Shown here one piece after another: positions 1 to 43,941 of a DNA stretch of 43,941 nucleotides. The notes below the pieces were generated by a model. It was not told where the DNA came from and searched no databases. It saw nothing but the letters and a program-made list of their open reading frames with translations. A program made the translations under genes and the position numbers. How positions within the stretch are numbered: the first letter of the stretch is position 1; each line of letters begins with the position of its first letter. The DNA comes from Opitutales bacterium (GTDB lineage: Bacteria > Verrucomicrobiota > Verrucomicrobiia > Opitutales > Seribacteraceae): positions 1-43,941 of the forward strand of contig JAOFOL010000016.1 of assembly GCA_028042835.1 (NCBI GenBank). Reading direction: 5' to 3'.

Positions 1-96
1 CGCCACGGGCTTTCAGCCCTCGCGATGACAAGGAGTGGTGAAGATGCAGTGTGTGGTGAGGAATGCAGTGTGCGAGCCGATGACCATACACACTCT

Positions 97-228
97 TTGT
101 CATTGCGAGGAGGCCGCGCAAGCGACCGACGCGGCAATCCATCGTGTCTCGGGGAAGGCGATCGGGTGATGCGGTTAGGTTAGTCGCTCACAGTGGATCG
201 CCACAGGCTTAGGCGCTCGCGATGACAA
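97..228. repeat. Palindromic repeat element, copy 1
   Basis: This 132-bp element begins TTGTCATTGCGAGG and ends CCTCGCGATGACAA-like, so its ends are inverted copies. A second inverted pair lies further in: GGCAATCCATCGTG against CACAGTGGATCGCC. The central stretch of about 37 bp differs clearly from copies 2 and 3. Confidence 0.85.
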
Positions 229-293
229 GAAGGGGTGAAGATGCAGTGTGCGGTTAGGAGTAAAGTGTGGGGCTTGATAACCATACACACTCT

Positions 294-425
294 TTGTCAT
301 TGCGAGGAGGGAGCGGAAGCGGGCGACGCGGCAATCCATCGTGTCTCGATAGACGCGTTCGACTTGTATCTTCGGTTACTGGTTCACAGTGGATCGCCAC
401 CGGCTTTCAGCCCTCGCGATGACAA
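294..425. repeat. Palindromic repeat element, copy 2
   Basis: Same inverted ends as copy 1 at exactly +197 bp. Its central segment is close to that of copy 3 and unlike copy 1, suggesting that copies 2 and 3 are the more recent duplication. Confidence 0.85.
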
Positions 426-490
426 GGAGTGGTGAAGATGCAGTGTGTGGTGAAGAATGCAGTGTGCGAGCCGATGACCATACACACTCT

Positions 491-622
491 TTGTCATTGC
501 GAGGAGGCCGCGCAAGCGACCGACGCGGCAATCCATCGTGTCTCGAGAGGATGCGTACGACTTGTCTCTTCGTTTACTGGTTCACAGTGAATCGCCACGG
601 GCTTAGACCCTCGCGATGACAA
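491..622. repeat. Palindromic repeat element, copy 3
   Basis: Same inverted ends at exactly +394 bp from copy 1. The right end closes the array just downstream of the minus-strand gene that stops at 639. The hairpin could also influence the 3' end of that transcript, but there is no T-tract to make it a clear terminator. Confidence 0.85.
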
Positions 623-638
623 TAAATGGCAAGCAATA

Positions 639-1091
639 TCATTCGTTTAAAGAAATTTCCTGTGCCAGGTATTTCCCCCGATGAGATTGATCAATCACAT
701 TTTGTTTAATCTTCGAAGAAGATGTTCGGGGATTATAACACACTTGGATGAGCTTCTTTCCTTCTTTGCAGAGGTATGCCTCCACATCAAGATTATGGGA
801 ATTGTTTCCCCAGTCCTCTCCAATAACAAAAATATCTGGCTTCAATTCTTCACAACCTGAAACATATTCCAATTCATAATAAGGACGTACAACATCCACG
901 CATTTTAAGGCACTCAACATTTCCATTCGCTCCTCTAGCGGGATAATAGGCAGGTTGGGCTTATAGGAACTTACCACGCTATCTGAACCAACTCCAACGG
1001 CAACTGTGCCTCCCAATGTTTTACAGTACTCCAGTAACGCCAAATGCCCAACATGTAATAAATCGAATGTGCCTACTGTGTAAATAATCAT
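639..1091 (-). CDS. Cytidylyltransferase-like nucleotidyltransferase (TagD/RfaE-C type)
   Basis: 150 residues, close to the usual size of single-domain glycerol-3-phosphate cytidylyltransferases. The N-terminus shows the family signature GTFDLLHVGHL (residues 7-17) with the HxGH nucleotide-binding motif. The C-terminal part has RTSSSKIK in the place of the RTEGISTT-type motif. Such enzymes join CTP (or ATP) to a small phosphorylated alcohol or sugar and release pyrophosphate in the cytoplasm. The gene lies 9 bp downstream of a CDP-alcohol phosphatidyltransferase on the same strand, so a CDP-activated head group for lipid synthesis is a reasonable inference. The exact substrate (glycerol-phosphate, ethanolamine-phosphate or another) cannot be read from sequence. 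The array of 197-bp repeats begins right after its stop codon. Confidence 0.88.
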   Translation of the reverse strand: MIIYTVGTFDLLHVGHLALLEYCKTLGGTVAVGVGSDSVVSSYKPNLPIIPLEERMEMLSALKCVDVVRPYYELEYVSGCEELKPDIFVIGEDWGNNSHNLDVEAYLCKEGKKLIQVCYNPRTSSSKIKQNVIDQSHRGKYLAQEISLNE

Positions 1092-1100
1092 ATAATTGAC

Positions 1101-1613
1101 CTAGATTTGATTAAATTGCTTCCAATAAAAAAAGCAGGTAATCAAAACGGTGTAACTTCCTAGTAAAACTACATTAATTGGATTGGAAGAAAGCTTTGGG
1201 GTTTTGATTTGGGAAATATTAAGAAGAGCGATGAGTAAGCTAAGTAGTAACAAAATTATGGCAAATGATTCACCGACCCACCCTTCAAAAACAAAGATAA
1301 AAACCACAAAAATATTATTATTATCAAGTGCCAAACCTGTGTAGTGACTTCCACCAGAAAGCCCAAAAACACTAAAATAACTCAACCTCAAGGCACTTGC
1401 AAATAGAACAAATAAAGCAACCGCAAGAAATTCAACTTCAAATCCACCATAGCATGCAAGTAAGATTGCAGGTGTAACCCCATAGCTGACTATATCTATC
1501 AAAACATCCAGCTGTGCTCCAAACTTCCCTTGCATTTCATTTCGACCACTCATCCCTCTGGCAATCAGACCATCCGCCCAATCGAAAGCAACCGCCCAAA
1601 TCATACCAACCAT
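1101..1613 (-). CDS. CDP-alcohol phosphatidyltransferase family protein; true N-terminus probably further upstream
   Basis: The protein carries the complete CDP-alcohol phosphotransferase signature D-x2-DG-x2-AR-x(n)-G-x3-D-x3-D, seen as DWADGLIAR followed by GAQLDVLID, then several hydrophobic segments. Enzymes of this integral-membrane family move a phospho-alcohol between CDP and lipid or inositol-type acceptors. The coordinates use the first ATG, but that start would cut off the first membrane helix. The same frame stays open to 1862, and its product contains IPNLCSFAGLSCSGVAIYAS just before the ATG, which looks like the usual family N-terminus. No ATG, GTG or TTG exists in that extension; an ATT at 1796 would give about 231 residues, a normal length. 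The gene may use a rare start, contain a frameshift, or reflect a base error. It probably forms an operon with the cytidylyltransferase 9 bp downstream. Confidence 0.85.
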   Translation of the reverse strand: MVGMIWAVAFDWADGLIARGMSGRNEMQGKFGAQLDVLIDIVSYGVTPAILLACYGGFEVEFLAVALFVLFASALRLSYFSVFGLSGGSHYTGLALDNNNIFVVFIFVFEGWVGESFAIILLLLSLLIALLNISQIKTPKLSSNPINVVLLGSYTVLITCFFYWKQFNQI

Positions 1614-1862
1614 AGCTATGTTGTAAGAAGCATGAATCGAAGCATATATTGCGACGCCCGAGCAAGATAAGCCCGCAAAAGAACATAAATTGGGAATGTC
1701 CCAAAAAAAGGAAACTATAGTTGGGAGAGGAAACTCACTAGTACGGGTTGCGTTTCCTGACGACCTTTGAGGATCAGAAGTATTAATTTTTTTAATGTAA
1801 GTGAATTTGGTTAGTAAATAAATGCACTTACATAAGATGGAGTAAGGAGATATATTCCTACA

Positions 1863-2182
1863 TTAACCATATTAATAATTCTATCAAGCTTTATTAATGG
1901 ATTTTATCTTACATTGTATGCCAACGTTTATTGTATTCCATAGGATTCTTGCATTCTTAAGTATTGTAGATGCTATTAAAATTTTTAAGGCAGATTTGAA
2001 CAAACTTTCCCATAGCAAGCCAAGTACCCTACCCTCAACAATCCTGAGTCAAGCACCTCCTTCATTCTGAGTAGATCGCTCCAAATCAGATTACCGCAAG
2101 ACACATTAAGTAAGAATATTTTGTTCGATTCACCCAAGCCCTGTGCTTGCCTCCAATATCGCGAACGGTTAAAGAAGAATTT
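1863..2182. other. Intergenic region between divergent transcription units
   Basis: About 320 bp of AT-rich DNA between the minus-strand phosphatidyltransferase frame and the plus-strand sulfatase. It should hold promoters for both directions. I see no convincing -35/-10 pair, strong inverted repeat, RNA gene or further reading frame in it. Confidence 0.5.
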
Positions 2183-3637
2183 ATGAAAGTTTTAATTTTT
2201 CTGTCTTTATTTAGTCTTCTATTGTGCTTTGGTAATACTGATGTAGCCAATGCGGTATCCAAACCAAATGTTATTTTGGTCCTTGTCGATGACATGGGCT
2301 GGATGGACTTGAGCTGTCAGGGTTCTGACTTTTACCGCACACCCAATGTGGACAGGATGGCCAAGGAGGGAATTCTTTTTACCAATGGATATGCCGCCTG
2401 TGCGGTATGCTCGCCCACCCGTGCCGCAGTGCAAACCGGTCGTTATCCCCACCGGCTCAGGGTGACCGATTGGATACGGTCCCTTTTCCAGCGGGGCGGA
2501 TTGGGCACACCCGAGAAGAATCGGACGGAATATGTCGGTGGGAAAAACCGAAAACTGCTCTGCCCACCCAATCCATACTGGATGGAAAGTTCCGAAATCA
2601 CGATTGGGGAAGCCCTACAAAAAAATAAGTATAAAACCGCTTACATTGGAAAATGGCACCTTGGGGATGAGGCATGGTACCCGGAAAACCAGGGATACCA
2701 TGAAAACTTTGGCGGATGTGACTATGGACAGCCCCCATCGTTTTTTGATCCCTATAATAATCCAAAACATAAGCACCCCACCATTCGGGCCGGCATTCAT
2801 AAATTACCCGGACGGAAGAAAGGAGAATATCTAACTCACCGGGAAGCGGATGAAGCGGTCAAACTGATCCGCCAGTGGAAAGACCAGCCATTCTTCATCC
2901 AGGTTTCCCACTATGCGGTGCACACCCCAATCCAGGCGATTCAGGAAGTGGCGGATAAATACAAATTTAAGGAGGGTATGTCGGAAACGAACCGGAAATA
3001 TGCCGCGATGGTGGAATCAATTGATGACTGTATGCGGGACATGCTCGCCGAATTGAAGAAGCACGGAATTGACGACAACACCCTGATTATTTTCACCAGT
3101 GATAATGGCGGGCTCGACCGCAACGGTGGTCCCACTGAAAATGCTCCCCTGAGGAGCGGCAAAGGATACTGTTATGAGGGGGGAATCCGCGTGCCCTTCC
3201 TTGCTCGTTGGCCGGCCAAGATTCCGGCAGGCAAAAAATCGGACTTTCCGGTTTCCTCGATCGATTTATTTCCGACCATTATGGAAGCAACTGGAACCGC
3301 ACTGCCCAAGGACCGCCCCATTGACGGGCTCTCCCTGACGAACCACTTAAACAGTGGAGGTAAGAAACCCCCAAAACGGGAAACCCTGATCTGGCACTTC
3401 CCGCATTACCGGCATGCTCCCGGTCCCTACTCCATTATTCGGAAAGGCGATTTCAAATTGATTAAATTCTGGGAAGGGATTTATGAACTCTATGACCTGA
3501 AGAACGATTTGGGGGAAGCGAATAACCTCGCCGAAAGTAAACCCGGACTGGTTGAAAAACTGGAGAGCGAACTCATTGCCCGATTAAAAGCAGACGGAGC
3601 AAAATTACCCAGAAAAAATCCGGAATTTCAAAACTGA
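2183..3637 (+). CDS. Secreted arylsulfatase (S1 family)
   Basis: 484 residues from the chosen ATG; an in-frame start 36 bp earlier would put charged residues before the signal peptide, so it was not used. Residues 1-24 form a Sec signal peptide ending near VANA. The mature protein starts with the metal-binding VDDMG block. C76-S-P-T-R is the C-x-P-x-R site whose cysteine is turned into formylglycine, and GKWHLG and SDNGG are later active-site blocks. S1 sulfatases hydrolyse sulfate esters on glycans with a calcium ion, in the periplasm or outside the cell. It heads a co-directional run with the haem/LamG protein 66 bp downstream and its DUF1501 partner, which suggests that they share a polysaccharide target. 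The precise sulfate ester cannot be assigned. Confidence 0.95.
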   Translation: MKVLIFLSLFSLLLCFGNTDVANAVSKPNVILVLVDDMGWMDLSCQGSDFYRTPNVDRMAKEGILFTNGYAACAVCSPTRAAVQTGRYPHRLRVTDWIRSLFQRGGLGTPEKNRTEYVGGKNRKLLCPPNPYWMESSEITIGEALQKNKYKTAYIGKWHLGDEAWYPENQGYHENFGGCDYGQPPSFFDPYNNPKHKHPTIRAGIHKLPGRKKGEYLTHREADEAVKLIRQWKDQPFFIQVSHYAVHTPIQAIQEVADKYKFKEGMSETNRKYAAMVESIDDCMRDMLAELKKHGIDDNTLIIFTSDNGGLDRNGGPTENAPLRSGKGYCYEGGIRVPFLARWPAKIPAGKKSDFPVSSIDLFPTIMEATGTALPKDRPIDGLSLTNHLNSGGKKPPKRETLIWHFPHYRHAPGPYSIIRKGDFKLIKFWEGIYELYDLKNDLGEANNLAESKPGLVEKLESELIARLKADGAKLPRKNPEFQN

Positions 3638-3703
3638 GCGAAAAATCTTTTTGTCTTGAGAGTGTAATTTTATATTCTTTATTTTATTCTCCTCCCAATA
3701 AAA

Positions 3704-6700
3704 ATGTTTAAAGCTTTTAATCTGTTCGCAGGAATTCCGGTTCTCCTGTTCCTGCCTGTATTGGTTTTAATGGGTAAGGTCGATTTCAACCGACAAATTA
3801 GGCCAATTCTTTCGGATAAGTGCTACAAGTGCCATGGTCCGGATGCAAAGAACCAGAAATCTGATTTCCGGATTGATTCATTTGAGGAGGCGATTAAGGA
3901 GCATAATGGATTTGTGGGACTAACTCCGGGCAGCCTGGAAGATTCCGAAATCCATTGGCGTATTTACAGTGATGATGCAATTGATGTGATGCCCCCTCCC
4001 AAAAGTAAGCTGCCCCTAACGGAAGCAGAGAAAAAACTGATCGATCAATGGATCAAGGAGGGTGGTAAATATGACAAGCACTGGTCCTTTCAGCCGTTGC
4101 CTCAATCTGTAGATGTACCCGAGTCCAAACACCCCAGTCCAAAGAATGAAATTGATCACTTCATCTCCAACCTGCTTGAGCAGTCCCCCCTTCACAGCAG
4201 TGTAGAAACAGACAAAATTACCTGGTTACGGAGAGTCACTTATGACCTTACCGGACTTCCGCCCTCGTTACATGATCTAGACACTTTTCTGGCGGATGCA
4301 TCGAAGGATGCCTACGAAAAGGTGGTCAATCGACTCCTCAATACCGATGAATATGCCGAGCGTATGACTTCCGAATGGCTGGATGTGGCAAGATATTCCG
4401 ACACTTATGGCTATCAGGTGGATCGTAACCGAAATGTCTGGCAATGGCGGGACTGGGTGATTCAATCGTTTCGTAAAAATCAGGCATACGATCAGTTTGT
4501 GACCGAACAGATTGCCGGAGATCTTATACCCAATGCCACCCGTGATCAGATCCTCGCGACCTGTTTCAATCGACTGCACCCTCAAAAGGTAGAGGGTGGA
4601 AGCGTACCTGAAGAATTCCGGATCGAGTATGTGGCGGACCGGGTGCATACCTTTGGCACCGCCTTTCTCGGACTCACCATGGAGTGTACCCGTTGCCATG
4701 ACCACAAGTATGATCCCGTTACCCAGAAGGATTATTTTTCGTTATCCGCCTTTTTTAACAATATCGACGAGGCAGGGCTCTATTCCTACTTTACTGGTTC
4801 GACTCCTACCCCAACTCTTGAACTTGGAGATTTACCTAGTGATCAGAAAATCAAATCGGCACAGGAAAACCTGGAGGTATTAAATCAATCAAAAGATGTG
4901 GATACCGCCTTTGCCGGTTGGATGAATGAAGTAAAAGCCGAGACGATTGGTCTTGCCCATTATTATTCCAAACCGATCAGGCAGGCGGACCAAAATAATA
5001 CTGAAACCGAACTTAATCTGCTCAGCCTGAAACCTTCCCTCTGGCTCGATGCCAACGAGTACAATAGTACTTCCGGAACCTGGAATGACTTGAGTGGAAA
5101 TCAGAACCATGCCACCCGGCACGCCTCACCCAAGCCGGAGGCTCATAAAAATAGCGGGTTACAGGTGGTCAGGTATCACTCCAATTCGAATGATTATCAT
5201 CAATTTAAAGAAATCAAAAATATCCGAACCGTTTTCTGGGTAATGAGTAAGACGAGCGGTAATTCCGGTTCTCCCTTATGTCATCCGAACGCTCATCATT
5301 TTTATTCCAACGGGGACAAATTCTGGCACCCCCAGCATACCCATGAACATATCCGAAAAGGGAATCTGCGAATCAACGGAATGGAAGCCAATGCCGAATC
5401 GAACTATCCAAACAAACTGGCGGTGGTCTCCCTGCGCACGACGGGAAATGTGATCGCCAGTCGAATGGGCAGGGACCGCAATCACGGAGGAAAATACAAC
5501 TGGAATGGAGAGATCGGAGAGGTCCTCATTTTTTCAAATGCCCTTAATGACGAGCAGATCAAAAGGGTAGAAAATCATCTCATTGACAAATGGAAGGTGA
5601 AAAGAGAAACAGATATTCAATATGCCAAACCGATGGCTTATCTGTCTTTTGATGAACGAAACGGGAACCGTTACCCGAACTTGGCGGACCGTTCAAAGGA
5701 TGCTTCAACCAACGGGAATAATAAAGAGGTGGAAGGAAAGTTCGGTAAGGGTATTCATTTCAGCGGGGACGATGTTCTCAATTTCCCATCCGGGTTTGGA
5801 GACTTTAACAGGCACCAGACTTTCACGATGGCCTTTTGGGTTAACCCGACACAGGAATTGGAACGCGGAGTCGTTGTCCGCCGGTCCAAGGCATGGACAG
5901 ATGCTGCAAGCCGGGGGATAGAAGTATTAATTGAAAATGGGCGACTGTCCCCTGCCCTGATTCATTTCTGGCCAGGGAATGCCATTCGTATTCGATCCAA
6001 AAACAAACTAACCCTTAACCAATGGACCCATGTTGGGCTGACCTACGATGGATCGAGCCAGGCAAGTGGCCTGCAGCTTTTTGAAAATGGCAAACTGGCA
6101 AGCACTGAAGTGATCAGGGATCACTTAACCCGGGAGATCACCGGTGGTGGGGATCCATTTATTGGCTTTGCCCAGAGGATGCGGGATCGTGGATTTAAAA
6201 ACGGTATGCTTGACGAGTTCTACCTGTTTAACCGGGTAATTTCGGGTTCTGAAATCGAGAAACTGGCAGAACTTCGTAAAAAGATAGATGATTCCGCAGT
6301 GCGGGAAATATTTTTACATTCCGCACACAAGCCAAGCATGGTTGCCAGACAGGCATTGTATAAGGAGAGGAAAAGTTTTGGGGATCAGCGCCAGCGGCTT
6401 TCTGAAATCATGGTAATGAAAGAAATGCCCGGTTTACGGGAGACACACATTTTAGATCGTGGTCATTATGAAAACCGTGGAAAGGTGGTAAACCGGGCAA
6501 CCCCTGCTGTCCTTACTCCTTTTCCTGAAGGTGCTCCTCTGGACCGGTTGGGCTTGGCAAGATGGTTAACCTCTTCGGACCATCCCCTACTCGCCCGGGT
6601 AACTGTCAATCGCTACTGGCAGATGATTTTTGGCCGGGGATTGGTTTCCACATCGGAGGATTTTGGCATGCAGGGAAAGCCACCCTCGCATCCTGAATTA

Positions 6701-7459
6701 CTTGATTGGCTGGCCAGGGACTTGATCAAGTCCGGATGGAATCTTCATCATCTGCTCAAAAAAATGGTTCTTTCCCATACCTATCGGCAGGAAAGTAAGA
6801 TTTTGCCCAAAGCCCAGGAAATTGACCCGGAGAACCTGCTTCTTAGTCGGGCTCCCGCATATCGGCTCCCTGCTGAAATGATCCGGGACAGCCTCCTCGC
6901 ACATAGCGGATTATTGCATAAAAAAATCGGCGGCCCGGGTGCGAAGCCCTATGATTTAAAAGTATCTTTTAAACCGATTAATCCCGACGGCGCCCCTAAT
7001 GTTTACCGTCGGAGTGTCTACACCTTTTGGAAACGAACCGGCCCCACTCCGGTAATGATGGCCCTGGATGCATCCAAACGGGATGTCTGCACGGTACGCA
7101 GGGAACGGACCGACTCAGCATCGCAAGCTCTGATCATGCTTAATGGTACCCAGTTTGTGGAAACCGCTCGGGCAACTGCGGATATACTTATCCAAAATCA
7201 CGGAACCACCAATCCAAATGACTTGATTCAGGAAGCATTCAAAAAACTGACCAGTCGATCGCCCAGTGAGCGGGAATCCAAAATTCTCCAAAATTTATTG
7301 GAGGAGCAGAAAAAATATTTCACCGATGATAAAGAAACAGAAAAATTTCTGAAGGTTGGCTATTACCAAGCAAAAGCTAAAGACAAGAAATATTTGGCCG
7401 CAGTGACCAGCCTGGTATCAACCTTGATGAATTTTGATGGAACCCTTTCCAAAAGATAA
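3704..7459 (+). CDS. PSCyt1-PSCyt2(DUF1549)-LamG-PSD1(DUF1553) haem protein
   Basis: 1251 residues. A hydrophobic N-terminus is followed at once by the PSCyt1 cytochrome-like domain with C40YKCH. The PSCyt2/DUF1549 domain carries a second haem motif, C328TRCH, in the context CHDHKYDP. Between PSCyt2 and PSD1 lie two concanavalin A-like blocks: residues about 440-630 (starting near LWLDANEYN) and about 645-850 (LSFDERNGN onward), which probably bind glycans. PSD1/DUF1553 covers about 930-1190. This architecture is typical of Planctomycetota and Verrucomicrobiota, and its biochemical role is not established. The DUF1501 gene starts 8 bp after the stop, so the two are surely co-transcribed. Two CxxCH motifs suggest covalent haem and a redox or electron-transfer role in the periplasm (inference). 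Confidence 0.95.
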   Translation: MFKAFNLFAGIPVLLFLPVLVLMGKVDFNRQIRPILSDKCYKCHGPDAKNQKSDFRIDSFEEAIKEHNGFVGLTPGSLEDSEIHWRIYSDDAIDVMPPPKSKLPLTEAEKKLIDQWIKEGGKYDKHWSFQPLPQSVDVPESKHPSPKNEIDHFISNLLEQSPLHSSVETDKITWLRRVTYDLTGLPPSLHDLDTFLADASKDAYEKVVNRLLNTDEYAERMTSEWLDVARYSDTYGYQVDRNRNVWQWRDWVIQSFRKNQAYDQFVTEQIAGDLIPNATRDQILATCFNRLHPQKVEGGSVPEEFRIEYVADRVHTFGTAFLGLTMECTRCHDHKYDPVTQKDYFSLSAFFNNIDEAGLYSYFTGSTPTPTLELGDLPSDQKIKSAQENLEVLNQSKDVDTAFAGWMNEVKAETIGLAHYYSKPIRQADQNNTETELNLLSLKPSLWLDANEYNSTSGTWNDLSGNQNHATRHASPKPEAHKNSGLQVVRYHSNSNDYHQFKEIKNIRTVFWVMSKTSGNSGSPLCHPNAHHFYSNGDKFWHPQHTHEHIRKGNLRINGMEANAESNYPNKLAVVSLRTTGNVIASRMGRDRNHGGKYNWNGEIGEVLIFSNALNDEQIKRVENHLIDKWKVKRETDIQYAKPMAYLSFDERNGNRYPNLADRSKDASTNGNNKEVEGKFGKGIHFSGDDVLNFPSGFGDFNRHQTFTMAFWVNPTQELERGVVVRRSKAWTDAASRGIEVLIENGRLSPALIHFWPGNAIRIRSKNKLTLNQWTHVGLTYDGSSQASGLQLFENGKLASTEVIRDHLTREITGGGDPFIGFAQRMRDRGFKNGMLDEFYLFNRVISGSEIEKLAELRKKIDDSAVREIFLHSAHKPSMVARQALYKERKSFGDQRQRLSEIMVMKEMPGLRETHILDRGHYENRGKVVNRATPAVLTPFPEGAPLDRLGLARWLTSSDHPLLARVTVNRYWQMIFGRGLVSTSEDFGMQGKPPSHPELLDWLARDLIKSGWNLHHLLKKMVLSHTYRQESKILPKAQEIDPENLLLSRAPAYRLPAEMIRDSLLAHSGLLHKKIGGPGAKPYDLKVSFKPINPDGAPNVYRRSVYTFWKRTGPTPVMMALDASKRDVCTVRRERTDSASQALIMLNGTQFVETARATADILIQNHGTTNPNDLIQEAFKKLTSRSPSERESKILQNLLEEQKKYFTDDKETEKFLKVGYYQAKAKDKKYLAAVTSLVSTLMNFDGTLSKR

Positions 7460-7467
7460 AATAAAGT

Positions 7468-8892
7468 ATGAATCAAAATAAATGCACCGGTTTTGAGTCC
7501 CCACTTGGTTTGCCCCGTAGAAAATTCCTTCAGCGTTTTGGTGGAGGACTGGGTGGATTGGCCCTCGCCAACATGCTTCATGCAGAAACCGGCTCCGGCT
7601 TACACCATCCCGCCAAAGCCAAACGGGTGATTTATTTATTCCAATCCGGTGGACCCTCTCAAATTGATTTGTTTGACCACAAACCAAGGTTAAATGAAGA
7701 AACGGGGAAGGAGCTTCCCGACTCCGTCCGTAAAGGACAGCGATTAACAGGTATGTCTGGAAATCAGGCCAGCCTTCCCTTAGTTGGTTCGCCCTTCAAG
7801 TTTTCTCAGCATGGTAAGAGCGGTCAATGGATCAGCGAATTATTACCAAACACTTCAAAAGTGGCGGATGATATGTGCATTGTGAATTCGATGTACACCG
7901 AAGCGATTAACCACGGTCCGGGGGTCACTTTTATGCAAACCGGCTCCCAATTCCCCGGTCGTCCGAGTATGGGGTCCTGGATGTCCTACGGTCTTGGATC
8001 GATAAATGAAAACCTGCCTAATTTCGTGGTCCTCAAAACAAAAGGCAAAGGTGGTCAACCCTTGGTTTCAAGACTATGGGGAAGCGGATTTTTACCCGGC
8101 AAACATGCGGGCACCCGATTCCGGGCGGATAAGGATGCCATTCTCTACCTGAACAGCCCCGAAGGAGTTTCAGCGGAAGGACGGCGTAATATGCTGGATC
8201 GTTTAAAAGAACTTCATGAACTCCAACTTGAAAAAACCGGAGATCCCGGCCTTGAAACGAAAATTGCTCAGTACGAAATGGGGTATCGAATGCAAAGCTC
8301 GATTCCTGAAGTCACCGCCATTGAAAAGGAACCCGAGTCCACTTTTAAACTTTATGGAGAAGATGCACGCAAACCAGGAACTTTCGCCGCAAATTGTCTA
8401 CTCGCACGGAGGTTAGCAGAAAAAGGAGTCCGGTTCATTCAACTTTATCACCCCGGTTGGGACCAGCACGGCGGATTACCTGGAGGAATCAAAAAACAAT
8501 GCAAGGAAACTGATCAGGCATCCTATGCACTGGTTAAAGATCTAAAACAAAGAGGAATGCTCAAAGACACATTGGTCATTTGGGGAGGAGAATTTGGACG
8601 GACCAATTATTGCCAGGGAAAATTCAACGGGACCAATTTTGGCCGCGACCACCACCCCCGAAATTTCTCAACCTGGTTTGCCGGTGGGGGAATTAAACCC
8701 GGTATGACTTATGGGCAATCAGATGATTACTCTTACAGTGTGGCAGAAGGCGGTGTTCATGTTCACGATTTTCATGCGACCATACTTCATTTACTTGGCA
8801 TTGACCATGAACGCCTGACTTTTAAGTACCAAGGTCGGCATTTCCGCCTGACAGATGTCCATGGACATGCTGTCAAACCAATGATCGGCTGA
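7468..8892 (+). CDS. DUF1501 protein, Tat-exported, partner of the preceding haem protein
   Basis: 474 residues. The N-terminus has a twin-arginine signal (PRRKFLQ, arginines 17-18, then a glycine/leucine-rich stretch), so it should be exported folded. DUF1501 proteins belong to the alkaline phosphatase/sulfatase-like superfamily. Likely metal-site blocks are present: GWDQHGG around 330-336, GGEFGRT, G392RDHH and H433DFHAT. No C-x-P-x-R sulfatase cysteine is seen, so it is not a formylglycine sulfatase. DUF1501 genes typically follow PSD1 genes, as here with 8 bp spacing. Substrate and reaction are unknown; phosphatase- or sulfatase-like hydrolysis on the same polysaccharide is a guess from the fold and context. 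Confidence 0.94.
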   Translation: MNQNKCTGFESPLGLPRRKFLQRFGGGLGGLALANMLHAETGSGLHHPAKAKRVIYLFQSGGPSQIDLFDHKPRLNEETGKELPDSVRKGQRLTGMSGNQASLPLVGSPFKFSQHGKSGQWISELLPNTSKVADDMCIVNSMYTEAINHGPGVTFMQTGSQFPGRPSMGSWMSYGLGSINENLPNFVVLKTKGKGGQPLVSRLWGSGFLPGKHAGTRFRADKDAILYLNSPEGVSAEGRRNMLDRLKELHELQLEKTGDPGLETKIAQYEMGYRMQSSIPEVTAIEKEPESTFKLYGEDARKPGTFAANCLLARRLAEKGVRFIQLYHPGWDQHGGLPGGIKKQCKETDQASYALVKDLKQRGMLKDTLVIWGGEFGRTNYCQGKFNGTNFGRDHHPRNFSTWFAGGGIKPGMTYGQSDDYSYSVAEGGVHVHDFHATILHLLGIDHERLTFKYQGRHFRLTDVHGHAVKPMIG

Positions 8893-9011
8893 CCATGCAA
8901 AGATTAAAACAATCATTTTCGATAGATTATCTTCAAAATCGAGCAGTTAAAAATACATAAAAGAAAAGAAATCTGTACCATTGATCTGCAATATCTATCC
9001 AAGACGATATT

Positions 9012-9048
9012 ATTCATTTGTGAATGAATCAAATACCTTCATTATGAA
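9012..9048. promoter_or_regulatory. Two adjacent inverted repeats, candidate operator
   Basis: ATTCATT-TGTG-AATGAAT at 9012-9029 has perfect 7-bp arms. A second palindrome, TTCAT-T-ATGAA, lies at 9038-9048. Both share the ATTCAT half-site and sit 34-70 bp upstream of the SGNH-like/propeller/cytochrome gene. This would suit a dimeric regulator, but AT-rich DNA makes such palindromes easily, so confidence is low. Confidence 0.3.
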
Positions 9049-9081
9049 TCGTTTAGCCCACACTCAAATCATCTATCTTCT

Positions 9082-12000
9082 ATGTGTAAAAATCTGCTCA
9101 AAAACTTTCAAGTTTTAGTTCTATTTTCTATCCTTGGATCTTCACTTTTAGGAAAAGTGATTCTCTCACCCAATGACGATATTGTTTTAGTAGGATCAGG
9201 AATGGGGTCCAGGATGATTCATTACGGTCACTTCGAAACTGAGGTGTACCTTCACCACAGTAAATTAGATCTAAAAATAAGAAACTTATGCGACGAGGGT
9301 AACACTCCCGGGTTTCGCCCCCATCCAAGTCGTAACCAGGAAGAACAATATGCTTTCCCCGGTGCCAAAGACCTTATACATCAGAGCTTAAAAGCTGTTA
9401 CTAAGCCTCAAGGGCACTTCCCCACTCCCGACCAATGGCTGTCAAACTTACATGCAGAAGTCATACTTTGTTTCTTTGGATTTAATTCATCTTTCGACGG
9501 TCCAAGAGAAACCGAAAGATTTAAAAGTGAGCTCGATGAATATGTTAAACATCTGAATTCAATGCCTTTTGGCCAAAGTACCCCACAAATCGTATTAATT
9601 TCGCCAACTGCCATTGAATCAGTCCCTGGCGTTACCGACGGGCGTGCCCAAAATCGTAGCCTAAGCATCTACACACAGACCATGCGTGAGGTGGCGATCG
9701 GAAATAAGGTGCTCTTTGTGGATTGCTTTGCCGCCTCCCGTAAATGGTTTGAAGATGGCAAAAGACATACCGTGGATGGTGCCCTCTTCAACGACCACGG
9801 GTACCGGAAGCTTGCCAAGTATCTTACTCAAGCAATTTTCAAGACTAATAACATTAAAGATAACCTCCGTGAAAAAGTTAATCAGGCGGTCATGGATAAA
9901 AACTTTTTTTGGTTAAACGACTTTAAAGTACCGAATGGTGTGCATGTGTATGGACGGAGGTATAATCCGTTTGGTCCACAAAATTATCCTTACGAGATCG
10001 AAAAGACCAGAGAGTTCACTGATAATCGTGATAAAGCGATTTGGTCAATTCTAGCTGGTGAAAGTTTTGATCTTGCTGCCGCCGATAAATCTACATCCAA
10101 TCTACCTGATGTTCCAACCAATTACCTGCCCCCTGAAAAAAATGGTAAGAATGGTTTTGTTGATTACACCCCCGGGCCCGAAGCGGAAACGAAAATACAG
10201 GTAGCAGAAGGATATAAAATAGAATTATTTGCCGACGAAAAAACATTTCCCGATCTGGCGAACCCGGTACAGGTTGCTTTTGACAACAAGGGCAGGCTTT
10301 GGGTTGCGACTATGGCAAGCTACCCCCACTACCGGATCGGCGACCCTCTCCCCAAGGACAAGTTGATCATTTTTGAAGATACAAACAACGACGGGAAAGC
10401 AGATAAACAAATTAACTTTGCGAACGATCTTCATATCCCGATAGGTTTCGAAATTGCCCATGATGGGGTGTATGTATCACAAAGCGGCAGTCTTGTCTTC
10501 CTGCAAGACACCGACGGTGATGATAAATATGATAAACGCGAAGTGCTGCTCTCCGGTTTTGACGACCATGATACACACCATGCGATATCCTCTTTTTGTG
10601 CAGATCCTTCCGGAGCTATCATCATGTGCGAGGGGGTATTCCTCCACAGTCATGTGGAAACAGCCTTTGGCCCGCAGCGTGGATCCAATGGTGGATTCTT
10701 CAGGTACGATCCAAGAACTCGTCGATTAATTCGTCATGCTCAGTTCAATATTCCCAACCCTTGGGGTGTGGCTGTGGATGAATACGGTCAGGAACTCTTC
10801 CTGCATACATCCGGAACCAAAATGTCATGGATGCTTCCAGGTATGGTAAAAGCACGCTATGGAGCAAACATGAAAGCCCCGGACTTGATCACATCCAACC
10901 AGGTCCGTCCCACCTCCGGCATTGAATTTGTATCCAGTAGGCATTTCCCTGATGAAGTACAGGGGGATATTTTAATTAATAACAATATTGGCTTTCTCGG
11001 AGCAAAACAGCATAAAGTCATTGATCAGGATCCAGGGTTCACCACCGAATATCGCCATGACTTATTTGTCTCACGTGACTTGAATTTCCGGCCCACCGAT
11101 CTAGAGTTTGCTCCCGATGGTTCCCTCTATGTAGTGGATTGGCAAAATGCATTGATTGGTCACATGCAGCATAATGCCCGTGATCCAAACCGTGACCATA
11201 CACATGGTCGTATTTACCGGGTTACTTACCCTTCGAAACCACTCGTTCAACCTGCAAAGATTCACGGAGCATCCATAGATGAACTTCTAAAAAACCTAGA
11301 ATTGCCTGAACTTCGTACCCGGTACCGTACAAGAAGAGAACTTCGTGGAAGAGATTCCGAAGCCGTAACCAATGCAGTGGTCGAATGGTCCGCCAAAAAG
11401 GATGAAAAACTCCAACTGGAAGCACTCTGGGTAACTTGGGGTGCTGGTCGTCTTCATCAACCTTTGTTGAAAAAACTTCTAAAATCTTCGAATCATCGTA
11501 TTCGTGCTGCGGCCATGAATGTATTGCGTTTTCATTTCAGCAGTGTTCCGGAAGGAAAAGCATTACTTGCCCAAGCTGCCAACGATGAGCACGGGCGGGT
11601 ACGCATGACCGCCGCTGTCACAGCTTCGTATCTACCAAGAAAACTCGGCTTGAAGACATTAGCCACTACAGAAGAACATAATGTGAGCGGGATTTATCAA
11701 CAAACCTACACCTACACCCGCGATGTTCTTGACCGTAAACCAGCCGAAGAGGACTTGAAGGAGAGAAAAATCGCAGCTCCTTCCCATTTGTCTGCTAAAC
11801 ATAAACAATTATTCGTAGATGGTAGCGAAATATACTCCAGAGAAGGACACTGCATTACCTGTCACCAAGGTAATGGCAAAGGACTGCCAGGCTCAGGCTT
11901 CCCTCCTCTAGCCGGTACGAAATGGACAGTCGGTAACTCAGATCGTTTGATCAAGCTGACTCTTAAAGGATTGATGGGTCCCATCGAGGTCATGGGGCAA

Positions 12001-12210
12001 AAATATCCGGGACAGGTTCCGATGACCCCATTCGAGCACATGCTCAACGATGAGGAAATTGCATCAGTACTTACTTATGTAAGAAATTCCTTTGGTAACA
12101 AAGCCTCACCTGTGGAAATCGATGATGTCTCTCGAGTTCGCAAGGAAGTCAAGGATTTCATCGGACTTTACTCCCCTGACGCCCTGCTTAAAAAACATCC
12201 AATAAATTAA
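9082..12210 (+). CDS. SGNH-like / propeller dehydrogenase / HEAT-like / cytochrome c fusion (PVC type)
   Basis: 1042 residues with a signal peptide (about 1-24). Residues about 30-265 resemble an SGNH hydrolase, but the catalytic blocks look degraded: VGSGMGS where a GDS-type serine block is expected, FGFNSS for the GxND block, and DGALFNDHGY where DxxH is usual. Residues about 370-715 form the PVC-type membrane-bound dehydrogenase propeller. About 735-870 looks like HEAT repeats, and the C-terminus is a class I cytochrome c with C924ITCH. Such proteins are thought to oxidise sugars or alcohols in the periplasm and pass electrons to the attached haem; the substrate is unknown. It follows the DUF1501 gene by 189 bp and may have its own promoter. 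The gene is intact and of normal length for the family. Confidence 0.92.
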   Translation: MCKNLLKNFQVLVLFSILGSSLLGKVILSPNDDIVLVGSGMGSRMIHYGHFETEVYLHHSKLDLKIRNLCDEGNTPGFRPHPSRNQEEQYAFPGAKDLIHQSLKAVTKPQGHFPTPDQWLSNLHAEVILCFFGFNSSFDGPRETERFKSELDEYVKHLNSMPFGQSTPQIVLISPTAIESVPGVTDGRAQNRSLSIYTQTMREVAIGNKVLFVDCFAASRKWFEDGKRHTVDGALFNDHGYRKLAKYLTQAIFKTNNIKDNLREKVNQAVMDKNFFWLNDFKVPNGVHVYGRRYNPFGPQNYPYEIEKTREFTDNRDKAIWSILAGESFDLAAADKSTSNLPDVPTNYLPPEKNGKNGFVDYTPGPEAETKIQVAEGYKIELFADEKTFPDLANPVQVAFDNKGRLWVATMASYPHYRIGDPLPKDKLIIFEDTNNDGKADKQINFANDLHIPIGFEIAHDGVYVSQSGSLVFLQDTDGDDKYDKREVLLSGFDDHDTHHAISSFCADPSGAIIMCEGVFLHSHVETAFGPQRGSNGGFFRYDPRTRRLIRHAQFNIPNPWGVAVDEYGQELFLHTSGTKMSWMLPGMVKARYGANMKAPDLITSNQVRPTSGIEFVSSRHFPDEVQGDILINNNIGFLGAKQHKVIDQDPGFTTEYRHDLFVSRDLNFRPTDLEFAPDGSLYVVDWQNALIGHMQHNARDPNRDHTHGRIYRVTYPSKPLVQPAKIHGASIDELLKNLELPELRTRYRTRRELRGRDSEAVTNAVVEWSAKKDEKLQLEALWVTWGAGRLHQPLLKKLLKSSNHRIRAAAMNVLRFHFSSVPEGKALLAQAANDEHGRVRMTAAVTASYLPRKLGLKTLATTEEHNVSGIYQQTYTYTRDVLDRKPAEEDLKERKIAAPSHLSAKHKQLFVDGSEIYSREGHCITCHQGNGKGLPGSGFPPLAGTKWTVGNSDRLIKLTLKGLMGPIEVMGQKYPGQVPMTPFEHMLNDEEIASVLTYVRNSFGNKASPVEIDDVSRVRKEVKDFIGLYSPDALLKKHPIN

Positions 12211-12288
12211 TTTTTCATTTTTTTGTAACCTTGGCCTCTGCTTAGGTGTAATGAATATTGTAAACCTCAGTATTCAAATTATTCTATC

Positions 12289-13275
12289 ATGCAAAAATTA
12301 TTAAATGTTCTTTTCAGCTTTTCTTTATTCGCCAACTGGCTACCTGCAAAGGAAATTAACTTTCCTGACAGCGCAAATTGGCTAATCTCTTTTGATGTAG
12401 AGGCATTCCACGAGTCTAGAATGGGCAAATTCATCATGGGGAAGATGAATGAAGACCCAAATATTAACCAAAAAATGCAGGGACTGAAAAATGCATTCGG
12501 AGTAGACTTATTGAAAGTCAGGGAAATGTCTGCCTTTGGGTCAGGAGAAAAAGATATGGGTACCGCGTTGATTAGAGGCGGAATCAACAGCAAGCAGTTG
12601 GAAGGTTTTGCATCCCTCAATGACAAAGTGGAAACAGACAAAATAGGGAACAAGAAAACTTATACTTTTAAGAAAGGTTCTTTGGGTATTCTTTCCGGGG
12701 ACAGCGTGGCAGTTGCATCCAATAAAGAACTTCTTAGGGAAGCGTTGATCCCTAAAAATGCCAAAAAGAAGCCATCCCCTCTCCATTCATTTGTTAAATC
12801 AACTAATCAAGAACAAGCACCCATTGTTTGGTTCGCGGCGGATGTACTCAAAGTCAGCAGACTTCAGAACAAAATAAAAGCAGATCAAACAACAACTGCT
12901 AAAAAATTAGCTGAAGATATAAGCAAATCCCTTAATTCGGTAATGGTTGGCGAAATTATGTTTAAAAAATTCAGAAACATGGCGATCTCCCTGGACGAAA
13001 CAAGTGATCATATACGCATCAAGGTTTACTTTCAGTCTGCCAATGATGAAGTGGCAGACCATTTGGAAAATATCTTTCGTAGTTGGCCCAGCCTTTTAGC
13101 ATTAGCCGATGGATTGAATCCGGAGTTAGATGATGTCATGAAGCATCTAAAATTCTCAGTAATCCGAGAAAAGAAAAGCGTGGGTATGACCGCATTGCTT
13201 TCCCACGCCTTTTTTGAAACTAAAGTGAACGAGGAAATAGAAAAGAAAAAGAAAGCGAAAGAAGGTTCTAAATAG
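12289..13275 (+). CDS. Secreted protein of unknown function
   Basis: 328 residues. Residues 1-20 form a probable signal peptide ending near LPAK, and the very C-terminus is lysine-rich. I do not recognise a domain with confidence. The body has alternating charged and hydrophobic stretches without membrane segments or cysteines, and no catalytic motif. It is preceded by 78 bp after the cytochrome fusion and followed by an ECF sigma gene 43 bp downstream. It could be a cargo or substrate-monitoring protein linked to that sigma factor, but position alone supports this. Confidence 0.85.
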   Translation: MQKLLNVLFSFSLFANWLPAKEINFPDSANWLISFDVEAFHESRMGKFIMGKMNEDPNINQKMQGLKNAFGVDLLKVREMSAFGSGEKDMGTALIRGGINSKQLEGFASLNDKVETDKIGNKKTYTFKKGSLGILSGDSVAVASNKELLREALIPKNAKKKPSPLHSFVKSTNQEQAPIVWFAADVLKVSRLQNKIKADQTTTAKKLAEDISKSLNSVMVGEIMFKKFRNMAISLDETSDHIRIKVYFQSANDEVADHLENIFRSWPSLLALADGLNPELDDVMKHLKFSVIREKKSVGMTALLSHAFFETKVNEEIEKKKKAKEGSK

Positions 13276-13318
13276 ATGTAATTCCTTTTTAAAATTCTAA
13301 GTTCAAAAAAGTTTTACT

Positions 13319-13864
13319 TTGCCACCACTTTCTCAAAAGAGTGACGAGGAACTTGCTAAGTTAACTCAAGAAGGAGAACTCGGTGCGTTCGATGAATTGT
13401 CTAAAAGATACTGGCCAAAGATTAAAAGGTTTTTAATGACTATGCTCGATCACGCAACGGCATCTGATGTTACTCAAGAATCGCTGCTAAGAACCTATCA
13501 TAAGATACATCTTTATAATCCTAGAAAGCCTTTCGCACCCTGGCTCTTCACGATCGCCCGCCGGGTTGCCTTACATGAGAGAAAAAGTAAGATTAAAAAA
13601 AAAGAAGATTCTATCCAGAATCATAATATACCCAGTCATGAGGAAGCGGAAGAAAACAGATTGCTACTGCCACTTTGGAAATTGGCCTCAGATGTGTTAA
13701 ATGAGACTTCTTATCAAGCCATGCGATTACATTATGCAGAAGACCTTTCGATTCGGGAAATTGCAAAAATTATGGGAAAAACCGAAACGGGAATTAAGGT
13801 CGTACTCTTCAGGGCACGTCAGAAACTTCAACAAAAGGCAATTATTAGAGGAATTTCATTATGA
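13319..13864 (+). CDS. ECF-type RNA polymerase sigma factor
   Basis: 181 residues from a TTG start; no ATG or GTG in frame would keep region 2 whole. Region 2 spans about 22-95, with DVTQESLLRTYHKI and the WLFTIARR block that contacts the -10 element. Region 4 (about 125-175) has the helix-turn-helix SIREIAKIMGKTETGIKV. It directs RNA polymerase to a special promoter set. The stop codon overlaps the start of the next gene (ATGA at 13861-13864), so the two products are probably made in a fixed ratio, as is usual for a sigma and its membrane anti-sigma. Confidence 0.93.
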   Translation: MPPLSQKSDEELAKLTQEGELGAFDELSKRYWPKIKRFLMTMLDHATASDVTQESLLRTYHKIHLYNPRKPFAPWLFTIARRVALHERKSKIKKKEDSIQNHNIPSHEEAEENRLLLPLWKLASDVLNETSYQAMRLHYAEDLSIREIAKIMGKTETGIKVVLFRARQKLQQKAIIRGISL

Positions 13865-14463
13865 AAAAAATACTCAAAATCCTTCGTAATCAAGCCATGA
13901 ATCCGGCAGATCAAAATGTAATTGATATCCTGAGAAAGGAAGCCAAAAAAGAAAGATTGAATGACAGCGAAAATGGGGACTTTAAAAATGATCTGACTTA
14001 CCAAATGCCCTCTTCCCGCCAGAACAAACCAACGAAACAAAATATATTTCCTCAACCCAAATGGATTTTTGCCTTAGGGGGCACCTGCCTGATCATCGCC
14101 GGTATACTCTTTACCCCCCAATCGAAACTGAGGCTCCTGATTCCAGGAGAGAGAGAGAAATTAGACAGGCAACTTCAAGTTTTCAATGAGATTAAAGAAA
14201 TGCACAGCGAGATTCAAGTTTCACTCAAAGCATTCAATGAAAAGCTAACTTTCGAGAGTTTTGATGACCTTAAACCTGAATGGACTGATACTGTCCCCGG
14301 ATATCAAGCCCTGTTATCGCTTACGGATATTAAAGAAGAATTCCTCCAGACATCCCCCTTGGATCTTTACCAAATACCCCAAAATACTGATTTAAAATTT
14401 CTCTATCATAGAGAATGGAAACTCATCAAAGAAAAGATCTTGAATTTAAACCCTGAATCCTAA
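13861..14463 (+). CDS. Single-pass membrane protein, putative anti-sigma factor
   Basis: 200 residues. A cytoplasmic stretch of about 65 residues with many lysines precedes one membrane helix (WIFALGGTCLIIAGILF, about 63-79), followed by a predicted outer, partly coiled domain of about 120 residues. No zinc-finger HxxxCxxC anti-sigma motif is present. The four-base overlap with the ECF sigma gene and the one-helix topology are the reasons for the anti-sigma proposal; there is no recognisable sequence signature. It could also be a sensor or adaptor tied to that sigma factor. Confidence 0.8.
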   Translation: MKKILKILRNQAMNPADQNVIDILRKEAKKERLNDSENGDFKNDLTYQMPSSRQNKPTKQNIFPQPKWIFALGGTCLIIAGILFTPQSKLRLLIPGEREKLDRQLQVFNEIKEMHSEIQVSLKAFNEKLTFESFDDLKPEWTDTVPGYQALLSLTDIKEEFLQTSPLDLYQIPQNTDLKFLYHREWKLIKEKILNLNPES

Positions 14464-14528
14464 TTCAATTAGGATACGATCATCTTTTAGGTTGCACTTA
14501 ACCAAGCGAAACAGTTTTGTGCCTTGAT

Positions 14529-15176
14529 ATGTCAAACCTGTCAGATTTTGACTCACCTAAAAGGCCGTGGCTTACTGCTTTTGTTCCTGTTGCTGTCATC
14601 TTATTGGCCGCCGGACTTTACTGGGCTATCTCTGCAAGTGACTCTGATGTTGACGGATTAACTGGTGACTTACCCAATTCTGGAGAAAAACTATTATCCG
14701 GAAAAAACTATTACACCTATATTTCAGAAATTGAACTCTATCCGAGCAATGAAGAAGGTAAGCCCTGGGATCAAGGTGACGATGGTCCCGATATAAAGTA
14801 CCAAATTAAATGGCTAGGTAACGAAGTTTTTGAAAGCTCTGTGAAAGATGATTCTCTTTTGGCAAATTGGTCGGGTTTACAGATAGATTTAAATTGGAGT
14901 GACTTACTGGGGAAAACATTATCTCCGAATGAAACCATACAAGCCGCAAGAATCAGGTATGACGCCCTGTCTAGCATAGAAGTTATCGTCAAAGACAGCG
15001 ACCTAGCAAAAGATGATCTGGCAGGTAATCTAAATATTGAGCTTAAAACTCTTAGGATCGGTAAAAACAGAAAAGATTTTCCTAAAAAAACAGATAACTG
15101 TATTCGCAGAATAGAAATCACAGTCCTGCCCATTGATTCGACACTTGAAGATTTAGCTCAATTCATGAAAGAATAA
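14529..15176 (+). CDS. Membrane-anchored protein of unknown function, next to pqiA-like gene
   Basis: 215 residues from the ATG at 14529; a TTG four codons earlier is possible but adds nothing. One membrane helix (about residues 13-31, AFVPVAVILLAAGLYWAIS) anchors an acidic outer domain. No family is recognised. The next gene, PqiA-like, starts 8 bp after its stop, so they form a two-gene operon. By analogy with pqi/yeb loci, the protein might work at the envelope with the PqiA-like protein, but it shows no MCE-domain signature, so this remains open. Confidence 0.82.
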   Translation: MSNLSDFDSPKRPWLTAFVPVAVILLAAGLYWAISASDSDVDGLTGDLPNSGEKLLSGKNYYTYISEIELYPSNEEGKPWDQGDDGPDIKYQIKWLGNEVFESSVKDDSLLANWSGLQIDLNWSDLLGKTLSPNETIQAARIRYDALSSIEVIVKDSDLAKDDLAGNLNIELKTLRIGKNRKDFPKKTDNCIRRIEITVLPIDSTLEDLAQFMKE

Positions 15177-15184
15177 TCATTCTG

Positions 15185-15682
15185 ATGATTAGACTTCTAA
15201 TCCTCGCTAGCAGTATTCTATTAGGTCTAGGGCTTGTGGCCCCAACTATGACCATTTACCCAAAGGCTGGAAACTTCTCATGGTTGGTTGAGCTAGTAGA
15301 TCCTGAAAGTGTGCTTCCAGTCACATATTCCATTGTTGGAATTATAGCAGAATTAGCGTCTATAAATGATTGGTTCCTCGTATTTGTGCTTTCTATATTT
15401 TCAATCTTTTTTCCTATAATAAAGCTTTATCTTTTTTGGGTTGTTTCATTCTCTTCACAAAACTCGAAACTTATTAATGCTTATTCTATCGTCAGTCGAC
15501 TTGGGAAATTCTCGATGGCTGAAGTATTCGTTCTATCCCTTGCATTGATTAGCCTCAAAACATTACCCGGAGGAACAGAGGTAAATTTAAATTGGGGTTG
15601 CTATGTCTATTTCCTCGCCGTTGTCCTATCAATAGCCACCTCTCTCAAAATAAATATCTCCATTAGTGAATTTGTGCAATAA
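15185..15682 (+). CDS. PqiA-like integral membrane protein (paraquat-inducible protein A family)
   Basis: 165 residues with about four membrane helices. It shows the features of a single PqiA domain: the early PTMTIYPK block after helix 1, the FFPIIKLYLFW segment and the LGKFSMAEVFVLSL block, which matches the LGKWSMLDVFV-type core of the family. In Proteobacteria, PqiA-type proteins act with MCE proteins in lipid transport and envelope stress. Here the protein is half the length of E. coli PqiA, with one domain rather than two, and no MCE gene is visible nearby. The preceding gene encodes a membrane-anchored unknown that may be its partner. Confidence 0.85.
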   Translation: MIRLLILASSILLGLGLVAPTMTIYPKAGNFSWLVELVDPESVLPVTYSIVGIIAELASINDWFLVFVLSIFSIFFPIIKLYLFWVVSFSSQNSKLINAYSIVSRLGKFSMAEVFVLSLALISLKTLPGGTEVNLNWGCYVYFLAVVLSIATSLKINISISEFVQ

Positions 15683-15768
15683 TTGCACTATACTGCCAAT
15701 ATTTGAATTCTTTCAATGTTTTGCTTGACGAATAAAAATTTAAATGGCTCTGTTAAATTAACTTTCAC

Positions 15769-16368
15769 ATGATTGAATACTGGCTAAATATGGTTCCAGC
15801 GATGAAAACATTCGTCGCGATCGGAGCACTCTCAAGTTTAATACTCACCATACAGATGGTGCTTTCTTTAATGGGGGGTGCTGTTGATGGAATCGATGGT
15901 GATTTTGAGGCTGGTGATGGAGGAGAAGGAGGTGCCACTGGAATCCTGTCAATCAGATCGATTGGTGCGTTTTTTACAGGATTTGGATGGACCGGAGCTG
16001 CCGCATTACAAAATGGATTAGGTACGGGTGGAGCAACCTTTTCTGCGACTGTTGTGGGTGCAATTTTCCTTGGTCTGATTGTCTACCTAATGAGTTACCT
16101 GCACAGCCTACGTGAAGAAGGAACTTTAAACTACAAAAACTCAATCGGAGAAGTTGGTGCAGTCTACCTGCCCATTCCACCAAATCGTAAAGGAATGGGT
16201 CAAATTGAAGTTATGGTGCAAGGCCGACTGCGAATTGTAAAAGTAGTCACAGATAACGACAAAAAAATTCCCAACCAAGCAGCGGTTCGAGTGACCGATC
16301 TCGTTGATCAACAAACTTTATTGGTCTCTCTTTTGGAACACGAATCTCAAAACAAGGAAACATCTTAA
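15769..16368 (+). CDS. NfeD-like membrane protein, partner of flotillin
   Basis: 199 residues. The N-terminal half has membrane segments at about 12-35, 62-80 and 90-112, separated by a glycine/aspartate-rich loop. The C-terminal 70 residues (from NSIGEVGAVYLPI) look like the small beta-barrel (OB-fold) of NfeD proteins. NfeD-type proteins are typically encoded next to flotillins and help organise membrane microdomains. The flotillin gene begins 19 bp after this stop codon, which supports the assignment. No serine protease domain is present, so it is the short NfeD form. Confidence 0.85.
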   Translation: MIEYWLNMVPAMKTFVAIGALSSLILTIQMVLSLMGGAVDGIDGDFEAGDGGEGGATGILSIRSIGAFFTGFGWTGAAALQNGLGTGGATFSATVVGAIFLGLIVYLMSYLHSLREEGTLNYKNSIGEVGAVYLPIPPNRKGMGQIEVMVQGRLRIVKVVTDNDKKIPNQAAVRVTDLVDQQTLLVSLLEHESQNKETS

Positions 16369-16387
16369 TCACTACTAAATAATCATC

Positions 16388-17815
16388 ATGGACTTTTTAC
16401 TTATAGGAATCGTATCACTCATAATTGTCGTTCTTGGAACGCTTGTATTCTTCTTCAGTCGCTATAAGCGCTGTCCTTCTGATAAAGTTCTCGTGATATA
16501 CGGTAAAACCTCGACCGGAAGATCATCAAAATGTGTTCACGGAGGTGCATCTTTTGTCTGGCCACTGATACAGGACTACCAATGGCTAGATCTCACCCCG
16601 CTCCCTATAGACATTGCATTACAAGGAGCCCTTTCTAAGCAAAATATTCGGGTAAATACGCCTTCAACATTTACGGTTGGAGTTTCAACAGAATCAGGCG
16701 TAATGGAGAATGCAGCTGAAAGACTTTTAGGACTCAATCTCCAAGCGGTCAGGGAACAGGCAAGTGATATCATTTTTGGTCAAATGCGCGTGGTGATTGC
16801 GACCATGGACATTGAAGCAATTAATGCGGACCGGGATTTACTTATCGAAAAAATTACAAATGGTGTGGAAGTCGAACTTAAGAAAGTAGGGCTTCGCCTC
16901 ATTAATGTGAATATTAAGGATATTACCGATGAATCAGGATATATCGACGCATTAGGTAAGGAGGCGTCATCTCGGGCGATTAATGAGGCCAAGGTAAGCG
17001 TCTCCGAAAGAGAAAGAGATGGTGCGATAGGTAGTGCAAACGCAGATCGGGAGAGAAGAATTAAAGTTGCCAGTGCACAAGCTACTGCCACAGAGGGAGA
17101 AAATTTGTCAAAAATTAAAGTTGCACAATCAGATGCGTCCAGGAGAGAACAGGAGGCAGAAGCAGAAAGGTTAGCCGTTGCTGCTGAAAAAGTTAAATCT
17201 GCCCAAGCATCCGAGGAAGCTTATGCAGCGGAAACAAAAGCTGAAGGTGCTCGAGCAGAAAGAGAGAGAGCCAGTCAACATGCCGATATCGTTATTCCTG
17301 CTCAGGTAGAGAAGTCAAAAATCGAAACTCTTGCTGAAGCGGATGCGGAAAAAACCAGGCGTCTGAAGAAAGGTGAAGCTGACGGTATGCAATCCCTGAT
17401 GGAAGCTGAAGCGAAAGGAACATTAGCTGCACTAGAGAGCAAGGCGGAAGGGTTTTCAAAAATAGTTAATGCTGCGGGAGGCGCCGATATGGCAAGTACT
17501 CTGCTTGTAACTGAACAACTTCCACAGCTGGTTGCCGAGCAGGTCAAAGCAATTGCCAACCTCAAGATAGATAAAGTAACAGTCTGGGACTCTGGAGGTG
17601 GATCAAAAGGAGGAAAAAATGACACCGCAAACTTTATTTCCGGCTTAGTTGGTGCTCTGCCTCCGCTTCACCAAATTACAAAAAATGTAGGTATCGAACT
17701 GCCTGAATTTCTCGGTAAGCTTTCCGATGACCCCGCGGCTGCAGCCAAACTTCTCGAAGAAGCAAAAAGTCAAAAAAAAGATAAACCTGAGTCGTCCGAA
17801 GATACTTTATCATAG
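16388..17815 (+). CDS. Flotillin-like SPFH domain protein
   Basis: 475 residues. One N-terminal membrane helix (about 3-24) is followed by the SPFH/band-7 domain (about 30-210) and a long coiled coil rich in alanine and glutamate (about 215-390, with AEAERL- and EAEAKG-type heptads). The C-terminal tail of about 85 residues has a glycine-rich linker (GGGSKGGK). This matches bacterial flotillins of the FloT/YqiK type, which scaffold ordered membrane domains. It forms an operon with the NfeD-like gene 19 bp upstream. A weak inverted repeat after the stop may end the transcript. Confidence 0.93.
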   Translation: MDFLLIGIVSLIIVVLGTLVFFFSRYKRCPSDKVLVIYGKTSTGRSSKCVHGGASFVWPLIQDYQWLDLTPLPIDIALQGALSKQNIRVNTPSTFTVGVSTESGVMENAAERLLGLNLQAVREQASDIIFGQMRVVIATMDIEAINADRDLLIEKITNGVEVELKKVGLRLINVNIKDITDESGYIDALGKEASSRAINEAKVSVSERERDGAIGSANADRERRIKVASAQATATEGENLSKIKVAQSDASRREQEAEAERLAVAAEKVKSAQASEEAYAAETKAEGARAERERASQHADIVIPAQVEKSKIETLAEADAEKTRRLKKGEADGMQSLMEAEAKGTLAALESKAEGFSKIVNAAGGADMASTLLVTEQLPQLVAEQVKAIANLKIDKVTVWDSGGGSKGGKNDTANFISGLVGALPPLHQITKNVGIELPEFLGKLSDDPAAAAKLLEEAKSQKKDKPESSEDTLS

Positions 17816-17870
17816 CATGTAAAATTATTAGGCAAAATGAGGCTTATAATCTTGCTTTACATCATGCTAT
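17812..17870 (+). terminator. Weak inverted repeat after flotillin gene, possible terminator
   Basis: ATAGCATGTAAA at 17812-17823 pairs with TTTACATCATGCTAT at 17856-17870, leaving a 3-nt bulge and a loop of about 32 nt. The stem is AT-rich and has no clear T-tract, so termination is only possible. Confidence 0.25.
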
Positions 17871-17887
17871 TTCCAATAGCTTGATGC

Positions 17888-18697
17888 ATGGAAGTTTTAA
17901 TTTTTTCCGACGCCCAATCTCTCGCCTGTAAAAGCGCAGATCTAGTAGAATCTCAAATTAAAGCCTTTCCAGATTCTGTGATTGGATTAGCCACTGGATC
18001 AACTCCTCTTGGCTTATATAAAGAATTGATCCTTAGGCATCAGAGAAATGGCTTGAGTTTTGAAAAAGCAAAAACCTTCAACCTCGACGAGTATGTTGGA
18101 ATTCCCGCATCCCATCCCCAAAGCTATCGTACTTTTATGGATGAACACCTTTTCAACAAAATCAACATTGATCAATCAAACACCCAAGTTCCGGACGGTA
18201 TGTCTGAAAATCCGCTTAAGGTTGGCCCGGCTTATGAAAAAATGATCGAAGAAGCAGGAGGCATTGACCTGCAGGTACTGGGTGTAGGTACCGACGGACA
18301 TATCGGATTCAATGAACCCACCTCAAGTCTTGGTTCAATTACCCGAGTCAAAACATTAACTCAACAAACGATCGAAGATAATTCCCGCTTTTTCAACTCC
18401 GATGAATTTCAGCCCAAACTTGCTATTACCATGGGAATTAAAACGATTCTGGACGCACGAAGAATTCTGTTGCTAGCCCATGGTGAAAATAAAGCGGATG
18501 CTGTGAGAGACATGATCGAAGGGCCCCTGGCTGCATTTTGCCCAGCGTCCGCGCTTCAACTCCATCAACGTACAACTATTCTGATTGATAAAGCCGCAGC
18601 CTCTAAGCTCGCATTGAAAGGATATTATAAATTTGTGGGAGAGATGCAGGACGAACTCTTACGAAAACATCGTCCTTCCGATTGGATTTCACGCTAA
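17888..18697 (+). CDS. nagB: Glucosamine-6-phosphate deaminase
   Basis: 269 residues, the normal length for NagB. Typical blocks are LATGSTPLGLY (phosphate site), NLDEY with catalytic D67, and GVGTDGHIGFNEP. The enzyme converts glucosamine-6-phosphate to fructose-6-phosphate plus ammonia in the cytoplasm and so feeds amino sugars into glycolysis. No nagA or nagE lies beside it. The next gene, an oxidoreductase, starts 12 bp after the stop and is probably co-transcribed. In this window it hints at amino-sugar use, either from cell wall or from polysaccharide. Confidence 0.95.
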   Translation: MEVLIFSDAQSLACKSADLVESQIKAFPDSVIGLATGSTPLGLYKELILRHQRNGLSFEKAKTFNLDEYVGIPASHPQSYRTFMDEHLFNKINIDQSNTQVPDGMSENPLKVGPAYEKMIEEAGGIDLQVLGVGTDGHIGFNEPTSSLGSITRVKTLTQQTIEDNSRFFNSDEFQPKLAITMGIKTILDARRILLLAHGENKADAVRDMIEGPLAAFCPASALQLHQRTTILIDKAAASKLALKGYYKFVGEMQDELLRKHRPSDWISR

Positions 18698-18709
18698 ACA
18701 AGAATTCTC

Positions 18710-19789
18710 ATGAGTGAAAATAAAATCCGTATCCTCGTTGTTGGTGCTGGCAACATGGGAAGATCCCATGCTCTGGCTTACGCCTCCATTCCAGAATTTG
18801 AAATTGCTGCTATTTGTACCCGAAGTCCTGAATCTCGATCGAAACTGATGGCAGAACTGCCAGAAGAAACTCCTGAGGCAGATAATTACGAAAGAGCTTT
18901 GCATGACCTTTGTCCAGATGCAGTTTGTATTTCTACTTACCCCGACACACACTATCCATTTGCTAAGCTTGCTCTTGAAGCCGGGTGCCATGTCTTCACT
19001 GAAAAACCCTTGGCGGAAAGTAGTGAGCAATGCCAGGAGTTGGTAGATCTTGCCAGAGCCCAAAACAAAGCTTTAGTTGTGGGTTACATACTTAGGCAAC
19101 ATCCAAGCTGGATTAAATTTGTTGAAGTGGCTAAAACCCTGGGTTCGCCTCTGGTCATGCGGATGAATTTAAACCAGCAATCTTACGGGAAAAACTGGGA
19201 GACTCATAAAAGTTTACTTTCTTCGATTTCTCCTATCGTTGACTGTGGGGTTCATTATGTTGATGTGATGTGCCAAATGACCGGCACACGCCCGACCCGA
19301 GTTTCGGGTATCGGAGCTCAGTTATCTGATGAACTGCCAAAAGATAAGATTAATTACGGTCACCTTCAGGTTACATTTGAAGATGGCAGCGTAGGTTGGT
19401 ACGAAGCAGGCTGGGGTCCAATGATGAGTGAAACTGCATTCTTTATTAAGGATGTAGTGGGACCATTAGGCAGTGCTAGTATTGTGGCCGCAGATGCGGG
19501 CTCACGAGGAAAATCCTCAGATGTGGATGCTCACTGTCAAACGGAAAGAATTTTACTCCATCGTAGCGTTAAAGATGAAAACGGAGAGCTCAAAGCAATG
19601 GACGAATTCATTGATCTCGATGATGAGCCTGATCATGATGAACTGTGTAGAAGAGAACAATTATTTTTCTTAGAGGGAATCCTGGGCAAAACGGATCTTT
19701 TGGAACATCAAAATAGTGCCATCCGAGCTAGCGAAATTGTACTTGCTGCAGATAAATCTTTTCGTACTGGTGAATCGTGTAGTCTGTAA
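18710..19789 (+). CDS. Gfo/Idh/MocA family NAD(P)-dependent oxidoreductase
   Basis: 359 residues with no signal peptide, so cytoplasmic. The Rossmann motif GAGNMG lies near residue 12, and the EKPLA block (near residue 98) supplies the catalytic lysine of the family. The C-terminal half is the mixed alpha/beta substrate domain. Members oxidise or reduce sugars, sugar acids and inositols; the substrate cannot be deduced. It sits 12 bp after nagB, suggesting that it acts on the same or a related sugar. It differs from the second family member at 26798, which carries a Tat signal. Confidence 0.93.
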   Translation: MSENKIRILVVGAGNMGRSHALAYASIPEFEIAAICTRSPESRSKLMAELPEETPEADNYERALHDLCPDAVCISTYPDTHYPFAKLALEAGCHVFTEKPLAESSEQCQELVDLARAQNKALVVGYILRQHPSWIKFVEVAKTLGSPLVMRMNLNQQSYGKNWETHKSLLSSISPIVDCGVHYVDVMCQMTGTRPTRVSGIGAQLSDELPKDKINYGHLQVTFEDGSVGWYEAGWGPMMSETAFFIKDVVGPLGSASIVAADAGSRGKSSDVDAHCQTERILLHRSVKDENGELKAMDEFIDLDDEPDHDELCRREQLFFLEGILGKTDLLEHQNSAIRASEIVLAADKSFRTGESCSL

Positions 19790-19864
19790 GATAACTTGGA
19801 TTACTTTTCCCATAAGATATTAGGCAGTGTCGAAAATTTAAGGTCATAACTCCATTTATTCAGG

Positions 19865-19870
19865 TATAAT
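19865..19870 (+). promoter_or_regulatory. Candidate -10 box close to the start codon of the ECF sigma gene
   Basis: TATAAT lies 8 bp before the ATG at 19879. If used, transcription would start about 2 bp before the ATG, giving a nearly leaderless mRNA. No good TTGACA lies 17 bp upstream (GGTCAT is there instead), and the region is AT-rich, so it may be chance. Confidence 0.22.
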
Positions 19871-19878
19871 AACTCTGA

Positions 19879-20394
19879 ATGGAACCCCCTGATATAGAAA
19901 GCTTTTTTGTAGCTGAGCTTACCAAGGCACAAGCTAAAATGAGGATTTATTTAACCAAGTTGTTAGCAAACTCCCCTTCTACAGATGATGTCCTGCAGGA
20001 GTGCAACAAAGTTCTTTGGGTTAAAAGATCGAATTGGGATCCGAATACAATTTTCCTTAAATGGGCCTACAGGGTCTGTTATTTCCAAGTAAAAGCATAC
20101 TTCAGGAACCAAAGTCGTGAAAAACTCGTTTTTAATGATGAACTTCTTGATATAATGGGAAAAGAAGAACCTGACCTAAATTCACCAAAAGATAGAGAAG
20201 TGGCTATGAATCAATGCTTACAAAAATTAGATTCACATGACCGATCCTTGCTGATGGAAAGATACCAAGGCGAAATCAGTGTCGAAGAATTAGCCAAACG
20301 TGAAGGCATACCACCCAACACTCTTTCGCAAAAACTTTTACGCCTAAGACACCAACTTTTGATTTGCATACAGGCAAATCTAAAAACCACCTAA
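19879..20394 (+). CDS. ECF-type RNA polymerase sigma factor (Planctomycetota/Verrucomicrobiota type)
   Basis: 171 residues. Region 2 includes DDVLQECNKVLW and FLKWAYRVCYFQVKAYFR, the form common in PVC-group sigma factors linked to FecR genes. Region 4 (about 115-165) has SVEELAKREGIPPNTLSQKL as helix-turn-helix. The FecR-like membrane gene begins 7 bp after its stop, so they form a regulatory pair. The next downstream genes are a PSCyt/PSD1 and DUF1501 module, making this pair a candidate local regulator of polysaccharide use (inference from position). Confidence 0.93.
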   Translation: MEPPDIESFFVAELTKAQAKMRIYLTKLLANSPSTDDVLQECNKVLWVKRSNWDPNTIFLKWAYRVCYFQVKAYFRNQSREKLVFNDELLDIMGKEEPDLNSPKDREVAMNQCLQKLDSHDRSLLMERYQGEISVEELAKREGIPPNTLSQKLLRLRHQLLICIQANLKTT

Positions 20395-20401
20395 TTAAGT
20401 T

Positions 20402-21808
20402 ATGAAATCCTACCATAAACTCGTGTGGAAACTCATCGATCGTGAAATCTCAGATCAGGAATTCCAAGAATTACAATTAAAACTTTCCGAAAACCATGAT
20501 TTACGAGCTTATTATCAACAATGCTTGGAGACTGAATCTACCCTAGCAAACAGGCACAACACTCCATTTCTTAGTTTTGCCAACGAAAGAAGTTCGGCTG
20601 GATCCAACAAATTTACATCTTTTAACAGTTACATCGGCTGGGCAGCCGCAGTTATTGTTTTATTTATCACCTTCTTTTATAATTTTTCACAACCACAAGC
20701 CAAATTAGTTGCTTCCAAAAATGCAGATTGGAGAGGTTTGGCGGTTGAGGTGGGAGAATTACTTCCAAATGAAATGCTGCATTTAAAAAATGGTGCAATT
20801 GAAATTGATTTTCCTTCGAATACAAAAGTAGTCGTAGAATCTCCTTCCTATTTTCAAATAACTGGAGATTCATCTATGATCATCGCGAAAGGATCCCTTA
20901 CAGCTACGCATAATGGAAAACCAGGCGAATTTTCCATAGAAACACCTGTAGGCTCGATTATTGATTTAGGTACTCAGTTCGGCGTTTTTGTTGATCACGG
21001 ACATGAAGAGTCCACAGTGATTACCAAAGTGTTTGAAGGAAATATTAAATTCCAAAGTATGGATGGAAATAAACAATTTTTTAACGAAGGTGAAAGTGCA
21101 ATTATTCGCGGAACCTCAAAAGGGAATGAAATAAGAATCTCCTCTAACCATCCCTACGCACAACTTAACGCCTGCCCAACTATTGATGACTACTCAAGGA
21201 AACCTGCTAAGGTAGTTCATTCTCTTTATGGTAAGGAAACACAAGAGGATAGTGAAAAAAAACTCAATACTTTTGATGCGGTAGAACTCATGCTTCAGGA
21301 AAACTTAAGTGCTCAGATTAATTATTCCATGGTTAAAGGTATTGCAGGTGCAATTGATAAAAAAGTACAGATCCTAAGTCTCGCTCAATCACAGTATTCG
21401 ACAAAAGAAAACATTACATTTGCGGAGGCTGCCATGCCTGAAATTGAAGCGATGGGGGAATCAATTGTGGATAGCTATGTGCAATTCCAAAAAATTAGAT
21501 TCTGGGAAGCTTGTCAAACGGCAGAAATCATTTGGGATGAGGTAAAAGATCAAAATGGTAAAGTAACTCACCGTACTCCTTATGCTCAAAGATTGAAGCA
21601 ACCTAAACAAGGTAACCGTTTACTTGTAAATTTGGAAAAGATTCGTCAATGGGTGACAGATATTCATGTAATCCATCAAGATAAAGGAATGGGTTGGGCC
21701 TCGAAATTTGCCTGCCCTGAAGATGGTAAAAGTATTTTTGATAAGAGAAATAAAAATTTACTAGCGATCTCCTATGCGATTGATTCGATAAAATCCAATG
21801 TCGATTGA
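20402..21808 (+). CDS. FecR domain membrane protein, likely regulator of the ECF sigma factor
   Basis: 468 residues. Residues about 1-76 are cytoplasmic and should bind the sigma factor. One membrane helix follows (about 78-97, IGWAAAVIVLFITFFYNF), then a FecR domain (about 105-240) with the typical TPVGSIIDLGTQFGV block. The C-terminal 220 residues match nothing I recognise; many PVC-group FecR proteins instead end in a LamG-like domain, which is not seen here. FecR proteins sense a periplasmic signal and control the partner sigma. No TonB receptor is present nearby, so the signal route differs from classical Fec systems. Confidence 0.88.
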   Translation: MKSYHKLVWKLIDREISDQEFQELQLKLSENHDLRAYYQQCLETESTLANRHNTPFLSFANERSSAGSNKFTSFNSYIGWAAAVIVLFITFFYNFSQPQAKLVASKNADWRGLAVEVGELLPNEMLHLKNGAIEIDFPSNTKVVVESPSYFQITGDSSMIIAKGSLTATHNGKPGEFSIETPVGSIIDLGTQFGVFVDHGHEESTVITKVFEGNIKFQSMDGNKQFFNEGESAIIRGTSKGNEIRISSNHPYAQLNACPTIDDYSRKPAKVVHSLYGKETQEDSEKKLNTFDAVELMLQENLSAQINYSMVKGIAGAIDKKVQILSLAQSQYSTKENITFAEAAMPEIEAMGESIVDSYVQFQKIRFWEACQTAEIIWDEVKDQNGKVTHRTPYAQRLKQPKQGNRLLVNLEKIRQWVTDIHVIHQDKGMGWASKFACPEDGKSIFDKRNKNLLAISYAIDSIKSNVD

Positions 21809-22061
21809 TTGAAGTAAAAAATGACCGATTAAGGTCATGCGAATTCTAAACCCTAATAGCTCATAATAAGGAGAGATAATTTCCTTTAGCTCTTAAATTT
21901 TTTTTGCTTAGATTTTAAGGTACCGAGTTCTGCCTTTTCTGTAAGACTCAATGATAGTTCTAACGAAAACTTGTTGGGAAAAAATATAACTTAACTTTTA
22001 AATGTTATTTTTCACCTACTTCTTTTGTTGTTTAAAATTAATCAAGTTCTAGAAATATAAT
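21809..22061. promoter_or_regulatory. Intergenic region upstream of second PSCyt/PSD1 gene
   Basis: 253 bp of AT-rich DNA. It contains a perfect 6-bp hairpin, ATGACC-GATTAA-GGTCAT (21821-21838), without a T-tract, so not a clear terminator. The decamer TTAAGGTCAT (21829-21838) also occurs at 19838-19847 ahead of the neighbouring ECF sigma gene. It probably holds the promoter for 22062, but none is obvious. Confidence 0.3.
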
Positions 22062-25000
22062 ATGTCCTTAAAAAGTCTTTTAAATCTAAACTTCTATCAG
22101 CTTTTTTTCGTTTTCACTTTTAATAGCATGTGGGCGAATGTCGATTTCACCAATGAAGTCCGGCCCATCCTTTCCGAATACTGCTTCCACTGCCACGGTC
22201 CGGATAAGAGCACTCGTGAGGCCAAGCTTAGGCTTGATTTATCTGAAGGTGCCTTGCGCGATCTCGGCGGTTACTCGGCGGTTATTCCCGGTAAACCCGA
22301 GGATAGTGAGTTGGTCTTTCGGTTACACAGCGATGATAAAGACGAATTGATGCCTCCGCCTGAAACCGGCAAACGGTTATCCGAAAAACAAAAGAAAATC
22401 CTCGAAGAATGGATTAAACGGGGAGCTGTCTATGAGGAACATTGGTCATTTCTTCCAATTGATACACCCTCGGTTCCAACTAAGTCCACCAAAACTAAAT
22501 CCAAGCATCCGGTGGATCTTTTCTTGGCAAAGAGACTGGAATCAGAAGCTTATTCGTTTGCTCAACCAACAGAAAAGAAAACGCTTCTTCGTCGCCTCTA
22601 TTTTGACTTACTGGGCATGCCCCCAACCTTGATGGATGCCAATCAATTTTTAACGGATAAATCAGATAATGCTTACGACCAATTAGTCGACCGTTTACTG
22701 GCTGATCAAAGATTTGGGGAGCGAATGGCAGTACACTGGCTGGACCTTGTCCGCTATTCCGACACGATCGGCTATCACAGTGATAATTTCATGGAGGTCT
22801 CCGCATATCGTGACTATGTCATCGATGCCTTCAATGAAAATATGAGCTACGATCAATTCGTAATTGAAAACCTGGCCGGTGATCTCATCCCCGAGTCCAG
22901 CAAACGCCAAAAAATTGCCTCCGGATACAATCGTCTTCTTCAAACCACACAAGAAGGAGGTGCCCAGGCTGCCGAGTACACAGCCATTTACCAAGCCGAT
23001 CGGGTTCGAAACTTTGGGGTTGTTTGGTTGGGTGCGACGACCGGGTGTGCCCAATGCCATGATCACAAGTTCGACCCTTTTACAATTAAGGATTTTTATT
23101 CTCTCGCAGCCTTTTTTGCTGATCTTCAGGAAAAACCTGTGGGCAGACGAAACCCTAATCTCCTCCTTCCAACTCATGAGCAGGAAGTAAAACTCTCAGA
23201 ACTTGAACTGGATAAAAAAGAATCTGAACGAAAAAGAAACCTTCATAAACCAAAGATCCAGCAAGAAGAAAAGGAGTTAGCTAAAGAACTTAAAGAGATG
23301 CTTGCCAACTTCTTATATTCCGAACCAAACAAAGATGAAGTCCAGAAGAAGGAAAGAATTTTAGTCGAAGATTCTGCCCCGTCTGATGCGGATCTGAATG
23401 GTGAATGGAAACTTACAGAGCACCCTGTTTTCTCCGGATCAAAATCAATTATGCGGACTGGGCAGGGAAACAATCAGCACTACTTTATAAACTCTAAAAA
23501 CCCCCATCATGTTTTTTCAGAAGAGGATGAATTTTTTGCCTATGTATACTTAGACCCCAAGAATCCACCCAGGCAAATTATGCTGCAGTTTAACGACGGG
23601 AGTTGGTCGCGCCGTGCTTATTGGGGCGAATCCCTCATCCCCTATGGAAGAGAAAATACCACAAGCCGTATAAAAATTGGCCCATTGCCTGAGCTGGAAA
23701 AATGGGTTCGTCTTTCTGTAACAGCCAAAAAGATAGGCTTAAAAACAAAAGATAAAATCAACGGGATTGCCTTCACCCAGTGGGATGGAACACTTTATTG
23801 GGATAAGGTGGGAGTGAAAACAAAAATTGATCCCAGGCAAGACCCTGATCTTTCTCTCAAAAAATGGATATCACTTGCCAGAAATAACAAATCATTACCT
23901 GTAAACATTCAAACTCTAGCCAAGAAAGAAGAAAAAGATCGCTCGGAAACAGAAATACAATCTCTTTCTCAATATTTCCTAAATTTCGTTTACAAAAAAA
24001 TACCGGCGAATGTTGTGGAGATTCGAAAAAAACTACAAGAAACGAAGGGAAAAACAATCTCTTTAGATGCGGCTGTAAAAAAAGCAAACGATGCAATAAA
24101 AAGTCATAAAGACACCTTTCGAAGCATGCTGGTTTCCCAAACTGGCAATAATCGGATGGTACGAATACTTCCGCGGGGAAACTGGCTGGATCAGAGCGGT
24201 GAAGTGGTTGAGCCAGCCATTCCTGAATTCATGGGGAAATTGGACACTAAAGACCGTAAGGCCAATCGGCTCGATCTGGCAAACTGGGTGGTTAGCGATA
24301 ATAACCCCCTACCCGCCCGTGCCTTTACCAACCGTATTTGGAAAATGTTTTTTGGTTATGGATTGTCACGGAGACTCGAAGATTTAGGAGGTCAGGGGGA
24401 ACCTCCAACTCACCCCAAATTGCTTGACCACCTTGCATCTAAATTTCGAAATAACGGATGGGATGTGAAAAAGTTAATTCGTACTCTAGTTACCTCGGAT
24501 GCCTACAAGCAAAGCTCGGTACCCACAGAAAAACTTGCAAAAAATGATCCCCTCAACCGCCTTTACGCCAGACAGTCCAGGTACCGGGTGGACGCAGAGT
24601 TTGTAAGAGATACGGCTCTGTCAATCAGTGGTTTACTTGTTTCAGATATTGGTGGAACCAGTGTAAAACCATACCAACCAGCTGGGTATTGGCAGCACTT
24701 GAATTTCCCCGCACGTAAATGGCAAGCAGGCAAAGGTGACGATCTCTATCGCAGGGGGCTCTACACCTTTCACTGTCGTAGTTTTACCCATCCAGCCATG
24801 CTTGCCTTTGATGCACCAAGTCGTGAAGAATGCACTGCGGAAAGGCCCAGGTCCAACATTCCACAACAGGCGTTGGCCCTGTTGAACGATCCGGTCTTCG
24901 TGGAAGCCGCTCGTGTATTTGCTGAAAAACTTCTTACCCATTCCAACAAAGAGGATTTAGCGAAAATTCACTATGCTTTTCAATGTGCTCTGACCCGAAA

Positions 25001-25205
25001 ACCCACAAAGGAGGAGGTTCAAGTGATGACCGAACTCCTTTCCCAGCAAAGGAAACGTTATCAAGAGGATGAAGAGGCTGCTTTGGCTTTGGTGAAAACT
25101 GGACAGAAAAAATATAATACAAACCTGCCTGTCTCTGAACTGGCTGCCTGGACAAGTGTATCCCGCACCCTGCTCAATATGTATGAAACCACCGCCCGCT
25201 TCTAA
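22062..25205 (+). CDS. PSCyt1-PSCyt2(DUF1549)-PSD1(DUF1553) haem protein with beta-rich insert
   Basis: 1047 residues with a signal peptide (about 1-25). The PSCyt1 domain carries C41FHCH, followed by PSCyt2/DUF1549 with C329AQCH in CHDHKFDP. Residues about 370-425 are charged and look coiled-coil, and about 427-590 form a beta-rich block of the kind that could bind glycans; it is not LamG-like by eye. PSD1/DUF1553 covers about 720-985. It is the second of three such proteins here and is closer in its core to the 3704 protein than to the 29598 one. Its DUF1501 partner begins 13 bp downstream. Function is unproven; covalent haem suggests periplasmic redox chemistry. Confidence 0.95.
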
Positions 25206-25218
25206 ATTTGCCAGAACC

Positions 25219-26637
25219 ATGAATCCTACTTTTATCAATCGCAGAACTTTTTTAAACCAAGCTACCGTGGGAATTGGTTCAACCGCCCTCTCGAGTATGC
25301 TCGCAGGTAATGCAATGGCTAATCCCCAAGCTTGGCCTGCCAACCTCCCCCCGCATGCGAAACTAAGTGGAAATCCGAAAGCCAAACGGGTCATTTTTCT
25401 CTGTATGGCTGGAGGTCCTTCTCACTTGGAAACTTTTGACTACAAGCCCAAGCTCAAGGAAATGGATGGTAAACCCATGCCTGAATCCATTACTAAGGGT
25501 CAACCCGTCGCCCAGTTACAAGGTAAGCAATTGAAATGCTTCGCTCCTCAACTGGAATTCAAAAAATGGGGAAAGTCCGGTCAGTATTTCAGCTCTGCAT
25601 TTCCTAAGATTGGGGGGATAGCAGACGATATCTGTATCGTCCGTTCAATGACCACTGAACAGATCAACCATGACCCGGCTCATACATACATGAACACAGG
25701 TACACAAATTTCCGGACGTCCAAGTATGGGATCGTGGGTGCTGTATGGGTTAGGTGCCGAAACCAATAACCTTCCAGGATTTGTGGTACTTACCTCAGTG
25801 GGTGGTGGGCAAAACCAGCCGATTGCATCCCGGCAATGGCACAGTGGATTCCTTCCAAGTAAATATCAAGGTGTTCATTTTCATAGTAAAGGAGACCCGG
25901 TTCTTTATCTGAGTAATCCCAATGGGGTAACCAATAAAGATCAACGATCGGTAATCGACTCCGTAAACCAGTTAAACCGTATTGGAAACCTTACGCTCCG
26001 GGATCCAGAAATTTCGACAAAAATCAGCCAATATGAAATGGCATTTCGCATGCAGGCGAGTGTGCCCGATTTGATGGACGTTTCCAATGAACCCAAGCAT
26101 GTGCTCGATATGTACGGAGCAAAACCGGGAGATGGATCCTTTGCCAGTAATTGTCTACTGGCAAGAAGGCTGGCAGAACGGGATGTACGCTTCATTCATC
26201 TATACCACCGTGGATGGGACCATCATGGTGGGGTAAAAAATAATGTTCAAAAAACGGCCAATCTTGTGGATCAGGGTTCGGCTGCCCTTGTACAGGACTT
26301 AAAGCAACGCGGAATGCTGGATGATACTCTCGTGGTTTGGGGCGGTGAATTTGGACGCACTCCGATGGCGCAGGGAAATGGACGTGATCATCACATTAAA
26401 GGCTTCTCAATCTGGATGGCGGGCGGTGGAATCAAAGGGGGGATTTCCTACGGAAACACCGATGAACTTGGATATAATGCAGAAGAAAATGTGGTTCATG
26501 TTCGTGATTTTCATGCCACCATGCTTCATCAATTGGGCATTCAATCTCAATTCTTTACTCATAAACACCAGGGACTGGATTTCAGGCTAACCGGGGTGGA
26601 TGAGGAAGCTCATATCATTAAAGGCATACTTTCCTGA
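25219..26637 (+). CDS. DUF1501 protein, Tat-exported, second copy
   Basis: 472 residues from the ATG at 25219. An upstream GTG in frame would overlap the preceding gene and push the twin-arginine signal (NRRTFLNQ, then hydrophobic) away from the N-terminus, so it was rejected. Metal-site-like blocks match the first copy: GWDHHGG, GGEFGRT, G388RDHH and RDFHAT with H432. It belongs to the alkaline phosphatase-like superfamily but lacks the sulfatase cysteine motif. It follows its PSCyt/PSD1 partner by 13 bp. The 160 bp after it hold no clear terminator. Confidence 0.94.
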   Translation: MNPTFINRRTFLNQATVGIGSTALSSMLAGNAMANPQAWPANLPPHAKLSGNPKAKRVIFLCMAGGPSHLETFDYKPKLKEMDGKPMPESITKGQPVAQLQGKQLKCFAPQLEFKKWGKSGQYFSSAFPKIGGIADDICIVRSMTTEQINHDPAHTYMNTGTQISGRPSMGSWVLYGLGAETNNLPGFVVLTSVGGGQNQPIASRQWHSGFLPSKYQGVHFHSKGDPVLYLSNPNGVTNKDQRSVIDSVNQLNRIGNLTLRDPEISTKISQYEMAFRMQASVPDLMDVSNEPKHVLDMYGAKPGDGSFASNCLLARRLAERDVRFIHLYHRGWDHHGGVKNNVQKTANLVDQGSAALVQDLKQRGMLDDTLVVWGGEFGRTPMAQGNGRDHHIKGFSIWMAGGGIKGGISYGNTDELGYNAEENVVHVRDFHATMLHQLGIQSQFFTHKHQGLDFRLTGVDEEAHIIKGILS

Positions 26638-26797
26638 GTAAATAAGCATTGAGTCCTTCACCACTATCATTCTACAGGTAGTGAAAAGATTTACTTTGTA
26701 AGCATCCTTGTCTTACACTTCAATTGTGCTCACGCTAAACTTGGTAATCTCCTCGCACATTCTGTGAGTATCTTTGATTACTTAACTTCCGAACATT

Positions 26798-28117
26798 ATG
26801 AAACGTCGAAAATTTTTACTTACCTCTTCTGCATCAGTTGTAAGCGTGCCTACATTACTACGATCCCAAAATTTAAATTCCAAGATTCAACTTGCTGCAG
26901 TGGGTACGGAAGGTCGGGGTTGGGGAGATCTAGAAAAAATGTCCTCGCACCTGAAGACCGAAACGGTGGCATTTTGTGATGTTGACCTCTCAAAAACTGC
27001 TCGGGCAAGAAAACTTAATCCTAATGCAAAAATCTATCAGGATTATCGAGAGATGCTGTCAGCACATGAAGATCAAATCGATGCAGTCACCATTGGTATC
27101 CCCGACCATATGCATGCCAAAGTGACCATTGATGGTCTTAGTAGAAAAAAGCATATCTACTGCCAAAAGCCCTTGACGCATACCGTGTGGGAAGCTCGCC
27201 AAGTCCGTTTACACGCAGACAAAGCTGGCACTATAACCCGAATGGGTAATCAGATTCACTCGCATGCCTTTTACCGCACCGCAGTTCGAATCATTCAGGA
27301 AGGGATGCTCGGGAAAATTAGTCGAGTACATTCCTGGATTAATGCCACTGGACATGGAAAGTCCGGCCAAATCTCACGCCCCCGCAGCTCGCCTGTGCCC
27401 AAAAACCTAGATTGGAATTTATGGATCGGTTGCGCACCGATGAGACCCTTCGCCGCAAACAACATATATCATGCCTTTGGTTGGCGCGACTGGCAAGATT
27501 TTGGTAATGGTGCTTTAGGAGATTTTGGCTGCCATGTATTGGATCCTGTATTTACTGCTCTAAAAATCAATCAAGGTCCAACTAGTATAAAGTGTACCTA
27601 TCAGAGTGGCATGAATGAAGAAGTCTGGCCGGCTCAAAATGTCGTTCAATATAACTTTCCTGCAACTCCCCATACGAAAACAGATCTGTCCATTACCTGG
27701 TACGACGGCGGCAAAAAACCTAGAGACCTCGGTCCGCACTTTGATCGAAGACATGCCCTTCCTAGCGGAGGATCTCTTTTAATTGGTGAGAAGGGTTCAA
27801 TGATACTGCCTCATGTGGGTGCCCCCAAGCTATACCCCGAAAAGACATTTCCAAAAGATAAAATACCACAGGAAGTAAGTCTCAATCATTACCATGGGTT
27901 TCTGGATGGAATTCTTTCTGGAAAACAGCCAAGTGATGGCTTTTCTTATGGGGGGAAATTGACGGAATCTGTTTTACTGGGGAACATTGCGGTCCGGAAT
28001 AAGGGAATAACCCTTCTTTGGAATGAAACGGATATGAAGCTAGGTTCTGAAAGTGAGGATTTTTCAAAGTCATTATCGAAAGAATATCGTACTGGTTGGG
28101 AAATCCCATCGATCTAA
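26798..28117 (+). CDS. Gfo/Idh/MocA oxidoreductase with Tat signal
   Basis: 439 residues. The N-terminus MKRRKFLLTSSASVVSVP is a twin-arginine signal, so the enzyme is exported with its nucleotide already bound, as in glucose-fructose oxidoreductase-like proteins. The Rossmann block VGTEGRGWG is a variant of GxGxxG. QKPLTH holds the catalytic lysine (EKP type). It acts on an unknown sugar or sugar acid, perhaps using a tightly bound cofactor since free NAD is absent from the periplasm. It follows the second DUF1501 gene by 160 bp in the same direction. Tat-exported members of this family are very common in Verrucomicrobiota and Planctomycetota. Confidence 0.93.
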   Translation: MKRRKFLLTSSASVVSVPTLLRSQNLNSKIQLAAVGTEGRGWGDLEKMSSHLKTETVAFCDVDLSKTARARKLNPNAKIYQDYREMLSAHEDQIDAVTIGIPDHMHAKVTIDGLSRKKHIYCQKPLTHTVWEARQVRLHADKAGTITRMGNQIHSHAFYRTAVRIIQEGMLGKISRVHSWINATGHGKSGQISRPRSSPVPKNLDWNLWIGCAPMRPFAANNIYHAFGWRDWQDFGNGALGDFGCHVLDPVFTALKINQGPTSIKCTYQSGMNEEVWPAQNVVQYNFPATPHTKTDLSITWYDGGKKPRDLGPHFDRRHALPSGGSLLIGEKGSMILPHVGAPKLYPEKTFPKDKIPQEVSLNHYHGFLDGILSGKQPSDGFSYGGKLTESVLLGNIAVRNKGITLLWNETDMKLGSESEDFSKSLSKEYRTGWEIPSI

Positions 28118-28182
28118 ACCAAATCTAACCTAGATAAATGCATGGTAAAACTTGAACGAAACCTGTTTATATTGGGTTCCAA

Positions 28183-29499
28183 ATGAAAACCCCGGATTCA
28201 AAAAATGATTCATCACTCCACGCAAAACCTTTGGCGGAAAGAATGCGTCCACAGCGGCTTGAAGAAGTTTATGGACAGGATCATTTACTTGGAAAAGATT
28301 GTCTCCTACCAAAACTAATTCGTGAAAATCGTGTAGGAAATCTTATTTTAGCCGGTCCTCCAGGCACTGGAAAGACTACCCTAGCGACAGTAATTGCCAG
28401 CGAAAGTAATTGTCATCTTATTAAATTAAATGCAGTGACCTCAAATGTTGCGGAGCTGAGAGAATCATTAAAAATGGCCCGGTATTACGGTGCTGGTAAG
28501 TGCTTCCTTTTTGTAGACGAGATTCATCGTTTCAATAAAGCACAGCAGGACCTCTTGCTTCCCGATATTGAATCTGGAGATGCGCGCCTGATCGGTGCCA
28601 CCACTCATAATCCGAGATACTATGTAAATGATCCCTTACTCAGTCGAAGCCAACTTTTCACCCTACATCCGCTACCTGTTCCAGAAATCGAAAGATCCTT
28701 ACTCCATTGCCTTCTAGAAAAGCAAAGAGGTTTAGGTGCCAGGGGTTGCCAGGGAGCACCCAAAGCGATTAATCAAATTGCCCGACTTGCAGAGGGAGAC
28801 CTAAGAAAAGCATACAACATGATTGAGGTAATCGTCGAAGGATTACCTGAAAAAGGCGTGGTATCAGAAGATACAGTTGCCCAGTTCGCCAAAGAAAGAA
28901 GCATTCGCTATGACCGGGATGAAGATGAACATTATGACACCGCATCCGCCCTGATCAAAAGCATGCGGGGGAATGATCCGGATGCCTCACTTTACTGGCT
29001 CGCTAAGATGCTGGTGGGTGGAGAAGACCCGAGATTTATTGCGAGACGGCTGGTGATCTTTGCATCGGAAGATATTGGTTTGGCTGATTCGCGAGGACTA
29101 CTGATGGCGGATGCCACCTTTCGTGCCTGTGAAACCATTGGGCTCCCCGAATGCGAGCTCAACCTCGCTCACTGTGTTCTCTTTTTGGCTACATGCCCTA
29201 AAAGTAACAGTGCCACCCTCGCCCTGGCGGCAGCCAAACAGGCAATCCGTGACCAACCGGTTCAATCGATTCCTTCGAATATTCAGGACCGGCACGGTAG
29301 AAACCAGAAGTACCGAGAGGATGAGGAAGAGGGCTATCTTTACAGTCACAATTACCCAGAGAACATTTCCGGACAGTCTTATCTCGAAAAGGATCTCAGT
29401 CTGTTCGTGCCAAAATCCGCCGGAACAGAAAAAAGTGTGGCCGGCAGATTGGCTTACTGGAAAAACTTAAAAAGAGAAGTCAATCAAAAGGAAAATTGA
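28183..29499 (+). CDS. rarA: Replication-associated recombination protein A (RarA/MgsA AAA ATPase)
   Basis: 438 residues, normal for RarA. Walker A is G58PPGTGKT, and Walker B is FVDEIH with D112 and E113. The opening block LAERMRPQRLEEVYGQDHLL is typical of the family. The C-terminal half holds the clamp-loader-like collar and tetramerisation region (SIRYDRDEDEHYDTASALIK). It acts at stalled replication forks in the cytoplasm. It is a housekeeping gene sitting between polysaccharide blocks two and three, so the blocks are probably not one contiguous transferred island. Confidence 0.95.
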   Translation: MKTPDSKNDSSLHAKPLAERMRPQRLEEVYGQDHLLGKDCLLPKLIRENRVGNLILAGPPGTGKTTLATVIASESNCHLIKLNAVTSNVAELRESLKMARYYGAGKCFLFVDEIHRFNKAQQDLLLPDIESGDARLIGATTHNPRYYVNDPLLSRSQLFTLHPLPVPEIERSLLHCLLEKQRGLGARGCQGAPKAINQIARLAEGDLRKAYNMIEVIVEGLPEKGVVSEDTVAQFAKERSIRYDRDEDEHYDTASALIKSMRGNDPDASLYWLAKMLVGGEDPRFIARRLVIFASEDIGLADSRGLLMADATFRACETIGLPECELNLAHCVLFLATCPKSNSATLALAAAKQAIRDQPVQSIPSNIQDRHGRNQKYREDEEEGYLYSHNYPENISGQSYLEKDLSLFVPKSAGTEKSVAGRLAYWKNLKREVNQKEN

Positions 29500-29597
29500 G
29501 AATCAATAAGTGCCTGATGTCGTAGATCGACAGAAAATAAACGCAAATGTATAACATTTCATATTGTCTGCCTTCTTCTTTTCAATAATCTGAAAAT

Positions 29598-32500
29598 ATG
29601 CTCCTTCTATGCATGAGAATTACATTTCTGGTGTTTTTATCTCTTGGGTTAAACTGTTTTACATCTGCAGCCAAAGAAAAGTTCTTATGGAATTTCGATG
29701 AGGAGATTGATGCATATAAAGGGGTTGGTAAAGTCACTTTCAAACAACCTGGCCCACGCCCTCCTGAGTTTCCGGATCTGTCAAAAAATAATCAATCCAT
29801 TCGCCTGGGAGGAAGCGGAAGCAGAATTGTAATCCAAGACCCGGGAGAGGATAGCCATTATGATTTTACCAACGGGGATGAAATTTCCATCACCGCATGG
29901 GTAAAACTGGAAAAATTCAGTGCTCATCCCGCCTACATAATTGGAAAAGGAAGAACCCATAACCCAGGTTTTGGTAAAGATAATCAAAACTGGTCACTTC
30001 GCGTAGTCGGTGAAGATAGCTTGAGTAAATTAAGTTTTCTATTTTCAACTGGAAGTAATAAATGGCACCGTTGGACATCAAAACTGAGCTTTGATCCCTA
30101 TGCGGGATGGCATTTTATAAGTTTTAGTTACCGTTTTGGAGATCCCGAAAGCATAAAAGCCTGGATTGATTCCTTGCCAACTCCAGGTGCGTGGGACCTC
30201 AACGGTCCGACCAAGAATCCACCTGTTACTGATAATGATGAAATATGGATCGGCTCATCCATGGGTGGTAATTCGGGAAACAGCTTTACAGGGTGGGTGG
30301 ACGAAATAACTCTCAGTCGAAAAATTTTGAATGACAATTTGGTAAGACAAAAATTCAAGCGTGAGAGAGGCCCAAAAGTAGTCAAATGGGAGCCATCCAA
30401 AATGCCGGAAATGGGCAAAATCGAATCAGGTCAGGTATTGGTTCAGATTATTGAAGGTTTAAACTCATTCATGTCTTGGCCCAGAAACCTCGAGCAAAAG
30501 ATGCCAGGCACGGAATGGGAACAACCCTCGTTTTTTCTGCCAAGAATTCCCTACGCCTACGATTTATGGGGTATTCGGGACAAATGGAATGCCCCAATTT
30601 TACTCAGAATGGCGGCGGATCTAAAACTTCCAGGTGGCCAAAACCGCTTTCTGATAAGAGCCCGGGGTCTTTCGAGGCTTTGGATAGATGGAGAGGAAGT
30701 TCTTTCCACAAAACCAGCCTCTGGTAGAAGAAATGACGGACATAGCCCTGTTACCCCATTGGCAAAAGCTCCCAAAGAAAATCTTCGAGTCAAGGGATAT
30801 CATCAGCAGGAAGTGGAAGGATTTCTTTCCGTAGAAAACGAAGGGATCAAAAGAATCGTTTTCGAGCAGATTGTTGGGGGTACCAACCAAAGAACTGAAA
30901 CTGGCGAGACCCTCGTTGCCATGGAAAGTAAAGATGGGAAATTATATCATCTCCTCACTCCCGCGGCAGATAATATGCCGGTTTTGAATGACAAGGAAGT
31001 CAAGAGAGCCCTCGAAACAACAGATTCATTGCTATCATTGTTCGATGCACACCGAAGGAGGCAACTTGCCCGTTCGCAGGATGTAATCTGGAAGAAACGA
31101 AGAGAAGTTCAAAGAGAATGGCTTTCAAAACAGCCAATTCTTCAAAAAGAAATCTCATCGCGCCAAATTGATAATTACATTTCGCAAAAAATGACCCATC
31201 TAAAAAAAGACTCAGGTGGAAGTGATGATTTAGCCTCTTCAGCATTCAATATTTTAGAGCAAAATTGTTTCCGTTGCCATGGAAGCAAAAAGAAAAAAGG
31301 GGAACTGGATCTGAGCGAAAGACAAACTGCCCTGATTGGTGGAGAATCAGAACTTCCGGCAATCATTCCTGAAGACCCTATGGGCAGTGAAATTATGGCA
31401 CGCATCATCTCGGAGGATGAAGATTTGATAATGCCGCCATCGGGTGACCATCTGATTAAAGAGGAAATTGATGTGATCGGAAAGTGGATTCAACAAGGGG
31501 CGAAGTGGAAAAGCCCTCAACATTCTCTCATGTTAGAAGTCCCTGCTTCAGCGGATGACTATACTTTTATTCGAAGAATTTATTTCGACTCAGTGGGCAT
31601 TCCGCCAAGTCCTGAAGAAATCCGCTCGTTTGCTGATGATCAAGACCCACAGAAACGGGATAAAATGATCGATACACTTCTCGCCAAAGATGAAGTGGTG
31701 GATAATTGGATGGGAGAATGGCTCGATCTTTTGGCGGAAAACCCCACCCTTCTCAACCAATCCCTTAACAGTACAGGGCCATTTCGCTGGTTCCTACACG
31801 AGTCATTCATCGATCAAAAACCTCTCGATCGGATCGTAACCGAATTGATTTTGATGAGAGGCGACTCTGCCAGGGGAGGAAGTGCCGGGTTTGGCCAAGC
31901 TGCGGAAAATGACGCACCCTTTGCGGCCAAGGCACATATCATTGCGTCTTCTTTTCTGGGGGTAGAGATGCAATGTGCCCGATGCCATGATGCCCCCTAT
32001 CATTCATCAAAACAGCGTGATCTCTTTTCCTTATCCGCAATGCTCCAACGAAAACCAGTCAAGGTTCCCGCATCCAGCCGGGTACCCGCATCTTTCTTCG
32101 AACATAAAGGCCGAAAATCTTTGATTGAGGTTACGCTCAAGCCGAATGAAACCATTTCCCCCACTTGGTCCCTTAAGGAATTCATAGACCCCACAAAATC
32201 AACAAGCCTCGAACATCTGTTAACTAATAAACAAGATTCGCGTGAAAGATTGGCCATGCTGGTTACCTCCCATGAAAACAAAAGGTTTGCCAAGGTGATC
32301 GTTAACCGGATTTGGAAAAGGCTCATGGGTGCAGGCATTGTGGAACCTGCCCATGACTGGGAGGGCAATCAACCGAGTCATCCTGAGCTTTTGGATTGGC
32401 TCGCGATCAAGCTGGTTGAATTCGAATATGACCCACGAGCCATTTTCAAATTAATCATGAAATCGAATGCATACCAGCGGCAGGCAATTGGAAAAAATGC

Positions 32501-33266
32501 TCAAAGCAATCATCTTTCTCGTGTATTTCTTTCCCCTGACCCCAGAAGGCTTAATGCTGAGCAGGTGGTGGATGCACTGCATTCTTCGACTCATCAGAAA
32601 ATAGACTCCGAAATTCTAACTTTTGTCTTTGACGGAGGAAGGTCGCTGAAACAAAGAAACACGCTCGGCAAACCTACAAGAGCATGGATGATGGGAACCC
32701 TAAACAATTCAAGGGATCGACCCAGCCTAGCGAAGCCCAAGGCACAAACCATTGTAAATGTGATGAAAGCATTTGGATGGACAGGCACCCGGCAAAAACC
32801 AGTTCATCAGCGGGAAAGAGACCCGAATGTCCTCCAGTCAGGTATTTTGGCAAACGGAGTACTGGTCAGTAATGTTGCAAGAGTTTCAAATCAGAGTTTC
32901 CTTGCTGAGATTGCATTGGATTCTAAAAGTGCGCCTGAATTGATCGAAAATATTTTTCTGCGATTCCTCGGCAGACTACCCAATCAAAGAGAGCAAATAA
33001 GTGCACTTGATCTGATAAAAGCTGGTTTCGAAAATCGCATTATCCCAAAGGCTGATTCACATAAACCAGAAGAACTAGAAAAACTGCCCTTGATTACCTG
33101 GTTTAATCATCTCAGCCCGGAAGCTACAACCATTCAAATCGAGGTTGAAAAACAGGTTCGCCAGGGCCCACCGGTCGATCATCGGATTAACCCTGACTGG
33201 AGGGAGAGATACGAAGATCTGATATGGAGTTTGATCAATCACCGGGAATTTGTCTGGTTAAATTAA
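29598..33266 (+). CDS. LamG / PA14-like / PSCyt1 / PSCyt2 / PSD1 haem protein, divergent type
   Basis: 1222 residues; an ATG five codons downstream (29613) would give an equally good signal peptide. Residues about 30-260 form a LamG/concanavalin-like domain. About 330-430 look PA14-like ([20 protein letters not shown]). Only then come PSCyt1 with C557FRCH and PSCyt2 with C793ARCH, where the usual CHDHKYDP is CHDAPYH. PSD1 lies at about 875-1135. Here the glycan-binding-like modules are N-terminal, unlike the 3704 protein where they sit between PSCyt2 and PSD1. The DUF1501 partner starts 19 bp later and is divergent too, so this pair seems to be a separate lineage rather than a recent local duplicate. 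Reaction and substrate are unknown. Confidence 0.93.
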
Positions 33267-33285
33267 TAAACAAAAACGAGAAGCC

Positions 33286-34569
33286 ATGAATAGACTGACA
33301 CGACGAAATTTCGTAAAAGCTGGATCCCTAACAGGATTCTGTCTTCCTGCACTGACGCAAGCAAAACAGATAGCCAGCGGTAACCCAATGGGAAAGACGG
33401 AGCATGTGATTTCCATATGGCTGGGTGGCGGAATGGGGCAGGTTGATACTTTTGACCCTAAACGCAAAGGAGACCCAAAAGAGAAAATTCCCGGCTCTTA
33501 CTATGATTCAATCGATACCGCAGTGACCGGCGTACAACTCTGTGAACATTTGCCCAGAATTGCTCCTTTAATGGACCGGATCACGGCTGTTCGTTCGGTT
33601 AACCATAAAGTAATCGACGAACACGCAGCCGCCACCAATTTTATGCACACCGGTCGGGCAATCAGCGGAACCGTCACCTACCCTTCCATTGGGTCATTGA
33701 TTGCCCATGAGCGTGGCCCCGCCGATGATTCAGCTCCGGCTTATGTAGTCATCGGATATCCCAATGTCACCCGTGGTCCTGGATTCCTCGGATCAAAACA
33801 TGGATATCTTTATTTGACCGACACATCCCAAGGACCTGCAGGTCTATCCCGTCCGAAAAACATTACCAGCTTTAGGCAGGATCGGAGAAACAGGCTTTTG
33901 GCAGATTTAAGAAACTCAACAGGAAGGCCGGAAGATCCCCGTCTTGCCGGCTACGATGAGATCATTGATGAAAGTATTCGCTTAAGCGGTCCTTCTTTTA
34001 ACCGTGCATTCGAGTTAGACAACGAGCCAAGTACACTTCGTGAGAATTATGGAGGTGAATTTGGTCAGCGCTGCCTGCTTAGTCGAAGACTTATCGAAAG
34101 AGGAGTCCGTTTCGTCGAAGTGTCCCATAATCTTAACTTTCTAAATGGTACTGGGTGGGATGTGCATAATCAGGGAATCCTAAATCAGCATGAATTGATC
34201 AGGGAAATGGATAATGCAGTTTCCGCCCTCATTCTCGATCTGGAAAAGAAGAGTTTACTGGATAAAACTTTAATCATGATTACCACCGAATTTGGTCGAC
34301 CACCTGAATTTGATGGCGGAGGCGGCCGTGGACACCAGGGGAAAGCTATGACCTGTGTGCTGGCAGGAGGCGGATTGAACCACTGCGGGGCATACGGACA
34401 GACTGATGAAATTTCCAAAAAAATTGTTGAAAACCCAGTCTCTGTTCCCGATTTTTTTGCCACCGTTTGTGCCGCAATGCAAATCGACTCCGGTAAATAT
34501 CTTTATGATGGTGATCGCCCAGTCCCTATCACCGATAACGGAAACCCGATCAAGCAGCTTTTTTCCTAA
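33286..34569 (+). CDS. DUF1501 protein, Tat-exported, divergent third copy
   Basis: 427 residues, about 45 shorter than the other two copies. [10 protein letters not shown] is a twin-arginine signal. Conserved family blocks are altered: GRDHH of the other copies is GRGHQ here (348-351), and DFHAT is DFFAT with F391 in place of the histidine. TEFGRP replaces GGEFGRT. If those histidines bind metal, this copy has a changed or lost site. It is paired with the equally divergent PSCyt/PSD1 protein 19 bp upstream and precedes the EF-hand sulfatase by 77 bp. Confidence 0.92.
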
Positions 34570-34646
34570 GGTTTCACAAAAATTACCAGATTTTAATTTA
34601 GGATATATTTATTGAGTTTTATGCCCTGACGAGACATAAGGAAAAC

Positions 34647-36488
34647 ATGTCTTTGTTTAAACTCATCTGTCTGTTTTTTTGTGGGTTCAGCGTGCTGTGT
34701 TTTTCAGCAAATAAACCCAATGTTTTGTTGATCGTTTGCGATGATCTGAATGATTATGTAGAAACTCTTGGTGGTCATCCCCTAACCAAGACGCCTAATA
34801 TCCGAAAATTGATTGAGAGTGGCGTATCCTTCACTCAGGCACATTGCAATATTCCAATCTGCAACCCTTCCCGGGCAAGCTTTGCCACAGGCATTTATCC
34901 CCATACCTCTCAACAGTTCGGCTTTGAAGATTGGGATAAAAATGAAATCCTAAAAAATTCCCGAACCATGATGGATCATTTTGGAAAAAATGGGTACCAT
35001 ACTTTGGGTACCGGTAAAGTAATGCATAGCCGGGATCAGCAGGAATGGAATGAATTTGGTCATCCGTCCGACTACGGCCCGTTCCTCTACGATGGTAAAG
35101 ATAAGATCCCCAACCTGAGTGTACCCAAGCCATTCAGGGATGACTTTGGAATTATTGATGGAAACTTTGGACCACTTGAAAATCTTACGGATAAAAAATC
35201 ATCCAATACCGGAAATAACTATAGCTGGCTAACTGGTGGTTGGCGAAAGCAAAGGGAGATGAAATATAATTCAGATGACGACCGCGATCCAACTGGAGAT
35301 GAACTCAATGCCCAATGGGCTGTTAATCGACTTACCGAACTTGCAAAATCGAAAGAGGAAAAACCTTTCTTCATGGGTGTTGGCTTTGTGCGTCCACACA
35401 CGCCTTTAATTGTACCTCAAAAATACTTTGACCTCTTCCCACTGGAGTCTATTAAATTACCAAAAATCTTGAAAGGAGATGCTGAGGACACATTTAAGCA
35501 TACCGTTACTTCAAAGGAGGATGATCGCAGTGGGGACCGTGGAACGAAAATGTATGACAGCCTCATTGCATCTTATGATGGTGATCGCGAGTTGGCCTTG
35601 AAAAAATTCATTCAGGCCTATCTTGCATCAGTCGCATCAGTCGATGATTTAGTGGGAGAGATTTTGGAAACTCTCCAAGAAACCGAACTGGACAAGAGCA
35701 CGATTGTGATATTCACCAGTGATCATGGTTGGGGAAATGGTGAGAAAGATTACCTCTATAAAAACTCGCTTTGGCAGGAAAGTACACGCGTACCTCTTAT
35801 TATACGAGCACCAGGTGTGTCCGAAGAAAATAAGGAATGCGAACAACCTGTCTCACTGGTTGATTTATACCCCACCCTACTCGACTTGTGTGGGTTACCA
35901 GACAATACCATGAAAAATGAAAAGGGTCGTCCTTTAGACGGTTTTTCAATGAAACCGTTCCTTAACGATCCTAAAAATGGAAAATGGGATGGACCAGAGT
36001 ATGCCATTACTGCCCTCTACAAATGGGCACAGTACTATGATCCTGCTTTTCAGAATTATTCCCTTCGCTTCAAGGACTGGCGATATATTCGCTACGAAAA
36101 TGGTAAGGAAGAGCTTTATCACACAGCCAAAGATGATCACGAATGGAATAACTTGGCTCAGAATTCAAATTTCGGGGAAAAATTAGCCGGATTCCGTAAG
36201 CAACTTTTATCAATCATTCCTGAAAGTATTCCAGAAAAACCAAAGAGTAATGAGTATTGGAAGGACCAGTATTTTAAGAAAAACCCATCTGCTGATACGA
36301 ATGCGGACGGAACTCTGTCATGGGCCGAACTCACAGCCCATAGGAAAATGTCCGAAGAGGAAAAAAAAGTCCTACAAAATGAACATTGGAAAACATCCTA
36401 TTTAAAAAAGAATCCGACTGCGGACAGCAATAATGATGGCATGTTGTCCTGGCCAGAATTTCACGCCCATAAAAAAAACAAGGGGTGA
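34647..36488 (+). CDS. Secreted sulfatase with two C-terminal EF-hand motifs
   Basis: 613 residues with a signal peptide (about 1-21). CDDLND and C72NPSR are the metal and formylglycine sites of S1 sulfatases; the form resembles iduronate-2-sulfatase-like enzymes. TSDHGWG is the second metal block. After the sulfatase domain (to about 530), two calcium-binding loops follow: D550TNADGTLSWAE and D593SNNDGMLSWPE, each preceded by a similar helix with KKNP. EF-hands appended to sulfatases occur in PVC bacteria and may stabilise the protein in calcium-rich sea water. It lies in the same direction as the divergent PSCyt/DUF1501 pair. Confidence 0.94.
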   Translation: MSLFKLICLFFCGFSVLCFSANKPNVLLIVCDDLNDYVETLGGHPLTKTPNIRKLIESGVSFTQAHCNIPICNPSRASFATGIYPHTSQQFGFEDWDKNEILKNSRTMMDHFGKNGYHTLGTGKVMHSRDQQEWNEFGHPSDYGPFLYDGKDKIPNLSVPKPFRDDFGIIDGNFGPLENLTDKKSSNTGNNYSWLTGGWRKQREMKYNSDDDRDPTGDELNAQWAVNRLTELAKSKEEKPFFMGVGFVRPHTPLIVPQKYFDLFPLESIKLPKILKGDAEDTFKHTVTSKEDDRSGDRGTKMYDSLIASYDGDRELALKKFIQAYLASVASVDDLVGEILETLQETELDKSTIVIFTSDHGWGNGEKDYLYKNSLWQESTRVPLIIRAPGVSEENKECEQPVSLVDLYPTLLDLCGLPDNTMKNEKGRPLDGFSMKPFLNDPKNGKWDGPEYAITALYKWAQYYDPAFQNYSLRFKDWRYIRYENGKEELYHTAKDDHEWNNLAQNSNFGEKLAGFRKQLLSIIPESIPEKPKSNEYWKDQYFKKNPSADTNADGTLSWAELTAHRKMSEEEKKVLQNEHWKTSYLKKNPTADSNNDGMLSWPEFHAHKKNKG

Positions 36489-36531
36489 AAGATCTTTAAT
36501 CCAAACATAAAACCTATAACCCAAATAATAA

Positions 36532-36831
36532 ATGAATCGAATTACATTACTTGCCCTTCTTGCCCTAGGAGCGTTTGTTGCAAATCTTGGATTTGCCCAA
36601 GAATCCAAAACACTCGATGCCACTGGTAAATTTATCAAAAACGATAAGGGGGCCGTTATTTTCACAGATGACGCAGACAAGAAGAAGTACTACGGCTTCA
36701 ATGACGGAGTGAAGGAAAAAGTGGGCGATATGTTCAATAAAAAAGTCAAGCTTAAGGCCAAGATTAAAAAGAAGGAAGGTGCCAAGATTACTTTGATGAC
36801 TTACATTGTATCGGTTAAACCGGTAAAGTAA
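36532..36831 (+). CDS. Small secreted protein of unknown function
   Basis: 99 residues: a signal peptide (about 1-22, ending GFAQ) and a lysine-rich mature part of about 77 residues with no cysteines. Its beta-strand-like pattern would suit a small barrel, but no family is recognised. It is 43 bp after the EF-hand sulfatase and ends just before a strong hairpin, so it is probably the last gene of that transcript. Confidence 0.85.
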   Translation: MNRITLLALLALGAFVANLGFAQESKTLDATGKFIKNDKGAVIFTDDADKKKYYGFNDGVKEKVGDMFNKKVKLKAKIKKKEGAKITLMTYIVSVKPVK

Positions 36832-36848
36832 GGGTAGTATAATTTATA

Positions 36849-36885
36849 AAAGCCCGGTACTTGCAAATGAGCGATACCGGGCTTT
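36849..36885 (+). terminator. Strong hairpin, probable terminator
   Basis: AAAGCCCGGTA (36849-36859) and TACCGGGCTTT (36875-36885) form a perfect 11-bp stem with a 15-nt loop. It starts 17 bp after the small secreted protein gene. The following T-run is short and interrupted (TTTCTCAATTTC). This is the best terminator-like structure in the window. It also separates the small protein from the sulfatase-GH50 gene 25 bp further on. Confidence 0.75.
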
Positions 36886-36910
36886 CTCAATTTCGGTTCC
36901 ATTTTTAATT

Positions 36911-39900
36911 ATGTTTCATAGCACAGCCTGTCTAATAATCAGCTTACTTCCTGTTGTCTGTTCTTTTGCATTAGGAGGAATAATAGCTCCCCCCAACATT
37001 CTTGTTTTCCTGATGGACGATATGGGAATTGGAGATTCCCGAGTATACAATAAGAACAGCAAGGTATCGATGCCCAATTTGGAAAAATTAGCTGCTGCAG
37101 GAATGACCTTCACCGATGCCCATGCACCAGCCGCCGTATGCGCTCCCACTCGTTACAGTGTTATGACAGGGAACTATCCATGGCGTGGGAGAAATCCGAA
37201 CGGCACCTGGTTATTTAATATGCCATCTCAGGTTTTGAGGGGGCAACAAACTGTTGGACAGTTAATGAAAAAAGTGGGTTATCATACTGCCTTTCTGGGA
37301 AAGGTTCATTTAGGAGGAAAAGTATTCAGTAAATCAACGGGTAAACCCAAGCTTAGTATGAAAGGTGGATTTAATGACTTTGATTTTGGGCGAAAAGTTG
37401 AGAACACTCCTGCATCCCTTGGCTTTAACTATGCCTATGAACTGCCTCAAGGGATTCAGGGCTCTCCATATATCGCAATTGAAAATGGAATACTTGTTGG
37501 TGATGCTGCAAAGCTCAGGGAGTGGAAAACGGGTACTTACGGTAATTCAGTCATTGAGGCAGATGGTTTTGGTTCACCCGATTGGGATTCGTCCATGGCG
37601 GGTCCGGTTTTAACCGAAAAAGCATTATCTTTTCTCAAAAAACATTCTGAAAATAATGAAGAAAGAGGAATACGAAAACCGTTCTTCATGTATTATTGGA
37701 GCCAGTCTTGTCATGTTCCTCATACCCCTCCTGATGAACTGATGGGGGAAAAAGTAAAAGGTGCATCGCTGGACGCTCATCTGGATATGTTGATGGAGGC
37801 TGATATTAGCCTAGGGAAAATAATGGAGACTCTCAAAGCGAATGGTGAACTGGAAAATACACTGATTATCTTCACCAGCGATAATGGGGGTTTATCCCGT
37901 GGTCTTCCTGGAAAGCACAAAGGTGGGCACAATTCCAATTCAGGCTTTCGAGGAAGTAAAGCACAGGTATATGAAGGAGGCCATCGGGTTCCCTTTATCG
38001 CCCGATGGGGAAATGGGAAACAAAATTCACCTATTAAACCGGGTACCCTTTCCGATGCATTAATTGGTCTGCAGGATCTCTATGCAACATTTGCTGAAAT
38101 TACTTTTCAGCCTATGCAAATATCTGATGGTTTAGACAGCCAATCCTTCTTAGGAACTCTGCTTGGAAAAAAGGGCGAAAAAACCCGTTTGTCCATTCTT
38201 ATTCAGGCAAACAATGGCAAATATCATGGACAACAATCGAAGAAGTCTGTGAGGGAAAATTCATGGAAATTAATATGCACCAAAGATCTCAAACCCATTG
38301 AATTGTATAACCTCGCCAATGATCCTATGGAAAGCCAAAACCAGATTGCAGAAAAATCTCAACTAATTCGGGTAAACCGAATGAGTTCAGAACTGAAGAA
38401 AATTTTAAATTCATCCAGAAGTACCGACCCTTTTCTTTTAGAAACTGGAGAAAATAAACATACGAAGCCCAAAATTCATTCCGAGCAACTTTTTTCCCCT
38501 AAAGCAAATCTGCTTTGTCAGATTAAAATACCCAAGGGAAACGAAGTCCAAAATTGGGGAGGTAAATGGAAGGTTGAAGGGAAAAGCCCCATGAGGATTT
38601 CACTGAGTCCGAAAGCGGGAGATAAATGGGATATCAGTGGTTACAAACTTGCCGGCATTCCCATTCAAAACTGGGAACAAGGCGTCACCACCATTGAAGG
38701 AAAATTGAACAATGGAAACCTTACGAGTTGGTCGCACCATGCCGTTGGATTTGCCGTAGCTCCGAGTTGGGAAAAAACCACCTTGGGGTTCCCCTTTCCT
38801 ATGATTGAAGATCGCTATCAGGGCTCGGACCTTTTTAAGGATCAACTCGCAAAACCAAATGGTCATCGCGTACATTGGAGGAGATTCTTTCCGGAAGATA
38901 TCCGTGAAATCATTTTGGATCTAACCTCCTCTTCCGGGAAAATCAATATACTCATTGGTGCACCAGTTCTAGGTTGGCAAAATAATAAGGAGATTAATAA
39001 AAAATTGGAAAGTCTTCCCTATCTCGATGAACTTGGACAGGTCAGTGCCATTCATTGGCCAGGCAAAGCGAACAACCTAGAGGATGCAAGGGACACGATG
39101 CAATCAGAGTTCAAACAAGCTAAAAAAGAAGCCAAGGATAAGAGACTCAGTAAATTTGGTGGATGGATGGATGGTCCGAAAATGAAAGCAAGCGGGCGGT
39201 TCCGCACTCAAAAGGTGGATAAAAAATGGTGGCTGATTGATCCGGATGGTTATTTATTCTTTTCTGTCGGCCCTTGCCTTACCGGAAACCGTGCCGAAAC
39301 ACTCGCCATTCCCAAAAGAACGAACACGTCCTTTTTTAACTACATCCCCGGGGAGAAGGACTACCTAAAATGGACGGGGTTACGAAAAACAGGAGGAAGA
39401 CAGTATGTGAATTTCCCAGCTTTAAACTATAGGCGTTATTTTGGAGATAAATGGGAGGAAACAGTCAATCAGGGAACGCATGATCGCCTGAGGGCGTGGG
39501 GACTAAACACCCTTGCCTGCTGGTCAGATGAAAAATTGCAAAAAGATAAAAAAACACCCTACACATTAATCTCTTCCATTTGGTGGCAAAGCAGTGGACA
39601 CAGAAAATTCCCCTCCCCTTTTCGAGCAGATTTTCAATCCGACTTGGAAAAAAACCTTAGAAAACTGGCATGGGCAAAAAACGATCCATTTTGTCTGGGA
39701 ATTTTCATGGGGAATGAATTGGAATGGCCGGATCGGATTGGGGAAACCATACAAAAGCTTCCAGGAGACCACCCGACTAAAATTTGGGCAGTCAATGAAT
39801 TAAAAAAACGGGGCAAAAATAATTTACCCGCAAAAGTAAAAGATTTGGATGAACTCTATCTCCCATTCGTAAAAGCGTTCTTTCAAAAATGTAAAACTGC

Positions 39901-40411
39901 GATCGATAAGGAGCTTCCCGGCACCCTCTTTTTAGGTTGTCGTACGCATAGGGGTCCAAATGTACTAGGTCGTGGGGCACTCGGTTCTGTGGATGTGTTT
40001 TCGGTCAATGTATATGACTCCAGAGTTCGTTCATGGCAGGTGCCCGTTGACGCAGATATTCCTATTCTCTCCAGTGAGTTCCATTTTGGGGCAGTCGATC
40101 GTGGAGTGCCAAGCCCAGGTTTATCGGGCTCATGGGATCAGAGACAAAGAGCTTTATCCTTTGCACATTACCTTGCTTCAGCCCTAGCTGATCCTAGGTT
40201 TGTCGGCGTACATTGGTTCCAGTGGATTGACCAATCTGCAGCAGGTAGAAAAGATCGTGAAAACCATCAATGTGGTTTCATCGATGTCGCAGGCAAAGCT
40301 TATCCAGAACTTGTCAATGTAGTCTCCAGAGCAACCGAAAACATGTACATGGCCCGAAGAAAAACAAAGCAAAAAACCGAAAATATTCTGTTTGAACTGT
40401 TAAAAAATTAA
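36911..40411 (+). CDS. Sulfatase fused to GH50-like beta-agarase
   Basis: 1166 residues in one open frame. A signal peptide (about 1-22) leads into a complete S1 sulfatase (about 25-505) with MDDMG, C77APTR and SDNGG. Residues about 530-720 are beta-rich and resemble the CBM-like domain that precedes the barrel in GH50 agarases. The barrel runs from about 745 to 1150: KWWLIDPDGYLFFSVG opens it, F-M-G-N-E936 fits the acid/base position, and SSE1056FHFGAVDRG fits the nucleophile; VGVHWFQWID and GFIDV are further agarase-like blocks. GH50 enzymes cut beta-1,4 links in agarose. One polypeptide could thus remove sulfate and cut a sulfated galactan outside the cytoplasm. The next sulfatase starts 11 bp later. 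Confidence 0.9.
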   Translation: MFHSTACLIISLLPVVCSFALGGIIAPPNILVFLMDDMGIGDSRVYNKNSKVSMPNLEKLAAAGMTFTDAHAPAAVCAPTRYSVMTGNYPWRGRNPNGTWLFNMPSQVLRGQQTVGQLMKKVGYHTAFLGKVHLGGKVFSKSTGKPKLSMKGGFNDFDFGRKVENTPASLGFNYAYELPQGIQGSPYIAIENGILVGDAAKLREWKTGTYGNSVIEADGFGSPDWDSSMAGPVLTEKALSFLKKHSENNEERGIRKPFFMYYWSQSCHVPHTPPDELMGEKVKGASLDAHLDMLMEADISLGKIMETLKANGELENTLIIFTSDNGGLSRGLPGKHKGGHNSNSGFRGSKAQVYEGGHRVPFIARWGNGKQNSPIKPGTLSDALIGLQDLYATFAEITFQPMQISDGLDSQSFLGTLLGKKGEKTRLSILIQANNGKYHGQQSKKSVRENSWKLICTKDLKPIELYNLANDPMESQNQIAEKSQLIRVNRMSSELKKILNSSRSTDPFLLETGENKHTKPKIHSEQLFSPKANLLCQIKIPKGNEVQNWGGKWKVEGKSPMRISLSPKAGDKWDISGYKLAGIPIQNWEQGVTTIEGKLNNGNLTSWSHHAVGFAVAPSWEKTTLGFPFPMIEDRYQGSDLFKDQLAKPNGHRVHWRRFFPEDIREIILDLTSSSGKINILIGAPVLGWQNNKEINKKLESLPYLDELGQVSAIHWPGKANNLEDARDTMQSEFKQAKKEAKDKRLSKFGGWMDGPKMKASGRFRTQKVDKKWWLIDPDGYLFFSVGPCLTGNRAETLAIPKRTNTSFFNYIPGEKDYLKWTGLRKTGGRQYVNFPALNYRRYFGDKWEETVNQGTHDRLRAWGLNTLACWSDEKLQKDKKTPYTLISSIWWQSSGHRKFPSPFRADFQSDLEKNLRKLAWAKNDPFCLGIFMGNELEWPDRIGETIQKLPGDHPTKIWAVNELKKRGKNNLPAKVKDLDELYLPFVKAFFQKCKTAIDKELPGTLFLGCRTHRGPNVLGRGALGSVDVFSVNVYDSRVRSWQVPVDADIPILSSEFHFGAVDRGVPSPGLSGSWDQRQRALSFAHYLASALADPRFVGVHWFQWIDQSAAGRKDRENHQCGFIDVAGKAYPELVNVVSRATENMYMARRKTKQKTENILFELLKN

Positions 40412-40422
40412 AGAGAAGTATC

Positions 40423-41961
40423 GTGAAATTTATAAACCTAGGCTGGCTTTTCTTTCTCTTTATCGTTTCTACATTTGCAGAAACTCGACCGAATATTCTT
40501 TTTCTATTTAGCGATGACCACGCCCTTCGGACCATTGGTGCATATCCTGGATCAATCAACAACACCCCTAATCTGGATCGTATAGCCAGAGAGGGTGCGC
40601 TTTTTACTAATTCATTCAATGTGAATTCAATCTGTTGCCCAAGCCGGGCAGCCATTCTTACCGGCAAACACAGCCTGGCAAACGGAGTGATTGGGAACAG
40701 TTCAAAATGGAATGGTAAACAATGGGTCTTCTCAAGGGAAATAGGTAAATCTGGTTACCAAACCGGGCTCATTGGAAAATGGCACCTCAAAGGAAATCCG
40801 ACAGATGAATTTCAGAGCTGGGAAATTCTTTCCGGTAAAGGAGGACAAGGGTCTTATTTTAATCCAACCTTTCTTTCCCCAAACGGGGAAAGCAAAGTAA
40901 CAGGACATTCCACTAAGATCATCACAGACAAAGCACTTCGGTGGTTGAAAAAACGAGATCAAAAAAAACCTTTCTTACTTTGTGCTCAGTTTAAGGTGCC
41001 ACATATTCATCGCCTCCCTCCCATTAATCGTATGAATGGATACGATGGCATAGAATTTCCGGTTCCAGAAACTTTTTTCGATGATTTTTCCTCCCGCTCT
41101 TCTTTTGTCTCAGAGACATGGATGGCACTCAAGGGGATGAAGGGAAATGTATTAAATATTGCTCCAACAAAGGAGGAAATAGATAAGAACCCAAAAATTC
41201 GTCCACCATTTCTACATGAGATGAATTCCAAACAGCGAAAAGCCTGGCATTCAGCTTATGACCCAAGAAACTTGCGGTACCGAAAATTAATTCAGGAAGA
41301 AAAATTGCAAGGCAAAACAAAATCACTTTATATATATCAACGATTTATAAAAGATTATGTTCGTTGTGTTGACGGACTGGACGATCAGATTGGAAGGATT
41401 CTAAATTTCTTAGATGAACAAAATTTAACCGAAAATACATTGGTCATTTATAGTTCAGATCAAGGATTCTTCACCGGAGAACATGGATGGGCAGAAAAGA
41501 GATGGATGTACGAAGAAAGCTTTAAGTCTCCCCTACTTATGCGTTGGCCGAAAATGGTTAAACCGGGAACAAGAATTACTCAACTAGTCCAGAATATCGA
41601 TTTGGCTCCGACATTCATGAAGGCAGCCGGACTGATTCCACCTGAAACGGTTCATGGGATTGCACTTCAACCCATTTTATCAAACCCCTCCTCTCGATCA
41701 TGGAGAAAAGATATATTATACCAATATTTTGACGGAGGAACTCGTGAAAACAGAGGTCCTTACAATATGCCAAGGCATGAGGGAATTCGGGATACAAGGT
41801 ATAAATTGATTTCTTTTTACGATTATAAAAAGTGGGAGTTTTATGACCTAAAGAATGATCCCGAGGAACTACATAACCTCTTTAATCAGGAATCTATGAA
41901 GTTCGAGGTCAATCGGTTGCAAAAAAGGCTCCGAATTAAAAAAGCAGAATTTGGGCTTTAA
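40423..41961 (+). CDS. Secreted sulfatase (N-acetylglucosamine-6-sulfatase-like S1 type)
   Basis: 512 residues from a GTG start that places a clean signal peptide (about 1-19, ending TFAE) at the N-terminus. FSDDH is the first metal block and C71CPSR the formylglycine site (C71). SSDQGFFTGEHGW resembles the second metal block of the glucosamine-6-sulfatase/heparan-type subgroup. YEESFKSPLLMRWP is also typical of that group. It lies 11 bp after the sulfatase-GH50 gene, so they are co-transcribed. Its true substrate may be a galactan rather than a glycosaminoglycan. Confidence 0.94.
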   Translation: MKFINLGWLFFLFIVSTFAETRPNILFLFSDDHALRTIGAYPGSINNTPNLDRIAREGALFTNSFNVNSICCPSRAAILTGKHSLANGVIGNSSKWNGKQWVFSREIGKSGYQTGLIGKWHLKGNPTDEFQSWEILSGKGGQGSYFNPTFLSPNGESKVTGHSTKIITDKALRWLKKRDQKKPFLLCAQFKVPHIHRLPPINRMNGYDGIEFPVPETFFDDFSSRSSFVSETWMALKGMKGNVLNIAPTKEEIDKNPKIRPPFLHEMNSKQRKAWHSAYDPRNLRYRKLIQEEKLQGKTKSLYIYQRFIKDYVRCVDGLDDQIGRILNFLDEQNLTENTLVIYSSDQGFFTGEHGWAEKRWMYEESFKSPLLMRWPKMVKPGTRITQLVQNIDLAPTFMKAAGLIPPETVHGIALQPILSNPSSRSWRKDILYQYFDGGTRENRGPYNMPRHEGIRDTRYKLISFYDYKKWEFYDLKNDPEELHNLFNQESMKFEVNRLQKRLRIKKAEFGL

Positions 41962-41983
41962 GATAGTTAATCAAAAAAATCTC

Positions 41984-42955
41984 TTACTGAGAAAACTTTG
42001 CCCAAAAAACTTCAGGAGATGAAATGTCTCTGCCAGAATTGTCAAAAGTAGTCCCAATTTCTCGCAAACCGTAAAGGCTTCTAGCCACATTCATTCCTCG
42101 TTTTATTCGTGATGGGGTAAAAACTAAACGAGTCAAATTAAGCCCTGCCAAGGGAGTTAAATCTTCGATTAAAGTATCCCCTATATGTAACCTCTGAAGC
42201 ACAGGAAGTTGTCGCACAAAATTCAAATCCTCAACCAAGGTACGATGAAGTGTCAAACTGACCAATGGTAGACCGGCTAATCCAGAAACATCCGAAACAG
42301 GCGACTCCGACAACCAAAGTTGTTTCAGATTTGATGAGCGAATGGAAGAAACCTCAGTGATTTGCGTGCCCACTGCGTATAGGTTTTCCAATGGCTGTCC
42401 TTCCAGACCTTGTAGTGATTGTACTGGAGAGTTATTAAGTCGGAGTTCCATCAACTTGGCATTTTTTAAATCTCTTAAATTTTCAACCTTAGTATTTTCC
42501 AAAAACAAAGTGCGTAGTGGCATATCTTTTAAATGACGGATTTCCCTAACTGGATTACCACTCAAATCTAAAGCTTGCAGTTTAAGGTTTCGCAGCGGAG
42601 ACAAATCACGAAGACCACAATTTGGAAGCTCTGCGGCCACAATCACTCCATTATCTTCATGGAATTTACCCTGACCTTGATAATTTGGATTAGCACGAAC
42701 AAGGATTGATTGAATTTTTTGAATACTAGATAAATCGGATTTAAATTCCTTGGGTTCATTCGGGGATGTGGGAGTGCTGGATTTAACTGTTGAATTTGGC
42801 TCTCCAGCATCCCTGTTCATATCACTCTCCTCGAGAATTGTGGAAGTATTCCTGTCTACTGTGGAGATCTCTTCATCTAGGCTACAGCTAAGTAAGAAAA
42901 GAGAAATAAGGGAGCCAATACAGATTTGAATTAAAAAGCCTTTGAAATGGAACAT
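41984..42955 (-). CDS. Leucine-rich-repeat lipoprotein
   Basis: 323 residues from the ATG at 42955; an ATG ten codons earlier would place acidic residues before the signal and is less likely. The signal ends in the lipobox LFLLSC, predicting a lipid-anchored cysteine. An acidic, serine/threonine-rich linker follows. About nine short repeats of roughly 20-22 residues come next, with the pattern L-x2-L-x-L-x-(N/T)-x-(V/I), for example LQALDLSGNPVREI. Such proteins usually bind other proteins or glycans at the cell surface; no partner is evident. It converges on the sulfatase operon (22 bp apart) and is divergent from the symporter. Confidence 0.88.
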   Translation of the reverse strand: MFHFKGFLIQICIGSLISLFLLSCSLDEEISTVDRNTSTILEESDMNRDAGEPNSTVKSSTPTSPNEPKEFKSDLSSIQKIQSILVRANPNYQGQGKFHEDNGVIVAAELPNCGLRDLSPLRNLKLQALDLSGNPVREIRHLKDMPLRTLFLENTKVENLRDLKNAKLMELRLNNSPVQSLQGLEGQPLENLYAVGTQITEVSSIRSSNLKQLWLSESPVSDVSGLAGLPLVSLTLHRTLVEDLNFVRQLPVLQRLHIGDTLIEDLTPLAGLNLTRLVFTPSRIKRGMNVARSLYGLREIGTTFDNSGRDISSPEVFWAKFSQ

Positions 42956-43051
42956 GGTATCTGAACTACATGGTTCTACATCCATTGTCGAACTGAACCT
43001 CAGAGCGAGTTAGCGGTTTACTCAAAAGAAATCGGCCTTTACCTTAGGTGA

Positions 43052-43941
43052 ATGAATTCTTTGCTCTCTACCACTGACCTAATCATATTTTTTGGATCTC
43101 TTATTGCTGTAATGGGAATGGGGCTATGGGTCGGAAAAAATGAAAACAGTTCTGAAGATTATTTCTTGGCAGGAAAAAGTACGAGATGGTGGGGGGTAGC
43201 TGGCTCGATTTTTGGTTCCAATGTCTCGGCAAACCATATTGTGGGGATGATGGGCGTGGGTTTTGCGGTAGGCTTTGCACAAAGCCATTTTGAAATCACC
43301 GCCATCGCAGGACTATTAATGCTATGTTACTTTTTCCTACCGATTTACAGGAAATTAAATGTTTACACGCTAAGTGACTACCTGAGTAGAAGGTATGATG
43401 ACCGAAGCCGAATCAGTTACGCATTTATTATGGTAATCATCATGGTTGTCATACAAATGGTTCCTGGATTTTACATTGGTTCTCGATCAATCAATATTCT
43501 TCTCCAAGGAGATACTGGACGAAAGGCAGTAGCCGAGGCAATCGTCTCTGAAGAAGGTACATTAGAAGAATTCAATATTTTACATGGAGGTGATCAATAT
43601 GGAACAGCACCAAGAGTGTTGGTTAATAATCAATCTGCTCCTGATTTTAATGTCAAAATTGAAGGGGGAAAAGTCTCTGCAGTCATTATTCCGTCCGATC
43701 AATCTTTTTCGTACGACCCGAAATCACCGCCTAGTATTTCATTTGCAGGCGGTAATTCAAAAAATGCCGAAATCGCTCCTGGAGATGTTGATCCTTTTAG
43801 TTATAAACTGGGTATCCTTATCATGGCAATTGTAACGGGTACCTATGTGATTTTGGGCGGGCTCAAAGCAGTCATAATCACTGATGTAATTCAGTCCGTC
43901 CTATTGCTTCTTGCCGGATTACTAGTCGCTTTCATTACTTT
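43052..43941 (+). CDS. Sodium:solute symporter family protein (truncated by window end)
   Basis: At least 296 residues, open to the right edge. The N-terminus (LIIFFGSLIAVMGMGLWVGK) and the following SEDYFLAGKSTRWWGVAGS block are characteristic of the SSS family (SglT/PutP fold). GTYVILGGLKAVIITDVIQ is the conserved segment near helices 5-6. Between them (about residues 152-247) lies a hydrophilic stretch of about 95 residues that is absent from typical members. SSS carriers import sugars or other small solutes with sodium and often accompany sulfatase clusters in marine Verrucomicrobiota. It starts 96 bp from the divergent LRR lipoprotein gene. Confidence 0.92.
   Translation, partial: MNSLLSTTDLIIFFGSLIAVMGMGLWVGKNENSSEDYFLAGKSTRWWGVAGSIFGSNVSANHIVGMMGVGFAVGFAQSHFEITAIAGLLMLCYFFLPIYRKLNVYTLSDYLSRRYDDRSRISYAFIMVIIMVVIQMVPGFYIGSRSINILLQGDTGRKAVAEAIVSEEGTLEEFNILHGGDQYGTAPRVLVNNQSAPDFNVKIEGGKVSAVIIPSDQSFSYDPKSPPSISFAGGNSKNAEIAPGDVDPFSYKLGILIMAIVTGTYVILGGLKAVIITDVIQSVLLLLAGLLVAFIT

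Follow-up and report, generated by a model that had tools for sequence, protein, structure and literature searches.

The gene at 36911–40411 on the forward strand of the window (the whole stretch of DNA that was analysed, 43,941 nucleotides from a marine bacterium) encodes an S1 sulfatase and a GH50 glycoside hydrolase in one polypeptide of 1166 amino acids. The fusion is genuine and is common to two phyla, the Verrucomicrobiota and the planctomycetes. We lean towards the interpretation that the product is a two-domain enzyme for sulfated galactan, in which one polypeptide would carry out desulfation and then exo-cleavage. The protein is probably secreted, as judged from its hydrophobic N-terminus.

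The fused gene and its conservation

The open-reading-frame call gives a single frame at exactly 36911–40411, in agreement with the sequence-only reading, which had placed both enzymes in one uninterrupted chain. The same reading had raised the possibility that a stop was missed, or two pieces wrongly joined, at 38400–38500. This was looked for and is ruled out: 19 of the 20 rows of alignment A1 keep the stretch in frame, and the remaining row (L070) is cut by a contig start. Here lies the linker (residues 501–530, 38411–38500, forward strand), which is variable in sequence and in length (27–43 residues) and is in frame wherever a row has the region. Its identity is below that of both flanking domains in comparisons with the relatives L061, L062, L068 and L083, but not with L069. 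Wherever a close relative shows the junction, it is fused: 16/16 in the genome's own family and 22/22 in GTDB contigs, two sets that overlap, some relatives being cut by contig ends. The earlier reading had proposed a count of similar fusions in Verrucomicrobiota; 12 of the 22 GTDB relatives belong to that phylum and 10 to the planctomycetes. The probability that an assembly or sequencing artefact fused two adjacent genes is negligible. Nothing beyond the incompleteness of the genome (110 contigs, 63% complete) speaks for it, the identical junction in separate assemblies from two phyla speaks against it, and the conservation of the junction among relatives rules out an assembly join.

In the GH50 tree the fused rows, 23 in number, group with the truncated L070 into a single clade (SH-aLRT 100), and none of 500 label shuffles was as clustered. 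The sulfatase and GH50 halves diverge together (Mantel r=0.963, n=18, with 0/9999 permutations as high). Both are under purifying selection: compared with L069 and L061, the three domains give dN/dS values of 0.07–0.20. In relatives more distant than these two, dS reaches saturation in several parts. Two planctomycete genomes carry a triple architecture, sulfatase–GH50–sulfatase. Its third domain is S1_19-like, with an exo-4S-kappa-carrageenan sulfatase as best match (E=6.4e-99). This likeness is to the galactose-4-sulfate carrageenan sulfatases and, at the level of sequence, points to a sulfated galactan as substrate. The window sulfatase at 2147–3637 was considered as a relative of the third domain, which the tree puts elsewhere.

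The two catalytic halves

The N-terminal half (residues 28–498, 36992–38404, forward strand) is, by its motif and its metal and catalytic residues, an S1 formylglycine sulfatase, with predicted hydrolysis of sulfate esters. Pfam assigns residues 28–397 to Sulfatase (PF00884, E=2.3e-42) and residues 350–498 to SGSH_C. The formylglycine motif C77-A-P-T-R is at 37139–37153 (forward strand), its C, P and R occurring in all 18 rows that have letters there, and C77, P79, R81, D36, D37, K131, H133, H268, D324, N325 and K350 are invariant wherever lettered (17–19 of the 20 A1 rows). The proposal of a complete S1 sulfatase with C77-APTR is thus borne out. The top solved matches of this half in the PDB search are S1_15 sulfatases, namely 6s20/BT3333 (8.4e-51), 9bau (S1_15B, 2e-47) and 7oze, with E from 8e-51 to 8e-45. 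The matched chains are single sulfatases with an Asp/Arg pair, whereas the fusion has Q183/G184 and a GH50 domain. In S1_15 this pair, D173/R174 of BT3333, reads the galactose O4 (PMC6994673); on our own reading it corresponds to the first and second residues (D-R) of the DRVP motif of 6s20 (chain positions 175/176, an offset of 2). The pair is absent here: the aligned residues are Q183/G184, Q-G is found in 19/19 A1 rows with the region, and the motif QGIQGSPY stands in place of DRVP. Therefore, the 6-sulfate specificity of S1_15 is not transferable to the sulfatase half. The genome has 12 matches above cut-off to the FGE-type domain PF03781.

The C-terminal half (residues ~519–1150) is GH50 by sequence and predicted fold, with both catalytic glutamates kept. 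The Pfam search yielded no family at E≤1 past residue 500. The C-terminal 648 residues alone matched the PDB GH50 agarases AgWH50C (5z6p, E=1.7e-47), PfGH50B (6xj9, 4.5e-47) and Aga50D (4bq2, 1.4e-45). The predicted model of this half had a pLDDT of 87.1 and a pTM of 0.90, and in the Foldseek search of the PDB ranks 1–17 were all GH50, with query TM of 0.69–0.72 at ranks 1–15 and 0.47 for BpGH50. Prediction of the full-length structure was poor (pLDDT 61.3, pTM 0.52); the domain arrangement therefore cannot be read from that model, which was set aside. A CBM-like N-terminal beta-sandwich (residues ~519–690, 38465–38980, forward strand), overlapping the linker end, is seen in the predicted model of the half, and the Foldseek alignments to 5z6p, 6xj9 and 4bq2 span the whole half. 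The barrel (residues ~723–1150, 39077–40360, forward strand) has both sequence and fold matches in the PDB. The three solved beta-agarases share the CBM-like domain, the barrel and the two catalytic glutamates; they differ in having no sulfatase, and the identity in the structural alignment is 20–24%. E936 (39716–39718, forward strand) aligns with chain position 491 of Aga50D and with a Q in 4bq4, a variant of 4bq2, and E1056 (40076–40078, forward strand) aligns with chain position 652; we take the counterparts to be E534 and E695 of Aga50D. Both glutamates are invariant in the 20 rows of A1 and the 28 sequences of A2. The CBM-like region, the GH50 barrel and the candidate catalytic residues E936 and E1056 named at the outset all stand. 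The contrary case, a C-terminal half outside GH50 or without catalytic glutamates, was checked, and the opposite was found.

Precedents and genomic setting

PDB entry 6hr5 carries the paired names of a GH78 alpha-L-rhamnosidase and a sulfatase, and is presumably P36 of Formosa agariphila. P36 (S1_25–GH78) likewise unites two enzymes of a single pathway, an S1 sulfatase and a glycoside hydrolase, in one polypeptide, and its domains work one after the other on the non-reducing end of ulvan oligosaccharides (PMC8511951, PMC8360166). Removal of sulfate at the non-reducing end followed by cleavage of the sugar has been shown biochemically for P36 (PMC8511951); we infer this order for the S1–GH50 fusion, which also has two intact catalytic domains in one chain. 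P36 differs in its unrelated glycoside hydrolase family (GH78), in its S1 subfamily, in its substrate (ulvan) and in its phylum (Bacteroidota). The pairing of GH78 with a sulfatase also occurs in N. ulvanivorans (PMC8360166). Gene fusions of the same kind are described, at the level of annotation, within the same superphylum: GH10 and GH32 with S1_7 and GH29 with S1_15 in PVC bacteria (PMC6388578), and sulfatase–glycoside hydrolase fusions in planctomycetes (PMC4807772). GH50 is not named as a partner in the portions of these two sources that we drew on. Neither the S1–GH50 pairing nor the sulfatase–GH50–sulfatase triple was found in the published literature searched. The earlier statement that the architecture is not a standard one thus holds for the pairing, which is new to the literature searched, and not for sulfatase–glycoside hydrolase fusions as a kind, which are already known (PMC6388578, PMC4807772, PMC8511951).

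Two further sulfatases flank the fused gene. The upstream one (613 aa, 34647–36488, forward strand) accompanies the fusion in syntenic position in both phyla, a relation supported by its tree; among the 15 loci shown with that region, 13 have a relative on the upstream side. The downstream one (512 aa, S1_11-like, 40423–41961, forward strand; its mechanical start is 11 nt past the fusion stop) recurs downstream of the fusion in 5/8 Verrucomicrobiota loci. 7lha is among its matches, and a role as porphyran L-galactose-6-sulfatase was considered; of the triad D361/R363/H447 of BT4656 (PMC6994673) it keeps only R, the others being E and Y, so this reading is not relied on. Around unfused GH50 genes, a sulfatase ORF lies inside the ~1.5-kb flanks in 9/43 loci, an unpicked count from sulfatase-rich genomes, and nearby in 8 of 14 hand-picked loci (6 of 11 distinct places). 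By the unpicked count, a sulfatase neighbourhood of GH50 is no general rule. One unfused sister GH50 (L191) adjoins a PF01120 fucosidase-family gene. Searches of the genome, which is 63% complete, gave neither a second match to the GH50 half nor a GH16 match; GH16 is found in 15/27 members of the genus and the GH86-type Porphyrn_cat_1 in 1/27. A classical agarolytic system is therefore not evident in this incomplete genome.

Proposed action, alternatives and other long frames

We infer the substrate, the order of steps and their coupling as follows. The protein would be exported and its C77 converted to formylglycine. The S1 sulfatase would take a sulfate ester off a galactose-type residue, which most likely lies at the non-reducing end or close to it. 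The GH50 domain, in which E936 would serve as acid/base and E1056 would be the nucleophile (roles that we carry over from Aga50D), would then cut the beta-1,4 galactan bond beside the freed residue and give a neoagarobiose-like disaccharide. An exo-acting agarase should be blocked by sulfate groups; owing to the tether, one molecule could pass sulfated residues that would halt a lone exo-agarase. This interpretation is supported by the domain content with its catalytic residues, the conserved fusion, purifying selection, co-divergence of the halves, the single fused clade, the S1_19-like domain, the 12 PF03781 matches and the P36 precedent. Counting against it are the low identity to agarases, Q183/G184, the sparse sulfatase neighbours of unfused GH50 genes, the missing GH16 and second GH50 matches in the incomplete genome, and the case of Pontiella, strains of which have GH50, GH86 and GH117 genes and did not grow on agar (PMC7356697), which advises caution in deducing agar use from GH50.

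The same low identity, the Pontiella strains (PMC7356697), the patchiness of GH16 and GH86 in the genus, the PF01120 gene at L191 and the replacement of DRVP by QGIQGSPY would also fit a GH50 half that is not an agarase and acts on another beta-galactan (e.g., phytoplankton sulfated galactan), with the sulfatase serving that polymer. GH50-like genes are widespread in Verrucomicrobiota (126/387 genomes match at E≤0.001) and are present in Tannerella-type Bacteroidota, and the family is therefore broader than the known agar users. Yet GH50 enzymes, mostly agarases, make up all of the top matches by fold and by sequence, and the third domain of the triple resembles carrageenan galactose-4-sulfate sulfatases; we regard this alternative as rather unlikely. 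Somewhat more doubtful is that the fusion merely co-delivers two pathway enzymes without kinetic coupling, with a linker that may be cut after secretion. The poor conservation of the linker suits it, as do the nine unfused loci with a sulfatase neighbour, where the enzymes presumably work, and the separate study of the P36 domains (PMC8511951). Retention of the fusion in every junction-showing relative of two phyla argues against it, as does the gain of an extra sulfatase in one lineage.

Tentatively, the preferred reading of coupled desulfation and exo-cleavage may be extended to a single-chain machine built stepwise. An S1 sulfatase of undescribed specificity would feed a tethered exo-GH50, and a planctomycete lineage would have added a C-terminal S1_19-type sulfatase, so that two different sulfates are removed and the chain is cut in turn. 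If so, these GH50s would use sulfated agars closed to free GH50 agarases. Coupled desulfation and cleavage, if natural, would explain the use of sulfated galactans by some marine Verrucomicrobiota and planctomycetes. In that case the fusion to GH50 would also give a substrate hint for an uncharacterised sulfatase clade, and the enzyme could serve as a one-pot tool for sulfated agars. The series of separate genes, two-domain and three-domain fusions makes the functional link between sulfatase and GH50 directly testable.

Two other long frames were considered as fusions and rejected: the second long sulfatase frame of the genome (C20, 1062 aa, containing a TAA) resolves into two separate ORFs of 557 and 540 aa, and a porphyranase-type frame of 1625 aa (G038) has FGE-like and cadherin domains and no sulfatase domain. 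A scan for upstream promoters and terminators gave no more matches than shuffles did. Among viral contigs, 56 stretches fit a pattern and none encoded a relative. In the phylum samples, the profile search found no sulfatase domain in the GH50 frame at 15 and 10 fetched places with further long GH50 frames. At least two of these frames (G297 and G406) are tandem GH50 proteins, and four plasmid records have distant GH50 matches at 25–28% identity.

Domain composition of the fused protein

The frame at 36911–40411 on the forward (+) strand runs for 1166 codons without a stop. Pfam assigns residues 28–397 to a sulfatase domain (E=2.3e-42) and residues 350–498 to an SGSH_C region, and gives no match at E≤1 past residue 500. 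The C-terminal 648 residues, searched alone, match the GH50 agarase structures 5z6p (1.7e-47), 6xj9 (4.5e-47) and 4bq2 (1.4e-45); the match to BpGH50 5t3b is weaker (2.9e-12). A model of the GH50 half, with 28 aligned sequences as input, reached pLDDT 87.1 and pTM 0.90, and its top 17 Foldseek PDB matches are GH50 throughout. The candidate catalytic residues E936 and E1056, kept in 28/28 GH50 sequences, align with chain positions 491 and 652 of 4bq2, the former being Q in the variant 4bq4. We take these positions, at an offset of 43, to be E534 and E695 of Aga50D, and presume the catalytic roles likewise. The hydrophobic N-terminus is read as a putative secretion signal.

In the sulfatase half, neither the formylglycine motif C77-A-P-T-R nor the residues of metal binding and catalysis vary in any aligned sequence reaching those positions. 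The nearest solved structures are 6s20, a GalNAc-6-sulfatase (8.4e-51), and 9bau, of S1_15B (2e-47). PMC6994673 describes an Asp/Arg pair that reads galactose O4 in S1_15 (D173/R174 of BT3333), and we equate this pair with D-R in the DRVP motif (175/176 of the 6s20 chain). Q183/G184 of the fusion align there, within a QGIQG(S/P)PY motif conserved in 19/19 sequences. Because they replace the Asp/Arg pair, one specificity-defining feature of S1_15 is absent; judged from its sequence, this half is an S1 sulfatase for which S1_15 is nearest among solved structures.

Spread, co-inheritance and novelty of the fusion

The GH50 half was matched in 24/42 genomes of the window's family. All 16 strong matches carry a sulfatase upstream in the same frame (among them loci L034 and L042, truncated on the 5' side, and L046, truncated on the 3' side); the remaining eight are weaker and have no sulfatase in frame. 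A search of GTDB contigs, a set that shares organisms with the family set, returned 45 loci. At 22 of them an N-terminal sulfatase and GH50 occupy one frame, 12 in Verrucomicrobiota and 10 in planctomycetes as judged from record titles, some being near-identical and three (L062, L067, L071) cut by contig ends. The others are L070 and L090, truncated short of the junction, and 21 distant loci (28–36% identity) whose frames contain no sulfatase. When the two phyla were sampled evenly, the fused clade, judged from the top of E-value-ordered match lists, was seen in the source genome alone (1/387 and 1/392); it is therefore rare outside these groups.

Against the two nearest relatives, the sulfatase, CBM-like and GH50 parts have dN/dS (Nei–Gojobori) values of 0.07–0.20. 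Over 18 sequences, distances in one half follow those in the other (r=0.963, a value that 0/9999 permutations reached), which shows co-inheritance and is not evidence of function. One fused gene, L068:3441-6935, is a mosaic: it is 94–95% identical to the window at residues 1–300, 51–66% at 401–1000 and 89% at 1001–1100, which suggests recombination within the sulfatase half.

Sulfatase–GH fusions are described from Kiritimatiellales, Polaribacter and planctomycetes in PMC6388578 and PMC4807772. Searches of open-access papers turned up neither an S1–GH50 fusion nor a sulfatase–GH–sulfatase triple, which is weak evidence that these are absent from the literature. The fusion thus appears to be a new pairing within a known kind. 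According to PMC4807772, two planctomycetes have 34 and 21 sulfatase genes of multi-domain type, whose partners are "most often" GH and hypothetical domains; the S1–GH50 or triple type could be among them.

Unfused relatives, triple proteins and origin

In a GH50 tree of 102 non-redundant sequences (quick method without bootstrap, midpoint root), all 23 fused sequences and the cut L070 form one group (SH-aLRT 100). Its starred sister group comprises L145, L106, L116 and L108, the last two being parts of tandem GH50 frames; a 37-sequence group containing the fused clade has support 92 and is not starred. By raw count, a sulfatase ORF lies within about 1.5 kb on either side of an unfused GH50 at 9/43 loci from the two phylum samples (L106, L108, L109, L110, L111, L112, L121, L123, L155), and six of these (L106, L108, L110, L111, L121, L123) fall in the 37-sequence group. 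At L191 the GH50 ORF and the sulfatase ORF, both called mechanically, share 17 bases. Tandem GH50–GH50 frames were seen in other Verrucomicrobiota at L131:1282-5391 (1370 aa), absent from the tree, and L132:1370-4942 (1191 aa), whose genome supplied L116 of the sister group.

In two planctomycete MAGs the fused frame runs on into a second sulfatase with a CGPSR motif, giving sulfatase–GH50–sulfatase triples at L077:505-5517 (1671 aa) and L078:3369-8396 (1676 aa). Pfam finds two sulfatase stretches in the latter, and L090:1-1845, cut by the contig start, has the same C-terminal domain order. The top solved match of the third domain of L078 is the exo-4S-kappa-carrageenan sulfatase 6prm (E=6.4e-99), placed in S1_19 by PMC12549532, and the third domain of the triples appears S1_19-like. 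In the sulfatase tree this domain joins a free sulfatase that in L072 and L076 lies two genes upstream of the fusion (support 88/71, not starred), and next the sulfatases adjoining unfused GH50s at L111 (95/91) and L106 (100/99). For the first sulfatase half, the closest free sequence is the gene adjoining the GH50 of genome G122 (L110; 97/90, long branch). Such placements are the pattern that neighbouring genes merging into one chain would leave.

Gene neighbourhood and proposed action on sulfated galactan

Two more sulfatases flank the fusion on the same strand, at 34647–36488 and 40423–41961, the latter beginning 11 nt past the fusion stop. A relative of the former lies directly upstream of the fusion at 8/8 Verrucomicrobiota and 5/7 planctomycete loci (L072, L074, L075, L076, L080); L077 and L078 have DUF1501 genes in its place. 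The downstream enzyme is S1_11-like, with the D/R/H recognition triad aligning as E/R/Y, and has a counterpart downstream of the fusion in 5/8 Verrucomicrobiota loci. The FGE-domain family is broad and includes the sulfatase-maturing enzyme; the source genome has 12 FGE-domain matches above cut-off. The window also holds three PSCyt/PSD1 + DUF1501 gene pairs in 44 kb (3704-8892, 22062-26637, 29598-34569), a sulfatase preceding one and following another, and several planctomycete fusions are flanked by genes similar to such pairs.

Both domains of the fusion are complete, conserved and co-inherited. They would act consecutively on sulfated galactan, the sulfatase desulfating the chain end before the GH50 of the same polypeptide cleaves it, a course that we regard as somewhat probable. 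A precedent for successive steps by the sulfatase and GH domains of one protein comes from Formosa agariphila: the S1_25 and GH78 domains of its P36 act one after the other on ulvan oligosaccharides, at the non-reducing end (PMC8511951). The weakest step is agar as the substrate. Two Pontiella strains that carry GH50, GH86 and GH117 genes showed no growth on agar (PMC7356697); this result and the 9/43 neighbour count make the mechanism slightly less likely. GH16 occurs in 15/27 members of the genus and a GH86-type domain in 1/27; neither was found in the source genome, which is incomplete. In a congener, G038, a single 1625-aa frame (L186:1718-6595) combines porphyranase-type and FGE-sulfatase-like domains with cadherin repeats.
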